A stretch of 64,000 nt of DNA from Massilia varians. GTDB lineage: Bacteria > Pseudomonadota > Gammaproteobacteria > Burkholderiales > Burkholderiaceae_D. This document shows, in pieces, positions 1 through 64,000 of the stretch (its first letter is position 1; the number at the start of each line of letters is the position of its first letter). Under the pieces are notes generated by a model. The model saw nothing but the letters and a program-made list of their open reading frames with translations, made no database searches and was not told where the DNA came from. Position numbers and translations under genes: made by a program. The DNA is taken from contig NZ_AP026966.1 of NCBI RefSeq assembly GCF_027923905.1, positions 2,233,001 through 2,297,000 of the forward strand. Direction: 5' to 3'.

Positions 1-493
1 TGGCGCCGGTCGGCGCAGCCTGCAGGGTCACCCAGACCGTGTGCTCCTCGTAAAAATAAGAGCGGTTGGAACCGGCGACCGAGGCGCGAAAGCGCCCGTT
101 CCAGTCGATCCGGACCGCGTCGCCCAGCCCGCCTTCGAACAGGGGCGAGGCCAGCCAGGCCGGCCACCTGGTCCTGAGCATGCTGTCCCACGGCCGCGAC
201 AGGGACACGGCGAACCCGTCGCCCACGCGCCAGGCCTTCAGGTTGTCCGGCCGGGCAGGGCGGTCGTGGGCCCAGGCCGGATCGTCCAGGCTGCGCACCA
301 GGTGGCGCGGGACGAAGCCGTTTTCTTCCAGCGCCGCCACCTCGTGGCGGATCGTGGCCCCGCCGCCCAAGATGGGCAGGGTGTGCTCGCGCGGCGCGGC
401 CAGCCGCGGCCCGGCATCGGCGGCGGCGCGCGAGGCCTTGGTCCACCTGGACCAGACGTCCTGGACCATCAGGACGGGCGCGGGATGCTTCAT
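1..493 (-). CDS. Hypothetical protein, 3' end outside the window
   Basis: An open frame runs from an ATG at 493 to the window edge, giving at least 164 residues. It begins [19 protein letters not shown], has no signal peptide or membrane segment, and is rich in charged and Trp residues, which suggests a cytoplasmic protein. Codon use has the strong G/C third-position bias of the neighbouring genes, so it looks genuinely coding. It is transcribed divergently from rarA with about 150 bp between them. I do not recognise the family. Confidence 0.6.
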
Positions 494-641
494 GGGGCGG
501 CTCCGGCATGGAAACGGGGAGTCATTATAGGACAGGCGCCGCCCGGGCCGACCGTCTCTGCCGCGTGCATCGGCTACACTAGGCACATGCACAACACTTC
601 GCACTATTTCTCCTTTCCCTCGCGCGTCCCGGGAGCGCATC

Positions 642-1946
642 ATGGATGACCTGTTCAAGAACGAGCCCGCCCCGCCGCTGGCCGAAGCCCTGCGTCCGCG
701 CACCATCGACGAAGTCATCGGCCAGAGCCACCTGCTCGGCCCCGGCAAGCCGCTGAACCTGGTGTTCAAGTCTGGCAAGCCGCATTCGATGATCCTGTGG
801 GGACCGCCGGGCGTGGGCAAGACCACGCTGGCGCGCCTGACCGCCTATGCCTTCGACTGCGAGTTCATCGCGCTGTCGGCGGTGCTCTCGGGCGTGAAGG
901 ACATCCGCGCCGCCGTCGAGCAGGCCGAGCACTACCTCCAGCAGGGCAAGCACACCATCCTGTTCATCGACGAGATCCACCGTTTCAACAAGTCGCAGCA
1001 GGACGCCTTGCTGCCCTTCGTGGAATCGGGCCTGGTGACCCTGATCGGCGCCACCACCGAGAACCCTTCGTTCGAGGTCAACTCGGCGCTGCTGTCGCGC
1101 TCCCAGGTCTACGTGCTCAAGGCCTTGAGCGACGAGGAGATGCGCCAGCTATTGAAGCGCGCCCAGCAGCGCGTGCTGCAGCACCTGACGTTCGACGAGG
1201 TTGCGGTCGATACCCTGGTCGGCTATGCGGACGGCGATGCGCGCCGCTTCCTCAACCTGCTGGAGCAGACCAAGACCTCGAGCGACACGGCCGGCGTCAC
1301 CCGCATCACCGCGGAGTTCGTCGAGAACGCGCTGACGCTCAACGCACGGCGCTTCGACAAGGGCGGCGACAATTTCTACGACCAGATCTCGGCCCTGCAC
1401 AAGTCGGTGCGCGGCTCGCATCCGGACGCGGCCCTGTACTGGCTGTGCCGCATGCTCGACGGCGGCGCCGACGCCAAGTACCTGTCGCGCCGCATCGTGC
1501 GCATGGCCTGGGAAGACATCGGTCTGGCCGACCCGCGCGCCCTCCAGATCGCCAACGATGCCGCCACCACCTATGAACGCCTCGGTTCGCCCGAAGGCGA
1601 GCTGGCCCTGGGCCAGGCCGTGATCTACCTGGCGATCGCCGCCAAGAGCAATGCCGGCTACAACGCGTTCAACGAAGCGATGGCCTTCGTGAAGAAGGAC
1701 AAGTCGCGCGAGGTGCCGGTCCATCTGCGCAACGCGCCCACCAAGCTGATGAAGGAACTCGGCTACGGCCACGCCTACCGCTATGCCCACGACGAGCCGC
1801 ATGCCTATGCGGCGGGCGAGACCTACCTGCCGGACGGGATGCGCGAGCCGGGCTGGTACCGGCCGGTGCCGCGCGGGGTGGAGTCGAAGATCGCCGACAA
1901 GCTCGCCTTCCTGCGCAGCCTCGACGACGAGGCCGGCGGGTCCTGA
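642..1946 (+). CDS. rarA: Replication-associated recombination protein A (RarA/MgsA), AAA+ ATPase
   Basis: This 434-residue protein is full length for the MgsA/WRNIP1 family. These cytosolic AAA+ ATPases act at stalled replication forks and interact with SSB and clamp-loader components. Visible motifs are a Walker A (GPPGVGKT, residues 54-61), a Walker B (ILFIDE, about 106-111) followed by [13 protein letters not shown], a sensor-1 segment ([12 protein letters not shown]) and the C-terminal tetramerisation domain. The start at 642 has a GGGAG ribosome site in front. In Burkholderiales the usual order is ftsK-lolA-rarA-serS. Here serS lies 7.4 kb downstream with a surface-polysaccharide module between them. 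Confidence 0.97.
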
Positions 1947-1952
1947 CGAAAA

Positions 1953-1983
1953 AGCCCCACGATGGGCTGGCCATCGCGGGGCT
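1953..1983 (-). terminator. Rho-independent terminator after the DUF4214/beta-helix gene
   Basis: The inverted repeat AGCCCC-CGATGG / CCATCG-GGGGCT is followed on the minus strand by a run of five T. It lies 46 bp past the minus-strand stop at 2029 and just after the rarA stop. It therefore ends the minus-strand transcript and may also slow read-through from rarA. Confidence 0.75.
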
Positions 1984-2028
1984 GTGCAGGGTGGGGCGGA
2001 GCCGTTCTGGTTCCGCCTGGCCTCGAAA

Positions 2029-3396
2029 TCAGTAGTTCTCGTAGGCGCCGATGTCCCATGCGCCGCCCTTCGGACGCAGCGCGTTGTCGATGTCGACCGT
2101 CGGGGCGGCGGTCTTGATGCCCTTGTTCACGGCTGGCGACGTGCTCTGCAGGCGATAGTCGCCGGTGCCGGTCGGGTTGTAGCTGACGAACTTCGGCTCG
2201 GCGTTGACGGTGCCGGTAGCGCTGCCGACGCGCAGCGAGATGGCCGAGCCGTTGCCGTAGACCAGGTTGTTCGCGGTGACGTTGCCCGAGCCGATGCAGC
2301 TCTGGCCCGAGTAGCAGTACTGCGAGATGCCCTGGCGCGGGTTCTTGTACACGATGTTGTTGATGACCTTCGTGTTCTTCAGCTGGATGTTGCCCGGCTT
2401 GTCGCCCACCCCGGTGACGATGCCGCCGCCCATGCTGCTCGAGCCGTTGGCGAACACGGTGTTGTTGGCGATGGTCGAATCGGTCGCGGCATGCCACAGG
2501 TGGATGCCGTAGGCCGAGGCGCGGTAGACGATGTTGTTCATGATCTTGCTGCCGCGGTTCGACGAGTAGATACCCTGAACGCCGTTGCAGCCGCCCGGCT
2601 TGCCGATGTCGTGCACCACGTTGCCGATGATGTCGCCGGCCGCGCTGGTGTAGCTGGCGTTGACGATGCCGGCGCCGCCGGAACCCGTGCAGCCGCCCGA
2701 GACGGTGATGTGGTGGACGCGGTTGTTGGTCACCAGCGTGTTCGAACCCATGTTCTGGATGCCCAGGCGGCCCGGGCCGCTGATGTCGAAGCCGTTGATC
2801 TCGACGTAGCTGCCGTTATTCAGCCACATCACTTCCTTGCCGGTGCCGACGATCTTGGCGCCCCACTTGGTGTCGGACACGAAGCGGATCGGGGCGCTCG
2901 AGGTGCCGCTGAGCCTGGTCGTGACGTTGCCGTTGTAAGTGCCTGGCGCCACGTGCACGGTGGTGTTTGCCTTGGCGACCGAGGCGGCCTTGTTGATGGT
3001 TTTGAAAGGACGCGCCTGGGTGCCCGGGTTCGAGTCCGAACCGGTGGTGGCCACGTACAGGTGATAGAACGAGGTCTTGGCGGTGGAGTCGGTGCGGTTC
3101 TGATATTCCTGGCTGCTCATCAGGGCGACGCGCACGGTGTCCAGCGGCATGCCATTGTTGACGTGGCCGGCCCAGTAGGCGAGGCCGGCGGTGTCCGGCT
3201 CGCGGCCGAGCAGCGTACGGTAGAGTTCGGTGACCTGGTCGACCGAGCTCGTCGCGGCGGCAACAGTCGCTTCGGATGCCATGGCGTTGTCGGCGGCGTA
3301 GGCGGTGCTGCCAAGGGCGGTCAGCAGGACGGCTGCGCTGCAGCAAAGGAGTGCGTTGACGCGGGCATTCGAAGCAAAGTTGACTACGTTTTTCAT
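2029..3396 (-). CDS. Secreted DUF4214 plus right-handed parallel beta-helix protein
   Basis: A 455-residue secreted protein. Residues 1-34 form a signal peptide ending GSTAYA. Residues about 50-105 match DUF4214 (VTELYRTLLGREPDTAGLAYW), a domain common in large extracellular and S-layer-associated proteins. From about residue 112 there is a DUF1565-type start (LYVATTGSDSNPGT) followed by a right-handed beta-helix with repeated NN-x-V-turns. This fold is shared by pectate lyases, alginate epimerases and polysaccharide depolymerases. Catalytic residues cannot be assigned by eye. The ribosome site AAGGAAA precedes the ATG. The beta-helix half is a clear paralogue of the next gene (3592-4728). 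Its location beside a flippase/glycosyltransferase/polymerase set suggests processing or binding of a surface polysaccharide, which is an inference. Confidence 0.85.
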   Translation of the reverse strand: MKNVVNFASNARVNALLCCSAAVLLTALGSTAYAADNAMASEATVAAATSSVDQVTELYRTLLGREPDTAGLAYWAGHVNNGMPLDTVRVALMSSQEYQNRTDSTAKTSFYHLYVATTGSDSNPGTQARPFKTINKAASVAKANTTVHVAPGTYNGNVTTRLSGTSSAPIRFVSDTKWGAKIVGTGKEVMWLNNGSYVEINGFDISGPGRLGIQNMGSNTLVTNNRVHHITVSGGCTGSGGAGIVNASYTSAAGDIIGNVVHDIGKPGGCNGVQGIYSSNRGSKIMNNIVYRASAYGIHLWHAATDSTIANNTVFANGSSSMGGGIVTGVGDKPGNIQLKNTKVINNIVYKNPRQGISQYCYSGQSCIGSGNVTANNLVYGNGSAISLRVGSATGTVNAEPKFVSYNPTGTGDYRLQSTSPAVNKGIKTAAPTVDIDNALRPKGGAWDIGAYENY

Positions 3397-3563
3397 TAGA
3401 GAGTTTCCTTCTCAAAAAAGTAAAAGCGAACCTTTGAGAGCAGGAAACTGCGGGAGTTCAATTTTTTTGGAGAAAAATTTTCCGGTGATAATAATTCCGC
3501 AAAAACTGTTTCGAATGTGAAAGCGAAAGCGATATGAAAGGGTTAACCGATATCGAGAGGCGC

Positions 3564-3593
3564 GAGCGCCCTTGGCCGCCAAGTCGGGCGCTC
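3564..3593 (-). terminator. Hairpin overlapping the stop of the second beta-helix gene
   Basis: GAGCGCCC and GGGCGCTC pair around an inner CTTGG/CCAAG stem, making a strong hairpin over the minus-strand stop codon. No T-run follows, so it may stabilise the 3' end or act in rho-dependent termination rather than as a classic terminator. Confidence 0.35.
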
Positions 3594-4728
3594 AGTGTTG
3601 ATAAGCTCCGATGTCCACTGCGGGCGCGCGCGGCCGGCTCACCCCTTCGATATCGGTCGGGGGCGCAAGGGCAACCACCCCACGTTTGCGGGCCGGTGAA
3701 TCCTTGCGCAGGCGATAGTTGCCTTTGCCATCAGGTCGGAAATCGACAAACAGAGGATCTTGGGTAATCGTTCCAATATCTTTCCCAACCAACATTTCAA
3801 TTTTTGCAGCATTTCCGAAAACAAGATTGTGCGCGACGAGATTGTCGGCGCCGATGCAGGACTCGCCGGGATAGCAATATTGCCGGATCGACGCGCGCGG
3901 ATGGTAGGCGACGATGTTGTTGATCACCTTGGTTTCCGTCATCACCACATTTCCCGGCGCATCGCCGGTTCCCAGCACGATGCCCCCGCCGGTCGTGGTT
4001 GAACCGTTCGCGAACACCGTGTTGTTCGCGACGACGACCTTGTTGGCGGCATGCCAGAGATGGATGCCCCATGCCGAGGCGCGATAGACGACGTTGTTGT
4101 AGATCTTGCCGCGCAGGTTGGAGTAATAGATGCCCTGGACACCCGAGCAGGTGCCCGGCTCGCCGATGTCGTGCACCAGGTTGCCGCTGATTTCGCCGTC
4201 CGAGGCCTGGTAGTTGCTGAATACGATGCCGCCGCCGCCCTTGCTGCTGCAGCCGCCCGTGACCGTCAGGTCATGCACGTGGTTGTTGAGCACGCGCACC
4301 CAGGAGCCGTAGTTCAGGATGCCGTTACGTCCGCTGCCGCTGACGTCGAAGCCGGCAATCTCGACGTGCTCGCCATGGTTTTCCCAGACCGCCTCAAGGC
4401 CGCTTCCGATGATCCGGGCGCCCCACTTGACCGTCGAGACATAGCGGATCGGCGCGCTGGGCGTGCCGCTCTTCATCGACTTGATGTTCTCGCGGTAGGT
4501 GCCGGGGGCGACGTGGACGGTACTGCCCGGAACCGCGCGCCGGGCGGCAGCGCCGATGGTCTGCAGCGGCGCGCCTTCGGCGCCGGGGTTGTTGTCGTTT
4601 CCGCCGGGAGCGACGAACAGGGCACGCGGGTCGACCGGCTGCTCGAGCGAGATACATGCCTTGAGGCCGAGGCCGGCCACCAGCAGGGTGCAGGCGATCA
4701 GCGGATACCGAAAGGTTTGCAGGTTCAT
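3592..4728 (-). CDS. Exported right-handed parallel beta-helix protein, paralogue of the preceding gene
   Basis: The product has 378 residues. It has a hydrophobic N-terminal export segment (residues about 8-24, VAGLGLKAC); the LKAC sequence is a poor lipobox because of the Lys. A DUF1565-like start (LFVAPGGNDNNPG) and a beta-helix follow. Long stretches match the neighbouring protein (for example VVYRASA-GIHLWHAA and CIG-DN), but the DUF4214 module is missing. The two genes are therefore a tandem duplication in which one copy gained or the other lost the N-terminal domain. Only about 200 bp separate them, with both on the minus strand. Function is probably binding or cleaving polysaccharide; no active site is identified. 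Confidence 0.8.
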   Translation of the reverse strand: MNLQTFRYPLIACTLLVAGLGLKACISLEQPVDPRALFVAPGGNDNNPGAEGAPLQTIGAAARRAVPGSTVHVAPGTYRENIKSMKSGTPSAPIRYVSTVKWGARIIGSGLEAVWENHGEHVEIAGFDVSGSGRNGILNYGSWVRVLNNHVHDLTVTGGCSSKGGGGIVFSNYQASDGEISGNLVHDIGEPGTCSGVQGIYYSNLRGKIYNNVVYRASAWGIHLWHAANKVVVANNTVFANGSTTTGGGIVLGTGDAPGNVVMTETKVINNIVAYHPRASIRQYCYPGESCIGADNLVAHNLVFGNAAKIEMLVGKDIGTITQDPLFVDFRPDGKGNYRLRKDSPARKRGVVALAPPTDIEGVSRPRAPAVDIGAYQH

Positions 4729-5029
4729 TGTCTCTGACGATAGGACGAGCGCGGCGCCGTGGCCGCCGGGATCCCGAGCTTAAACCGGCGCACGATTGCG
4801 GACCTTGCGTTAGGCCGAGCATTCCTGCATTCCGTCGTTGTTTAATTTTGGCAATTGATTCGCCACGCTTGCCGGCTTGATCGTGCGCAGCATGTCGCGA
4901 TGACGGGTCCGGATAATGAAGCGCAGGCGCCAAGGCAAGCGCACGCGCTGGCGCAAGCGGCACATGGCGTGGCGTCTTCATCCGCATCCGAATCCGACAG
5001 CGAGCACCAAGACAGCGACGACAAGCCCT
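4729..5029. promoter_or_regulatory. Divergent intergenic region before the flippase operon
   Basis: About 300 bp separate the divergent beta-helix gene and the flippase. The stretch around 4840-4870 (TTTAATTTTGGCAATTGATT) is distinctly A/T-rich and is the most likely promoter zone. In-frame ATGs for the flippase at 4916 and 4964 would add a basic, low-complexity N-terminus and lack good ribosome sites, so this stretch is treated as noncoding. Confidence 0.4.
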
Positions 5030-6346
5030 ATGCTGACCCAAATGAAGAGCCTGCTTGCGTCGCTGCCACTCGGCCGCAGCCCCGACGCGCGCCGCAACCT
5101 CTCGACCGCCATCGGCTCGACGATGCTGCGCCAGATGCTCTCGAGCGCCTTGTACTTCGTCGCCTTGTGGATCACCACGCGCCAGCTCGGCCCGCACCAC
5201 AACGGCCTCCTGGTGACGGCCCTGCTGCTGCCGCAAACCCTGTACGCCGTCCTGAACCTGGGCCTGGCCTCCAGCCATGTCTACCACATGAGCAGCGGAA
5301 CTCCGGATGCCGCGGCCATGCGCCGCGTGAACTGGATCCTGGCCTGCACCCTGTGGGGCGTGGCCGTGCTCGCGCTCGCGCTGAGCAGCGACGTCATGGT
5401 CGGGCGCTACCTGCCGGGCACGAGCAAGGACACGGCCTTGTTTGCCAGTCTGCTGTTCCCGGCCATGCTGCTGGCGGCCTGGACCGTATCGCTGATCCAG
5501 GGCGCGCGCGACTACACCACCTTCAACAAGACCGCGCTGATCCAGCCCTTCACCTTCTGCGCGGGCGTGCTGGCGCTGGGCGCCGCGGGCGCGATCAGCG
5601 TCGTCGCGGTGCTGAGCTGCCATATCCTGAGCCAGGCCGCCTTGTGGCTGGCCAGCGAAACGCGGGTGCGGCGCTACCCGGCCGCAGCTCCCGGCGGCGC
5701 GCTCGACCTGGCGCGGATGATCGGCTATGGGCTGCGGGCGCACCTGAGCAACGTGATCACTTTCCTCAACTACAGGGTCGGCTTGTATACGGTCAGCCTG
5801 CTGCTCGATCCATCCGCGGCCGGCATCTACGCGCTCTCGGTGCAGCTGGCCGAGGCGCTGTGGCTGATCGCGAGCGCGGCATCGGTGGTCGTGTTCCCGG
5901 AATCGGCGGCGGCCAACGGCACGCCCGCGGCGCTGCGCCAGATGGTGGGCCGCATCGCGCGGGCCGTGTTCAAGATCACGCTCGTGGTGGGCGTGCTGGC
6001 GGCGGGGCTATCCACCGTGCTGATTCCCTGGGCTTTCGGGAAGGATTACGCGGGCGCCGTCCTTCCCTTCATTGTCCTGTTACCGGGAATTATCACCTGG
6101 AGCTACATGAACGTCATTGCCAACTCGCTGGCGGGCATGGGCCGGCAGGGCGTCAACATCGTGGGGGCCACCTTGTCCCTGGTACTCAATGGCGTGGGCT
6201 GCATGCTGGCGATCCCGGCCTACGGCATGTGGGGGGCGGCGCTGGCCGCCAGCGTGGCGTTCACGGCCACGGCCGCTTACACGGTGTTCATGTACCGGCG
6301 CATCATGACCAAGCGTATCGCGCAGGCCGGAGGAGACAAGGGATGA
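5030..6346 (+). CDS. Polysaccharide flippase (Wzx / MATE-like superfamily)
   Basis: From the chosen start the protein has 438 residues and about 12 hydrophobic segments. It has the organisation of Wzx/PST-type exporters that move lipid-linked sugar repeat units across the inner membrane (for example FVALWITTRQLGPHHNG near the N-terminus and a late SLAGMGRQGVNIVGATLSL motif). The ATG at 5030 is preferred because upstream alternatives at 4916 and 4964 add an unlikely Arg-rich tail. The start is not certain because no strong ribosome site is visible. The stop overlaps the start of the glycosyltransferase by the ATGA arrangement, so the two are co-translated. The partner polymerase follows, and together they look like a minimal Wzx/Wzy unit. 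Confidence 0.8.
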   Translation: MLTQMKSLLASLPLGRSPDARRNLSTAIGSTMLRQMLSSALYFVALWITTRQLGPHHNGLLVTALLLPQTLYAVLNLGLASSHVYHMSSGTPDAAAMRRVNWILACTLWGVAVLALALSSDVMVGRYLPGTSKDTALFASLLFPAMLLAAWTVSLIQGARDYTTFNKTALIQPFTFCAGVLALGAAGAISVVAVLSCHILSQAALWLASETRVRRYPAAAPGGALDLARMIGYGLRAHLSNVITFLNYRVGLYTVSLLLDPSAAGIYALSVQLAEALWLIASAASVVVFPESAAANGTPAALRQMVGRIARAVFKITLVVGVLAAGLSTVLIPWAFGKDYAGAVLPFIVLLPGIITWSYMNVIANSLAGMGRQGVNIVGATLSLVLNGVGCMLAIPAYGMWGAALAASVAFTATAAYTVFMYRRIMTKRIAQAGGDKG

Positions 6347-7662
6347 CGAAGAAGATGCTGATGGTGACCTCGCTGTATCCGTATGGGAATGGCGAGACCT
6401 TTATTACAGCCGAGCTCGAACACGTCGCCCACCACCTCGGCCATATCGAGATCGTACCCGGCTTCTATTCCCGCGACGCGGCGCCGCGTCCGGCCTGGCA
6501 GCCGGTCAACCTGGCCTATGCGGACGGGCGCTGGGGGGCGCTGCGGGTGCCGCGGATGCTCGCCGCGCTCGTGATGAGCCTGTTCAAGTACCGCTGGCTG
6601 TCCGACTTCAGGCTGATCCTGAAGCGGCGCGGCAAGCTGGCGAATATCAAGGAACTGGTCCGCGCGCTCTACCGGGCCAATATGTTCGAGCGCTTCCTGA
6701 AGCAGCAGGCGCGCGCGGGCAAGGACGGCTACGACCTCATCTATTTCTACTGGCTGGTGCCCGAAATCCTCGGGGCGGCGCGCTTCTGCCGGACGTCGGG
6801 CGGGAGCGCCCGGGTGGTCTGCCGCGCCCACCGGGGCGACCTGTACGAGGAAGTCAAGCCTGCCGGCTACGCCGGGCTGCGGCGCGAGATCATCGCCGAG
6901 GTCGACGCGATCTACTGCATCTCCGACCACGGCAAGCATTACCTGGAGCAGCACTATGCGCATCTGGCTGCGAAATTCCACCTCGCGCGGCTCGGGGTCA
7001 ACGATCCGGGCTTCCTGAACCACCAGCCCGGCGCCGGCCCGCTGAGCATCGTGTCCTGCTCCTTCGTCATCGCCAGCAAGCGCCTGCACCTGCTGGTCGA
7101 CGCCATCGCGCAGCTGCTGGCGGCCGATCCCCTGCTGCAGGTGCGCTGGACGCACGTCGGCAACGGCCCCTTGCTCGAGGCGGTGCAGGCCCATGCGGCA
7201 AGCCGCCTCGGGCCGCGCGCGCAGGCGCTGTTCAAGGGCTACCTCACGCAGGCCGAACTGATGGACCTGTACCGCGAGGACAGGTTCGACCTCATCGTCA
7301 ACGTGAGCGACAGCGAAGGCATCCCGGTGAGCCTGATGGAGGCCGCTTCGGCCGGCATCCCGATCGTGGCCACCGACGTCGGGGGCAGCGCGGAGATCAT
7401 CGGCGGCGGCAACGGCGTACTAGTGCCGGCCGATGCCGACGCGGCCACCATCGCGGCCGCCATCGCCCGCTTCCAGGACCGCGGCGCCGCCGTCGCCTGG
7501 CGCCGCGCTGCGCGCCGCTTCTGGGACGAGCGTTTCAACGCGGCCGTCAACTACGACCGCTTCGGGCGCCTGCTTGCCGGCTTGCCCGGTGCGCCGGCCG
7601 CCGGCGGCGCGCCGCAGGCCGCGGCAGCGGCAGGGCAGGGCGGCGACCGGGTGGCCGGCTGA
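6343..7662 (+). CDS. Glycosyltransferase family 4 (GT-B fold)
   Basis: This 439-residue cytoplasmic enzyme transfers an activated sugar to a growing lipid-linked or surface polysaccharide. The C-terminal half carries the GT4 donor-binding signature (SDSEGIPVSLMEAASAG, then PIVATDVGG), with the expected E-x7-E spacing. The N-terminal part starts MTKKMLMVTSLYPYGNGETF, typical of this family. The start overlaps the flippase stop, and AGGAGA lies 7 bp before it. It is the only glycosyltransferase in the module, so either the repeat unit is simple or other transferases are encoded elsewhere. Donor and acceptor cannot be told from sequence. Confidence 0.88.
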   Translation: MTKKMLMVTSLYPYGNGETFITAELEHVAHHLGHIEIVPGFYSRDAAPRPAWQPVNLAYADGRWGALRVPRMLAALVMSLFKYRWLSDFRLILKRRGKLANIKELVRALYRANMFERFLKQQARAGKDGYDLIYFYWLVPEILGAARFCRTSGGSARVVCRAHRGDLYEEVKPAGYAGLRREIIAEVDAIYCISDHGKHYLEQHYAHLAAKFHLARLGVNDPGFLNHQPGAGPLSIVSCSFVIASKRLHLLVDAIAQLLAADPLLQVRWTHVGNGPLLEAVQAHAASRLGPRAQALFKGYLTQAELMDLYREDRFDLIVNVSDSEGIPVSLMEAASAGIPIVATDVGGSAEIIGGGNGVLVPADADAATIAAAIARFQDRGAAVAWRRAARRFWDERFNAAVNYDRFGRLLAGLPGAPAAGGAPQAAAAAGQGGDRVAG

Positions 7663-7688
7663 GGCGCCACGCACGCAAGGGAGGGAGC

Positions 7689-8897
7689 ATGACAGCGCAT
7701 CCACCAGCACGGACCAGCCGTATCCCGGCAGCCCTGGCGTTGTTCGTCTCGCTGTTCCTGCTGTTTACCCCCTTCGAGCAGGGCGGGCCGAATCCGAGCA
7801 TGTTCCCGAAGTATTTCTCGGCGGGCGTCTCGGCGCTGGCGCTGGCGCCCCTGTTCGTCATCACCAGGCTGCGCTTCCGGGTGGAGAGCCAGCTGGTGCT
7901 GGTGACGCTTGCGATGTTCGCCTTCCATGCGCTGGTCGTGAAACCCGTGCCGTTTCACTTCCTGTTGCTGGTCCTGCTGAACGTGATGCTGGCCGTCTTC
8001 ATCTATGAGGCAAGCTTCGCCTGGCGCGCCGAGTTCAGGACGGCGGTTTCCTGGCTACTCTTGCTCAATGCGGTGGTCATCGCGGCCCAGGCATTGATGT
8101 TTCACCTGCTGGGCGCGCCGATCTTCGACTTCCACAAGATGATCTTCGGCTCCAACAGCCGCTTCGTCGAGGATTACCTCAACATCGCACGCTTCTCCGG
8201 CCTGCACGTCGAGCCCGGCACCTATGCCAACTACATCGGCTGCCTGACGGCGATCCTGATGCTGACCTCCGAGTTCAGCGCCCGGTTCGTCGCCCTGTGC
8301 TTCGTGGCCGTGCTGTCGGTGTTCGTGACCAACTCCGGCTCGTCGGTCTATTTTGTGCCGGTCATGGTCCTGCTCCTCGGCTACCTGTGGCATTCCAAGG
8401 TGCGCCTCATCCATGTGGTCGTGCTGGCCGCCTCGCTGTGCGCCTACCTGCTGCTGTCGGGCGTGCTCGAGCACCTCGAGACGCGTTTCTTCGAGCAGGA
8501 CGACGGCAGCTTGTCGCACCGGATCGACGGCGTGAACGCGTGGCTGGCCCTGACCCTGGAAGAGAAACTGATCGGCGTGGGTTTTGCGGAGGATCCCTGC
8601 GTGCGCTGCTACTACCAGGACATCGGCATGATCTTCAACCTGCTGACCCGCGGCGGTATCGTCGTCCTGCTCGCCTTTGCCCTGGTGATCGGACGCATGC
8701 TCGTCGCCAACGGCCTGGTCCTCTCCGTGCTCCTGATGCTCATCCCCATCAACGAGAAGATGTTCTTCTACGAGACACCGATCTGGCTTTTCATCCTGTT
8801 CGCCATGACGCCCTTCGTGCGCCGGAGCGCGCCGCGCCGCGCCACGACGGACGAGGCCGTGGGCGGCATCGCCGCCGCGTCCGCGCCGCGCCCTTGA
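7689..8897 (+). CDS. O-antigen polymerase / Wzy-like membrane protein
   Basis: This 402-residue integral membrane protein has about ten to twelve hydrophobic segments and a large periplasmic loop near residues 140-190 (ending ARFSGLHVEPGTYANYIG). That layout is usual for Wzy polymerases and O-antigen ligases, which join repeat units in the periplasm. These families have little sequence conservation, so the call rests on topology and on the flippase and glycosyltransferase just upstream. A GGGAGGGAG ribosome site precedes the ATG, 26 bp after the glycosyltransferase stop. Confidence 0.75.
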   Translation: MTAHPPARTSRIPAALALFVSLFLLFTPFEQGGPNPSMFPKYFSAGVSALALAPLFVITRLRFRVESQLVLVTLAMFAFHALVVKPVPFHFLLLVLLNVMLAVFIYEASFAWRAEFRTAVSWLLLLNAVVIAAQALMFHLLGAPIFDFHKMIFGSNSRFVEDYLNIARFSGLHVEPGTYANYIGCLTAILMLTSEFSARFVALCFVAVLSVFVTNSGSSVYFVPVMVLLLGYLWHSKVRLIHVVVLAASLCAYLLLSGVLEHLETRFFEQDDGSLSHRIDGVNAWLALTLEEKLIGVGFAEDPCVRCYYQDIGMIFNLLTRGGIVVLLAFALVIGRMLVANGLVLSVLLMLIPINEKMFFYETPIWLFILFAMTPFVRRSAPRRATTDEAVGGIAAASAPRP

Positions 8898-9035
8898 GGC
8901 CGCGCCGAGCGCCTTGTCCGCCCTTACTGCACTTGATGCCGCGGTTTCGGCACTTCATCGCAAGTCGATGGCGGCCCGAGGGGCGTGGCGCTAAAGTTCG
9001 AGCATACCAACGTTGCCTCACCAAGGGAGAACACC

Positions 9036-9233
9036 ATGAACATCCGTAAAAACTTCGAAGCCATCTTCCTGGCCGCCGCCGCACTGGGCCTGGTCGCCAG
9101 CTACGCCACCGCCGCCGCCCGTCCGGTCGAGGTCGTCAAGCACGAATCCGCGATCCTGATCGACTCCACCATGCACGTGGTGGTCGTCAAGGCGCCGCGC
9201 CTGAGCGTCGCCGAAAAAGCCGGCCTGAAGTAA
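9036..9233 (+). CDS. Small exported protein of unknown function
   Basis: This 65-residue product has a good ribosome site (AAGGGAGA) before the ATG. It has a hydrophobic segment (residues about 9-27, IFLAAAALGLVASYATA) that looks like a signal peptide, leaving a mature peptide of about 40 residues with a hydrophobic beta-like run (MHVVVVKAPRLSV). It lies between the polymerase and serS. I do not recognise it. Confidence 0.6.
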   Translation: MNIRKNFEAIFLAAAALGLVASYATAAARPVEVVKHESAILIDSTMHVVVVKAPRLSVAEKAGLK

Positions 9234-10661
<1,428 letters not shown>

Positions 10662-10688
10662 GTTTTTCTGCCGCGGACGAATTTGCTC

Positions 10689-10717
10689 TTCCGTTTTTGC
10701 AAGAGCATCGCTATAAT
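10689..10717 (+). promoter_or_regulatory. Promoter of the first tRNA-Ser
   Basis: A -10 TATAAT at 10712-10717 is preceded at 17 bp by TTCCGT as a weak -35. The same arrangement (TTCC at the same spacing) stands before the second tRNA copy, which supports it. The downstream leader with GCTGACAAGCGACC is also conserved between the copies. Confidence 0.7.
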
Positions 10718-10755
10718 GCGTGCTCTCGCTGACAAGCGACCGCAGCACCGATTTA

Positions 10756-10846
<91 letters not shown>

Positions 10847-10851
10847 TAAAT

Positions 10852-10880
10852 AAAAAGGGCTCCCTCGGGAGCCATTTTTA
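10852..10880 (+). terminator. Terminator of the first tRNA-Ser
   Basis: GGCTCCC/GGGAGCC hairpin (10858-10873) is followed by ATTTTTATTT and preceded by a run of A, so it could act in both directions. The same terminator follows the second tRNA copy. Confidence 0.85.
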
Positions 10881-10897
10881 TTTGCGCGCGGAGAGGA

Positions 10898-10996
10898 GGG
10901 AGCCCCCTGCGGGGCTCCCGTGTGGGATTCGAAGCCTCGCGCATACTTGCGCGAGGGCGGCCCGCGGCACGTGGGCGAATCCCACCCTCTCCGCCA
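10898..10996 (+). repeat. Hairpin plus 64-bp palindromic repeat ending in a copy of the tRNA-Ser 3' end (copy 1)
   Basis: A 22-bp perfect hairpin (GGGAGCCCC/GGGGCTCCC, 10898-10919) is followed by a 64-bp unit (10922-10985). Its ends, GTGGGATTCG and CGAATCCCAC, are a perfect inverted repeat, and it has an inner CGCGC/GCGCG hairpin. The unit runs into CCTCTCCGCCA, so 10976-10996 repeats the last 21 bases of the tRNA including CCA. It therefore resembles a tRNA T-arm with about 44 bp inserted in the loop. It may be an attachment-site scar. Confidence 0.7.
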
Positions 10997-11030
10997 GACT
11001 AAAGTCCCTAGATGTTTAGGGACATCAAAG

Positions 11031-11066
11031 AACCCGCTGTTCTCATAGAGGCAGCGGGTTTTTTGT
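11031..11066 (+). terminator. Rho-independent terminator
   Basis: AACCCGCTG and CAGCGGGTT pair with a 12-nt loop, followed by TTTTTT. It would stop transcription from the tRNA side before the integrase remnant. Confidence 0.75.
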
Positions 11067-11163
11067 TGCCTAATACTGTCCAGTACCGTCCCCCAGGAGC
11101 CAGCATCCTTGGGGGCTCGTTTGGGGGCCCCGTTGGGGCTCCCTTGGACAGGAGGCCCCAAAA

Positions 11164-11556
11164 ATGCCCAAGCGCGTACCGCCGCTGACCCAGCTGCAGA
11201 TCAAGAACGCCAAGCCGCGCGAGAAGCCCTACAAGCTCGCCGATGGTGGGGGCCTGTACCTCGAGGTCACGCCAAGCGGCGGCAAGCACTGGCGCATGAA
11301 GTACCGCCAGCCCAACGGCAAGGAAAACAAGCTTCACTTCGGCGCCTTCCCGGCCGTGTCGCTCTTGACGCGCGCGAGCGGCGCGACAGTGCCCGCCAGC
11401 TCCTGGCCGCGGATGCCGCAAACACCTTCGAGCAAGTGGCGCGCGAATGGCATCAGACGATGCTTGCGCAGTGGCCCCAGACCGCGCGCGATATCCTCCA
11501 TCGTTTCGAACAGGGGGCTGCGTCAATTCAGCACTGCCGAGGTAAGAAAGCAGTAA
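11164..11556 (+). pseudogene. Remnant of a tRNA-targeting tyrosine-recombinase integrase
   Basis: Residues 1-66 are a clear arm-type DNA-binding domain (DUF4102) of P4/CP4-57-like integrases: LTQLQIKNAKPREKPYKLADGGGLYLEV then KHWRMKYR and GAFPAVSL. After about 11365 the family sequence continues in another frame (ARERRDSARQLLAADAA, then NTFEQVAREWH), so there is at least one frameshift. The core and catalytic (R-H-R-Y) domains are absent. The gene stands just inside the tRNA-Ser site, where such integrases normally lie, and marks a decayed island. Confidence 0.85.
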
Positions 11557-11587
11557 TGCATTTCCCTGTAACTTAACATTTGAACCT

Positions 11588-11787
11588 ATGACAAACGGAT
11601 TAAAAGTCGCCAAGGCGGATAGGTAAGTCTAATCGATGACTTGCGGGTCTTGGCAAACTCAGAAGTCAAGCTTAACCAAAATGGAAAATACCAATGGTTT
11701 TTGAATTTAGGTTACAAATTCGTCATAACCCCAGATGCCGGTCAGATCGATGAAATCAGCTTGGCGCCGCACGCAGTGAGGTCCTGA
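11588..11787 (+). pseudogene. Possible frameshifted remnant of a small gene
   Basis: A short start (MTNGLKVAKADR, 11588-11626) runs out of frame into a 54-residue open stretch (11623-11787) that has protein-like composition (SEVKLNQNGKYQWF, GYKFVITPDAGQIDEI). The region is much more A/T-rich than its surroundings. Its 3' end overlaps the end of the PAAR gene on the other strand. This could be a decayed immunity or cargo gene. Family unknown and coding status uncertain. Confidence 0.25.
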
Positions 11788-11999
11788 TCGTATGCAACTT
11801 GCTTTCCATGGTGCCTACGCGTGCTGCTGCTTGGCAGGATTGGAAACTTTCCTTTGCATTGAGGGCAATGGGTGGAATCGCCTTCGACAGCGACCCGCTT
11901 GCCCAGTACCGTGAAGTCCTGCGCCGCCGAGATGACTTCTCCGCCGTGCGTCGTTTTGTCGCCAAGCCGGATGACACCGCGCCCTCGATGGTCTTTCAT
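11742..11999 (-). CDS. PAAR-domain protein, type VI secretion spike tip
   Basis: This 85-residue protein has the PAAR pattern: GVIRLGDKTTHGGEVISA, then DSTHCPQCKGK and a closing TACGAKLI. His and Cys residues fit the metal-binding apex of the cone that sharpens the VgrG spike and carries effectors. The start at 11999 is chosen because the upstream in-frame ATGs lie inside the preceding gene; a GACGAGG site precedes it. It is the last gene of the vgrG-DUF4123-DUF3304-Tle1-PAAR series, 22 bp after the Tle1 stop. Confidence 0.85.
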   Translation of the reverse strand: MKDHRGRGVIRLGDKTTHGGEVISAAQDFTVLGKRVAVEGDSTHCPQCKGKFPILPSSSTRRHHGKQVAYDQDLTACGAKLISSI

Positions 12000-12021
12000 G
12001 CTGGCCTCGTCCGAAAAAAAG

Positions 12022-13716
12022 TCACGCGACGTTGCGCGCCGCATCGGCATCCTGATTGGCTGCGATAAGCGCCTCGTCATTACCCAGGAAGATTTTTCGA
12101 TAGCGCCAATAGCCTGTCAGTTCCAGTGTTGGCGAATTGAATCCGGCCAGCGAATCATGCACATAGCCGTCAAACAGGGCGGCAAACGAAGGCGGCGTCG
12201 CTGTGGCGCGCTGTGCCCGGGCAAACACCTCCCGGGCTTCCGGGTCCAATGCGCTGGTCGTCACAAGGTCTTTTCGCGCACCGGTATTGAAGACGTCCTT
12301 GACCACCGCGAGTGTCCGCTGGCCCAGGCCCATCGCAGCCGATCGCAGCATGGCGGCAGCGTCATTAATCAGGCTCTTGTTGAAGGCAAGCAGAATTTCC
12401 CGGTCGGACTGGCTGGCTCGCTTGACCTGGTTGGTCGTGTGAAAATGGTTACGCATCTGCCATCGCCAGTTGAGATACGGCTGGAGCCATTCGTACATGG
12501 GGCGTGGCGCGAGCGTGGCTTGCGCAAGGAATTCGTCGTAGGCTTTGGCCAGGTCGGGATGGATGGCGAATGGGTCATGGGCACCAGATTTGATTTTAGG
12601 TTTTTTCATCGGGGCGCCAGCCGCTACCGCGCAATCGAACATGTGATTCAGCGGTATCTGGGACAGCTTCAGGGAGTCGCCGTGCCGGGGATGATCTCCC
12701 ACCGAGATGCCGAGCTCACCCGGCCGGTAGCCGCCACCGACATCGCTGTGCGAGCCCGGATAGGCATGCTGACTCCATCCTGCGGGCAGCTTCCCGTCGA
12801 CGCCGATTTCATCCAGGGGGAAGTTGCGGCGGAGCTCATGCATTGCGATCATGTGAACGCAATTCGGCACGGAGGCTGGTACGCGCAACGACCCGCCACT
12901 CGCCCAGGCGCCATGTCCGCCGGTCGAGTTGGCGAGCAGCGCCGAGGTGCCGGACCAGAATCCCGCGGAGGCTACGGTGTCGATCAGCCCGACAAAGCGA
13001 AAGCGCAGGGGCACGCCGGCCAGACGGCCACCGACCAGCAATTCGTCCAGCCAGTGGCAGAATACCCTGGCTTCCGCCGCCCCCCTGGAAAACCCGAATA
13101 CGTCGAGGAAGCATTCGACCACACGGGGCTTTCTGCCCTTGAGTTTTGCTTCCAGAAGTTGGGCCTGCCGCGTCAGAAACGCACGGCGGTCGCTGTCGTT
13201 GGACAGCGCCGCTTGCAGCAGGCCGCTGCGTGTGCCGAGCTTGGCAAGGCAGTCTCTATCGTCTGCGTCGGTCACATTGCGGCCGTTACGGCATAAGGCG
13301 AGCACGGCGCCTTCGTCAAACATGAGGCTGTTGAAACAACGCCGGTGTAGCGCATTGAAAACGGCCAACAGGCCGAAAATGACCCGCTCTTCACAGCCAA
13401 AAGCACACCCTGCGCCCATGACGCTTTCCTCATGTTCGCCGATGTCGGGGAATGGCGTCCCGACACCAGGAACGTATATCGGATAATAGCCCATTTCTTT
13501 TGCGCCAAGGTAGGCGTCATGCAGCCGTGCGATGTTGCTTTCTCCGTAATTTCGACTATCACGGTCTTTATTGTTGCGAGTTCCATCAAAGAAAAGTCCG
13601 ATGTTCAACGTGACTTCGCACTTCTTGAAATCGCAGTCGTAATCCGGAACGATTCGCTTTATTCCAGAGATCGGCGCGCCTCTTGTGGGCGCGATGATGA
13701 CATCGGCCCGTTTCAT
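12022..13716 (-). CDS. Type VI secretion lipase effector, Tle1 / DUF2235 family
   Basis: This 564-residue protein has the DUF2235 alpha/beta-hydrolase core of Tle1 phospholipases, which attack membrane phospholipids of competing bacteria. Early motif LNIGLFFDGTRNN (about 37-49); nucleophile elbow GFSRG (208-212, Ser210); Asp in LIDTVAS (Asp246); His in PGSHSDVGGGY (His323). All triad residues are present, so it appears intact. It overlaps the DUF3304 gene by 4 bp and lies downstream of the DUF4123 chaperone and vgrG, the classic neighbourhood of such effectors. Base composition is less G/C-biased than the flanking chromosome. Confidence 0.9.
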   Translation of the reverse strand: MKRADVIIAPTRGAPISGIKRIVPDYDCDFKKCEVTLNIGLFFDGTRNNKDRDSRNYGESNIARLHDAYLGAKEMGYYPIYVPGVGTPFPDIGEHEESVMGAGCAFGCEERVIFGLLAVFNALHRRCFNSLMFDEGAVLALCRNGRNVTDADDRDCLAKLGTRSGLLQAALSNDSDRRAFLTRQAQLLEAKLKGRKPRVVECFLDVFGFSRGAAEARVFCHWLDELLVGGRLAGVPLRFRFVGLIDTVASAGFWSGTSALLANSTGGHGAWASGGSLRVPASVPNCVHMIAMHELRRNFPLDEIGVDGKLPAGWSQHAYPGSHSDVGGGYRPGELGISVGDHPRHGDSLKLSQIPLNHMFDCAVAAGAPMKKPKIKSGAHDPFAIHPDLAKAYDEFLAQATLAPRPMYEWLQPYLNWRWQMRNHFHTTNQVKRASQSDREILLAFNKSLINDAAAMLRSAAMGLGQRTLAVVKDVFNTGARKDLVTTSALDPEAREVFARAQRATATPPSFAALFDGYVHDSLAGFNSPTLELTGYWRYRKIFLGNDEALIAANQDADAARNVA

Positions 13717-14333
13717 CGCCAGTTCCCATATTTTGCCCGGTCGCGGGCATCTTCTCGATCAAGCTCCGCGTGTTCTTCGGCGGTAAAAATCTCTTTAACA
13801 GGCGTCCCTGCCGTCGCTAAAAGGCTCTCTTTAGCATCGCTCCACCGAATCGGGTGCTCATCCGCGGTATGATCAAACGGACTTACGACAATGCGTACGC
13901 GACCATTGGAAAAGAAGTGAACAAATAACAACCCTGGCTCCCGATACGACTCCACCGGCACCTGCGCACGATATATGCCAGCTGACTCCACCGTTTCTTC
14001 TTCCGCAGGGTCTGTTGGCTTGATTATGCGATACGCCTCCCAGCGAACGTCCGCTTTCAATCCGGGGTACCAGTGTTTTGGGAGCGTGACACAGCATGTC
14101 AAACCGCCGCCGCCGCCTTCCTCGCCGACCTTACCGTAATAACGTTTATCAACGTAGAATTCGTGAATCAGATGGTCCGAACCCAGGTGCTGGACCCCGA
14201 CGATCGAAGCAGGCATACGGTCGCCGCTTTTGGAACGAGCGTGAAGTAATGTGTAAGACCCAAGCAACACCCCTATGGCCAGTAAAGACACAATGGGATG
14301 CAACCGCACAAAAGAGAGGATAGGAATTTTCAT
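13713..14333 (-). CDS. DUF3304 protein, likely immunity partner of the Tle1 effector
   Basis: This 206-residue protein has an N-terminal membrane segment (about residues 10-30, HPIVSLLAIGVLLGSYTLL) and a periplasmic part. The part carries the DUF3304 pattern: IVGVQHLGSDHLIHEFYVD, then GGGGGLTCCVTLPKHWYPG. DUF3304 genes are often found next to Tle1/DUF2235 effectors, and an inner-membrane-anchored periplasmic protein suits neutralising a periplasmic lipase. Immunity is inferred from position. It overlaps the effector start by 4 bp, which implies coupled translation. Confidence 0.75.
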   Translation of the reverse strand: MKIPILSFVRLHPIVSLLAIGVLLGSYTLLHARSKSGDRMPASIVGVQHLGSDHLIHEFYVDKRYYGKVGEEGGGGGLTCCVTLPKHWYPGLKADVRWEAYRIIKPTDPAEEETVESAGIYRAQVPVESYREPGLLFVHFFSNGRVRIVVSPFDHTADEHPIRWSDAKESLLATAGTPVKEIFTAEEHAELDREDARDRAKYGNWR

Positions 14334-14345
14334 AATGCCTCTGTG

Positions 14346-15236
14346 TCAGATAACAATCGGGACTGCATTCGAATCGCCCCCCGCAGTGGCTCCTTGGCTG
14401 GCCCAGCTGCGTCTTGCCTGGAGATCGTCGACGAGTTCCCGCAATTTGCTTCGAAACGCGCTGACTTCATTCATGGCAAGGAATTCGGCGACCTCATGCC
14501 GTCGCAGGATGGCGCCTTTGGTCAGGAGCGTGGCCTCGGTCAGGAACATCAAAATAGGGGGATGCGCGTTGCCGGCGGCCCGCCAGGCGCGACGCGCCGC
14601 TTGCGCCCATTCGTGCTGCTGAACCGCGTTGCCGGGCAAGGCCTCGCCATTGCGCATCATGTTCACCTTGGCGATGACATGATCCGGTTCGCTTGCCTCG
14701 TCCAGGGCCAGCAGCTGATCCTGGCCCAGGCACAGGGGCGTCGGCGCAACCGCAGTAGCCGCGGCCGGTGGCAGCGGCGCAAGCGCTCCGGAACGGTGGT
14801 GGATGTGCCAACGGGCAACCGGTGCTCGCATCGTGGTCCACTGTACCGGCGTCAGTATTTTCGAGAGCGGCGCGAGAACCGCACAGTCCGCATACCTGAG
14901 CGTGAATTGCTTGCCCTGTGGGTCGAGAATGAAAATGAACCGGCCCAGATGATGGGCAAGCTCGCCGATATCCAGCGCCGACTCGATGATCGACACGTGC
15001 AGCGCAGGCTTGCGCGCGTTCACGAAGTGCATGACGCGATCGAGATCGCCGCCTTCATATGCGGCTTCGAGGTCGACCAGAAGTGGGCTGACCGCCAGGG
15101 CACGCTCTGGATAAATCGGCGCCAGCCATGCCGGGCGGCTTCCGGGAGCATCCTCGGTGTAGCTTGTCGATACCTCGGCCAGCATGCCGTTGTCGATCAG
15201 GAGATAGACGGAACCATTCGAAGTACCCTGGCTCAT
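14346..15236 (-). CDS. DUF4123 protein, type VI effector chaperone/adaptor
   Basis: A 296-residue cytoplasmic protein. The N-terminal half has the DUF4123 features (YLLIDNGML near the start, APIYPE, LLVDLEAA, then the GRFIFILDP segment and an LRYAD-L-pl--lt block). DUF4123 proteins load effectors on their cognate VgrG. The start overlaps the vgrG stop by 4 bp (ATGA), so the chaperone is translationally coupled to vgrG and precedes the effector genes it would serve. Confidence 0.85.
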   Translation of the reverse strand: MSQGTSNGSVYLLIDNGMLAEVSTSYTEDAPGSRPAWLAPIYPERALAVSPLLVDLEAAYEGGDLDRVMHFVNARKPALHVSIIESALDIGELAHHLGRFIFILDPQGKQFTLRYADCAVLAPLSKILTPVQWTTMRAPVARWHIHHRSGALAPLPPAAATAVAPTPLCLGQDQLLALDEASEPDHVIAKVNMMRNGEALPGNAVQQHEWAQAARRAWRAAGNAHPPILMFLTEATLLTKGAILRRHEVAEFLAMNEVSAFRSKLRELVDDLQARRSWASQGATAGGDSNAVPIVI

Positions 15237-17910
15237 TCTGCCTCCACCAATGGGCTATGGGCGCGTACTGCCGCCAGCATGCAAGGGATGCAGATATCGT
15301 GATGCGGCAATTCGTCGGGGAACTGGGTTTGCTGCGCTCGTTTCGGGAAGGTCTGGTGATCGGCAGCGTAGATGTGGCTGTTTCCTGTCGTGCTGCCGAT
15401 AATTCCCTCTTCGCTGATTTTCAGTTCACTGCCACCGCCGTAGAGACAGACACCCTTCCTGGCCTTGATGTTGATCCAGTCCGTCGTGCTGATCAGTTCC
15501 ATCACCTTTTTTGCCAGCAGCTCGATGGTGCCGTCCTGCGCTTCGGTCTGTATGTTTCCGCGTGCGGCAATGTGCTTCATGCCGCCGTCGTTGGCAAACA
15601 CGCTGACGCCCTGCGCCGCGCGTAGCGATGTTTGTCCGCCGGCAGTGAGCTGCGTGTCCGCAGCCGTGATGAGGTAGGCGTTCTTTTCCGCGCCGAGCGC
15701 CAAGTTGTCATTGCTTGCCACGACATTCCCTGCAGGACCGCTGACTGCGACAATCGGCGCGCCGCCCGGGCCGCCGCCTGACGCTGCAGCGGCATTCGTT
15801 CCTTGGTCCAGGTGTCTGAGCTTGTCAACCAGTTGCGCCAGTTGCGGGCCGCTTGCCGGGTCTTTGGAATGGGTTTCCGCGAGCTTCGCGAGCTGGTCAG
15901 CAATATCGCGCAACCCGTCAGCAAGGCCAATCAATTCGGCCCGGTCCAGCTGTTTGCCTTCGGCCTGGTGACTATCGCTTGCGGTGATCAGCACGCCTTT
16001 GCCGCCCCGAATCGCCACGGCCTTGTCGCTACGCAGCTCAGCGCCTTCGCCTCGGGGGCGCCGATCTTCCCCCCTTGGATGCGTCAGCCATCCGAGATTC
16101 AGCTGCGAAGCGCCATCGTCGCTGGCCAGCTGGGCGCTGATTTCGCGCGGTGTATCGTCGAACCGGAGCTGGTTCATGCGCCCGCCGTGGATCTCCTGGC
16201 TATGCATGCCCGAAAGAAAACGCGTTAATGGCAAGTTGGCGCGCTTGCTCAAGGGGGGAGGCAATGCGTGCCCATTGAAAAGCTGGCAAATAATGATGGG
16301 CTTGTCTGGGTCGCCGCCGAGAAAGGCCACCAGGACTTCGGTCCCCACCCGGGGTAGCGCCAGGGTGCCGCAATGCGAGGAGCCATTGCCGGCCCAATTC
16401 GTGGCCACCCGCACCCAGGCGGAGTCCGCATCCGTGTCCGATGCGCCCGCGCCTTGTGCGTGCTGATGGTCTTCCGGACGTGTTGCAGGAAATCGAATCT
16501 TCACGCGGCCAAGTTCGTCGCAATGAACGACCTCGTTTTCCCGGCCAACCACGATTGCAATCTGCAGACAGGGTCGCGTAGGTCGGTGCGCGCGTCAAAT
16601 GTCGGAACGATCGGGATCGTGCGCCGTACCGCCTCGAATCGCATTTGAAAACGGTTTGCGTTATCTCCGCTGGAAAGATCGGTGGGCGCGCCCGCTGTAC
16701 CACGCCAGTCATTGGAAACGAACAGCCGTTGAATCCGTTCTTCCAGGCTTTTCGGCAGGTTGTTCTGCGCCTTGACTTCGATTGACGTGATGATGAAATC
16801 GCGCTCGGCGGCAGGATGACCGTTGATTTCCGGATGGTCGCTGATGGTGAAGTATTCGCCAGCACAGAAGTCGCGGACACTTCCTTCGCCCGTGAAGCGT
16901 TTTGTATCGAGCTCCTTGCGCTGCATGCTCAGCACGCCCAGGCGATATAGCTCCTTGTCGTCAGAGCCGGCATGCGGTGATTCGACGATGTATTCCTGCA
17001 CTCCGCCAGCTAACTGGTTGCCGGATGGGCCTTGATTGGCCTGGCCTGGTATTTCAGCGGCCATCCCAGGAATGCTTCCCGGCCGCTTGTAGTCCCAGCT
17101 GAAAACGCGGACGCTGCCCGCCTGTAGCTTGCGTACCGCGCTCCAACGTGTGACCGAATCACGCTGCTCGGTGGCGTTGTCGCGGTGGTAGCGTACGACG
17201 CCGGCCGCGTTCTGCTTCAGGTCACGCTGGTTGTCGAAGAGAACGAGCGTATGTGCCGGCGATTCCGTATCGTGAGCTGCTTGCTGGTGTGCTGAGTTAA
17301 AGCCGGGGCGAAAGAACCAGGCAACTCCGGAACGCGCCAACAGACGACGGATAAAGGCTGCATCCGATTCATTGAACTGTATCGTCTGTTCGTGCTCGGG
17401 ATACTTCTCCAGGCGGAATCCAGGTGCAAGTTCGAAGTCGAAGTAGCCACTCAATGCGCTGTTCAATTGCAGCCATTCCCGCAACACGACAGTCACGATC
17501 CGCGGCCAGCTCATTTTCCTGAATACGCGGGTGTTGACGCGTTGCTCCATGATCGCCATGGCGTCGCGAATGACGAGTTGGTAGCTGGCAATCGCGCCGT
17601 CGCACTCGCCCGAGCTTGCCTCCGTTACCAGGCCACATACCTTGCGCAACTGGCCTCGGTCGTTGACGAACTCAAGGGCGGCAGGCACGCCGATAAATTC
17701 CTTCAGTGGCAAAGTGTTGGAAGTGGCAACGCAATTGATCTGATACTCGAATCCACCGCAAATGGATTCTGTACCGCTGACAAACTGAGGAAGCAGGACG
17801 TCGGCGATCTGTTTCTTTTGATAGACAAGTGTCAGGCGGATGGGACGGTTGGTGGTGATCAGCTTCTTTTCCGTCAGCATGAAATTGACGAATTCATTAC
17901 CATTCTGCAT
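15233..17910 (-). pseudogene. vgrG: vgrG, type VI secretion spike protein, broken by a frameshift near 16574
   Basis: The N-terminal part from the ATG at 17910 (GAGGGAG ribosome site) has the gp27-like VgrG domain: VCGLVTEASSG, FEYQINC and the FNESDAAFIRRLLARSGVAWFF segment. It then reads DARTDLRDPVCRLQ and runs off frame to a stop at 16501. The expected continuation, CLQIAIVVGRENEVVHCDELGRV, is intact in another frame and goes on through gp5-OB and DUF2345 domains to 15233. One missing base in the GACCTACGC-GACCC stretch explains it. Total length, about 890 residues, is normal. It could be a real inactivating deletion or a sequencing error. Confidence 0.88.
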
Positions 17911-18241
17911 AGCGTGCTCCCTCAGTTTCCAACCGGAACAATCCATTTTGGCATTTTCAGGCAAGCGCGGAATTGAGGATCGATAAGCTCGACCGTCATG
18001 AACAATGGGATAGAGATTCCTTGGACGGCCCTCCGCGCGCTGCGGTAGATTGGCGATCTTCGGACGCTCCGGTTCGTAAACTGACCAGAGGGCGTCATTA
18101 TGGGCAGAGGGGAGGACTGGATGGTGCGGCGGACGCGCACCTGACACGGGCGCAAGTTGCATGTCGCGCGGCGGTAGTGGCCAGGCTGCTGCGCGCCACA
18201 AGCACGGCACAGTAGGTAGAAGAGGGGGCTGCCGCAGATAC
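17911..18241. other. Gap between vgrG and the upstream terminator
   Basis: About 330 bp with short open frames on the minus strand (for example 77 residues at 17922-18155) that have no recognisable domain, start site or export signal. It probably holds the vgrG promoter and perhaps decayed coding sequence. Nothing more can be supported. Confidence 0.4.
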
Positions 18242-18272
18242 AAAAAAGGCGCCACGATTACTCGTAACGCCT
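18242..18272 (-). terminator. Terminator of the hcp-endopeptidase unit
   Basis: On the minus strand AGGCG-ACGA / TCGT-CGCCT forms a hairpin followed by TTTTTT. It separates the hcp-side transcript from vgrG. Confidence 0.7.
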
Positions 18273-18323
18273 AGATTTGAGTATATGCCGCAAGTTCTCC
18301 AGCAACTTTGGATAGGCTAATGC

Positions 18324-18597
18324 CTACGTTGCATCGGTTTCGCTCGGAAAGAACTCGGCGATGTTACCCCAAGGTTCCATCGGGTTCACTGCGGCGTTGA
18401 TGACCCGGTAGGGAACTTCGACAACGTCGGGGTTATACATAGGCGGCCGGCTCGATGAAACGAACGGGTTGCAGTCGAGGGCAGTGTCGCTGAGCGAGTG
18501 ATGGACCCTGCAGACCAGCGGCCGGTCCTCGTACACCGAGCATCTGCTTTTCACCAGGAAGGGACACGGTTGAAAGTTGTACTTGTTACCTTCCGCG
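18324..18597 (-). pseudogene. C-terminal fragment of a YkgJ-family cysteine-cluster protein
   Basis: The readable stretch begins right after an in-frame TGA near 18598 and gives about 90 residues. It contains CPFLVKSRCSVYEDRPLVCRVH, the second half of the YkgJ zinc/iron-chelating motif. The N-terminal CxxCxxCC part is missing and no credible start is present. The fragment abuts the end of the small exported open frame at 18586-18684, so a deletion may have joined two genes. Confidence 0.65.
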
Positions 18598-18684
18598 ATT
18601 CAGCTCATGAGGCTTTTTATCACTCTCGCCTGCGCTCGCTATCTGGCTGACTGCAACGAAAATTAACAGAACCAGTTTACACAT
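18586..18684 (-). CDS. Tiny exported peptide directly after the endopeptidase gene
   Basis: A 32-residue frame begins 2 bp after the endopeptidase stop. It has a Lys start, a hydrophobic core LVLLIFVAVSQ and an ASA-type cleavage site, leaving about 13 polar residues before TAA. Genes directly after secreted murein hydrolases of type VI systems often encode periplasmic immunity proteins. This may be the signal-peptide remnant of one, cut short where the YkgJ fragment begins. Function is inferred from position alone. Confidence 0.4.
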   Translation of the reverse strand: MCKLVLLIFVAVSQIASAGESDKKPHELNRGR

Positions 18685-18984
18685 ATTTATCCTATTAAAG
18701 CTACGTGGAAGTGGTCATCGTGCCGTCTGGCCGCCTGGACAAACGGAATGCTTAGATCGTTGAAAAGAACGAAATCAACCGGCGCGAACGTGCGGAACAA
18801 TTCGATCACCTTGGCTGTTGCCTCCTTGTCATAATGGCGGGTATCTTGCCAAACAATAGGCAGTTCAGCCCCGTCCTTTCGTATCGGTCGGATGTCCACT
18901 TGAAGGCCGTCCTGGTGGGAGCGGTGAGGTACGCTGATTTTTTCGGACACTCTTGTTTGGTAAAGTTCACCAACAGGAGCCTTT

Positions 18985-19299
18985 ATGAAGACATTGAAGA
19001 AGACGTACACCCCGGAACTCAAGGAAGAAGCCGTGAAGCTGGTGCTGGCGCAGGGTTTGTCCATTGAGCAGGCAGCAGCACGAGTAAGTATCCCAAAAGG
19101 GACGCTGGCCAATTGGGTAGCAGCCGCCAAACGCGGGCCGGCCGCAACAGCAGCCCCTGGAAGCCGCTCTGTGGCCGAGCTGGAAGCGGAGAACGCGAAG
19201 CTGCGCAAGCAGCTAGCCCAGGCAGAGATGGAGCGGGACATCGTAAAAAAAGCGGCGGCGTACTTTGCGCAGGAGTCGCTGCCAAGTACGCGTGGATAA
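18985..19299 (+). CDS. IS3-family transposase OrfA
   Basis: This 104-residue protein has a helix-turn-helix that binds the IS ends (YTPELKEEAVKLVLAQGLSIEQAAARVSIPKGTLANWV) and a C-terminal leucine-zipper coiled coil (SVAELEAENAKLRKQLAQAEME). A run of seven A followed by G at 19245-19251 lies near its end, a standard -1 frameshift site that would fuse it to OrfB. A ribosome site AGGAG precedes the ATG. Confidence 0.93.
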   Translation: MKTLKKTYTPELKEEAVKLVLAQGLSIEQAAARVSIPKGTLANWVAAAKRGPAATAAPGSRSVAELEAENAKLRKQLAQAEMERDIVKKAAAYFAQESLPSTRG

Positions 19300-19304
19300 A
19301 GACA

Positions 19305-20165
19305 ATGCGACTCGATTTCCCTGGCTATCCTGTGAAGCTGATGTGCCAGGTATTGGACGTCTCGCGCAGCGGCTACTACAACTCGCTGCAGGCCAAGCCA
19401 TCGACACGCGAGCAGGAAGACGCTCGGTTGAAAATCCTGATTACGGCAGTGCATCGGCAAACCCGAGAGACCTACGGGGTGCCTCGGATAAAGCACGAGC
19501 TTGCTGCACAGGGTCATGAAGTTGGTCGCGACCGTGTGCGCCGACTTCGCCAGGAGCTCAATCTGCGCTGCAAACAACGGCGCAAATTCATCGCAACGAC
19601 AAACTCGAATCACAACCTTCCCATCGCTGAGAACTTGCTGGAACAGCGGTTCGCGCCGAACAGGCCTGACGAAGTGTGGGTGACCGACATCACCTATATC
19701 TCCACTGCCGAAGGCTGGCTGTATCTTGCCGGCGTAAAGGACGTTTTTACCTGCGAGATCGTCGGCTACGCGATGGGCGAGCGCATGACGCAGGAGCTGA
19801 CGACGCAGGCCTTGTGGCGCGCCGTGAGCCACAAGCGGCCGGCGCCAGGGCTGATCCATCATTCGGACCGTGGAAGCCAATACTGCGCCCATGCCTACCA
19901 GGAGCTGGTGGCGCAGTTCGGCATGCGCGCGTCGATGTCGCGCCGCGGGAACTGCTATGACAACGCGCCGATGGAGAGCTTCTGGGGCACGCTGAAGAAT
20001 GAGCTTGTTCATCATCGCCGCTATGCCACCCGTGCTGAGGCAAAGGCCTCGATTCAGGAATACATTGAAATTTTCTACAACCGACAGCGGCGCCATTCCC
20101 GCATCGGCTTTGTTCCGCCAGCGTTGTTCGCCGAATCCTTCAGCGAACAGCCGCAGGCGGCTTAA
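19305..20165 (+). CDS. IS3-family transposase OrfB (DDE integrase core)
   Basis: This 286-residue frame is probably made mostly as an OrfAB fusion through the A7 slippery site at 19245-19251; the frame is open upstream of the ATG. It carries an HTH_21 region (RQTRETYGVPRIKHEL) and the rve catalytic core with all three acidic residues: VWVTDITYI, HHSDRGSQY and NAPMESFWGTLKNE. It is intact to the stop 33 bp before the right IS end. Confidence 0.93.
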   Translation: MRLDFPGYPVKLMCQVLDVSRSGYYNSLQAKPSTREQEDARLKILITAVHRQTRETYGVPRIKHELAAQGHEVGRDRVRRLRQELNLRCKQRRKFIATTNSNHNLPIAENLLEQRFAPNRPDEVWVTDITYISTAEGWLYLAGVKDVFTCEIVGYAMGERMTQELTTQALWRAVSHKRPAPGLIHHSDRGSQYCAHAYQELVAQFGMRASMSRRGNCYDNAPMESFWGTLKNELVHHRRYATRAEAKASIQEYIEIFYNRQRRHSRIGFVPPALFAESFSEQPQAA

Positions 20166-20474
20166 GACGAGCGTGTCCGTTATTGACAGTACACCTCACG
20201 GTGCTCCCCGTCGTAGAAGCCTTCAGCGCGGCTGATATTGCCAATTCCGATCCGGCGCCGATCAATGGCTTGCCACTCCAAGGCCACGCGAAGTATCGCT
20301 TGCATCATGATGGGATGCGGGTACTGGTATCCACCCCGGTCAGGCTTTTTGTCCATGGTCCCGTAGGTGTAGTAGCCTGATTCCACCGGCGACCGTGGGA
20401 GCATGAAGAAGCCGCGCGAGTCCAGGGTTAGGCCTGAGCGGGTCGTCTTTTTGATTGGCCATGGTTCAACTCCG

Positions 20475-20969
20475 TCACGCGCATGACTTGTTGCAGCCCA
20501 GGTCCCAGCCACCTGCAGTCTGGCCACCAGTGCCACCGCCAATGCGCTGCTGCGTGTACTTCCACTTGACCTTGGTAAAGTGGAGGGAAATGTGATCGCG
20601 CAAGATGCTCCCCTCGGCCACCATTTGTTCCATATTGCCGATCAGTACGTTTTCCAGTTCGACTTCGTAATACTTCACCCGATTGCCGTCGCCATCGGCC
20701 CGCATGAATTCCATCTTCGCCTTTGGGATGGTTTTGCCGTTCGAGTAGTGCTGCATCAGTACCGGCGATGCCAAGTCAGCGAGCTTGGCCAGCGACAGCG
20801 TGCGGTATTCGCTGCACACCGTAGTGCGGCCACCCGTAGCCGATCCGGGCGAGCTGACAGGCTGCGCCATGCCCCATTGAGCCGATGTAATCTCGATCCA
20901 ATCCTTGTGTTTGTCGTCATGGGATTCGCCTTTGATGCCGTCGATTTGCAAATATACGTCGATTGCCAT
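20475..20969 (-). CDS. hcp: Hcp, type VI secretion tube protein
   Basis: This 164-residue protein starts MAIDVYLQIDGIKGES, the hallmark of Hcp. It continues with the usual pattern: DWIEITSAQWGM, then LHFTKVKWKYTQQ near the end. Hcp hexamers stack as the inner tube of the injection apparatus and carry small effectors in their lumen. No sheath, baseplate or ATPase genes are in the window, so this is an orphan hcp serving a system encoded elsewhere. The gene heads a minus-strand unit with the murein endopeptidase. Confidence 0.95.
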   Translation of the reverse strand: MAIDVYLQIDGIKGESHDDKHKDWIEITSAQWGMAQPVSSPGSATGGRTTVCSEYRTLSLAKLADLASPVLMQHYSNGKTIPKAKMEFMRADGDGNRVKYYEVELENVLIGNMEQMVAEGSILRDHISLHFTKVKWKYTQQRIGGGTGGQTAGGWDLGCNKSCA

Positions 20970-21479
20970 GTCTATTCCTCCGATGGTTAACTACACCGGC
21001 CATTCTTCATCGGCAGGTCTAGCGGCCGATTGGGAACCCGCAACAGGATGGTGTGACGGCACGCAACCTTTCTTGCGGGCGGTGGCAGCGCCGCCTTGGT
21101 GGGGCCATGGCGGTCGCCCTGGTGCCGGGGGGAGCTCACCGGACACGCGAAAGCCGCATGGATACTGGGTTGAGCGGGTTCCCCTCAACTGCTCCGGGTG
21201 TCAAAACGCACGCTCCCCCACATGGGATTCGAAGCCTCGCGCATACTTGCGCGAGGGGCGGCTCGCGGCACATGAGCGAATCCTGTCTACCGTTCCAGCA
21301 GAGGTGTACTGCCTCCCAACACGCCCCCGTCCTTGTTTCTCAGGCCGTCCGCGATGGGTCGAGCCCCCCCCTGAACCAATCAGCCCGCTGAGCACTTCCA
21401 ATCCAACCCCGAAATAGTTGGAAATTTTTCATTCCTGGTTGCACACTGACCGCTAGTCCCACTCGGCCAGCAACCAACC
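20970..21479. other. 510-bp noncoding region between hcp and the Sel1-repeat gene
   Basis: The region should hold the divergent hcp and Sel1-gene promoters. It also includes the degenerate third copy of the 64-bp repeat. Short frames here lack start sites and look like chance. No other gene is apparent. Confidence 0.5.
21222..21286 (+). repeat. 64-bp palindromic tRNA-arm repeat, degenerate copy 3
   Basis: ATGGGATTCGAAGCCTCGCG and the following ATACTTGCGCGAGG match the copies at 10922 and 23287. The right arm is worn (GCGAATCCTGT instead of CGAATCCCAC), and no tRNA lies in front of it. It may mark an old island boundary. Confidence 0.65.
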
Positions 21480-22970
21480 ATGTTGAAACCACTCTTCGGC
21501 ATCGCCCTCCTGCTCAACCTGGCGCCCGCCGGCGCACAAACGCCGGCCGCGCCCGCGGAATCGCCCGCTCCCGGCCAGGTGGTCAAGATCACCGGTTCCA
21601 GGTCGACACCGACCGGCGAAAGCGCCAAGGTCTACGCCGTCAAGCGCCGCGTCCTGCGCGGCACGCTGGCGCAGAAATGCGCCCTCGACAGCGTCTACCT
21701 GTCGCAGCAGGACGATGAGGAAACCTATATCGAGCAGCTCGAGCAGATGCAGGAGCCGGGGGAACTCAGCGAGACCGGCACGCCCATGCCGTCGCCGACC
21801 CTGCAGAAATTCAATCCCAACGCCCCCGACGGCGACGCATCGAACGTGGTCGATTCCTCGTCGATCACGGGCGCCGCATCCAGCAATAACGTGGGCCCGT
21901 GCGGCGTTGGCGAGCGCCGCTTCGCCTCGGGCCGCGAACTCATCATCCGCAACGACAAGTCGTTCGCCCGGGCCCTGGAGCACCTCGATGCGAAGGAATA
22001 CGACAAGGCGGCGGTCCAGCTGGAGGCCGCCTACGACAAGATCGGCTATCCGGAAGCGGCCGTCCTGCTGGCGAAACTGAGCCTGAATGGACTGGGCGTG
22101 CCGCAAAGTACCGACAAGGCTCTGTACTGGCTCGACCGCGCCGCGGGGCAGCGCTTCGACGCGCGACGCGACGCGCTGCGCTTCAATCCAAAGGAGCCCG
22201 ACGCCCTCAACGGCATGATCGAAGCGGCGCTGCTGCTCGCGCGAATCCACCAGCATGGCATCGGCGGCGTCAGGAAGGACCAGGCGAGCGCGCGCAAGTG
22301 GTACGCCAAGGCCGCCGAGTTCGGCTTCGTGCCGGCCCTGAATACCCTGGGACTGGCGTCCCAGGCCGGCGCCGGCGGGCCGAAGGACCTGAAACAGGCG
22401 CGCGGCTATTTCCAGAAGGCGGCGGAAGAGGGCTATGTGCCGGCCCAGTTCAACCTGGCCAGGCTGTATTACGCCGGCGGAGAGGGCGTGGCGCAGGATT
22501 ATGCGCAGGCGGGCGCCTGGTTCGCCGAGGCGGCCAGGTCCGGCCACGCCAGGTCGCTGTACGCGATGGCGCGCATGTATGACCTGGGCGAGGGCGTGAA
22601 GGCCGACCAGTCAAAAGCCATCGTCTACTACAAGGAGGCGGCCCTAAAGCTGGTGCCCGAGGCGCAGAGCGCCCTGGCCACGTATTTCTACACCGGCGAG
22701 CAGGTGCCGCAGAACCTGGCGACCGCGCGCCAGCTGTTCAAACAGGCGGCCGTCGGCGGCGACCCGGACGCCATGTTCAGCCTGGCCGCCATGCTGGCCA
22801 AGGGCGAGGGCGGTGACAAGGACCTGGGCATGGCCCATGTCTGGTTCAGCCTGGCCCAGGCCAGCGGCATCGAGCGCGCCGGACTGGCCCTTGCCCAGAT
22901 CGCGCCGACACTGTCGGCGCAGGACCGCGCCAGGGCCGATGCGATCCTGAAGCCGCCTCCCGGGAAGTGA
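21480..22970 (+). CDS. Secreted Sel1-like repeat protein
   Basis: A 496-residue protein with a signal peptide (MLKPLFGIALLLNLAPAGAQ). After a Pro/Ser-rich linker and a region with three Cys, the C-terminal two thirds are Sel1-like repeats (a TPR subtype) with the A-x-x-Y-x-x-G pattern. Examples are KALYWLDRAA, ARKWYAKAAEFG, ARGYFQKAAEEGYVPAQ, AGAWFAEAARSGHARS and ARQLFKQAAVGGDPDA. Such solenoids usually scaffold periplasmic protein complexes. A partner is not evident. Codon use is like the chromosome, unlike the type VI genes to its left. Confidence 0.85.
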   Translation: MLKPLFGIALLLNLAPAGAQTPAAPAESPAPGQVVKITGSRSTPTGESAKVYAVKRRVLRGTLAQKCALDSVYLSQQDDEETYIEQLEQMQEPGELSETGTPMPSPTLQKFNPNAPDGDASNVVDSSSITGAASSNNVGPCGVGERRFASGRELIIRNDKSFARALEHLDAKEYDKAAVQLEAAYDKIGYPEAAVLLAKLSLNGLGVPQSTDKALYWLDRAAGQRFDARRDALRFNPKEPDALNGMIEAALLLARIHQHGIGGVRKDQASARKWYAKAAEFGFVPALNTLGLASQAGAGGPKDLKQARGYFQKAAEEGYVPAQFNLARLYYAGGEGVAQDYAQAGAWFAEAARSGHARSLYAMARMYDLGEGVKADQSKAIVYYKEAALKLVPEAQSALATYFYTGEQVPQNLATARQLFKQAAVGGDPDAMFSLAAMLAKGEGGDKDLGMAHVWFSLAQASGIERAGLALAQIAPTLSAQDRARADAILKPPPGK

Positions 22971-23053
22971 TGAAATATTATTTCAATCTGGATCGTTCGG
23001 TGAAATATTATTCCGTTGCCTTTCAGGCGTTGATATGATGGAACAGTTTCGTC

Positions 23054-23082
23054 TTCCACAATCGGAAAACAGCCGCTATAAT
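23054..23082 (+). promoter_or_regulatory. Promoter of the second tRNA-Ser
   Basis: TATAAT at 23077-23082 with TTCCAC 17 bp upstream has the same layout as the promoter of the first copy, and the leader GCTGACAAGCGACC is also shared. Confidence 0.7.
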
Positions 23083-23120
23083 GCGGCCTCGCTGACAAGC
23101 GACCACGCAGCACCGATTTA

Positions 23121-23211
<91 letters not shown>

Positions 23212-23215
23212 TAAA

Positions 23216-23246
23216 TAAAAAGGGCTCCCTCGGGAGCCCTTTTTAT
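23216..23246 (+). terminator. Terminator of the second tRNA-Ser
   Basis: AGGGCTCCC/GGGAGCCCT hairpin (23221-23240) followed by TTTTT. It matches the terminator after copy 1 with one change that lengthens the stem. Confidence 0.88.
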
Positions 23247-23262
23247 TTGCTCGCGGAGCGGA

Positions 23263-23350
23263 GCAAGGCCCCTGCGGGCCTTGCGTGTGGGATTCGAAGC
23301 CTAGCGCATACTTGCGCGAGGGCGGCCCGCGGCACGTGGGCGAATCCCAC
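23263..23350 (+). repeat. Hairpin plus 64-bp palindromic tRNA-arm repeat (copy 2)
   Basis: A hairpin GCAAGGCCC/GGGCCTTGC (23263-23284) replaces the GGGAGCCCC hairpin of copy 1 at the same place. It is followed by the 64-bp unit (23287-23350) with perfect GTGGGATTCG / CGAATCCCAC ends. Here the unit is not followed by the rest of the tRNA 3' end. Confidence 0.7.
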
Positions 23351-23351
23351 C

Positions 23352-23383
23352 GCGAACAGGGCCCTCAATGGGGCCCTGTTCGC
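23352..23383 (+). terminator. Long perfect hairpin after the repeat
   Basis: GCGAACAGGGCCC and GGGCCCTGTTCGC pair perfectly over 13 bp with a 6-nt loop, followed by TTT. It could terminate transcription before the DUF2970 gene. The short T-run makes this uncertain. Confidence 0.5.
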
Positions 23384-23514
23384 TTTACAGCCAGCCGCCC
23401 GCAGCCGCACCCCGCAGTCCGAGCCACTTCCCAAGCGCACTTCACCGCCCCAAGCTACACTGTCGGGTGCGCACCGCCGCTCATCCCGACCCCGCTCTGA
23501 TGGAGGAGTTCTTC

Positions 23515-23709
23515 ATGGTACAGAAACGTTCTTTCCTCGCCACGCTTGCCGCGATCGCCTGGTCCTTCATCGGCCTGCGCCGCAAACGGGATTTCGACGT
23601 CGATGCGGAAGGCGCCTTCAACCCGCTGTATGTCTTCATCGCCGCCTTCCTGGCGCTGCTCGTCTTCATCGGCGCCCTGATGCTGGCGGTGCGCTTCGCG
23701 GTGTCGTGA
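23515..23709 (+). CDS. DUF2970 small membrane protein
   Basis: A 64-residue protein starting at the ATG at 23515, which has a strong GGAGGAG site. It shows the DUF2970 pattern: FLATLAAIAWSFIGLRRKRDF followed by a single membrane helix, NPLYVFIAAFLALLVFIGAL. The family is common in Beta- and Gammaproteobacteria and its function is unknown. Longer in-frame starts upstream are not supported. Confidence 0.85.
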   Translation: MVQKRSFLATLAAIAWSFIGLRRKRDFDVDAEGAFNPLYVFIAAFLALLVFIGALMLAVRFAVS

Positions 23710-23724
23710 TCGTCCTTGCGGCCG

Positions 23725-24927
23725 CTAGCGCAGGAAGATGAAGTCATTGCCCACCCGGTGCCGCCAGGTCTGGATCAGCTCGCGGTAGGCTTCCCCGACG
23801 GGCCGCACGCGTCGCTCCAAGTCGCACAGGCCGTACTGGTTGACCATGCCCGCATCCAGGGTGAGCGCGCTGTCCCAGTCGACCTGGTCGACCAGGCTGT
23901 ACCAGGTGAAGCCCAGGATCGGCACGCCGTCCGATTTCAGGCGCACCAGGTTCGACCACTGCTTGTCGAGCCAGGCGCGGGCGTCCTTTTCGCCGGTACC
24001 GGCGTCGCGGTTGTTGGTCTCGGTGTGCATCACCGGGATGCGGTAGCGGTGGTAGTACTGCTGGGTGATCACGTAGTAGCCGAACAGCTCGCAGGAGGTG
24101 GTGCTGCCGTCCGGCTTGATCACGTGTTCGTTGGTGGCGTAGTAGTCGTTGCCCATGATGCAGACGGGCTTGACGCTGCGGTTGAGGAAGAAGTGGTAGT
24201 CCTTGCGCGTCATGCCGTGGTCGAACAGGTACTCGTACATCCTGCCGCTGACGTCGTGGCCGTAGGTCAGGTCCAGCGCCAGGAAGCGCAGCTCGTTCAT
24301 GTGGCGCGCGATCTCGGTGGCGTCCGGGCCGGCCGGGTGGTAGTACTCGGAGGACTCGCTCTGGATGAACTTGGCGTCCGGGCGCACCATCATGATCGCT
24401 TCGGTGGCCAGGATGTTGGCGCGCGCCAGGTTGCGCATGGCGGTGACAAAAGCCCGGTCCGAGCGCAGGCGCTCGTTCCACAGGCCTTCATGGGCCGAGA
24501 ACTTGGCGGTGATGTAGATCTCGTTGATCGGCGTATACAGGTCGACCCAGGGGTAGCGCCTGGCGAAGGCGGCCGCATATTCGGTGAAGTAGGGCACGAA
24601 CTCCGGATTCTGGAAGTTGCCGAGCCAGTCGGGCACACCGAAGTGGCACAGGTCGACGATCGGCTTGATGCCGCGCCGCTGGATTTCGGCGAACACCTCG
24701 TCGGTGAAATCCCAGTCGTAGCGCCCCGGGCCCTGGTGCACGCGGTAGTAGGGCGGTCCATAGCGCAGCGCGTCGATGCCGAGCGCGCTGACCAGGGCCA
24801 GGTCTTCCTTCCAGTGCCGGTAATGACCGGTCTTTTCCATCTCGTCGACGCGCAGCCCGGCGCCGTTGCGTCCGGCGACGACCGGGTAGCTGCCTTCGAT
24901 CCCGGTCGCAAACATGAAGCCTTGCAT
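23725..24927 (-). CDS. Glycoside hydrolase family 1-like enzyme
   Basis: This 400-residue protein has no signal peptide and is shorter than typical GH1 enzymes (about 440-480). GH1 features are the acid/base Glu in TPINEIY (Glu136), the nucleophile Glu in HTETNN (Glu303, GH1 TENG-like) and a Trp-rich C-terminal part (GFTWYSLVDQVDW). It would hydrolyse a beta-glycoside in the cytoplasm after uptake. It is the last gene of the minus-strand GH115 / glucarate-dehydratase-like / GH1 series, 142 bp after its neighbour. Substrate is open; context suggests an oligosaccharide released from a uronate-bearing glycan. Confidence 0.8.
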   Translation of the reverse strand: MQGFMFATGIEGSYPVVAGRNGAGLRVDEMEKTGHYRHWKEDLALVSALGIDALRYGPPYYRVHQGPGRYDWDFTDEVFAEIQRRGIKPIVDLCHFGVPDWLGNFQNPEFVPYFTEYAAAFARRYPWVDLYTPINEIYITAKFSAHEGLWNERLRSDRAFVTAMRNLARANILATEAIMMVRPDAKFIQSESSEYYHPAGPDATEIARHMNELRFLALDLTYGHDVSGRMYEYLFDHGMTRKDYHFFLNRSVKPVCIMGNDYYATNEHVIKPDGSTTSCELFGYYVITQQYYHRYRIPVMHTETNNRDAGTGEKDARAWLDKQWSNLVRLKSDGVPILGFTWYSLVDQVDWDSALTLDAGMVNQYGLCDLERRVRPVGEAYRELIQTWRHRVGNDFIFLR

Positions 24928-25069
24928 GGCGCGCGCTCCTTAATGAATCGCCCCTTCACTGGCGAATCCATCATCTCGCCAAATCGGGGCGTCATGCAAG
25001 CGCCAAGCCGTAACAATTGGTGTCCGCGGGCGTCCGCGCAACACTCGCCAAGCTGCCCGCAAGCCCGGC

Positions 25070-26449
25070 TCAGCGGGCGTAGCTCGGCCGTTTCGGATCG
25101 TAGGTCCAGCCCGGGAACAGGCAGCGCATCGCGACCGCGTCGTCGCGCGCGCCCTGCGCCACCTGCTGGTACAGGGCGTGCGCCGCCGCGATGCGCTCCA
25201 GGTCCGGCTCGATGCCCAGACCCGGCCGGCTCGGTACGGCGACCGCGCCGTCGACGATCTGCAAGGGCGCGCGGGTCAGGCGCTCCTCGCCCTCCTGCCA
25301 GATCCAGTGGGTGTCGATCGCCGTGATGCGTCCCGGCGCGGCCGCCGCCGCATGGGTGAACATGGCCAGCGAGACGTCGAAGTGGTTGTTCGAATGCGAG
25401 CCCCAGGTCAGGCCCCAGTCGTGGCACAGCTGGGCCAGGCGCACCGACCCCTGCATTGTCCAGAAGTGCGGATCGGCCAGCGGGATGTCGACCGCACCCA
25501 GCAGGTGCGAATGGCCCATCTGGCGCCAGTCGGTGGCGACCATGTTGGTGGCGGTGCGCACGCTTGTTGCGCGCTTGAACTCGGCCATGATCTCGCGGCC
25601 CGAATAGCCCTGTTCCGGGCCGCAGGGGTCTTCGGCATAGGCCAGCAGGTGGCCGTATTGCTTGCCGAGCGCGATCGCATCACGCAGCGGCCAGGCGCCG
25701 TTCGGGTCGACCGTGCAGCGCGCATCGGGACGGCGCCGCTTGATGGCGGCGATCGCCGCCAGCTCGTCCTGCAGCGCCATCACGCCGCCCTTGAGCTTGA
25801 AGTCCTGGAAGCCGTAGCGCTCGGCGGCCGCGTCGGCCAGGTCGGCGATCGCCTCGGGCGTCAAGGCTTCGCGCCCGCGCATGGCGTACCAGTCGTCGCC
25901 GGCGCGCTGGGCGGCGTAGCGGAGGCCGGTGCGCCGGCTGTCGCCGACATAGAACAGGTAGGCCAGCATCGGCACGTGGCTACGCTGCTGGCCGCTGCCG
26001 AGCAGTTCGCAGACCGGCACGCCGAGGTGCTGGCCCAGCAGGTCGAGCAGCGCCGCCTCGACGGCGGTGATGACGTTGTCGAGCCGCAGGTTGATCTCGT
26101 GCGGCTGGCGCAGCACGGCCGCTTCGGCGGCCGAGCTGACCTGGTGCTGCATGCTGCCCGTGTGTGCGCCGTGGCTGGCGCGGATCGCGTTCAGGGTGCG
26201 CTGGTAGCGGGCCACCTGGCTGCCTTCGACCAGCGCCACCGCCTTCTGCAGCGCCTTCAGGATGCCCTCGCCGCCGGGCACCTCGCCGATGCCCACGCGA
26301 CCGTCGCTGGACTCCAGCAGCACCAGGTTGCGGATGAAGAAGGGGCCATGGGCGCCGCACAGGTTGAGCAGCATGCTGTCGCGGCCCGCCACGGGGATGA
26401 CGCGCATGGCGGTGACGGTGGGGCTCGAGGAGCGAAGCAGATGGTTCAT
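25070..26449 (-). CDS. Glucarate dehydratase family protein (GudX-like, enolase superfamily)
   Basis: A 459-residue cytoplasmic enolase-superfamily protein of the glucarate dehydratase group. That group removes water from D-glucarate to give 5-keto-4-deoxyglucarate. It keeps the catalytic KLKG, the metal-binding segments DPNGAW, EDPCG and [10 protein letters not shown], and the SHSNNHFD motif. It differs from the second copy (35133-36473) in a stretch near residues 100-130, where the usual [17 protein letters not shown] is replaced by an unrelated segment ([20 protein letters not shown]). That suggests a changed substrate pocket, as in GudX. Its start overlaps the GH115 stop (ATGA), so the two are co-translated. 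Confidence 0.85.
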
Positions 26450-29214
26450 GGATCGGATGGCGGCATGCCGTAGTAGTGGGGGGCGCCGTCCATGACGACG
26501 TCGATGCGGTCGAGCACGACGCCGGGATCGAGCGCGTACACGCGCAGCCTGTGCACGCCGGGCGCGAGCCGGGCCAGCGCGCGGCTGCGCACCGCCGTGT
26601 TGGACAGGACGTTGCGCTTCCATTCGTCGCTGCGGCCGACCGTGGTGTAGTCGAGCGTCTCGATGGGCCCGTCGTCGAGCTGGACGGCGATGCGCAGCCG
26701 GTGCTCGGCGCTGAGGGCGTGCACGGGCACCGCGACGAAACGCAGCAGGGCGCCGCCTTCGCTGCGGGTCTGGAAGCGGTACTCGAGCGGGGTGGCCTTG
26801 CCGAGCGATGCGGCGCCGCGCCTGGGCAGGTCGAGGCGCGCGCGCATCGCCTTGCCTGACGTGCCCAGGCCAGGTTGCGGCTCCCAGTCGCTGCCGGCTG
26901 CGGCGGCGCCGGCGGCCAGACTCACGATGCGCTCGCGCTCGCCTGGTAGGCCCTGCGCGTGCGCGCCCTGTACCTGGGCGTTCAGCCTGAGCGGCTTGCC
27001 GCCGCATTCGAGCGCCAGCTGCGCCTTGTCCGAACCGTCGTAGTCCAGCGTGATGCGCTGCTCGTAGCCATTGGACGCGTCCAGCCTGCCGCCTTCGAGC
27101 CGGGCGCGTAGGCCTTGCGCGCCGGAGACCGACCACGCCGCCGCTTCGCCGCCATAGCTGACCAGGGTGACGGTACGGCTGGCCTGGTGGCCGGCCGGCA
27201 GCACCAGCGTGTTCGCCTCGGCCGAATGCGGCGCCGGATAGACCAGGCCGCAGCCGCGCCGCGCGGACGGCGTCCAGGACGGGTAGACCGGTTCGGCGAA
27301 CACCGGAAGCCGGCGCGGCGCGATGTCCATCATGTGGGCCCACTTGCCCCCGCCGAGCGCGTTGTAGGCGGCGGCGTCGCGCAGCAGCGCCGCATGCGCC
27401 TCCCGTGCCTGGCGGGTATACAGGGCGGAGGAGGGGCGCTGCTGCAGCGCGTACTCGCCGGCCAGCTCCAGCTTCAGGATGCGTTCGTTGAGCCTGGCGC
27501 TGGAGCGCACCGGGTAGAGCACCAGCTGGAAGTAGGCGTCGCGCAGCTCGGCGGGCAGGCCCGGTTCGACCGCCTCGGCGCGCGCCACCAGCGCGGCGTA
27601 CTGCGCCAGGCGCCGCTCGGCCTCGTCGCCGCCGCTGCGCACGTACTCGGTGGCGCGCACCGGCCGGGTCGGTTCGGTCTGGCTCCAGCCCATGAACTCG
27701 GGGCGGCGCTCCCAGGCCAGCCGGTAGTATTCCTGCTGGATGGCCGCGATCTCCGGACCGTGTTCGGCGCCGAAGACCTGCTCGGCCCAGGCGCCCAGGT
27801 GACGCGCAGGGTCCTGGCGCAGCACGCCCGCATCGAACGCGGCGTCGAGGAAGTACTGGGTCAGGTACTCGTTGGGCTTGATGTCGCCCACGTTCACGAC
27901 CCACATGCGGCGCGCGCCCGCGCTCCAGGCGCGCTCGAGCTGGTCGCGGATCAGGGCCGGGTGGGTCGTGCCCAGCCACAGGTAGTCGTGCGGCCGGCCC
28001 CAGTACGAGAGGTGGTAGTAGATGCCGTTGCCCCCGGCCCTGGCGCGCTCCTTCGCCGTGCCAAGCTGGTGCAGGTAGCCGTAGTTATCGTCCGGCCACG
28101 CCAGGGTGACGTCGCCGGGCACCTCCAGCCCGGCGTTGTAGTAGTCCAGTACCTCCTTGTACATCGTAAACACGGTGGGGATGGTCGATGCTGGCTTGCC
28201 CAGGCTGCGGGCCAGCATGTCGCGCTGCAGCCCGATGACCTGCTGCACCGTGTCGCGTGCCTGCTGCGGGCCGGCCGCGCCTTCCATGGCCGAGTCGTGC
28301 ACGCCGCGCAGGCCCAACGTATACACGTTCTCGAAACCCTTGACCTGGTCGATGCGCGCCTGCCAGTAGCCGAGCAGGCGCGCGCGGTTGCTGAAGAAGT
28401 TGAACGGGCCGTCCGACTTCTTCCATTCGCCGACGTTGTTGCGCATCATCGGCTCGGCATGCGAGGTGCCGACCAGGATCGCGTAGTCGTCCGCCACCTG
28501 GGCGTTGCCGGGCACCGTGTAGAAGGCGCGGGTGGAATCGTGCATGGCCGGCCAGACCAGGTTGGCCTTCAGGCGCCACATCAGTTCGAACACGCGCGCG
28601 TAGGTGGCCGGGCCGATGTCCCCGGCCGGGTCGTAGGTCTTGGCGGCCCAGGGCTGCAGGCCCCAGTCCTCGTCGTTGATGAAGATGCCGCGCCAGGCCA
28701 CGGATGGAGCGGGGGACAGGCGGCGCGCCCCATCCAGGGACAGGCCGCTGCGGCGGCGCGGCTTGACGTCGGCCCACCATTCCCAGGGCGAGACGCCCAG
28801 TTCGCGTGTGGCGTCCACCACGCCGTACACGGCGCCGCGGCGGTCGGCGCCGGCGACCAGCAGCACGCTGCGGCCGTCCACCGTGCCGGCGGCGCGGAGA
28901 TAGCGTTCCTGCTGGCCGGCGAGCGGGGCCAGGTCGACGCCCATCGCCTGCGCGACCCGCGTGACCAGGGGCGAACCGTTGGCACCGATCACGATGCAGC
29001 GGCCGCGGCACGCGTCCAGGCTGTCGCTGCGCCTGCTGGTCAGGCCGGTGAGCTGCTGCAGGTCGCGCGCGAGCAGATCGCCGGCAATGCGGAAAGTCGG
29101 TCCGGCCTCGGTGACGATGTCGGGCAGGCGCTGGCCGGCATCCAGAGGGAAGGGCGCGGCATGGAGCAGGCCGGGTGCGAGCAACAGGCTCAGGGCGAGA
29201 AGGTGTGGTGTCAT
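26446..29214 (-). CDS. Glycoside hydrolase family 115 (alpha-glucuronidase), secreted
   Basis: This 922-residue protein has a signal peptide (residues 1-19, [10 protein letters not shown]). It carries the GH115 core from about residue 95 ([22 protein letters not shown], then [17 protein letters not shown] and NLVWPAMHD) and the central [16 protein letters not shown] and [24 protein letters not shown] blocks. A C-terminal beta domain ends near residue 920. Family members remove (4-O-methyl-)glucuronic acid linked alpha-1,2 to xylan and similar glycans. The released uronate would feed the uronate dehydrogenase / glucarate dehydratase route encoded nearby. The conserved palindrome lies 31 bp before its ATG. 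Confidence 0.92.
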
Positions 29215-29244
29215 GGCGGGCGCGCAGGGCGGGTCTGCACGGAG

Positions 29245-29256
29245 CTAATGTATTAG
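29245..29256. promoter_or_regulatory. Operator palindrome, site 1 (before GH115)
   Basis: CTAATGTATTAG, flanked by GC/GC, lies just upstream of the GH115 start. It is one of five related 12-bp palindromes in the uronide locus, and the GntR regulator encoded at 29493 is the obvious candidate to bind it. Confidence 0.7.
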
Positions 29257-29383
29257 TGCATTGTAACGAGTTTATAATCAGGAATTCGTACGGATCGAAA
29301 ACGCTCAGCGAACTGAGTGACCGCGGCGTGGGGAAGAGGATCGCTCCGTCGGCGCTCGCTGGTCCGCCCTCGTTCGACCCGTG

Positions 29384-29395
29384 CTAATGTGCTAG
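29384..29395. promoter_or_regulatory. Operator palindrome, site 2 (before the GntR gene)
   Basis: CTAATGTGCTAG, the most divergent of the five sites, lies 98 bp before the chosen GntR start, in the shared intergenic region with GH115. It suggests autoregulation. Confidence 0.55.
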
Positions 29396-29492
29396 CATCT
29401 TGTCAATTCGGCAGGTGTTTTGTACATACTCTGCCGCCACGCGCCGCGTGGAGATTCGAATAACAATCATGCAGCCTTTAAAGGCTTCACCA

Positions 29493-30200
29493 ATGGAAAC
29501 AATCGCATTCAGCGGCCCGTTCACCCTCGACCGTTCGCGCCAGGCCGCGGTCCAGGTGTACGAATACCTGCGTGAGGAAATCGTCAACCTCACGCTCAAG
29601 CCCGGAACCCTCCTGTCGCGCAACGAGTTGTCGGCGCATTTCGAACTGTCCGTCACCCCGATCCGCGACGCCCTGATGCGCCTCGAGGAAGAAGGGCTGG
29701 TCGACATCTATCCGCAGCACGCCACGCGCGTGCGCGGCATCAGTATCGCCTCGGCGCGCCAGGCCCACTTCCTGCGGCTGTCGATCGAGCTCGAAGTGGT
29801 GCGCACGCTGGCCCGGAAGAACGACGCGGCCCTGGGCCAGTCCCTGCAAAGCCTGGTGCTGCAGCAGCGTGCGGCGCTCAAGGCGCGCGACCTGGAATCC
29901 TTCTACCGCGTCGACCATGCCTTTCACAAGCAGCTCTACGTCGCGGCCGAGGTCGAGGAGCTGTGGCGCCTGATGCGCCACCGCAGCGGCAACATGGACC
30001 GCCTGCGGCGCCTGCACCTGCCGCTCAACGGCAAGGCCGACCAGATCCTGAAGGACCACGCCGCCATCGCCGACGCGATCGGGCAGGGCGACGCCGCCGC
30101 GGCCGAGGCGGCGCTGCGGCGCCACCTGTCGGGCACGCTGTCGGAACTGGATGCGCTGCGCGAGCAATACCCGACCTACTGGATGCCCGGCGCGGACTGA
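29493..30200 (+). CDS. GntR-family regulator with FCD ligand domain, probable regulator of uronate utilisation
   Basis: A 235-residue protein. A winged helix-turn-helix spans residues about 18-80 (VQVYEYLREEIVNLTLKPG, SRNELSAHFELSVTPIRDALMRLEEEGLV). A helical FCD domain (about 90-220) has His/Asp positions that bind metal and acid ligands. FadR-type GntR proteins often sense hexuronates or aldarates (ExuR, UxuR and similar). The ATG at 29493 is preferred for its AAAGG site; 29469 is possible. It is surrounded by the genes it would control, and five matching palindromes lie at their starts. It probably represses until uronate or aldarate binds. Confidence 0.9.
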   Translation: METIAFSGPFTLDRSRQAAVQVYEYLREEIVNLTLKPGTLLSRNELSAHFELSVTPIRDALMRLEEEGLVDIYPQHATRVRGISIASARQAHFLRLSIELEVVRTLARKNDAALGQSLQSLVLQQRAALKARDLESFYRVDHAFHKQLYVAAEVEELWRLMRHRSGNMDRLRRLHLPLNGKADQILKDHAAIADAIGQGDAAAAEAALRRHLSGTLSELDALREQYPTYWMPGAD

Positions 30201-30257
30201 TGAGCCCTGCGCATGAATCGCCGCCCTGATTGCTGAGCTAAATTACTGAATCCCGGC

Positions 30258-33002
30258 TCAGGGCAGCAGCCCCGCCGCGCGCGCCGCCTCGTCCAGCGTG
30301 TCGCCGCCGAGCGCCATGTGCTGGATCGCCGCCAGGCCCCACTGCGCGGAGGCGTTGGTGCTGATGCCGCTCATCTCGTCGAGCGGACGCAGCACGGCCG
30401 GACCGTCGATGCGGCGCACGCCGTGGCGCGGGCTGCCGCGCTTGAGCCAGTCCGAGGCGAAGAACTCGCGCCAGGCCCGCAGCGCCAGCGTGCGGTCGCG
30501 CTCCTGGTAGGCGGCGTAGGCGGTCATGCGCGAATTCGTGTCGCTCATGCCGCGCCCGCCCGGAGCCTGTCCCAGCAGCGCCACCACCTCCTCGCGCGGC
30601 GCATTGTAGGTGCGGCAGTACTGCAGCCAGGTCTTGCGGTACTCGGGCACGTCGACCAGGGTCAGGAGCTCGGAATTCATCTCGACCACGCCGAACACGC
30701 CGTTCAGGTTGGAGAACGAAGGCTTGTCGCCGGGGCCGTGGAAGCGCCCGGTCGTGTGGTCGTAGGGCGCGCCGGCCGCGAACCAGCCGACCTTGAGTGC
30801 CGCGATGCTCTTCATGCCAGCCACGATCTTGTCGCGCCAGCGCACGTCGCCCGTGCGTTCCCACTCGGCCAGCCAGGCCGAGATCAGGGAACCCCAGACG
30901 GTGCCGAAGGAGGCGCCGACGAAGGCGTCCGGACGCGCGCCCGCCACCTTCAGCTTGCGCGCGATGTCGACCTTGTGCAGGTCCTTGTCCGAATCGAGCA
31001 GCTCGCGCATCAGGTCGCCGACGCGCTCGTCCGCCGTCAGGAAGTAATAGATGCGGCGGTAGGCCGCGTTCGAGACGCGCGGCTGCTTCGACGAATCGGC
31101 CCAGTGCTGCACCGCGTGGCGGGTGCCGAAGCCCTTGAAGGGGCCCAGGTGGTAGACGTCGACCTCGCCGGTATGGCGGGTCATCGCTTCGGCGTAGCGG
31201 AACAGGTCGGCGCGCCCGGTGCGCAGGTAGCTGTACCAGAGCCACAGGTCAGTCGACAGTTCCGAATTGTCCCAGGCGTAGCCGCCGATGTCGTAGCGCC
31301 ACATGTGGCGATCGGGGTCGTAGCTGTGCATCACGTCGCCATAGGACCAGAAGCCGTACCAGCGGTGCTGCTCGGTTTCACGCAGGTACTGGTCCAGCTG
31401 CAGGGCCAGGCGCTCCTCGATCAGCTTGCGCGCCGGGGTCCCGGCATCGACCGGGTCCCAGTCGCCGAACACCCCGCACTGATGGATGCGCTGCGGCGTG
31501 AGCGCCAGGCGCGCCGGCCGCGCGCTTTGCTCGGCCATGTCGGACAGGGCCCCGTGCGAGGGCGTCGCGCCCAGCACCCACAGCTGCAGCTCGGAGGTGC
31601 GGGCGACGCCGGTGGCCGAATCCCAGCCGGCTTCGTAGTCCTCATACGTGATGTTCAGGCCGGCGATCTGCTTCTCGTGCGTGTCCATGCCGTCTTCGGC
31701 GCGGTAGGAGCGCACGTCCATGGCGGGCGCAGAAGGCGCCCACATCCAGGCCGTCACCTCCGCCATCGGGCTGGCCGCGTTGCGCACGTCCAGCTGCACC
31801 GGGGCGCGCTGCCAGAAATCCTTCAGGCCAAGCGCGATGCCGCCCGAGGCGCCGCCGGCGTACACCAGGCCCTTGCTGCGGGTGCCGGCGTTCGCGTCGA
31901 TCCAGGCGCGCCCTGCGCGCAGGCGCTTCTGCAGGGTGAAGCCGTCCGGCGACAGCTGCGCCAGCGTGAAGTCGCCCCATTCGGGAATCCACTGCAGCCC
32001 GTCCTGCACCGGCTTGGCCATTCCGGCGAGCGGCGGCAAGGCCTGGCCGGCCACCTGGGCCGCGCGGTAGGCGTCGCCCGGGTCGCGGCGCAGGCCGGTC
32101 ACCGGCCGCACCGCCTCTCCCCAGACGCCCACGCCTTCGCCCGAGAAGCGCACGTGGCGGTCGTAGGTCTGGTCGCTCATGGGCACCTGGGCCGTCACGC
32201 CCAGGCCGGCGATGAAGTCCTGTTCCGGATTGCCGTCGTAGACGAAGGAGTGCACGATGCGCACGCTGTCCGAACCGGTATAGAAGTACAGGCGCACCGA
32301 GAACGGCAGCCAGTCGCGGCTGCCGTCGCTGTGCATGCCGTCGAACTTGACCACCGCGCGCACCGGGCCGCTCTGTTCCACCGTGACGGCAAGGAGCTTG
32401 CTGGTGAAGGCCTGGCGCGCGACGCTGCCGCTGCGCTCCGGTTGGGCGCCGTCCTGGCGCAGCGCCACCAGTTTCATGTTCTGCATGCTTACCCGGCCGG
32501 CGCGGGCCGCGCTGCGCACCAGCACCTCGCCGCGGCGCGGCAGCATCCATGCCAGTTCGCCGGCCGTGACCAGGATGCCGTCCGCGCTTTCCTTCACCGA
32601 GACCGTGCCGCGCGCGGGTGCGCCGCGTTCCAGCCTGTAGCCGTCGGCAGCGCCGTTGTCCGCGACCCCGCCGGCGACCGCGTGCGCGGTCCACTTCAGC
32701 GAACCGTCCGGCCAGTAGGCCAGCGGCCAGGATTGCATGGCCGGGCCGTTCGCGCCCAGCGTGAAGTCGAGCCGTTTGTTCGCCGGCAGGCGCAGCGTGC
32801 CGCGCGGCCAGGGCACGCCCAGGGTGCAGCCCTCGAAACGGGCCGGGGCATGTCCGTCCAGCCAGCGCAGCACGGTCTCTGACACGGGGAGCGCCCTCGC
32901 GCCGGTGTTGGCCGTCACCGCGCCGGCCAGGCCGGGGAAGGAGGCAAGGAAGGGAAGGGCGCTGGCCGAGCGAAGGAAATGTCTGCGCGATGAAAGGGGC
33001 AC
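30258..33002 (-). CDS. Tat-exported PcRGLX/YetA-like protein (exo-rhamnogalacturonan lyase family)
   Basis: This 914-residue protein has a twin-arginine signal (SSRRHFLRSASALPFLA). It then has an N-terminal RIFT-barrel segment (LRWLDGHAPARFEGCTLGVPWPRG and AYWPDGSLKWTAHAV) and a long catalytic-type toroid region (HRWYGFWSYGDVMHSYDPDRHMWRYD, GEVDVYHLGPFKGFGTRHAVQHW). These match the PcRGLX/YetA group, related to a fungal PL26 exo-lyase acting on rhamnogalacturonan. In bacteria the actual substrate is unproven. The folded-state export fits a cofactor or slow folder. Palindrome site 3 precedes the gene, so it belongs to the uronide regulon. Confidence 0.8.
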   Translation of the reverse strand: MPLSSRRHFLRSASALPFLASFPGLAGAVTANTGARALPVSETVLRWLDGHAPARFEGCTLGVPWPRGTLRLPANKRLDFTLGANGPAMQSWPLAYWPDGSLKWTAHAVAGGVADNGAADGYRLERGAPARGTVSVKESADGILVTAGELAWMLPRRGEVLVRSAARAGRVSMQNMKLVALRQDGAQPERSGSVARQAFTSKLLAVTVEQSGPVRAVVKFDGMHSDGSRDWLPFSVRLYFYTGSDSVRIVHSFVYDGNPEQDFIAGLGVTAQVPMSDQTYDRHVRFSGEGVGVWGEAVRPVTGLRRDPGDAYRAAQVAGQALPPLAGMAKPVQDGLQWIPEWGDFTLAQLSPDGFTLQKRLRAGRAWIDANAGTRSKGLVYAGGASGGIALGLKDFWQRAPVQLDVRNAASPMAEVTAWMWAPSAPAMDVRSYRAEDGMDTHEKQIAGLNITYEDYEAGWDSATGVARTSELQLWVLGATPSHGALSDMAEQSARPARLALTPQRIHQCGVFGDWDPVDAGTPARKLIEERLALQLDQYLRETEQHRWYGFWSYGDVMHSYDPDRHMWRYDIGGYAWDNSELSTDLWLWYSYLRTGRADLFRYAEAMTRHTGEVDVYHLGPFKGFGTRHAVQHWADSSKQPRVSNAAYRRIYYFLTADERVGDLMRELLDSDKDLHKVDIARKLKVAGARPDAFVGASFGTVWGSLISAWLAEWERTGDVRWRDKIVAGMKSIAALKVGWFAAGAPYDHTTGRFHGPGDKPSFSNLNGVFGVVEMNSELLTLVDVPEYRKTWLQYCRTYNAPREEVVALLGQAPGGRGMSDTNSRMTAYAAYQERDRTLALRAWREFFASDWLKRGSPRHGVRRIDGPAVLRPLDEMSGISTNASAQWGLAAIQHMALGGDTLDEAARAAGLLP

Positions 33003-33078
33003 TGTCGGTCTCCGTGCCGGCGCTGCCGCTGGGCGGCGCGCCGGTCTGTCGATGAGGTGAAAGCGAGCGCGGGCGCTG

Positions 33079-33090
33079 CTGATATATTAG
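33079..33090. promoter_or_regulatory. Operator palindrome, site 3 (before the PcRGLX/YetA-like gene)
   Basis: CTGATATATTAG, 76 bp before the minus-strand start. Paired with site 4, 147 bp away, across the divergent intergenic region. Confidence 0.7.
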
Positions 33091-33237
33091 TTGCTGACGA
33101 TCATACTAGTTCGCCTCTTGCCCCTGGTCGATATGCGACGCTCAATTACTCAAGTCGATGACTGAACGCGGCCACGCCATCCGATCACCAGATTGCGTGC
33201 ATCGACGGCGATACGCCCTGTACACTTATGTGGCATA

Positions 33238-33249
33238 CTAATATATCAG
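33238..33249. promoter_or_regulatory. Operator palindrome, site 4 (before the beta-glucuronidase-gudD operon)
   Basis: CTAATATATCAG, only 27 bp before the ATG of the GH2 gene. That position would overlap the transcript start, which suits repression. Confidence 0.7.
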
Positions 33250-33276
33250 CGCCCGTCAACCGACTACCCTGTCCCC

Positions 33277-35109
33277 ATGAAAACACTTCTCGCAGCATTC
33301 TGGATCTTCATCGGCGCGCTCGCCGGCCTGCCGGCCGTGGCGGACGAGCTGCGGCCCGCGTTCCTGCTCACCGGCGCACAGCAGCGCGACGGCCAGGACC
33401 TGTCGGGCCAATGGACCTATTCGAAGGACCTGTACCGCACCGGCCTCACCGACATCAACGGCTGGGTGGCCAAGTCGCGCATGCAGCGCTACCGCGACCT
33501 CGACGTCGCCGCCATCGAGGCCAGGGGCGGAGTGGATTTCTTCGAGTTCCACCTCGACCGCGGCCCGATCATCAACGTGCCGGGCGCCTGGAACGCGGCG
33601 GCCCCGGAACTGCGCTACTACGATGGCCTGATCTGGTTCCAGCGCAAGTTCAACGCGCAGGCGCTTGGCGGCAAGCGCGCCTTCCTGCGCTTCGAGGCGG
33701 TCAACTACCGCGCCTGGGTCTACCTGAACGGCAAGGAAATCGGGCGCCACGAGGGCGGCTTCACGCCTTTCGTGCTGGAAGTGACCGAAGCCCTGCGCAG
33801 CGGCCAGAACCGCCTGGTGGTCGGCGTCGACTCGAGCCACGACGCCCAGTCGATCCCGACCTCCATCACCGACTGGGACCTGTACGGCGGCATCACCCGT
33901 CCCGTGCGTTTCATCACCACCCCGACGACTTTCATCGACGACGCCATGGTCCAGCTGCGCCCGGACGGCCGCATCGCAGGCGAAGTGCGCCTGCAGGGCC
34001 CGCATGCGGCGAACCAAGTGGTCAGCGTGGCGATCGGCGCGCTCGCCACCGCGCGCGCCACCACTGACGCCCATGGCCGCGCCAGGTTCGAGCTGGCCGC
34101 GCCCAGGGGCCTGGAGCGCTGGTCGCCCGAGAAGCCGACCCTGTACGAGGTGCGCTTTGCCGCCGCCGGCGACGCCGTGCGCGACCGTGTGGGTTTCCGC
34201 ACCATCGCCGTCAAGGGCAACCAGATCCTCCTGAACGGCAAACCCATCTGGTTGCGTGGGATCTCGCTGCACGAGGAAGAGTTCGGGCCCAACCCGGCGC
34301 GCAACATGACGGAAACGGCCTCGCGCGCGCTGCTGCACGAGATCAAGCACGGCCTCGGCGCGAACTACGTGCGCCTCTCGCACTACCCGCATTCGGAAAC
34401 CACGGTGCGCCTGGCCGACGAGATGGGCCTGCTGGTCTGGAGCGAGATACCGGTGTACTGGACGGTCGACTGGGACAACCCGGCCGTGCTGCGCAAGGCG
34501 CTCGCCATGCAGGCCGAGACCATCTACCGCGACCGTAACCGCGCCTCGGTGATCATGTGGAGCGTCGGGAACGAGACCCCGGTGTCGCCTTCGCGCACGC
34601 GCTTCCACAGCGCCATGGCGGACAACGTGCGCCAGCTCGATCCTTCCCGCCTGGTGAGCGCGGCCCTGCTGGTCAAGCAGGACGGCGACGCGCTGGCGAT
34701 CGACGACCCGCTGGTCGGCAAGCTCGACGTGCTGGCGGTGAACATCTACGCCGGCTGGTACGGTTCCGACACGCTCGATGCGGTCGCCAAGCTCAAGTGG
34801 AAGGTGCCGGCGGACCGCCCGCTGATCCTGTCCGAGTTCGGCGCCGACGCGCTGGCCGGCTACCGCAATGACGGCATGAAGAAGTTCACCGAGGAGTACC
34901 AGGCCGAGTACTACCGCCAGACCCTGGCCATGGCCGATGCGATCCCGACCCTGCGCGGCATGTCGCCCTGGATCCTGAAGGACTTCCGTTCGCCGCGCCG
35001 CGAGCACCCGGTGTTCCAGAACGGCTGGAACCGCAAGGGCATCGTGTCCGAGCTTGGGGTACGCAAGCAGGCCTTCGGCGTGCTGGCCGATTACTACCGC
35101 GGCAAATAA
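33277..35109 (+). CDS. Glycoside hydrolase family 2, beta-glucuronidase
   Basis: A 610-residue exported protein (signal [22 protein letters not shown]). GH2 order is seen: sugar-binding sandwich (about 60-220, NVPGAWN), immunoglobulin-like domain, then TIM barrel from about 315. The acid/base Glu is in SVGNET (Glu433) and the nucleophile Glu in SEFGAD (Glu520). An N-x-K motif (Asn585-Arg-Lys587) aligns with the Asn/Lys pair that reads the uronic carboxylate in E. coli UidA, so beta-glucuronidase is a specific and well-supported call. The start at 33277 gives the signal peptide. gudD follows 23 bp later, so glucuronate release and breakdown are in one operon. Confidence 0.9.
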
Positions 35110-35132
35110 ACCAACACCTACCTGGAGTCATC

Positions 35133-36473
35133 ATGAATTCGAACATCAGCGGCGCCCCGGTCATTACCGCGATGCGGGTCGTCCCCGTCGCCGGCCAGGA
35201 CAGCATGCTCATGAACCTGAGCGGCGCCCACGGCCCCTGGTTCACCCGCAACGTCTTGGTGCTGCTCGATAGCGCCGGCAACACCGGCCTGGGCGAAGTG
35301 CCGGGCGGCGAATCGATCCGCCAGACCCTGGAAGACGCGGGTCCGCTCATCATCGGCAAGTCGCTGGGCGACTACAACGCCGTCCTGAACGCCATGCGTA
35401 CCAGCTTCGCCAGCCGCGACGCCGGCGGACGCGGCCTGCAGACGTTTGACTTGCGCACCACCATCCACGCGGTCACCGCGGTGGAGTCGGCCTTCCTCGA
35501 CCTGCTGGGCCAGTTCATGAACGTGCCGGTCGCCGCCCTGCTGGGCGAGGGCCAGCAGCGCGCCGCGGTGCCGATGCTGGGCTACCTGTTCTATGTCGGC
35601 GACCGCACGCGCACCGAACTGCCCTACCGTAGCGAGGCGGACGCGGACGATGCCTGGTTCCGGCTGCGCAATGAAGCGGCCATGACGCCCGAGGCGGTGG
35701 TGGCCCTGGCCGAAGCGGCGCAGGCGCGCTACGGCTTCCAGGACTTCAAGCTCAAGGGTGGCGTTCTGTCCGGCGACGCCGAGATGGAAGCGGCCGTGGC
35801 CCTGCACGAGCGCTTCCCGCAGGCGCGCGTCACGCTCGACCCGAACGGCGCCTGGTCGCTGCGCGAGGCGGTGCGCCTGTGCCGCGACAAGCACGCGGTG
35901 CTGGCCTATGCCGAAGACCCCTGCGGCGCCGAGAACGGCTTCTCGGGCCGCGAGGTGATGGCCGAGTTCCGCCGCGCCACCGGATTGATGACGGCCACCA
36001 ACATGGTCGCCACCGACTGGCGCCAGATGGCCCATTCGATCCAGCTGCAGTCGGTCGACATCCCGTTGGCCGACCCGCACTTCTGGACCATGCGGGGTTC
36101 GGTCCGGGTGGCCCAGCTGTGCGAGATGTTCGGCCTGACCTGGGGCTCGCACTCGAACAACCACTTCGACATCTCGCTGGCCATGTTCACCCACGTCGGC
36201 GCCGCGGCGCCGGGCCGGGTGACGGCGATCGACACCCACTGGATCTGGCAGGACGGCCAGCGCCTGACCAGGGAGCCGCTGCGCATCGAAGGGGGAGAGG
36301 TCAAGGTGCCGCGGCGTCCGGGCCTGGGCATCGAGCTGGACGTCGATGCGCTGGAGGCGGCGCACCAGGCCTACAGGAACATGGGCCTGGGCGCGCGCGA
36401 CGACGCGGTGGCGATGCAGTACCTGATTCCGGGCTGGAAGTTCGACAACAAGCGGCCTTGCATGCTGCGTTGA
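35133..36473 (+). CDS. gudD: D-glucarate dehydratase
   Basis: A 446-residue enolase-superfamily enzyme, very close to E. coli GudD along its whole length. It starts with [20 protein letters not shown] and keeps [20 protein letters not shown]. Catalytic lysines are in KLKG (Lys206/Lys208); metal ligands in DPNGAW, EDPCG and NMVATDWRQ; catalytic His in SHSNNHFD. It turns D-glucarate into 5-keto-4-deoxy-D-glucarate. Glucarate is the product of uronate dehydrogenase (gene at 37983) acting on glucuronate. A GGAG ribosome site precedes the ATG. The aldolase or decarboxylating steps that follow are not in the window. Confidence 0.95.
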
Positions 36474-36511
36474 CGACACGTTGTGGTAACGCATGCTTTA
36501 GTCGAACGCGC

Positions 36512-36540
36512 GGACGGCGAAGCCGTCCACCCTACGAGGA
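36512..36540. repeat. REP-like hairpin between convergent genes
   Basis: GGACGGCgaaGCCGTCC is followed by ACCCTACG, and the ending is shared with the larger element at 50525-50630. It sits between the gudD and esterase stops and may end both transcripts. Confidence 0.55.
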
Positions 36541-37986
36541 TCACAAGGACGGCGGATTCTTCGGAATCGGGTGTTCCGAACGGAAGGGGACGGCGGGCAG
36601 CCCGGCCCCATTGACCAGGTTGGGCGTGGCCGCCTCGTGCCAGCCGAAACGCACCGAGGTCGGTTCGTTCACGAGCGGACTGCCGACCAGCACCTCGCTG
36701 CCCCGGATCGTGGCCGTCGCCGGATGGTAGCGGCCATCGCTGCCGGCGATCTCGAACCAGTCCAGCGGCTTGCCGTCGCGCGCGGCCAGCCCCTGCGCAT
36801 GGTCGAAAGCGAGGATCGCCTGGCTGCCGGCGAAGCGGATCGCGCGGTAGCTTGGTCCGTCGGCTTCGATACCGGGGCGCTCATAGGTGCGTGCCAGTGC
36901 CAGGCTGGCCAGGCGCAGCCCGACGCTCTGCTTGTCGCGCGGATGGATGTCGCGCAGGTCGTCGGCCAGGTCGGTGGTGACGATCATGCCCGTATGCGCG
37001 ATGCGCAGCGCGCCTGCCTGGGCTTCGCGCAGGCGCGGCAGGGACTCCGGCCCCCCGACGCCCTGGTCCGCGCGCAGCACCGAATACAGGTGCGGCGCCA
37101 GCTGCACGTAGTAGAAGGGCAGCTTCGCCCCGAAGGCGCGGCGCCAGCCGCCGATCAAGGCTTCCATCTTTGCCGTGTAGGCGGGACCGTCGTCGGTATG
37201 CAGGATGTTCGATTCGCCCTGGTACCACAGCGCGCCCTTGAGTCTGAAGGGCGCCAGGCCGGCGATCATGCCGTTGTACAGCGAGGCCGGCTTGTCCTTG
37301 ACCGCGGGCGGCAGGTTCACTTGCCCGAGCAGGTCGGATGGCGTCCACGATTCGATGCGGGTGCCGCCCCAGGTGGCGTCGATCAGGCCGACCGGCGTTC
37401 CCAGTTCCTGCCGCAGACGCCGCCCGAAGCTGTAGGCGGCCGCCGAGAACTGGGTGGCAAGGAGGGCGGCAGGCGTGCTGCGCACCCAGGCCCCGCCGAC
37501 GTCCTCGCCCGGCTGCGCGGCCTTGCGCCTGGCCACCTTGAACAGGCGAATGTCGGGCTGCTCGGCGCCGGCAAGCGCTTCCTCCGAGCCGAAGGTGGGC
37601 AGCTGGCCCTTCTTGTCGCCGAAGGGCTTCTCCATGTTCGACTGGCCCGAGGCCAGCCATACTTCGCCGACCAGCACGTCCTGGACGACGATCTCCTTGC
37701 TGGTGCCGCGCACCGACAGCACGCCCGGCGTCGGCGGCGCCTGGCTCAGGTCGAGGTGGAGGCGCCAGCGCCCCTCGCTGTCCGCGACCGTGCTCAGCGC
37801 CTGGTTCCCGAAGCGCACCGAGACCGTCTCGTTGGGCGCCGCCCAGCCCCAGACCGGCACCCAGGCCGCGCGCTGCAGCACCATGTGGTCGGACAGGATG
37901 CCGGGCAGGCGCACCTCGGCCCAGGCGGGGAGCGCCAGCAGCGCGAACGCGGCCAGGCCGGCCGCGCGGGCATGAAGGGAGTTCAT
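36541..37986 (-). CDS. Secreted sialate O-acetylesterase-type SGNH esterase
   Basis: A 481-residue protein with a signal peptide (FALLALPAWA). SGNH/SASA features are the nucleophile block GQSNME, the oxyanion segment LWYQGESN and the late DIHPRDK containing the catalytic Asp-x-x-His. An N-terminal beta-sandwich (LPGILSDHMVLQR) is typical of this family, whose characterised members include xylan acetylesterases (CE20) and sialate esterases. In a plant-glycan locus, removal of O-acetyl groups from xylan or pectin-like oligosaccharides is the likely role. It overlaps the uronate dehydrogenase gene by 4 bp and so belongs to the same operon. Confidence 0.88.
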   Translation of the reverse strand: MNSLHARAAGLAAFALLALPAWAEVRLPGILSDHMVLQRAAWVPVWGWAAPNETVSVRFGNQALSTVADSEGRWRLHLDLSQAPPTPGVLSVRGTSKEIVVQDVLVGEVWLASGQSNMEKPFGDKKGQLPTFGSEEALAGAEQPDIRLFKVARRKAAQPGEDVGGAWVRSTPAALLATQFSAAAYSFGRRLRQELGTPVGLIDATWGGTRIESWTPSDLLGQVNLPPAVKDKPASLYNGMIAGLAPFRLKGALWYQGESNILHTDDGPAYTAKMEALIGGWRRAFGAKLPFYYVQLAPHLYSVLRADQGVGGPESLPRLREAQAGALRIAHTGMIVTTDLADDLRDIHPRDKQSVGLRLASLALARTYERPGIEADGPSYRAIRFAGSQAILAFDHAQGLAARDGKPLDWFEIAGSDGRYHPATATIRGSEVLVGSPLVNEPTSVRFGWHEAATPNLVNGAGLPAVPFRSEHPIPKNPPSL

Positions 37987-38792
37987 GCGGGGTACTTCGG
38001 TCCGATGTTCAGGAAGGGACCGCCCTGCAGGTAGGTGGTGAGATCGTCCGCCGGCGGATACGCGACTTCAAGGGGCAGCTTGTCCTGGAATTGCGCCGAG
38101 CTGTCCTTGGCGACGAAGGCCAGGTGGCGCGAATGGCGCGCGTCCCACCAGCTGCCCGGGTTGCTTGAAACGCCGAAGGCGATGGTGTGGCCGACGCGCG
38201 GCGTCACCAGGGAGCGGCGCAGCAGTTCGACCAGGTCGTCCAGGCTGAGCCAGGTGACCATCTGGCGGTGGGTGGCGGGCTCCGGGAAGCAGAAGCCGAT
38301 GCGCAGGCACACGGTCTCGATGCCGAAACGGTCCCAGTAGTAGCGCGACAGGTTCTCGCCCCAGACCTTGGACAGGCCGTAGTAGCCGTCGGCGCGCGGC
38401 AGCATGCCGGCGTCGACCCGCTCGCTGGTCGGGTACATGCCCATCGTGTGGTTGCTGCTGGCGAAGACCACGCGCCGAATGCCCAGCTTGTGCACGGCTT
38501 CGTACAGGTTGACCATGCCGAGGATGTTGGCCTGCATGATCGGCGCGAATTCGACTTCGGTCGAGACGCCGCCGAAGTGCAGGATCGCGTCCACGCCTTC
38601 GCACATGCGCATCACCTGCTCGCGGTCGGCCAGGTCGCACTGCACCACTTCCTCGTTCGGGCCGGCTGGACCGATGTCGGCCACGTCGGCCAGGCGCACG
38701 ATGTCGGCGAATGCATGCAGGCGTTCGCGCAGGCGACGGCCTAGGTTGCCGCCGGCGCCGGTGAAGAGGATGCGTTTGAATGGTTTGCTCAT
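37983..38792 (-). CDS. udh: Uronate dehydrogenase (NAD-dependent, SDR family)
   Basis: A 269-residue short-chain dehydrogenase that oxidises glucuronate or galacturonate to the aldaro-lactone. Rossmann motif TGAGGNLG (11-18), ADVADIGPAGPNEEVVQCDLAD (the Udh-specific region), active-site Ser in FASSNHTMGMY, and Tyr138-x3-Lys142 in YYGLSK. Family-specific GSWWDARHS appears near residue 215. It feeds glucarate to GudD. Palindrome site 5 lies 139 bp upstream in the divergent region shared with the GH2 gene. Confidence 0.93.
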   Translation of the reverse strand: MSKPFKRILFTGAGGNLGRRLRERLHAFADIVRLADVADIGPAGPNEEVVQCDLADREQVMRMCEGVDAILHFGGVSTEVEFAPIMQANILGMVNLYEAVHKLGIRRVVFASSNHTMGMYPTSERVDAGMLPRADGYYGLSKVWGENLSRYYWDRFGIETVCLRIGFCFPEPATHRQMVTWLSLDDLVELLRRSLVTPRVGHTIAFGVSSNPGSWWDARHSRHLAFVAKDSSAQFQDKLPLEVAYPPADDLTTYLQGGPFLNIGPKYPA

Positions 38793-38930
38793 GGTGCTCG
38801 AGACCCTATTGGACTGGTTGAAACGGATGCGCCATTACCGGCGCATTCGCGGCGGGTGTCAATGTCCGGTCGCCGAACGCTCACGATCTTGAGTAATTGG
38901 GCGAATGCGGAACAAGGGCGCGCTAAGCTA

Positions 38931-38942
38931 CTAATATATTAG
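38931..38942. promoter_or_regulatory. Operator palindrome, site 5 (between udh and GH2)
   Basis: CTAATATATTAG is a perfect 12-bp palindrome and the best match to the consensus. It lies 37 bp before the GH2 start and 139 bp before udh, so it could control both directions. Confidence 0.75.
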
Positions 38943-38978
38943 TGTCATCTGCACCGCCTTCCACCCTGGAGACCTCCG

Positions 38979-41939
38979 ATGTTCCGTTTCGCTCCGCCGA
39001 GCCTGTGCGCTTTCGCGCTGGCCGCGTTCTGCGCTGCCGCCCCGGCCCACGCCGCCCGCGCCGCATACGATTTCAACCCCGGCTGGAAACTGATGGTCGG
39101 CGACCCCGCGGGCGCGTCCGGGGTCGGGTTCGACGACAAGGCCTGGAAACCCGTGACCCTGCCGCGCGCCTGGAACGAGGACGACGCCTTTGCCAAGGAC
39201 ATCGTCGACCATTCAACGGGCATCGCCTGGTACCGTAAGCGCTTCAGCATCAAGGACCTCAAGCCGGGCCAGAAGGTCTTCCTCGAATTCGAAGGCGCGC
39301 GCCAGGCGGCGGAAGTGTTCGTCAACGGCCGCCGCATCGGCCTGCACGAGAACGGCGTCACCGCCTTCGGCTTCGAGATCGGGGCCGCACTGGTCAAGGG
39401 CGAGAACCTGATCGCGGTGCGCACCGACAACCGCTGGGACTACAAGGAGCAGGCTAGCGGCCAGCGCTACCAGTGGGCCGACCGCAATTTCAACGCCAAC
39501 TACGGCGGCCTGCCGAAGAACGTGCGCCTGCACGTGACCGGGCCGCTGTACCAGACCCTGCCCCTGTATTCGAACCTGGGCACCACCGGGGTCTACGTGT
39601 ATGCGCGCGACTTCGACATCGCGGGACGCACGGCGACGATTGCCGCCGAATCCGAGGTACGCAACGACGGCGGGCAAGCGCGCAGCTTTACCTACGAGGT
39701 CGAAGTACGCGACAAGGACGGCAAGACCGTGGCGCGCTTCGCCGCGCCGGCCCAGACCCTGGCGCCCGGCGCCACCACGGTCGCCAGGGCCAGCGCGCGG
39801 GTAAAGAACCTGCACTTCTGGAGCTGGGGCTACGGCTACCTGTACGACGTGGTCACAATCCTGAAGGTCGACGGCAAGCCGCTCGACCGCGTCACCACGC
39901 GCACGGGTTTTCGCAAGACCGAGTTCGGCCGGGGCATGATCAAGCTGAACGAGCGCGTGCTGCAGATGAAGGGTTATGCCCAGCGCACCTCGAACGAATG
40001 GCCGGCGATCGGCTTGTCGGTCCCGAGTTGGTTGAGCGACTACAGCAATGGCCTGGCGCTCGAGAGCAACGCCAACCTGATCCGCTGGATGCACATCGCG
40101 CCGTGGAAGCAGGACGTCGAGTCGCTCGACCGCATCGGCCTGATGCAGGCCATGCCCGCCGGCGACTCGGAGAAGGATGTCGACGGGCGCCGCTGGGGCC
40201 AGCGCGTGGAAACGATGCGCGACGCCATCGTCTACTACCGCAACAACCCGAGCATCCTGTTCTACGAGTCCGGCAACAAGGGCGTGAGCGCCGAACACAT
40301 GGCGGAGATGAAAGCACTGCGCGACCGCTACGACCCGCATGGCGGGCGCGCAGCCGGCAGCCGCGAGATGCTGAGCAGCGCGCTGCAGCAGGTGTCCGAG
40401 TACGGCGGCGAGATGTTGTACATCAATAAGAGCGCGCGCATGCCGATGTGGGCCATGGAGTACGCGCGCGACGAGGGTGCGCGCAAGTTCTGGGACGAGC
40501 TCAGTCCGCCTTTCCACAAGAACGGCGACGGCCCGCCGCACAAGGGCCAGCCGGCGCCCGGGTACAACCACAACCAGGACAGCTTCGCGATCGAGGCCGT
40601 GCGCCGCTGGTACGACTACTGGCGCGAGCGCCCGGGCACCGGAACGCGGGTCTCGAGCGGCGGCGTCAACATCATCTTCTCGGACAGTAATACCCACCAC
40701 CGCGGCGCCGAGAACTACCGCCGCAGCGGCGAGGTCGACGCCATGCGCATCCCCAAGGATGCCTTCTACGCCCACCAGGTGATGTGGGACGGCTGGGTCG
40801 ACGTCGAGCGCCCGCGCGCCCACATCGTCGGCCACTGGAACTACACGCCCGGCACGGTCAAGCCGGTGCACGTGATCTCGAGCGCCGAGACGGTCAAGCT
40901 GACCCTGAACGGCAGGGAGGTCGGCAGCGCACGCCAAAGCGAGCGCTTCCTGTTCACGTTCGACAAGGTGAGCTGGGAAGAGGGCGAGCTGAAGGCGGTT
41001 GGCTACGACGCCAAGGGCAGGCAGGTCTGCGCGACCAGCATCGTCACCGCCGGCAAGCCGGTGGCGCTGCGCCTGAAGCGCATCGCGTCGCCGCACGCGC
41101 TGCGCGCCGACGGCGCCGACCTGGCGCTGGTCGAGGTCGAGGCGGTCGATGCGAAGGGCCGCCGCAACCCGGTCGCGCTGGGCACCGTGCACTTCGACCT
41201 GGACGGCCCGGCCGAGTGGCGCGGCGGTATCGCGCAGGGGCCCGGCAACCACGTGCTGGCGCGTTCGCTGCCGGTCGAGGGCGGCGTCAACCGTGTCCTG
41301 GTGCGCAGCAGCACCCAGCCGGGTCAAATCACCCTGCGTGCCCGCGCCGATGGCCTGGCGCCGGCGACGCTGCGCTTCGCGTCAACGGCGGTGCAGGTCG
41401 AGGGCGGCCTGGCGGCGCTGCCGGCGCCGCCGCCGTTGCGCCTGGACCGCGGCCCGACCCCGGCTACGGCGTCCTTCACGGTCTCGCGCATCGCGGTGCC
41501 GGTGGCCTCGGCGCAGGCGGCCAGCAACGCCGAACAGGCCGCGCGATCCTTCGACGACGATGAAGCCACCGGCTGGACCAGCAAGGCCGGCGAAGCGGCG
41601 GAGATCACCTACCAGTTGGCGCGCCCGGCGCTGCTGCGCGAAGTGACGCTCAAGCTGGCCGGCTGGCGCGAACGCAGCTATCCGCTGCGCGTGTTCGTGG
41701 ACGGCGTCGAGGTCTGGCGCGGCACCACGCCGAAGAGCCTCGGCTACGTCACGCTGCCATTCGAGGCGCAGCGCGGCAGCCGGGTACGGATCGCGCTAGA
41801 TGGCCAGGCGAGTGATGCCGGTGCGATCCAGCTGACCGAGGTGGCGGACCAGGCCAATACCGACACCGGCGCCCAGCGCGTCGCGCGCTCGCTGCTGTCG
41901 ATCGTCGAAGCCGAGTTCTACGAGTTTCCGGAATCCTGA
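38979..41939 (+). CDS. Large secreted GH2-family protein with an atypical acid/base site
   Basis: The product has 986 residues with a signal peptide (ending APAHA). The GH2 layout is a sugar-binding sandwich (about 25-180, WNEDDAF and FEGARQAAEVFVNGRRIG), an Ig-like domain, a TIM barrel (about 310-600), a DUF4982-like domain (about 615-690), further beta domains and a C-terminal discoidin-like segment (about 835-965). Where GH2 enzymes have Asn-Glu, the sequence is ESGNKG (Asn433-Lys434), so the standard acid/base Glu is missing and Glu430 lies four residues earlier. It may be a divergent subfamily with a shifted catalyst or a binding-only relative. Substrate is not assigned. Confidence 0.83.
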   Translation: MFRFAPPSLCAFALAAFCAAAPAHAARAAYDFNPGWKLMVGDPAGASGVGFDDKAWKPVTLPRAWNEDDAFAKDIVDHSTGIAWYRKRFSIKDLKPGQKVFLEFEGARQAAEVFVNGRRIGLHENGVTAFGFEIGAALVKGENLIAVRTDNRWDYKEQASGQRYQWADRNFNANYGGLPKNVRLHVTGPLYQTLPLYSNLGTTGVYVYARDFDIAGRTATIAAESEVRNDGGQARSFTYEVEVRDKDGKTVARFAAPAQTLAPGATTVARASARVKNLHFWSWGYGYLYDVVTILKVDGKPLDRVTTRTGFRKTEFGRGMIKLNERVLQMKGYAQRTSNEWPAIGLSVPSWLSDYSNGLALESNANLIRWMHIAPWKQDVESLDRIGLMQAMPAGDSEKDVDGRRWGQRVETMRDAIVYYRNNPSILFYESGNKGVSAEHMAEMKALRDRYDPHGGRAAGSREMLSSALQQVSEYGGEMLYINKSARMPMWAMEYARDEGARKFWDELSPPFHKNGDGPPHKGQPAPGYNHNQDSFAIEAVRRWYDYWRERPGTGTRVSSGGVNIIFSDSNTHHRGAENYRRSGEVDAMRIPKDAFYAHQVMWDGWVDVERPRAHIVGHWNYTPGTVKPVHVISSAETVKLTLNGREVGSARQSERFLFTFDKVSWEEGELKAVGYDAKGRQVCATSIVTAGKPVALRLKRIASPHALRADGADLALVEVEAVDAKGRRNPVALGTVHFDLDGPAEWRGGIAQGPGNHVLARSLPVEGGVNRVLVRSSTQPGQITLRARADGLAPATLRFASTAVQVEGGLAALPAPPPLRLDRGPTPATASFTVSRIAVPVASAQAASNAEQAARSFDDDEATGWTSKAGEAAEITYQLARPALLREVTLKLAGWRERSYPLRVFVDGVEVWRGTTPKSLGYVTLPFEAQRGSRVRIALDGQASDAGAIQLTEVADQANTDTGAQRVARSLLSIVEAEFYEFPES

Positions 41940-42099
41940 TCGGGGTAGTGGCGGCGCTGAAGCGTGCGATCGCGCGCGAGCGATAACCTGGCGTGGCCTT
42001 GCGATGTCGGAAACGGCATCGGTCGCCATCGAGGAATGTCGCGCATTCGCACCAACCGCTCAAGCCCATGAGTGTTTGGCGCAATCGGTTCGAACCTGG

Positions 42100-42127
42100 T
42101 TGTTGTATTGATTTCATTCAATAACAA
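42100..42127. promoter_or_regulatory. Imperfect A/T-rich palindrome before the first TonB receptor
   Basis: TTGTTGTATTGA and TCAATAACAA form an imperfect inverted repeat about 75 bp before the receptor ATG. It could be an operator for an unknown regulator. It does not match the 12-bp GntR-type palindrome. Confidence 0.3.
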
Positions 42128-42202
42128 TCGGCTTCGTTCAGCACCCCGGGCAACACGATTCCGGTCATAAAGATCACATAAGACAGACAACAAGGAGGAG
42201 AG

Positions 42203-45200
42203 ATGGCACCGTATTCCAAGCATGGGTTCCCCGTAAAACGCATCAGTCAGGCAGTCGCCATGGCACTGGCTTCGCTGGTCGCCAGCGGCGCGTACGCGCA
42301 ACAAGCCACAGGTTCGCAGGCGGGCGCGCCCGCATCGTCGACCTCGTCCACGGCGCCGGCCGCCGTGGCCGATGGCGCCGTCGAGACGGTGCTGGTGGTC
42401 GGCTCGCGCGAATCGCAGCGCAGCGCGATCGCCCGCAAGAAGAACGCCGCCACGGCGCAGGATTCGATCATCGCCGAAGACGTCGGCGCCTTCCCGGACC
42501 GTAACGTCGCCGACGCGATTTCGCGCATCGCCGGCGTGGCGGTCGACCGCGGCGAGTTCGGCGAAGGCATCAGCGTCTCGATCCGCGGCAACGGCCCGGA
42601 ACTGACCCGCGTGGAACTGGACGGCATGGGTGTGCAGCAGGCCGGCGGCGCCGACATGTTGGGCGGCATCAGTGCCGGCGCCGACACCTCGGGCGGACGC
42701 GCGGTCGAGATGCGCCAGCTCTCCTCGGACCTGATCAAGAGCGTGGACGTGGTCAAGGGCTCGACCGCCGACATGACCGAAGGCTCGCTCGGCGGCGGCG
42801 TGCGCATCCAGACCCGCAACGGCCTCGACTTCAAGAAGGACTACCTGTCCTTCCGCGTGGCGGCCCAGCAGAATTCGCTCAACAAGAAGAAGAACCCCAA
42901 CCTCAACCTGATCGGCGCCAAGAAGTTCATGAACGACCGCCTGGGCGTGCTGGTCAACCTCTCGAAGAGCAAGGTCAACCAGGAAGCCCACTCGATCAAC
43001 CAGGGCGGCAACAGCGGCGTGGTCGGCCAGTACCGCCCGATGGACTTCGACAATTCGCCGGAGAAGACGGTCGCGCTGCGCCCCGACACCCTGAACCTGA
43101 ACGACGCGGCCTCGACCACGCCGTTCTACACCGTCCCGTACAGCAATGCGGCGCTGGGCAACTGGACCAGCATGACGCCGAAGGATGTGCTGGAAGGTTC
43201 GGCCGCCGCCCAGACCAAGGCCGAGTGCTACCAGAAGTTCCCGCTGCTGCCGGCCAACGTGGCCAGCCAGCTCAGTACCGGCAACAACGGCCGCACCAAT
43301 GCCCAGAACATCACCCAGCTGGCGCTGCTGAGCTGCCTGGGCCAGTGGAACGACTGGGTGCCGAGCAATACCCGCTACTTCGTCAACCGCTGGAACGACG
43401 ACCGCACCAGCGGCGACATTCGCCTCGACTTCAAGGTCAACGATGCGCTCACCGTGTATGCCAAGCATAGCCGCAGCAAGGGCGACGTCATCTCCTACAG
43501 CACCAACCTCGGCTACGGCGGCGTTGCCGTGAATCCGGCCACCGTGCGTGGACCGAACGGCTTCAGCGGCGCACCCTTCGTCGACACCATCTCGACCACC
43601 CAGCTGGCCAACGGCGCCTGGGGCACCCGCGCCCTGAACCCGGCCTCCGGCTACTACCTCTATCCGGGCGAGCTGACCTACCGCAGCACCGGCGCCCTGA
43701 ACGGCGCGGTGTCCAACGTCAACCCGAACTCGGTGACCGTCGACGGCAACCACCACGTCACCGGCTTCGAGTTCTCGGACGGCGTCTACGGCGTCGACAA
43801 CACCACGATCACCACCGGCACCAAGTCCAGCTATACCCAGGCCGGCGGTACCTACAAGAAGGGCATCGTGCGCGCCGAGTTCCTGATCGGCGATTCGAAG
43901 TCCGATTTCTACCGCTACGAAAAGCGCATGGGCCAGAGCGCCTACCTGGGCACCACCAAGGCCACCGTGCTGCCGAACGGCATCTGGAACTACACGCCGT
44001 CCGGCTCGGTGAACCTGAACGACCCGAACAGCTGGCTAACGCTCGCCAACCAGGCTGCGACGGCCGCGGTCGCACCGAGCTTCACCACCCCGGGCGCACC
44101 GGCCTATACCGCGGCCCAGCTGCCGCGCGTGAACGGCGCCACCACCCTGGCGTTCCAGAACCCGCGCATCAACGAGTCGTTCGAAAAGACGGCCAAGCTG
44201 GACCTGGATGTGTACACCGACGAGTACATCCCCTTCGTCCCCTCGATCAAGGTCGGCTACAGCCGCCGCAAGAGCGGCTACGACCACTGGGGCACCGGCG
44301 GCCCGACGGTGCAGGACGCCGTCGGCACCTTCGGCACGGCCGGCTACATTCCGGGCATTTACGTCTCCACCAACAACCTGCGCACCACCTTCCAGGTCTG
44401 CGAGAACACGCCGGGTTCGCTGGCGCCGGGCGGCCGCCCCTGCCAGTACGGCTACAACCCGAGCACCGACCCGCGCAACGCGCGCCAGGGCACGATCGTC
44501 ATCTCGCCGGACCAGTACCGCGCGCTGTTCAACCAGGGCTACACCAAGGAGCCGACCGCGCAGTTCTATGCGGGTGATCCGGACCGTCCAGGCACCCTGA
44601 CCAATGGCTGGACCGAGTTCGACATCGACAAGGTCTACGCGCTGCTGGGCGTGCCGAACTACAACCTCGACTGCATCAAGGAGTGCATCGGCAGCGACGG
44701 CCAGATGTACCAGCAGCCGGTGAACTCGATCGTGGAAACCGTCGATGCGGGCTACATGATGGCCAACTTCGAGGTCGACCGCGTGCCGTTCACCCAGCGC
44801 GCGCTGCCCTTCGGCATCGTCTTCGACGGCAACGTCGGCGTGCGCGCCGTGCGCACCAAGGTGATCGGCAGCGGCCAGCTGACCTTCCGCTCGATCGTGC
44901 CGACCGCCGCCTACAACCCGCTCGACCCGAACAACGCGAACGGCATCAGCACCCGCGTGTACCGCAAGGACACCGCGATCAATGCGACCACCACCGACTA
45001 CCTGCCGTCGGCCAACCTGAACACCTGGCTGATTCCCGACAAGCTGGTCCTGCGCTACAACTGGGGCAAGACCATCGCGCGTCCGGCCGCCGGCCGCCTG
45101 ATCCCGAACGGCACCTGCGAATATGACGGCCGCAAGCTGGTGGACCTCGATTCCGAGGGCAACGAAACGTCGATGCGCTGCACCGACGTCATGGGCAACC

Positions 45201-46009
45201 CGGAGATCAAGCCGCTGACCAACCATAACCAGAACCTGTCGCTGGAATGGTATGCCAACCGCGACATCATGCTGGCCGGCGCCGTCTACAAGCAGGAAGG
45301 CGTGACCGGCGCCCCGACCCTGATCGAGACCGTCGACGACATCAAGCCCTTCGCCGGCTCCAACGCGGTCGACCCGCAGACCGGCAAGCCGCTGTCCGAC
45401 CTGGTGTTCACCCAGCGCCGCTGGACCAACCAGATCCCGTTCACCCGCAAGGGTTTCGAAGTCTCGGCCAAGGTCGCTTTCACGGTCCTGCCGTGGTACC
45501 TGCGCTATACCGGCGTGGACGCGAACTACACCCGCAACAAGGCGACCCTGAACGGCGGCGGCCTGCGCGACCTGATCACCGGCGAACTGCTGCCGGTGGC
45601 CGGCGAGCCGCGCCACTCCTGGAACGCCTCGGTGTGGTACGACGACGGCGCCCTGTCGATGCGCGTCGGCCTGCAGGTGAAGGCGGATACCTTCTCGTGC
45701 ACTTCGGGCTGCAACACCAACTCGGTGAACAACTACCCGGTGGTCGGCATGACCAACGTGCGCTTCCCGACCTACAGCCCGGGTGCGCCGCTGTTCCGTC
45801 TCGGCACCCGCTACGTGGACGCCAAGATCGCGTACCGCTTCAACAAGAACATCGAGTTCTTCCTGGAAGGGCGCAACCTGGGCAAGACCCACACCGGTTC
45901 CAACACCGGCGGCTATTCGGTGTTCGCGGATGGCACCCCGAACGTGTACACCGACTCGTACGCGGGCAGCACCTACATGGCGGGCCTGAACTTCAAGTTC
46001 GGCGGTTGA
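42203..46009 (+). CDS. TonB-dependent receptor, very large (carbohydrate-type)
   Basis: A 1268-residue outer-membrane protein with a signal peptide (to about residue 32, SGAYAQ) and strong AAGGAGG ribosome site. The plug domain (about 65-200) carries the pattern of proteobacterial sugar receptors: RSAIARKKNAATAQDSIIAEDVGAFPD and the DAISRIAGVAV block. It then forms a barrel with long extracellular loops, ending in an aromatic GLNFKFGG. It would import an oligosaccharide using TonB energy. Being just downstream of the uronide genes, it may serve them, but it lacks the uronide palindrome. Confidence 0.92.
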   Translation: MAPYSKHGFPVKRISQAVAMALASLVASGAYAQQATGSQAGAPASSTSSTAPAAVADGAVETVLVVGSRESQRSAIARKKNAATAQDSIIAEDVGAFPDRNVADAISRIAGVAVDRGEFGEGISVSIRGNGPELTRVELDGMGVQQAGGADMLGGISAGADTSGGRAVEMRQLSSDLIKSVDVVKGSTADMTEGSLGGGVRIQTRNGLDFKKDYLSFRVAAQQNSLNKKKNPNLNLIGAKKFMNDRLGVLVNLSKSKVNQEAHSINQGGNSGVVGQYRPMDFDNSPEKTVALRPDTLNLNDAASTTPFYTVPYSNAALGNWTSMTPKDVLEGSAAAQTKAECYQKFPLLPANVASQLSTGNNGRTNAQNITQLALLSCLGQWNDWVPSNTRYFVNRWNDDRTSGDIRLDFKVNDALTVYAKHSRSKGDVISYSTNLGYGGVAVNPATVRGPNGFSGAPFVDTISTTQLANGAWGTRALNPASGYYLYPGELTYRSTGALNGAVSNVNPNSVTVDGNHHVTGFEFSDGVYGVDNTTITTGTKSSYTQAGGTYKKGIVRAEFLIGDSKSDFYRYEKRMGQSAYLGTTKATVLPNGIWNYTPSGSVNLNDPNSWLTLANQAATAAVAPSFTTPGAPAYTAAQLPRVNGATTLAFQNPRINESFEKTAKLDLDVYTDEYIPFVPSIKVGYSRRKSGYDHWGTGGPTVQDAVGTFGTAGYIPGIYVSTNNLRTTFQVCENTPGSLAPGGRPCQYGYNPSTDPRNARQGTIVISPDQYRALFNQGYTKEPTAQFYAGDPDRPGTLTNGWTEFDIDKVYALLGVPNYNLDCIKECIGSDGQMYQQPVNSIVETVDAGYMMANFEVDRVPFTQRALPFGIVFDGNVGVRAVRTKVIGSGQLTFRSIVPTAAYNPLDPNNANGISTRVYRKDTAINATTTDYLPSANLNTWLIPDKLVLRYNWGKTIARPAAGRLIPNGTCEYDGRKLVDLDSEGNETSMRCTDVMGNPEIKPLTNHNQNLSLEWYANRDIMLAGAVYKQEGVTGAPTLIETVDDIKPFAGSNAVDPQTGKPLSDLVFTQRRWTNQIPFTRKGFEVSAKVAFTVLPWYLRYTGVDANYTRNKATLNGGGLRDLITGELLPVAGEPRHSWNASVWYDDGALSMRVGLQVKADTFSCTSGCNTNSVNNYPVVGMTNVRFPTYSPGAPLFRLGTRYVDAKIAYRFNKNIEFFLEGRNLGKTHTGSNTGGYSVFADGTPNVYTDSYAGSTYMAGLNFKFGG

Positions 46010-46038
46010 TCGCCGCGTAGCGGCAGCACGCAGCAAGG

Positions 46039-46075
46039 CCGAAGGCCGCCGCACTCGCGGCGGCCTTCGGTGTTT
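46039..46075 (+). terminator. Terminator of the first TonB receptor gene
   Basis: A 14-bp perfect stem CCGAAGGCCGCCGC/GCGGCGGCCTTCGG with a 4-nt loop is followed by TGTTT. It ends the upstream transcript and insulates the second receptor. Confidence 0.75.
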
Positions 46076-46148
46076 ACGGGCGCCGAAACCGAAACGATCA
46101 GCCGCCTGATCGTTTGCCGCTACAATTTTGCCGCTTCGATCAGTTCGG

Positions 46149-46198
46149 TGATTCTTTCGATGCAAGGTGGATCGGCGCGCGCATCCGCACATAGAATG
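46149..46198 (+). promoter_or_regulatory. Promoter block shared with the GH35 operon (copy A)
   Basis: TGATTCTTTCG at 46149 is followed by GATCGG and then TAGAATG at 46192. TGGATC and TAGAAT are spaced 18 bp like a -35/-10 pair. The same three boxes occur at identical spacing at 55191-55240, which supports a common promoter with an activator site. Confidence 0.65.
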
Positions 46199-46247
46199 TT
46201 TTCAAGGCCAAGCCGTACTTCGAACTACAGAGCCCATGGAGACACCG

Positions 46248-49200
46248 ATGAATCGAACCAAGACCGGCACCCGCGTGCTGACCCCGACCCGCTGCGCCCA
46301 CGCAGTGGCCGCAGTGATCACCCTCCTGGCGGCACAAGCCGCCGTGGCGCAGGAAAGCGCGCAGCAGCAGGCGCCCGCCGCATCCGCATCCGCCGGCGAC
46401 GCGCCCGCGCCGCAGGTCGTGCACATCGCCGGCACCCGCCAGTCGGTGGCCTCGGCCATTACCCGCAAGAAGAACGCCGGCACGGTGTCGGATTCGATCG
46501 TGGCCGAGGACATCGGCCAGTTCCCCGACAAGAACGTGGGCGAAGCCCTGTCGCGCGTGACCGGCGTGCAGCTGTCGCGCGATTTCGGCGAGGGCACGCA
46601 GGTGGCGATCCGCGGCGTGGAGCCGGACCTGAACCGCGTCGAAGTCAACGGCATGTCGGTGCTCGGCACCAACGGCGGCGCCGGCCGCGGCGCCGAACTG
46701 CGCGAGCTGGCCTCTGAGCTGATCGGTTCGATCGACGTCTACAAGGGCCTGACCGCCGACATGACCGAAGGCGGCGTGGGCGGCACCGTGCAGATCACCA
46801 CCCGCAAGCCGCTCGACTTCAAGAAGCCGACCATCGGCACCAGCATCGCGGCCGAGCACTCGACCTCGCGCGGCGGCGTCCAGCCGCGCGGCAACCTGTA
46901 CATGGCCGACAAATACTTCGACGGCAAGCTGGGCCTGATGGCCAACTTCGTCTACGACAAGGTGCTGACCCAGAACGACTACGCCCGCAACACCTCGTGG
47001 CGCTTCCTGCAGGACTGGGACAACTCGCCGGAAAAGACCGTCAACAGCATCGACCCGAAGGTCGCCGCCGTGGGTAGCGCCGCCGCCTGCGCCACCTCGG
47101 GTCTCACCGCCGCCCAGCAGACCGCCTGCCGCAGCCAGTGGTTCGATTATTCGCCGGGCATCGCCCGCTACGGCCTCTGGACCCGCGACCACAAGCGCTC
47201 CTCGGGCGAGGTCACCGCGCAGTACGCGTTCAGCAAGGAATTCAATGCGTATGCGACCTACCAGGCCAACACCCAGCGCCAGCGCCTGAACGACCGCAAC
47301 TTCGGCACCGACTTCGCCAACGCGGGCCGCCTGGCCAATACCGGCCGCGCTCCGGTCTACGGCGCCAACGGTGTGCCGACCGCCGCCGGCGCCTGCACCG
47401 CGCCGACCAGCGCGACCCCGGGCATGGTGGTCAGCAATCACCACGTGACCGAATACGTGGTCGGCTCCTGCCTGTTCGGCGCGGGCGTGGGCGGGCAGGG
47501 CGCCTTCAGCACCTCGGCGCGCGACTTCCAGCTCGACATCGACTCGCGCTACCTGTCCTCGGGCTTCAGCTTCAAGCGCGACCGCCTCGAAGTGACCGGT
47601 CTGGTCGGCACCTCGAAATCGCTGTACGACAGCGACAGCAACAGCATCGTGCTGACCCAGAACGCGCCCGGCCTGAAGGTGGCGCTCGGTCCGGACAGCA
47701 TTCCGCGCTTCACTTTCCCTGCCGGCTACAGCCCGGACAATCCGGCATCCTATGTCCAGGCCCAGCTCCAGTACCGTCCGAGCGAAACCGAGAACAAGGA
47801 ACACCAGGCCAAGATCGACTTCAAGTACAAGCTCGACACGCCGTTCTTCAACAAGGTCTGGTTCGGCGCCCAGGCGCGCAAGTCGTCCTCCGAGCAGTTC
47901 AACGGCGGCGGCTACCTGGCCAGCAACGGCGCCAACCTGAGCTCGACCGCCGACGACATCAACGTGCGCGGCGCCAACGTCAACCAGACCGCGGTCTACG
48001 ACCCGCTCTACACCGGCTCGGCGCAGCGTCCGAACGATACCCAGACCTTCATCAACTCGGGCTTCGCCACCCGCTACCTGAACGCGGCCCAGATGGCCGC
48101 CCTGGTCGGCGCCGTGCAGGGCCGTTCGCCCGGCACCTTCTTCGACGGCTACGACAAGGTCTCCGGCCTGCCGGCCAACTGGATGTCGCCGGTCTACGCC
48201 AACGCGACCCAGTTCTTCGACACCTCGAGCTTCAACCACGCCTACCTGCGCAACGCGCCTGGCAGCGACGGCAACATATACCCGCAGATCCCGGCCTTCA
48301 TGATCGACGAGCGCATCGCCGCGACCTACCTGCGCCTGGACTACGCCACCCAGATCCTGGGCAAGGAAGTCGAAGGCAACGTCGGCGTGCGCTACACCCG
48401 CACCCGCGACCGCTCGACCGGCCTGGCGCGCTACTCGATCCGCCAGGCGACCGCGCCGGGCGCGTCGACCTTCAGCGACATCGTCGTGAGCAACTCGGTG
48501 GCGACCGTCGAGAACACCTACAACGACGTGCTGCCGAGCTTTAACGGCGCGGCCTGGCTGATCGACAACAAGCTGGTGACCCGTGTCGGCTGGTCCAAGG
48601 CCATGGCGCGTCCGCGGATGGACCTGCTGGCCCCGAACGCTACCTGCATCCGCGGCAGCGGCAATCCGCAGTTCGGCGGCGATGGCACCGACGACTGCAC
48701 TGCCGGCAATCCGGACCTGAAGCCTTACCGCTCGACCAATACCGACCTGAGTATCGAGTACTACCCGGGCGCAGACAGCCAGCTGTCCGTGGCCTTCTTC
48801 AAGAAGGACATCACCAGCTACGTGATGGAGCGCGTGCTGACCCGCGGCGTGGACCTGTTCAAGAACGGCGAGCTGTTCGACGTCACCCAGGCCGTGAACG
48901 GCGAGGGCGCCACCACCAAGGGTGTCGAGATCGCCGGCCGTACCGCGCTGACCTTCCTGCCGGGCTGGCTGAGCGGCTTCGGCGTCGACGCCAACTACAC
49001 CCGCATGAACTACAAGTATGCGGCCGGCACCGAGCGCCTGAATGTCCTCGACAACACCGTGCTGCCTTACCCGGGCATGTCGAAGAACGCGTACAACCTG
49101 TCGCTGTGGTACGACAAGGGCCCGATCAATGCGCGCCTGGCATACAGCTACCGCGACCGCTTCTTCACCGGCGGTAACGACGTCTCGGGCAACCCGGTGT

Positions 49201-49388
49201 TCGAAGCGGCGACCGGCTACCTGGATGCGAAGATCCAGTATCGCTACAACGACAACATCACCTTCGCGCTGGAAGGCAAGAACCTGACCGACGAAGTGAA
49301 GCGCCTCGACGCCGGCGACAGTTTCCGCCTGAACGAGCTGGCCTGGGCGGGCCGCCGCTACTACTTCACGGTGTCGATGAAGCTGTGA
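46248..49388 (+). CDS. TonB-dependent receptor, large (carbohydrate-type)
   Basis: A 1046-residue outer-membrane receptor. The ATG at 46248 has GGAGA 7 bp before it and gives a signal peptide ending AQAAVA. The plug (about 50-180) repeats the family pattern ITRKKNAGTVSDSIVAEDIGQFPD and KNVGEALSRVTGVQL. The barrel ends WAGRRYYFTVSMKL, a typical aromatic C-terminus. It is a distant paralogue of the upstream receptor. A shared promoter block links it to the GH35-GH95 operon rather than to the uronide genes, so a galactose- or fucose-containing oligosaccharide is a plausible ligand. Confidence 0.93.
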   Translation: MNRTKTGTRVLTPTRCAHAVAAVITLLAAQAAVAQESAQQQAPAASASAGDAPAPQVVHIAGTRQSVASAITRKKNAGTVSDSIVAEDIGQFPDKNVGEALSRVTGVQLSRDFGEGTQVAIRGVEPDLNRVEVNGMSVLGTNGGAGRGAELRELASELIGSIDVYKGLTADMTEGGVGGTVQITTRKPLDFKKPTIGTSIAAEHSTSRGGVQPRGNLYMADKYFDGKLGLMANFVYDKVLTQNDYARNTSWRFLQDWDNSPEKTVNSIDPKVAAVGSAAACATSGLTAAQQTACRSQWFDYSPGIARYGLWTRDHKRSSGEVTAQYAFSKEFNAYATYQANTQRQRLNDRNFGTDFANAGRLANTGRAPVYGANGVPTAAGACTAPTSATPGMVVSNHHVTEYVVGSCLFGAGVGGQGAFSTSARDFQLDIDSRYLSSGFSFKRDRLEVTGLVGTSKSLYDSDSNSIVLTQNAPGLKVALGPDSIPRFTFPAGYSPDNPASYVQAQLQYRPSETENKEHQAKIDFKYKLDTPFFNKVWFGAQARKSSSEQFNGGGYLASNGANLSSTADDINVRGANVNQTAVYDPLYTGSAQRPNDTQTFINSGFATRYLNAAQMAALVGAVQGRSPGTFFDGYDKVSGLPANWMSPVYANATQFFDTSSFNHAYLRNAPGSDGNIYPQIPAFMIDERIAATYLRLDYATQILGKEVEGNVGVRYTRTRDRSTGLARYSIRQATAPGASTFSDIVVSNSVATVENTYNDVLPSFNGAAWLIDNKLVTRVGWSKAMARPRMDLLAPNATCIRGSGNPQFGGDGTDDCTAGNPDLKPYRSTNTDLSIEYYPGADSQLSVAFFKKDITSYVMERVLTRGVDLFKNGELFDVTQAVNGEGATTKGVEIAGRTALTFLPGWLSGFGVDANYTRMNYKYAAGTERLNVLDNTVLPYPGMSKNAYNLSLWYDKGPINARLAYSYRDRFFTGGNDVSGNPVFEAATGYLDAKIQYRYNDNITFALEGKNLTDEVKRLDAGDSFRLNELAWAGRRYYFTVSMKL

Positions 49389-49417
49389 TCGCCTTGTAAC
49401 GACTCCTGTTCCGATTT

Positions 49418-49448
49418 GCCAGTCATCTCGCGATGACTGGCTTTTTTA
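49418..49448 (+). terminator. Terminator of the second TonB receptor gene
   Basis: GCCAGTCATC and GATGACTGGC pair closely, followed by TTTTTT. A classic rho-independent terminator 30 bp after the stop. Confidence 0.9.
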
Positions 49449-49463
49449 CTTGTCGAGGTCCCG

Positions 49464-50471
49464 ATGAACCGTCCTGCCGTTTTCGCCGCCGCCGCCATGC
49501 TGGCGTTGTTCGCCCTCCAGCCGATCGCCGCTGCGGAAATCAGCTTCGCCAACCCGCTGGTGCGCCAGCGCGCCGATCCCCACGTCACCCTGCAGCCGGA
49601 TGGCTGGTACTACTACACTGCCACGGTGCCCGAATACGACCGCATCGAGGTGCGCCGCGCGCGCAGCCTGAACGAACTGGGCGCCGCCGACGCCAAGGTG
49701 GTGTGGCGCAAGCACGCCAGCGGCGAGATGGGCGCGCACATCTGGGCGCCCGAGATGCACCGCATCGACGGCAAGTGGTACATCTATTTCACCGCCGGGC
49801 GCAGCGACAAGATCTGGGAGATCCGCCTGTACGTGCTGGAGAACGCGTCCGCCAATCCGCTCGAAGGCGAGTGGCTGGAGCGCGGCCAGCTGAAAACCGG
49901 CTGGGAAAGCTTCTCGCTGGACGCGACCACCTTCGAGCACCGCGGCCAGCGCTACCTGAGCTGGACCCAGCGCGCCCCCGACGGCAGCTAGGGCACCAAC
50001 ATCTACCTGGCGAAGATGGACGGGCCGCTGGCGATCCGCCAGCCGGCGGTGCTCCTCACGCGGCCGGAGCACGCGTGGGAGAAGATCGGCCACGAGGTCA
50101 ACGAGGCGTCGTCCTTCCTGGTGAAGAACGGGAGGGTATGGATGACCTACTCGGCCAGTGCGACCGACGCCAACTACGCGCTCGGTCTGCTCAGCGCGCC
50201 CGCCGACGCCGATCTGCTGGATGCGCGCGCGTGGACCAAGTCGCCGGTGCCCGTGATGCGCAGCAGCGCGGCCAACGGCCAGTACGGGCCGGGGCACAAC
50301 AGCTTCACGACGACGCCGGACGGCAAGACCGACATCCTGGTCTACCATGCACGCAATTACCGCGACATCGTGGGCGAGCCGCTGCGCGATCCGAACCGGC
50401 ATACGCGGGCGCAGGTGATTCGCTGGAAGGCGGATGGGTCGCCGGATTTCGGGGAGCCGGTGGCGGACTGA
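49464..50471 (+). pseudogene. GH43 family arabinosidase-type enzyme interrupted by one amber codon
   Basis: The frame gives 335 codons with a signal peptide (ALQPIAAAE). All three GH43 catalytic acids are in place: Asp38 in RADPHV, Asp153 in SLDATTF and Glu214 in VNEASSF. A TAG at 49989-49991 (codon 176, after APDGS) stops translation after 175 residues. The same frame continues with GTNIYLAKMDGP to 50471, with no other lesion. A Trp codon TGG is the likely ancestor. The family removes arabinose or xylose from plant glycans. This is either a young nonsense mutation, a sequencing error, or a codon read through by a suppressor. Confidence 0.88.
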
Positions 50472-50524
50472 GGACGCTTGCGACAGCCCTGACTTGTTCT
50501 CCGCATGTTGGCGGCCATAAATTC

Positions 50525-50630
50525 GTAGGGTGGGCGGGTTTCCCGCCCACGCGGTCGGGCAAGGTTTCCGAAGCCCGCCTCGTGCTCTAACGGACCTTGG
50601 CCGCGTGGGCAGGGGACCTGCCCACCCTAC
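50525..50630. repeat. Paired REP-like element (inverted copies)
   Basis: GTAGGGTGGGCGGG and its partner CCTGCCCACCCTAC face each other about 80 bp apart, each with a GCGG/CCGC inner edge. This is the layout of a bacterial interspersed mosaic element. The CACCCTAC end is shared with the hairpin at 36512. Confidence 0.65.
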
Positions 50631-50763
50631 AAAAGCGCCCGTTATCGCTTAACTGAACGGCATTGAAGGCTCGTAGAGAGTCTTGCGCCCCTTTGTGACA
50701 TTTGAAGGATATTCAGGAAAATTTTACCGGTAAGATCGACCGGTTTGGTTTCGGATCTTTCGG

Positions 50764-52929
50764 ATGCACCGTCGCTTCGCCTGCCTGTTAGCCGTCTATT
50801 GCACCGGTACGCATGCCCAGATCGAGGCGTCTGCGGCGCCCCAGCAAGTCGTCATCAGTGGCGCCCGGACCGACCTTGAAGCAAGCCAGGATTTCGTCGC
50901 CGGTAAGATCATCATCGGTCAGAAGAAGATCGCCGACAGCGGCCTGCAGAATACCGGCGAACTGCTCCGGCGCGAGCCCGCCATCAGCGTCGACAAGAGC
51001 GGTCGCATTGGCCTGCTCGGTCTGCCGGGCTACACCCAGGTGCTGGTGGACGGCCAGGCTCCGGCGGGCGACAGCATGAACATCGACCTCGTGCGCGTCG
51101 AGCGCATCGAGATCACCAAGACCACCACTGCCGCCATCGGGCCGTTCGGGGTTGCCGGTACCATCAACATCGTCCTGCGAAAAAAGCAGCGCAAGACCTC
51201 GTCCCGCTTGCACGGCAATGCGCGGACCGAGGGTGGCAAGAAGGGCATGGACCTGACCTGGGCGGCCACCGGCGTCAACGATGGCTCGTTCAGCCATACC
51301 TTCACGCTGTCACGGTGGCGCCGCTTGTCCAGCGCGCACAGTGAATATGTCCAGACCAGCGAGCGACCGGGCCGGGGTGCCGTCCGCGAGTACGAGGGCG
51401 AGGCCCATGTGCCGGGCCTGTTCGAGTCTCTCAATGCGAACGGCGTGCTGGCCTGGACCCTGGATGCCAGTCATTCGCTCACCTTCAGCCCGGAGATCGC
51501 CCGCTACAGCTCCGACAATCACAGCGATGAACAACGGCGCTGGATGTCGGGCCTCAGTGCATCGTCGAACCAGAGCAGCAAGACACCGACGAAGAATCTG
51601 TACCTGCCCTTGCTGTGGAACTGGAGGATCGACCCGGACAGCAGCCTGGCCCTCAAGCTGGTCGCGAGCGGCTCGCGCTCGGAGAGCCGACTGCGCAGGG
51701 ACGAGCTGTGGTCGCCGGGCGGCCCGCGCCAACGTATGCATGAGCAGGACAGCAGCACGCGCAACTACTTCCTCGACCTCGACTACGCGCTTGACACCGA
51801 GGATGGTCACCGGATCAGTGCCGGCGCCAAGTTCGCGCGCAACGACAGCGATAGCAGCTATACCGACCTGGTCGACGGCCGTCCGGACTCCAGCCTGGCC
51901 GTGCTGGGGCCGGAAACGGCATCCCACCTGACCAGCGCACGGCTGTTCATCCAGGACGAATGGCGGATCAACCGCCGCTGGGCCGTCAACCTGGGCGCGT
52001 CCGGCGAACGGCGCCGCTACCGGCTGGTCGAGGGCCCGGCCACCAGCCGCCCCCGATTCAAGCTGTGGTCGCCGTCGGCGCACGTGTCGCACCGCATCGG
52101 CGGCAATCGCAAGCGCCAGCTCAGGGCCTCGCTGGCGCGCAGCTACCGCACGCCCTTCTTCGACGAAATGCTGCTGCGTCCCACGATCAATCCGTATGCG
52201 CCATGCCCGGCCTTGGGTTTGTGCGGCGCCAATGGGATCGACCTGGCGGACAGCAGCGGCAATCCCGCCCTGCGACCGGAACGTTCGCTCGGCCTGAACC
52301 TGTCATATGCGCACGGCTTCGGCCGCGACAGCGAGGTCAGCCTGGAATTCTACACACGCGACATCCGCGACAAGAACGGCCTGGACGTTGCACTGGTGGA
52401 GGTGCCCTGGGCGAGTGTTCCGCGTTACGTGGCTCGCCAAGCCAACCTGGGCCAGGCGCGGGTGCGCGGCCTGGACCTGGAAGCTCGCCTGGCGGGCAAG
52501 GATTTTTCGCCGACGCTGGCGAACCTGGAGCTGAGCGGCAGCATTGGCCTGGCCGATTCGACGCTGAGCGAGCTGCTTGGCCCCGACAACCATATCCCGG
52601 GGCAGTCGCCCTGGCGCGCCAAGCTGGGCGGCAGCTACTCGCTGCAGTCGCTGCCGGTCAAGCTCGGTTTCGATGCCAGCTACCTGCCCGAGGACTGGGT
52701 TCGCAGCAGTGCCAGCCAGCGCGTCTACGAATCGAGCCGACGCACGCTGAACCTGAACGCGAGCTGGAACGCCAGCAAGACCACGGTCCTGCGGCTCAAC
52801 CTGGATAACCTGCTACACCGGCGCACTTCCCGCATCGACGAATACCTGGAGCAGGGCAGCCTGGTCCGCCTGTCGACCTGGAACACGCACCATGCGCGTG
52901 TCGTGGTGCGCTTCGAGACCAGTCTATGA
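50764..52929 (+). CDS. TonB-dependent receptor
   Basis: A 721-residue outer-membrane receptor with a short signal (MHRRFACLLAVYCTGTHAQ). The plug domain covers about 25-135 (NTGELLRREPAISVDKSG, LGLPGYTQVLVDGQ, RVERIEITKTTTAAIGPFG). The barrel ends THHARVVVRFETSL, an aromatic end as expected. It belongs to a different subfamily from the two large receptors and has the size of receptors for siderophores or smaller ligands. Two ACCGGT boxes 13 bp apart stand about 25 bp before the ATG. It is co-transcribed with the small twin-CX3C protein that follows by 16 bp. Confidence 0.9.
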   Translation: MHRRFACLLAVYCTGTHAQIEASAAPQQVVISGARTDLEASQDFVAGKIIIGQKKIADSGLQNTGELLRREPAISVDKSGRIGLLGLPGYTQVLVDGQAPAGDSMNIDLVRVERIEITKTTTAAIGPFGVAGTINIVLRKKQRKTSSRLHGNARTEGGKKGMDLTWAATGVNDGSFSHTFTLSRWRRLSSAHSEYVQTSERPGRGAVREYEGEAHVPGLFESLNANGVLAWTLDASHSLTFSPEIARYSSDNHSDEQRRWMSGLSASSNQSSKTPTKNLYLPLLWNWRIDPDSSLALKLVASGSRSESRLRRDELWSPGGPRQRMHEQDSSTRNYFLDLDYALDTEDGHRISAGAKFARNDSDSSYTDLVDGRPDSSLAVLGPETASHLTSARLFIQDEWRINRRWAVNLGASGERRRYRLVEGPATSRPRFKLWSPSAHVSHRIGGNRKRQLRASLARSYRTPFFDEMLLRPTINPYAPCPALGLCGANGIDLADSSGNPALRPERSLGLNLSYAHGFGRDSEVSLEFYTRDIRDKNGLDVALVEVPWASVPRYVARQANLGQARVRGLDLEARLAGKDFSPTLANLELSGSIGLADSTLSELLGPDNHIPGQSPWRAKLGGSYSLQSLPVKLGFDASYLPEDWVRSSASQRVYESSRRTLNLNASWNASKTTVLRLNLDNLLHRRTSRIDEYLEQGSLVRLSTWNTHHARVVVRFETSL

Positions 52930-52945
52930 CCACGAAAGCAAGCAT

Positions 52946-53242
52946 ATGAAGAAGATTCTCGCCCTTTGCGCACTGGCCTGCGCGTTCACCCATACTGTCT
53001 CGGCCCAGATCAGGGAGCGGCCCAAGAGCGAGTGTCTGAAGGCCTGCAATGAGCTGGACGGATTCAAGGGAATGGAGCGGATCGAGCGCCGGCTGGCCGA
53101 AGTGCGCGACAAGAAGAAAAGCGAAACCGACCCGCGCAAGCTGGAGCAGCTGGTCGAGCAGGAGCAGGAACTCGTTGACGAGCGCAATGACCGGCGCCAG
53201 GACGTGTGCAGGTACATCTGCGAACACAATCCGGCGGGTTGA
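52946..53242 (+). CDS. Small periplasmic helical protein with twin CX3C motifs
   Basis: A 98-residue protein with a signal peptide (MKKILALCALACAFTHTVSAQ). The mature part is highly charged and predicted helical (ERIERRLAEVRDKKKSETDPRKLEQLVEQEQELVDERNDRR). It is bounded by two CX3C motifs, ECLKAC near the start and DVCRYIC near the end. Two disulfides joining the ends of a helical hairpin would resemble CHCH/small-Tim folds. Paired with a TonB receptor at 16 bp, it could be a chaperone or plug partner for it. Family not recognised. Confidence 0.7.
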   Translation: MKKILALCALACAFTHTVSAQIRERPKSECLKACNELDGFKGMERIERRLAEVRDKKKSETDPRKLEQLVEQEQELVDERNDRRQDVCRYICEHNPAG

Positions 53243-53331
53243 TATGTGAAAAAGTCGGGGCTCGCAGCGCTGGCCTGCTTGCCGGCAGCCTCCGGCCCGG
53301 GAACCAGGCGCAGGCTGCTCGCCATCTCAGA

Positions 53332-54996
53332 TCACCACCAGGCCGCGTAGACGATCACCAGGATCGCGCACACCACCGCCGAGCCGAAGGCGAAGCCCGG
53401 CTCCACCTTGAACATGCGGCGGTCGACCTCGACGATGGTCGAGTCGGGCTGGCGTCCCAGCAGACTGATGATGCCCATGCCGATCACGATCATCAGGAAC
53501 ACGAGCAGGGTGCGGTCCAGGAACGGAATCTCGTACACGCCGGCGGCGTTGGGGACCGCGAAGCCGATCGGTGCCAGGAAGGACAGATTCACGAAGTCCG
53601 GCAGGAACTTCAGTACGATCGACAGGCCCACGCTGGCAATGGCCGCGAACATCGCGGCAGCACCGTTGGTGCGGCGCCAGAAGAAGCCCAGCAGGAACAT
53701 GGCGAAGATGCCGGGCGAAACGAAGCCGGTGTATTCCTGGATGTACTGGAAGCCGCCTTTCTTGTCGATGCCCATCAGCGGCGCGATCGCCACCGCGATC
53801 GCCATCGCGACCACCACCGTCATGCGGCCGATCCAGACCATGTGACGCTCGCTGGCGTCGGGACGGAACTTGGGGCGATAGATGTCGAGCGTGAAGATGG
53901 TGGCGATGCTGTTCGCCTTGCCGGCCAGCGAAGCGACCACGGCCGCGGTCAAGGCGGCAAAGGCGACGCCTTTCAGGCCTTCCGGCAGCAGGGTCAGCAG
54001 GGTAGGGTAGGCGCGGTCGGGGTTGAGTTCACCACCCGGGCGCAGCGAGTCGCCCAGCATGCCGCCCTGGTCGAGCGCATAGGCGGCGATGCCCGGCAGG
54101 ACCACGATCAGCGGCATCAGGAGCTTGAGGAAGGCAGCGAACAGCAGGCCCTTGCGTGCCACCGGCAGGCTGGCACCGAGGGCACGCTGGGTGATGTACT
54201 GGTTGCAGCCCCAGTAGCTCAGGTTGACGATCCACATGCCGCCGATCAGGGTCGACAGGCCCGGCAGGTCCATGTAGTTCGGGTTGTCGCGCGAGAGCAC
54301 CATGTCGAAGTGGCCGCCGGCGCGCGCGAACAGCTCGCGGATGCCGACCATGGCGCCTTCGTTGCCCGACAGGCGCGCCACCAGGTCGAGTGCGATCCAG
54401 GTGGTGACCAGGCCGCCGATCACCAGGCAGAACACCTGGATCACGTCGGTGTAGCCGATCACCTTCATGCCGCCCAGGGTGATGATGGTAGCGAACACTG
54501 CCAGGAACAGCATGCAGGGCAGCACCCCGATGCCGACCATGCTGTTGATCGCCAGTGCGCCCAGGTACAGGATCGCGGTCAGGTTGACCACGATGTACAG
54601 GGCCAGCCAGAACACGGCCATGACCATGGCCACCTTGGGCCCGTAGCGCTGCTCGAGGAACTGGGGCATGGTGTAGATGCGGTTCTTCAGGTAGATCGGC
54701 ATGAAGAACACCGCCACGATGATCAGGGTGGCGGCCGCCATCAGCTCGTAGACCGCAATGGCCATGCCGATCCGGAAGCCCGAGCCGCTCATGCCGATGA
54801 ACTGCTCGGCCGAGATGTTCGAGGCGATCAGCGAGGCGCCGATTGCCCACCAGGTGAGCGAGCCCTCGGCCAGGAAGTAGTCGTGCGATTCCTTGCCGGA
54901 GCCGTTGCGCCGCCGGTAGATCCAGATGCCGTAGCCGGCGACGATGACGAAATAAATGAGGAAGACGAAGGTGTCGAGTGAGGAGAACGAATTCAT
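53332..54996 (-). CDS. Sodium/solute symporter (SSS family, SGLT-like)
   Basis: A 554-residue inner-membrane protein with about 14 membrane segments. It has SGLT-group signatures: DYFLAEGSLTWWAIGASLIASNISAEQFIGMSG near the N-terminus, RIYTMPQFLEQRYG, VNLSYWGCNQYITQRALGA and AALTAAVVASLAGKANSIATIFTLDIY. SGLT-type bacterial members import galactose, glucose or related sugars with sodium. It is divergent from the GH35-GH95 operon, so galactose or a similar hydrolysis product is a likely cargo. The start at 54996 matches the family N-terminus; longer upstream starts run antisense to the GH35 gene. Confidence 0.93.
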   Translation of the reverse strand: MNSFSSLDTFVFLIYFVIVAGYGIWIYRRRNGSGKESHDYFLAEGSLTWWAIGASLIASNISAEQFIGMSGSGFRIGMAIAVYELMAAATLIIVAVFFMPIYLKNRIYTMPQFLEQRYGPKVAMVMAVFWLALYIVVNLTAILYLGALAINSMVGIGVLPCMLFLAVFATIITLGGMKVIGYTDVIQVFCLVIGGLVTTWIALDLVARLSGNEGAMVGIRELFARAGGHFDMVLSRDNPNYMDLPGLSTLIGGMWIVNLSYWGCNQYITQRALGASLPVARKGLLFAAFLKLLMPLIVVLPGIAAYALDQGGMLGDSLRPGGELNPDRAYPTLLTLLPEGLKGVAFAALTAAVVASLAGKANSIATIFTLDIYRPKFRPDASERHMVWIGRMTVVVAMAIAVAIAPLMGIDKKGGFQYIQEYTGFVSPGIFAMFLLGFFWRRTNGAAAMFAAIASVGLSIVLKFLPDFVNLSFLAPIGFAVPNAAGVYEIPFLDRTLLVFLMIVIGMGIISLLGRQPDSTIVEVDRRMFKVEPGFAFGSAVVCAILVIVYAAWW

Positions 54997-55190
54997 TGGG
55001 TAGCGGTGTCTCGTCTTGGCAGTGCGGGGCACGTCCTTGTTATCCGGCCGGCGTCGCGGCGGGCGAAGCGCCAGGGACGGGCTCCGCGGCCCCAATCTTT
55101 GCATAAGCAGCAAGATGTGCGTGCCCCCGCACGAAATACTCATCCGCTTGAGCGAATGATTGCAGGCGTCCTTACGTCCGATCACTCGCC

Positions 55191-55240
55191 TGATTCTTTC
55201 GCCACTGCGTTGATCGGTATTCGGAAGAGCACCTAGAATG
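55191..55240 (+). promoter_or_regulatory. Promoter block shared with the second TonB receptor (copy B)
   Basis: TGATTCTTTCG, GATCGG and TAGAATG occur here with exactly the same spacing (43 bp from first to last box) as at 46149-46198. TTGATC and TAGAAT are 18 bp apart as -35/-10. The upstream TGATTCTTTCG is a candidate activator site. Confidence 0.65.
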
Positions 55241-55269
55241 TCCCGCATAGAATAAGTATGGAGACAGCA

Positions 55270-58200
55270 ATGACGTGGTTCGATTCCGGCAGTGACAGGC
55301 AGGCGGGGCGCATGCGCGCTTTCGCATTCGCGGTGGCGGCAACGCTTGGCGGGGCGGCCGCGGCCCAGGAGCTCGGCATCCCGCAAGGATCCGGGCAGCA
55401 GGCCGGGACGGCCAGCGCCCAGGCGGCGAAGTCCGGCCAGGTAGTATTGATGCCCGCGCTCACCGCCGGCGCCGCCAATACGCTCAGCCTGCTGTCGTCG
55501 ACCGACGGCGCCAATTTCGTCTCGCTCGCCTCCGAGACCTGGACGCCGCCTTCCGGCAAGCTGCAGGACCCGAGCCTCGCGCGCCATGCGGACGGCCCTT
55601 ACGTGCTGGCCTATGCCGGCGCGGCGCCCGGTTCGATCGGGCTGGCCAGTTCGCCCGACCTGCGCAGCTGGGAAGGGACGCGCGAGCTGCGGGTCGCCTC
55701 GGGCCAGGTGCGCGCGCCCAATTGGGTGCGCGGCGCCGGCGGGCAACTCCACCTGGTCGCCACCATCGGGCGCGGCAGCCACGTATCGAGCCTCGATGCG
55801 GACCTGGCCAATCTGTCGACGCCCGTGCCGATGCGCGGTCTCGAGGACGGCTACACCGACACTGTCGTCGCCCCCGAGGGCGACGGCTTCGTCGCGGTTA
55901 CGCGCGAAGCGGCCAGCGGACGCCTGGTGCTCGCGCGCGCGCCCGAGCTCACAGGACCATGGCGCATCGAGCAGGCGGCAAGCCTCAGCGGCCTGGGCAC
56001 CGACATCAAGGCGGCCGGACTGGTGCGCCTGGGCGCGACGCTGCGCCTGTACACCCGCGCCGGAGACGGCCAGCGCGCCTGGTTCGCCGACAGCCAGGAT
56101 GGCGGCCGCAGCTGGGGCGCGCCAAGTCGCCTGCTGGGGACTGCCGCGATGGCGTCCTCGTTCGGCGTCATGGGCGAAGACGCCAGGGCCTTCGAGAAAA
56201 TCGCCGCACCCAAGGGGAAGCCGAAGACGATCGCCTGGGACGCGTATTCGCTGAAGGTCGACGGCAAGCGTGTCGTGGTCTGGTCGGGCGAGATCCACCC
56301 GTTCCGTCTGCCCAATCCTTCGCTGTGGCGCGACGTGATCCAGAAGATGAAGGCGCTTGGCTTCAACGGCGTGGCCTTCTACTTCGACTGGGGCTACCAT
56401 TCGCCGGCCCCGGGCGTGTACGACTTCTCGGGGATCCGCAGCGTCGAGCGCGCGCTGCAGATCGCGAAGGAGGAGGGCATGTACGTGATCGCCCGCACCG
56501 GCCCCTACGTCAATGCCGAGCTGACCGGCGGCGGCTATCCGGGCTGGATGTTCCGCAGCCGCGCCGAAGCGCGCACCGACGATCCGGTTTACCTGTCCGC
56601 CGTCGACGAGTGGATGACCCAGATTAACGCGATCATCGCGCGCCACCAGGCCACCGACGGCGGCGGCAACGTGATCGCCTACCAGCTTGAGAACGAGCTG
56701 GGCAAGGTCGAGCCGAAGCACGTGCGCCAGATGGAGCACCTGGCGCGCAAGGCGCGGCTCGATGGCATTACCGTTCCCTTCTTCCACAACGCCGCCGGCC
56801 GCCTGCCGGACTGGGCGCCGAAGAACTCGAGCGCGCCCTGGGCCAACCAGGGCCCGACCGACATCTACGCTTTCGATGGCTACCCGGGCGGCAGCTGCGA
56901 CGTGTTCGCCAACCCGGCGGGCGCCAACAAGGCGCCGGACTGGGGCATCTACGCGACTGGCAGCGGCAAGGTCGGTTCGCTCACCTCGCCGGGTACGCCC
57001 GGCTTCGCCGCGGAACTGGGCGGCGGCTGGTTCGACTACTGGGGCTCGAACGGCACCTACCACTGCACCGCCGAGCGCCAGGGCACCGGCTACCAGCGCG
57101 TGTTCTACGGCACCAACCTGATCAACCGGATCACGATCCACAACGTCTACATGACCTTCGGCGGCACCTCGTGGGGCTGGCTGGCCGGCCCGGTGGTGTA
57201 CACCTCCTACGACTACGGCGCCGCGATCTCCGAAGACCGCGGCCTGCGCCCGAAAGCCTATGCGCTCAAGCAGCAGGGCATGTTCGTGCAGGCGGCCGAG
57301 CAGGTGCTGGCCGAGATGGACAAGGGCCCGGAACTCGCACCAAGCGACGCCAAGGTCAAGGTCTACCACAACGTCAACCGGCGCCTGGGCAGCCACGTGA
57401 TCTTCGCCGCCCACAATCCGACCGACGGCAAGGGCGAGGAGCTTTTTAGCGTCAAGCTGGCCACCCGCGATGGCGAATATACCTTCGGCACCACGCTGCG
57501 CGGCCAGGATGCGCGCATGCTGCTGGCCTCCTACGACATGGAACGCCAGCGCCTGGTGTATTCGACCTCGGAACTGCAGACCCACTTCCGCAACGGCGAA
57601 CGCGACATCGTGCTGCTGCACGGGCGCGACCGCCAGGCCGGCCAGACCGTACTGCGCTATACGGGCGCGCCGACGGTCGAGGTGCTGGCCGGGCAGGTGA
57701 GGTCGCGCTGGGATGCCGCCAGGGGCGACCTGGTGCTGGACTACGTGCACGACGGCCTGGCGCGGGTGCGCATCTCGGGCGGCGGCAGGGCGCCGATGCT
57801 GCTCCTGCTGGCCGATGAACAGACCAGCCTGCGCTTCTGGACCCAGGAAACCGGCCTTGGGCGCGCGCTGCAGCTCAGCCCCGCACTGGTGCGCTCGGCC
57901 CGGATCGAAGGCGGCAAGCTCGCCATGCGCGGAGACGCCGGCGAGGACAGCAGCTTCGAGATCTGGGGGCCGGCGTTCGAAGCGGCCAGCTTCAACGGCC
58001 AGGAACTGGTCTTGACGCGCCAGCCGGACGGCAGCGTGCGCGCCGGCACCGTCAAGGGTCCGGAGGCGGTGACGCTGCCCGACCTGGCACGCCTGGCCTG
58101 GACCCGCCGCATGGACAGCCTGGAAAGCGCGCCGCGCTTCGACGACAGCGCCTGGGTGCAGGCCGACCGCCGTCCGTCGGCGGCCCAGACCTGGACCATG

Positions 58201-59094
58201 CCGGAACGCGACCAGCCGACCCTGTCGATGAGCGACTACGGCTTCCACCACGGCGACGTCTGGTACCGCGGACGCTTCACCGTCACCAGCCCGAAGGCGA
58301 ACCAGCTGGAACTGTTCTACGGCGCCGGCGGCGCGGGCCTGATCCAGGTCTGGATCGACGGCCGCTTCGTCGGCCAGCACGAACTCGACACCGGCCGTTC
58401 CTTCCCGGAGACCACCGACAGCATCAAGCTCTCGCTGGGCGATATCAAGCCCGGCGAGCACGTCATCTCGGTCATGGTGCGCAACAACGCCCACAACTGG
58501 AACCTGATGGCCGACGACTACCACCGTGAGGCGCGCGGCCTGATTTCGGCCTCGCTCACGGAGCGCGGCGGCCAGCGCTTCGGCGTGCCGATCGCCTGGC
58601 GCATCCAGGGCCGCCAGGGCGGCGAGGAGATCGTCGACCGCCTGCGCGGCCCGATGAACAACGGCGGCCTGTTCGGCGAGCGCCAGGGCTGGCACCTGCC
58701 GCTGGCCTCGCCCAAGGGCTGGCAGGCCGCGCGCACCACCGATGCGCCGCCCGCCGCGGGCACCTACTGGCTGCGCACCAGCTTCAGGCTCGACCTGCCG
58801 AAAGGGCACGACGTGCAGCTGGGCCTGGCCTTCGGCGACACCACCAAGCCGCGTTCGGATCGCGAGAACCGGGCCCTGATTTTCGTGAACGGCTGGAACA
58901 TGGGGCAGTTCATCGCCCACATCGGCCCGCAGCGCACCTTCGTGATCCCGCCGGGTATCCTGAACCCGAACGGCGAGAACACCATTGCGCTGGCGGTGAC
59001 GACCGACGGGCGCAAGGAAAACGCGCTGGAACCGCTCAAGCTGGTCAAGCTGCGCGCGGTGCGCGGCGGCGTGGACCTGGAAATCATGCAGTAG
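55270..59094 (+). CDS. Secreted GH35 beta-galactosidase with an N-terminal propeller-like domain
   Basis: From the ATG at 55270 (GGAGA site) the product has 1274 residues, with an export signal at about 15-33 (FAFAVAATLGGAAAAQ). Residues about 45-310 show repeats of the GH43/sialidase-like propeller type (LQDPSLARHADGPYVLAYAG, GLASSPDLRSWEG). The GH35 barrel starts about residue 322 (WDAYSLKVDGKRVVVWSGEIHPFRLP); acid/base is Glu476 in YQLENELG and the nucleophile is Glu582 in GFAAELGGGW. Beta-sandwich jelly-roll domains follow. The enzyme would remove terminal beta-galactose from oligosaccharides. It heads an operon with GH95, 22 bp on. Confidence 0.9.
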   Translation: MTWFDSGSDRQAGRMRAFAFAVAATLGGAAAAQELGIPQGSGQQAGTASAQAAKSGQVVLMPALTAGAANTLSLLSSTDGANFVSLASETWTPPSGKLQDPSLARHADGPYVLAYAGAAPGSIGLASSPDLRSWEGTRELRVASGQVRAPNWVRGAGGQLHLVATIGRGSHVSSLDADLANLSTPVPMRGLEDGYTDTVVAPEGDGFVAVTREAASGRLVLARAPELTGPWRIEQAASLSGLGTDIKAAGLVRLGATLRLYTRAGDGQRAWFADSQDGGRSWGAPSRLLGTAAMASSFGVMGEDARAFEKIAAPKGKPKTIAWDAYSLKVDGKRVVVWSGEIHPFRLPNPSLWRDVIQKMKALGFNGVAFYFDWGYHSPAPGVYDFSGIRSVERALQIAKEEGMYVIARTGPYVNAELTGGGYPGWMFRSRAEARTDDPVYLSAVDEWMTQINAIIARHQATDGGGNVIAYQLENELGKVEPKHVRQMEHLARKARLDGITVPFFHNAAGRLPDWAPKNSSAPWANQGPTDIYAFDGYPGGSCDVFANPAGANKAPDWGIYATGSGKVGSLTSPGTPGFAAELGGGWFDYWGSNGTYHCTAERQGTGYQRVFYGTNLINRITIHNVYMTFGGTSWGWLAGPVVYTSYDYGAAISEDRGLRPKAYALKQQGMFVQAAEQVLAEMDKGPELAPSDAKVKVYHNVNRRLGSHVIFAAHNPTDGKGEELFSVKLATRDGEYTFGTTLRGQDARMLLASYDMERQRLVYSTSELQTHFRNGERDIVLLHGRDRQAGQTVLRYTGAPTVEVLAGQVRSRWDAARGDLVLDYVHDGLARVRISGGGRAPMLLLLADEQTSLRFWTQETGLGRALQLSPALVRSARIEGGKLAMRGDAGEDSSFEIWGPAFEAASFNGQELVLTRQPDGSVRAGTVKGPEAVTLPDLARLAWTRRMDSLESAPRFDDSAWVQADRRPSAAQTWTMPERDQPTLSMSDYGFHHGDVWYRGRFTVTSPKANQLELFYGAGGAGLIQVWIDGRFVGQHELDTGRSFPETTDSIKLSLGDIKPGEHVISVMVRNNAHNWNLMADDYHREARGLISASLTERGGQRFGVPIAWRIQGRQGGEEIVDRLRGPMNNGGLFGERQGWHLPLASPKGWQAARTTDAPPAAGTYWLRTSFRLDLPKGHDVQLGLAFGDTTKPRSDRENRALIFVNGWNMGQFIAHIGPQRTFVIPPGILNPNGENTIALAVTTDGRKENALEPLKLVKLRAVRGGVDLEIMQ

Positions 59095-59116
59095 AACATA
59101 GGGGAGGGCAGGAACA

Positions 59117-61573
59117 ATGTCACTGTTGCGCATGATGCCGGCGGTGCTTGCCGCGAGCCTGGGCCTGTCGGCCAGCGCCCAAGCGGGCTCGGACCTGACC
59201 CTTCACTACGACAAGCCGGCCGCCGTCTGGACCGAAGCCCTGCCGGTCGGGAACGGCCGGCTGGGGGCGATGGTCTTTGGCCGGCCGGGCGAGGAACTGA
59301 TCCAGCTGAACGAAGCCACGCTCTGGAGCGGCGGACCGGTCGGCAAGAACGTCAATCCCGGCGCCTACGCTGCGCTCGGCAAGGTGCGGGAGGCGCTGGC
59401 CAGGGAGGATTACGCCCAGGCCTACGCGCTGTCGCGCCAGATGCAGGGGCGGTATACGCAAAGCTTCCTGCCGCTGGGCGCCCTGCAGCTGCGGCAGGAT
59501 TTCAATGGAGGCGAGGTCACCGGCTACCGGCGCGCGCTGGATATCCGTGACGGCATCCAGACCACGCGCTTCACGGCGAACGGCGTACGCTACCGGCGCG
59601 AGGTGTTCGCATCGAACCCCGACCAGGTCATCGTCGTGCGCCTGCAGGCGGACCAGCCGCGCCGGATCAGCCTCGACCTGGGGGCCGCGAGCCCGCTGCG
59701 TTCCAGCAGCACCGTGGAGCAGGGCGTGCTGCGCCTGGGCGGCAAGGCGCCCGCGCAGGTGGACCCGAACTATGTGCGCGACAACCCTGAACCGATCGTG
59801 CAGGACGACCCGACCGGTTGCCGCGGCATGCGCTTCGCGCTGCTGGTCAAGCCGGTGGTGCGCGACGGCACCGTGACCCAGCAGGACGGGCGCATCCGCA
59901 TCCGCGACGCGTCCGAGGTGACCCTGCTGCTGTCGGCGGCGACCAGCTTCAACGGCTTCGACAAGTGCCCCGACAGCGCCGGCAAGGACGAGGCGGCATT
60001 GGCGCGCGCCCACCTGGAGCGGGCAGCCCGGCGTGACGCCGCCGCCCTGCGCGCGGCCCACGTGGCGGACTTCCGCCGGCTGTTCGACCGCATGTCCCTG
60101 GTCATCAATCCCGGCGCCGAGGACCGCAGCAGCCTTCCCACCGTCCGTCGCCTGCAGGAATATACGCTTGGCACGCCCGACCCGGGACTGGAAGCCCTGT
60201 ACGTGCAGTTTGGCCGCTACCTCCTGATCTCGTCCTCGCGCACGCGCGGCGCGCCGGCCAACCTGCAGGGCATCTGGAACGCCTCGGTCAGACCGCCCTG
60301 GAGCAGCAACTACACCACCAACATCAACGTGCAGATGAACTACTGGCCGGTGGAGAGCGCGAACCTGGGCGAGCTGTTCACGCCGCTGGACGACCTGATC
60401 CGCAACCTGGCCATCACCGGCAAGGAGACCGCGGCGTCGTATTACCGCGCGCCCGGCTGGGCGCTGCACCACAATTCCGACATCTGGGCCACCAGCAATC
60501 CGGTCGGGAACCTGGGCAAGGGCGATCCCAAGTGGGCCAACTGGGCCATGGGCAGCCCCTGGCTCGCGCGCCACCTGTGGGAGCACTACCAGTTCACGGG
60601 CGACCGCCGCTACCTGGCGAGCGCCTATCCGGTCATGAAGGACGCCGCGCGCTTCCTGCTGGCCTGGCTGCAGCCGGACGCGAATGGCCGCCTGGTCACC
60701 GCGCCCTCGACCTCGCCCGAGAACGATTTCTACTTTGGCGAGGGCCGCAAGGGCAACGTGACCGTCGCCTCCACCATGGACCTGGGGATCGCCCACGACC
60801 TGTTCGAGAACGTGGCGGACGCCAGCCAGGTGCTCGGGGTCGATGCCGTGTTCCGCAGCCAGTTGCGGGAGGCGCGCGCGAAACTGTTGCCGTTCCAGGT
60901 CGGCGCCAGGGGCCAGCTGCAGGAGTGGCACAAGGACTTCGAGGAGGTCGAGCCGCAGCACCGCCACGTATCGCACCTGTACGCGCTGCATCCGGCGCGC
61001 GTGATCTCGCCGCTGTCGACGCCGGAACTGGCCGCGGCCGCGCGCCGCACCCTGGAGCTGCGCGGCGACGACGGCACCGGTTGGAGCCTGGCCTGGAAGG
61101 TGAATTTCTGGGCCCGCCTGTACGACGGCAACCACGCCTACCAGCTGTTCCGCAATCTGCTGCGCCTGACCAAACCGGGCGACAAGCACGGCGGCGCCTA
61201 TGCCAACCTGTTCGACGCCCACCCGCTGTTCCAGATCGACGGCAACTTCGCCGGCACGGCCGGCGTCATCGAGATGCTGCTGCAGAGCCAGAACGGCGAG
61301 CTGCACCTGCTGCCGGCGCTGCCGGACGAGTGGCGCGACGGCCGGGTGAGCGGCATGGTCGGGCGCGGCAACCATGTGGTCGACATCGACTGGGAAGCCG
61401 GGCGCTTGAGGTCGGCCCGCGTGACCGCGCGCGTGGGCGGACCGACGACGATCCGCACGCCGCTGCCGGTGATGCTCGAAGGACTGGGTTTAAGCAGCAC
61501 GCCGGGGAACATCGGGCACACCCTGTCCTTCACTGCGGTCAAGGGCCGGACCTACGTGCTGCGTCCGCGCTGA
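59117..61573 (+). CDS. GH95 alpha-L-fucosidase / alpha-L-galactosidase, secreted
   Basis: An 818-residue protein with a signal peptide (to about residue 23, SASAQA). The N-terminal super-sandwich begins WTEALPVGNGRLGAMVFG, the family signature. The (alpha/alpha)6 barrel has the catalytic Asn pair in TTNINVQMNYW, the acid/base Glu in APSTSPEN and the late Asp in QIDGNFAGTAG. The residue two before the first catalytic Asn is Thr; the fucosidase AfcA has His there, while an alpha-L-galactosidase has Thr as far as I recall, so either activity is possible. GGGAGGG precedes the ATG. It works beside GH35 on fucosylated or L-galactosylated side chains. Confidence 0.9.
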   Translation: MSLLRMMPAVLAASLGLSASAQAGSDLTLHYDKPAAVWTEALPVGNGRLGAMVFGRPGEELIQLNEATLWSGGPVGKNVNPGAYAALGKVREALAREDYAQAYALSRQMQGRYTQSFLPLGALQLRQDFNGGEVTGYRRALDIRDGIQTTRFTANGVRYRREVFASNPDQVIVVRLQADQPRRISLDLGAASPLRSSSTVEQGVLRLGGKAPAQVDPNYVRDNPEPIVQDDPTGCRGMRFALLVKPVVRDGTVTQQDGRIRIRDASEVTLLLSAATSFNGFDKCPDSAGKDEAALARAHLERAARRDAAALRAAHVADFRRLFDRMSLVINPGAEDRSSLPTVRRLQEYTLGTPDPGLEALYVQFGRYLLISSSRTRGAPANLQGIWNASVRPPWSSNYTTNINVQMNYWPVESANLGELFTPLDDLIRNLAITGKETAASYYRAPGWALHHNSDIWATSNPVGNLGKGDPKWANWAMGSPWLARHLWEHYQFTGDRRYLASAYPVMKDAARFLLAWLQPDANGRLVTAPSTSPENDFYFGEGRKGNVTVASTMDLGIAHDLFENVADASQVLGVDAVFRSQLREARAKLLPFQVGARGQLQEWHKDFEEVEPQHRHVSHLYALHPARVISPLSTPELAAAARRTLELRGDDGTGWSLAWKVNFWARLYDGNHAYQLFRNLLRLTKPGDKHGGAYANLFDAHPLFQIDGNFAGTAGVIEMLLQSQNGELHLLPALPDEWRDGRVSGMVGRGNHVVDIDWEAGRLRSARVTARVGGPTTIRTPLPVMLEGLGLSSTPGNIGHTLSFTAVKGRTYVLRPR

Positions 61574-61577
61574 GCGC

Positions 61578-61997
61578 TCAGCGCTGCGCCAGCCGCGACT
61601 CCAGCACCACACGCTGGCCGAGGCGCAGGTCGGGCACATAGCTCATCCGCATGTCCGCGCCATCGGCGCCGCGGTGGAAGTCCATGGTGATGTTGCCGTC
61701 TCCCGAGACGAAGCGGTAAGGCGCGATCGCGGCCAGGCGAATCGGCTTTTCATCGTCGATGATGGCATCGATGTAATGCGCGGACGTGATCACACGCAGA
61801 TACCAGCCATTCGACATCTCGTAGGCGCCGGATATGTTTTCCGCCTCGGCGACGCGGATCCGCGCCGCATTGGTGGGAGCACGCACCTGGACCGAGGCGA
61901 TCGGCGCCGTGTCCGCAGGCGGGTAGGGCATGGTTTGGGCATCCGCGCCGGTGGCCGACAGCAGCAGGGATGCGGCAAGGAGAATGGGGGAGCGCAT
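61578..61997 (-). CDS. Small secreted protein, paralogue of 63203-63625
   Basis: A 139-residue protein with a signal peptide (LLLSATGADAQ). The mature part includes NISGAYEMSNGWYLRV, PYRFVSGDGNI and a closing VVLESRLAQR. The same blocks appear in the protein at 63203-63625. The two genes also share a promoter (CCTAGACTGAATCATCC region) and the ribosome-site stretch, so they arose by duplication. Family unknown; a periplasmic beta-rich protein is likely. It converges with the GH95 gene at 4 bp. Confidence 0.75.
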   Translation of the reverse strand: MRSPILLAASLLLSATGADAQTMPYPPADTAPIASVQVRAPTNAARIRVAEAENISGAYEMSNGWYLRVITSAHYIDAIIDDEKPIRLAAIAPYRFVSGDGNITMDFHRGADGADMRMSYVPDLRLGQRVVLESRLAQR

Positions 61998-62068
61998 GGT
62001 GCTTCCTTCACGAAGCGGGAGTGAACCCTGGGACGCCGGGATGCGTCCATGCGCATCCCGGATGATTC

Positions 62069-62096
62069 AGTCTAGGGCGCCCTCCGCGGCCTGCAA
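62069..62096 (-). promoter_or_regulatory. Promoter of the first paralogue
   Basis: On the minus strand TTGCAG and TAGACT are 16 bp apart. The TAGACTGAATCATCC block is identical at the second paralogue, where the -35/-10 spacing is the same. Confidence 0.55.
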
Positions 62097-62206
62097 GCAA
62101 TAAGACGGATACATCACCAAACAATCTGTACCGGCGCAAAGCAAGACAGGCGCGACATGATTCAAAAGCCGGGGCCGGTACTCGCGTTTTGCATCATGAT
62201 GGGCGT

Positions 62207-63109
62207 TCAGGCATTCACTTGCGGTGTCGACGCCGTTCTTTTCTGCTGCAAGGCCTGGTACTCGGTTTTCAGGGCCTGATAAATGGCGTCCAGCTCCGCG
62301 ATCTGTTGCTGGTAAAGATGCAGGTTCTCCTTGTTCTCAAAGGCCGATTTCGCGTGTCCGGACAAGGACGTGATCGCGGCAACCCATTTATTCCAGGAGG
62401 GGAGCCGCGACAGTTCCCGGTTGTAGACCCGGTCGAACTGATCCACCATGTAATAGACGGAACGGTTTTCCGCCATCAGGTCCTTGTTGTCGCCGCTGAC
62501 GAACACGGCGAACGGGGCGATCATGTCGTCGGAAATGGCCGGATCGATCGTGATGCGTTGTTCGAATCCGAGCCGCGCCTTGACCCATTGCTCGACCCCG
62601 ATCACGTTCATGGTCGGATCGACCGGCAACTAGGTGCCGGTGGTCTCGTCATACACCTCCAGCCAGCGGTGGTCGTTATGGCGGGCGCCGAACACGGAGG
62701 CGCGGGCGCCCTTGTCGGCCACCAGTTGTGCGGCCCGCTCCTGGCGCCCGGGATTGAGCCGCGACAGGTTGATTTCGGCGATCGGGCGGGTCTTGATGTT
62801 CATGGCCTTCACGATCTCCACGTACACCTGGGCCAGGTCATAGCAATTGCCACCCCCGCGTTCCAGGATCTCCTTGACGCTGCGCCGCTGGTAATCGGTC
62901 GTCATCCATTCCAGGCGATTGCTGACCCAGTTCAGCAAGGTGGTGGCTTTGCGGTAATCGGTGCCATCCTGGGCGGTGATCGCTTCGCCCAGGGTCTTCA
63001 GGTTCAGGTTGGTGGTATCGATGTGTTCCGTCAGATGGGTGCGGCCGGACTGGGCAAACGCCAGAACAGGCTGGGCCGCGAGAAGAAGAAGGACAAGGAG
63101 TGTTTTCAT
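62207..63109 (-). pseudogene. Transglutaminase-like protein interrupted by one amber codon
   Basis: From the ATG at 63109 the frame has a signal peptide (LLLLAAQPVLAFAQ) and a transglutaminase-like core with Cys89 in GGGNCYDLAQ, His147 in DHRW and Asp154 in EVYDETTG. A TAG at 62630-62632 (codon 160) follows DETTGT. The same frame continues LPVDPTMNVIGVEQW to the stop at 62207. The family motif is normally W-x-PVDPT, so the TAG stands for the conserved Trp. No other lesion is seen. It lies between the two paralogous small secreted genes. Confidence 0.85.
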
Positions 63110-63202
63110 CGGCGTTGTCAGCAAGTTTTCGTGTAGAAATAAATGCTACTATGAAAACATTGCCAGCTGAACATCTGTATCCCCTTCGTGGGAGGCGCGC
63201 GT

Positions 63203-63625
63203 TCAGCGTTGCGCAAGTCGCGAGCCGATCACCACGCGCTGGGCCAGGCGCCGATCGGGGCGGTAGCTCATCTCCATCTCGTCACCCGATCCGCCGCGCT
63301 TGAACTGCATGCGCACGTTGCCGTCGCCGGAGACGAAGCGATACGGCCCGGCCGGGACCAGGCGCATGGGCGGCTGGTCGTCGATGATGGTGTCGATGTA
63401 GCGGCGGCAGGGATGCACGCGCAGGTACCAGCCGTTCGACATCTCGTAGCCGCCCGAAATCTGCCGTGCTTCACGGGTCGGGATGGGCGCGGCCGTGGAG
63501 GGCGCCGTCACCTGCACCCGCGAGATCGGCGCCGTGTCGGGCGGTGGATAGGCCATGGCCTGGGCACCCGCGCCGGCGGCGGGCAGGAGCAGGGAGACGG
63601 ACAGGAGGAAAGGGAGGGCACGCAT
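63203..63625 (-). CDS. Small secreted protein, paralogue of 61578-61997
   Basis: A 140-residue protein with a signal peptide (LLLPAAGAGAQ). Blocks ISGGYEMSNGWYLRV, PYRFVSGDGNVRM and VVIGSRLAQR match its paralogue. It has one CR pair where the other has SA. Function unknown. The ribosome site GAAGGAA is conserved in both genes. Confidence 0.75.
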   Translation of the reverse strand: MRALPFLLSVSLLLPAAGAGAQAMAYPPPDTAPISRVQVTAPSTAAPIPTREARQISGGYEMSNGWYLRVHPCRRYIDTIIDDQPPMRLVPAGPYRFVSGDGNVRMQFKRGGSGDEMEMSYRPDRRLAQRVVIGSRLAQR

Positions 63626-63733
63626 GATCGTTCCTTCACGAAGGGGAGGCGGCCTTCGGAACAGGCGTCGCGCGCGGGGCGCGGTGTCGACCGTCGGGAT
63701 GCCGCGCTGCGCAGGGCGCAGCGCGGATGATTC

Positions 63734-63761
63734 AGTCTAGGATGAGCCCCGCGGCGCGCAA
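63734..63761 (-). promoter_or_regulatory. Promoter of the second paralogue
   Basis: TTGCGC and TAGACT are 16 bp apart on the minus strand, followed by GAATCATCC as at 62069. The leader also has a G/C-rich hairpin around 63700. Confidence 0.55.
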
Positions 63762-63877
63762 GGGCGCGCGGCGACCCATCACGAATCAATCTCAGTGCCG
63801 GTCAAACCAGAACGCTGCGAAATGATTCATATTCCGCGGAGTGGCACAGATTTATGAATCATATTTTAGGGTGTCGC

Positions 63878-64000
63878 TCAGCCGGCAGCAGCGACCGGAA
63901 CCCCGGCCTGCTGCAGCGCCTCGCGCCACTTCGCGCGATAGGCATCCAGCCCGGCCAGCGCGCGCGGCGGCTTGGGCACGCTGGCCCCGGGCGGCGTCGC
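63878..64000 (-). CDS. C-terminal end of an unidentified gene, continues past the window
   Basis: The last 40 codons of a minus-strand frame end AGVPVAAAG and TGA at 63878. The composition (VPKPPRALAGLDAYRAKWREAL) is coding-like, with strong third-position G/C. Too short to identify. Confidence 0.5.
   Translation of the reverse strand, partial: ATPPGASVPKPPRALAGLDAYRAKWREALQQAGVPVAAAG

Follow-up and report, generated by a model that had tools for sequence, protein, structure and literature searches.

UxuR of Geobacillus stearothermophilus is a GntR protein of a glucuronate and alpha-glucuronidase cluster, and GguR, another regulator of the GntR family, reportedly controls galactarate/glucarate and hexuronate genes (Bouvier et al., J Bacteriol 2018). 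For Halomonas, the available portion of a further account describes GguR as a member of the GntR family whose regulons comprise galactarate/glucarate genes, Udh in one Halomonas, and Gli, Gci, TctABC and UxuPQM, with no polysaccharide enzymes named in that portion (PMC5507952). The present study analyzes a locus of a Massilia-like bacterium in which five candidate operators (A to E) stand before genes for uronate oxidation and for polysaccharide enzymes (Table 1), within a window, the whole stretch of DNA analyzed, of 64,000 nt. A literature search with the motif string returned unrelated papers only, and literature listings on GntR with uronate or glucarate, GH115, and Massilia topics held no description of the present regulon; prior publication is possible. 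Patterns detected make it very probable that the FCD-GntR protein encoded at 29469-30200 has its operators in A to E; it would control its own gene and would probably repress until a sugar acid releases it.

Table 1. Candidate operators and genes of the uronide locus, in window coordinates.
Feature	Position	Strand	Remarks
gudD2, second glucarate dehydratase-like	25070..26449	-	TIGR03247 674.9 bits, below cut-off 828.7
GH115 xylan alpha-1,2-glucuronidase	26446..29214	-	PF15979 E 6.4e-120; BtGH115A 5by3 E 2.2e-174
Candidate operator A CTAATGTATTAG	29245..29256		30 bp before GH115 ATG (minus strand gene)
Candidate operator B CTAATGTGCTAG	29384..29395		73 bp before gntR ATG at 29469; weak palindrome
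GntR/FCD regulator, proposed binder	29469..30200	+	PF00392 + PF07729; start 29469 or 29493
PcRGLX-type (exo-rhamnogalacturonan-lyase-like) protein	30258..33002	-	PF21346, PF21345, PF19501
Candidate operator C CTGATATATTAG	33079..33090		76 bp before PcRGLX GTG (minus strand gene)
Candidate operator D CTAATATATCAG	33238..33249		28 bp before GH2 ATG at 33278 (GH2a-gudD)
GH2a, beta-glucuronidase/beta-galacturonidase-like	33278..35109	+	solved relatives 6d8k, 7vqm, 6d1n
gudD, glucarate dehydratase	35133..36473	+	TIGR03247 849.6 bits, above cut-off 828.7
SASA-family carbohydrate esterase	36541..37986	-	PF03629
udh, uronate dehydrogenase	37983..38792	-	3rft Uronate dehydrogenase E 1.6e-76
Candidate operator E CTAATATATTAG	38931..38942		between udh (minus) and GH2b (plus); 36 bp before GH2b ATG
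GH2b, beta-galactosidase-like	38979..41939	+	6hpd E 3.9e-147
TonB-dependent receptor	42203..46009	+	PF07715

The 12-mers were checked by position in the window and by a scan of the 5.58-Mb genome. An earlier note had described five 12-bp palindromes, and all five are present at their positions, with symmetry reduced to half in B: self-complementary positions number 12/12 in E, 10/12 each in A, C, and D, and 6/12 in B, which has 3 mismatches to the core CTAATATATTAG and for this reason is called weak. As that note also held, each site precedes a likely gene start and none falls within genes of the uronide locus. A promoter scan of the three intergenic regions found a consensus promoter at none of them, so placement of the sites over a promoter was judged by eye. 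The gudD2 ATG overlaps the GH115 stop (ATGA), and these two genes likely form one operon under site A. The predicted spread to KDG-type genes failed for kdgD, which was rejected as a regulon member: even allowing 3 mismatches, no site occurs in its 19-kb stretch, which encodes an FCD regulator of its own.

Chance placement had been thought unlikely, and the counts agree: CTRATRTRYYAG with at most 1 mismatch has 12 strand matches in the window against a shuffle mean of 1.76, a number reached by 0/100 window shuffles. The consensus CTRATRTRYYAG as first written proved too loose, having 28 genome strand matches (8 for a reversed control) that comprised 8 at locus sites, 1 at a MarR site, 14 of CTGATGTGCCAG, and 5 of CTGATGTACCAG; the last 19 are GC-rich and outside the locus, one of them, at window position 19338, inside the long ORF 18687-20096. 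It was dropped as a search tool, its matches being mostly GC-rich and elsewhere in the genome, and the core is instead CTAATATATTAG, or CACTAATATATTAGTG in relatives. With at most 1 mismatch, CTAATATATTAG occurs at 5 places in the genome, where a dinucleotide model expects 0.25, and these are A, C, D, E, and one place adjoining an unrelated MarR gene. At up to 2 mismatches there was no genome-wide enrichment (19 vs 17 for the reversed control, per strand), and the 2-mismatch places elsewhere in the genome (13, plus the second half of a tandem at 631 kb, some within ORFs) were given no weight because their total is about that of the control.

In M. alkalitolerans and Massilia sp. BSC265 the sites are conserved blocks amid diverged intergenic DNA. 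Between the two close-relative loci, L033 (M. alkalitolerans) and L034, site C is identical in both, the same 12-mer as D precedes GH2a in both, A is a conserved block with one change in each, and B is a conserved block in which GCTAATGTGCTAGCATCTTGTCAA is identical in L034 and has two changes in L033. There is also a site at 14296 of the M. alkalitolerans locus, upstream of a TonB receptor ORF (14512-18138).

The GntR/FCD protein had been proposed as the natural binder, and footprinting, family co-occurrence, and a motif-first scan all point to it. The palindrome, with 0-1 mismatch, lies at most 450 bp upstream of 28/41 orthologous FCD-GntR genes in other genomes, whose products are 49-59% identical to the window regulator. 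By comparison, 888 control pieces drawn from these loci held 0 exact, 4 one-mismatch, and 2 two-mismatch palindromes, and the 194 of 200 shuffled 12-mers that were tested (6 too like the motif were skipped) each matched at most one upstream region. Counting against this reading, 9/41 orthologues lack an upstream site even when 2 mismatches are allowed, and for L055, L074, L075, and L076 among them the entire stretch examined is without one. A recognition-helix change, E for D59, in L074 and L076, which have no close upstream site, was considered as a cause of site loss and dropped because the genome of L076 (G125) has an exact site elsewhere. The footprint of the 27-locus set left out L057-L059 (26-37% identical, partial) and L077, a duplicate of L046, and replaced the short L019-L032 by the longer L064-L077 of the same places. 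Among family genomes the exact motif occurs in 10/13 with an orthologue against 12/132 without (p = 1.7e-7); of the latter 12, 5 have it beside a MarR gene, 1 beside UxaC, and 6 are unexplained, 3 of these showing only a weak 25-42% GntR match within the 8-kb stretch. Scanning 399 Burkholderiales genomes for CACTAATRTATTAGTG gave 7 places (reversed control, 0), 7/7 adjoining an orthologue at 47-163 bp from its matched part; 6/7 loci were new, whereas L118 coincides with L052, already in the first set. The site also precedes PcRGLX-GH2a homologues that are not neighbors of gntR: in one genome (G133) they lie 224 kb from it, and in G125 on another contig. In a class sample of 369 genomes, with at most 7 candidates scored per genome, there was no regulator match at E 1e-40 beyond the window's genome.

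The regulator exceeds the Pfam gathering scores for both of its domains (PF00392, 56.8 bits, cut-off 27; PF07729, 78.2, cut-off 24.3). In FCD structures one Asp and three His bind metal and ligand, and D141, H145, H189, and H211 of this protein align with the same residues of 3fms, D141 and H145 being kept in 43/43 aligned rows and H189 and H211 in 42/42 rows with a letter there. Judging from sequence, a regulator dimer would bind CTAATATATTAG, and in most relatives would bind the 16-bp palindrome CACTAATATATTAGTG at its own promoter; bound to its sites, it would probably repress. Binding of a sugar acid by the FCD domain would then make the regulator leave the DNA. The likeliest effectors are uronates, aldarates, and the keto-deoxy acids derived from these, and a uronate is not a given because neighbors of the regulator's relatives include L-arabinonate dehydratase. 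Release would jointly induce GH115, GH2a, GH2b, PcRGLX, and the esterase, which may remove glucuronic-acid-type residues from plant polysaccharides, along with the oxidative uronate steps (udh and two gudD) and gntR itself. Besides GH2b, site E may also serve udh and the esterase.

An alternative explanation could be that GntR is an activator, or that the sites are conserved as promoter elements recognized by RNA polymerase and not by a regulator. In relatives the palindrome does lie within TTAAA-N..GTCAA, which is TTGAC-N17-TTTA on the opposite strand, but promoters do not feature a strict palindrome of 12-16 bp in their spacer, and the palindrome tracks one regulator family, both of which speak against the promoter-part version though not against activation itself; we regard this alternative as improbable. 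In relatives the palindrome is also associated with two further regulators, namely a MarR encoded next to a bestrophin gene and an FCD paralogue in UxaC clusters. That A to E belong to the MarR-family regulator at 631 kb in the same genome, likewise beside a bestrophin gene, is suggested by its near-identical tandem palindrome (CTAACATATTAG and CGAACATATTAG, starts 23 bp apart, preceding the marR gene) and by MarR relatives in 5 family genomes that adjoin exact CTAATRTATTAG. This is very unlikely: the MarR neighbor was the bestrophin gene in both genomes checked (its own and G063), five 8-kb MarR stretches contained no match to any window-locus protein, the order scan placed 7/7 sites beside GntR orthologues, and the window sites are single rather than tandem. 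Slightly less credible still is binding by the UxaC-cluster FCD-GntR, with the local GntR using a different site. In G139 and G097 a double site CTGATATATCAG / CTAATATATTAG adjoins UxaC, with an FCD paralogue (31-32% identical) about 11 kb away; at E 1e-20, G097 has no match other than this paralogue. Yet UxaC is absent from the window's genome, in which the local GntR is the protein that matches the paralogue best.

Operator function for the FCD-GntR at 29469-30200 is the preferred reading. L-arabinonate dehydratase adjoins 11/29 orthologue rows outside the window's clade, plus one inside, and other relatives have a gudD-like gene as neighbor; a reading in which most relatives adjoin a gudD-like gene came from a search with the window's proteins only and was wrong, as 11 of these rows show. 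Because of those rows we rate higher, at about even chances, the possibility that these proteins form an unnamed separate FCD-GntR group in the Burkholderiales, with CACTAATATATTAGTG as its operator. The ancestral regulator would have acted locally on a single sugar-acid dehydratase (L-arabinonate dehydratase or gudD-like by lineage) and would have been recruited in one Oxalobacteraceae clade to control glucuronoxylan- and pectin-type enzymes and a TonB receptor, with an unrelated MarR of the same bacterial family on the same palindrome. One regulator family and one operator word with differing targets (a gudD-like gene, L-arabinonate dehydratase, or a polysaccharide enzyme set) would make a clean case of sugar-acid switch retargeting, and the MarR of this genome, whose palindrome is nearly identical, offers a natural test of operator crosstalk. 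The sequence pattern becomes a regulator-operator pair that can be tested, together with its list of targets, in a plant-polysaccharide-degrading Massilia, and CACTAATATATTAGTG a marker for locating loci of the same regulator in other Burkholderiales.

With the known systems the resemblance is partial. NanR, LldR, CsiR, and PhnR-type FCD regulators (NCBIfam models) share the GntR + FCD architecture and match weakly, all scores being far under the curated cut-offs. UxuR, also a GntR protein, is likewise linked to the liberation of glucuronic acid from xylan, but belongs to another phylum, with GH67 rather than GH115 and an isomerase pathway. GguR, a possible counterpart of the window regulator compared by regulon description only and from part of the Halomonas account, is alike in its GntR family and its glucarate/galactarate/Udh genes. 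A GguR-type regulon is consistent with site D ahead of GH2a-gudD, site A ahead of GH115-gudD2, and site E in the udh-GH2b interval, whereas the 11/29 outside-clade rows adjoin L-arabinonate dehydratase instead. Within the limits of that partial account, the predicted regulon of the window regulator differs from the GguR regulons described in that its candidate sites front polysaccharide enzymes, and many relatives of the regulator adjoin L-arabinonate dehydratase.

All five 12-mers (sites A–E) that the earlier note had placed around gntR, the gene of an FCD-GntR regulator, were located at those positions, and among them CTAATATATTAG is a perfect palindrome. Scanning of the whole genome (5.58 Mb, one contig) detected CTAATATATTAG with at most one mismatch at five places, i.e. 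A, C, D, E, and position 631338, against 0.25 expected from the dinucleotides of the window. Site B would be missed by such a scan because it has three mismatches to CTAATATATTAG and is self-complementary at only 6 of 12 positions; what makes it credible is that GCTAATGTGCTAGCATCTTGTCAA is unchanged in Massilia sp. BSC265 and differs at two positions in M. alkalitolerans, amid otherwise diverged DNA. The locus reads as one in which glucuronic/galacturonic acid is freed from plant polysaccharide, then oxidized by uronate dehydrogenase, then dehydrated by glucarate dehydratase. Away from it, at 5.23 Mb, kdgD adjoins genes for an MFS transporter and for a protein of the SMP-30/gluconolactonase family. 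The kdgD locus encodes a separate FCD-GntR, whose gene is flanked on both sides by TTGTATG..CAT elements; by eye this operator type differs from the CTAATATATTAG type. There was a third glucarate dehydratase gene, 60–62% identical to gudD and interrupted by approximately 1 kb containing an IS481-type transposase ORF. A second common 12-mer, CTTGAGTAATTG, has the same orientation relative to the genes at C and E. It occurs three times without mismatch in the genome (expectation 0.05 per strand), and the third occurrence overlaps an ORF; M. alkalitolerans has a copy with two mismatches at the C position. The 12-mer is possibly the site of a second regulator.

Features of the locus and of other stretches (window coordinates unless a contig, C1, or fetched stretch, L, is named)
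Feature	Coordinates	Strand	Position or content
Site A	29245		
Site B	29384		
Site C	33079		
Site D	33238		
Site E	38931		
CTTGAGTAATTG	33143-33154	-	upstream of C
CTTGAGTAATTG	38888-38899	+	upstream of E
gudD2 + GH115 alpha-glucuronidase		-	first from the left; genes overlap at ATGA
gntR	29469-30200	+	right of GH115
PcRGLX-type protein		-	right of gntR
GH2a + gudD		+	right of PcRGLX
SASA esterase + udh		-	right of gudD
GH2b		+	right of udh
TonB receptors			right of GH2b
Type VI secretion genes	12022-18255		VgrG parts, DUF4123, Tle1-like phospholipase domain
Tandem palindromes CTAACATATTAG / CGAACATATTAG	C1:631338-631372 (L001)		
Third glucarate dehydratase gene	C1:1386287-1388662 (L085)		
FCD-GntR of kdgD locus	L084:9960-10880		
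Regulator orthologue and L-arabinonate dehydratase	L069:3888-7834		divergent
Regulator orthologue and L-arabinonate dehydratase	L050:7434-9978		divergent
Exact CTAATATATTAG in genome G057	L088:3828-3839		precedes TctC-type solute receptor gene

Within 450 bp upstream of 41 orthologous gntR genes (3 plasmid loci and 24 plus 13 genome loci, L036 contributing two genes), the best match to CTAATATATTAG was exact in 18, with one mismatch in 10, two in 4, and at least three in 9. Among 888 random 450-bp pieces from the same loci there were 0 exact matches, 4 at one mismatch, and 2 at two, some of which may be genuine sites of adjacent genes, and of 194 shuffled 12-mers 191 matched no region and 3 matched one region each. 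The nine poorest included L033, L035, L064, and L065, which have, in another part of the stretch, a site with no more than one mismatch, and the second gene of L036, the downstream member of a gene pair. No site at two or fewer mismatches occurred anywhere in the fetched stretches L055, L074, L075, and L076; the genome of the last (G125) does carry an exact site, but on a different contig. At the 28 sites with at most one mismatch the conserved block is longer and, with slight variation, reads TTAAA(G/A)CACTAATRTATTAGTG(C/T)GTCAA, which makes the operator at these 28 the 16-bp palindrome CACTAATATATTAGTG or longer. The 16-bp palindrome had no match in the genome of the window, which retains the 12-bp core alone. 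The opposite strand of the block reads TTGAC-N17-TTTA; by eye, the divergent gene could have its promoter here, the operator occupying the spacer.

Among close relatives the sites travel with the genes, as they are kept before them while gene order and spacing vary. M. alkalitolerans (L033), the closest named relative by its regulator (97% identical), has sites upstream of GH115 at 5653 and, further up, 5790 (two mismatches each), at 14174 before PcRGLX, at 14296 in the upstream region of an ORF for a TonB receptor, and at 18285 before GH2a; ahead of its gntR the best match differs at four positions. Sites precede GH115, gntR, PcRGLX, and GH2a in Massilia sp. BSC265, the GH115 one being A with one change, and M. 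yuzhufengensis has one site, between gntR and gudD. In the family genome G133, which carries an additional GntR copy on a separate contig, an exact site precedes PcRGLX-GH2a 224 kb away from gntR, and in G125 an exact site lies before PcRGLX-GH2a with gntR on a different contig. Genome G057 gave no GntR match at E 1e-20.

Presence of the motif was also associated with presence of the regulator across 145 family genomes: exact CTAATRTATTAG occurred in 10 of 13 with an orthologue (E at most 1e-45) versus 12 of 132 without (Fisher p = 1.7e-7, kinship ignored). A motif-first scan of 399 genomes of the order found CACTAATRTATTAGTG at 7 places (reversed control 0). Each lay 47–163 bp away from the matched portion of a gene with 49–56% identity to the window's GntR; L118, one of the seven, repeats the DNA of L052 in the first set, and the other six are new. 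The earlier note had named the local GntR as binder. At 631338 the site has a tandem partner 23 bp away, the two lying in the gap that separates a MarR gene from a bestrophin gene, and in 5 of the 12 orthologue-less genomes exact CTAATRTATTAG, which is also the GntR operator word, adjoins relatives of this MarR (57–83% identical). In another (G097) it adjoins the glucuronate isomerase gene UxaC; the remaining six fit neither, three having a weak GntR match (25–42%) in an 8-kb stretch. It is possible that the motif is common to a wider FCD group, since UxaC of both G139 and G097 has a double site beside it (CTGATATATCAG, CTAATATATTAG), approximately 11 kb from an FCD paralogue 31–32% identical to the window's GntR. 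As neither UxaC nor this paralogue was found in the window's genome, the candidate binders there would narrow to two, of which the MarR is less likely than the local GntR.

In a tree of 44 rows, with inner forks only partly resolved, the window's protein belonged to a clade (support 99/96) made up of 13 Oxalobacteraceae rows. Every locus with a regulator-adjacent match to GH115, GH2a, GH2b, PcRGLX, esterase, or gudD (at least 59% identity) was in this clade, of which L067 and L076 had no such match in their stretches. Outside it, a gudD-like gene of approximately 35% identity was near 17 of 29 orthologue rows, with a TctC-type receptor between site and gene in Acidovorax (L056), and in 11 of 29 the gene divergent to gntR was 74–100% identical to that in L069; NCBIfam assigns the two copies tested to L-arabinonate dehydratase (1103 and 1090 bits; cut-off 882). 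This type of gene was also present at L067 and at 4 of 7 motif-first loci. An aldehyde dehydrogenase or RraA-like gene adjoins the dehydratase gene in L069 and L050; for the L069 aldehyde dehydrogenase the best model was alpha-ketoglutaric semialdehyde dehydrogenase, with a score under its cut-off. The same operator probably governs a pentonate pathway at these two loci. This distribution of neighbors suggests that the regulator controls sugar-acid dehydratase pathways and, in one clade, acquired polysaccharide enzymes.

In FCD proteins, metal and ligand are bound by one Asp and three His. The FCD domain here retains all four, consistent with an acid effector. This could be a uronate, aldarate, aldonate, or derived keto-deoxy acid, a range that broad because uronate, glucarate, and L-arabinonate genes adjoin the regulator's relatives. 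Operators lie 28–76 bp ahead of four of the gene starts, positions that would be compatible with repression by GntR.

The main paper on GguR, a comparable regulator, is Bouvier et al. 2018. That paper is cited in PMC6353982, and PMC5507952 describes GguR as a GntR-family regulator of galactarate/glucarate genes, which in one Halomonas also governs Udh, Gli, and Gci genes. Some orthologues of the present protein adjoin an L-arabinonate dehydratase gene, which counts mildly against its being GguR. The present protein belongs among the FCD-GntR regulators of sugar-acid use, a known kind.
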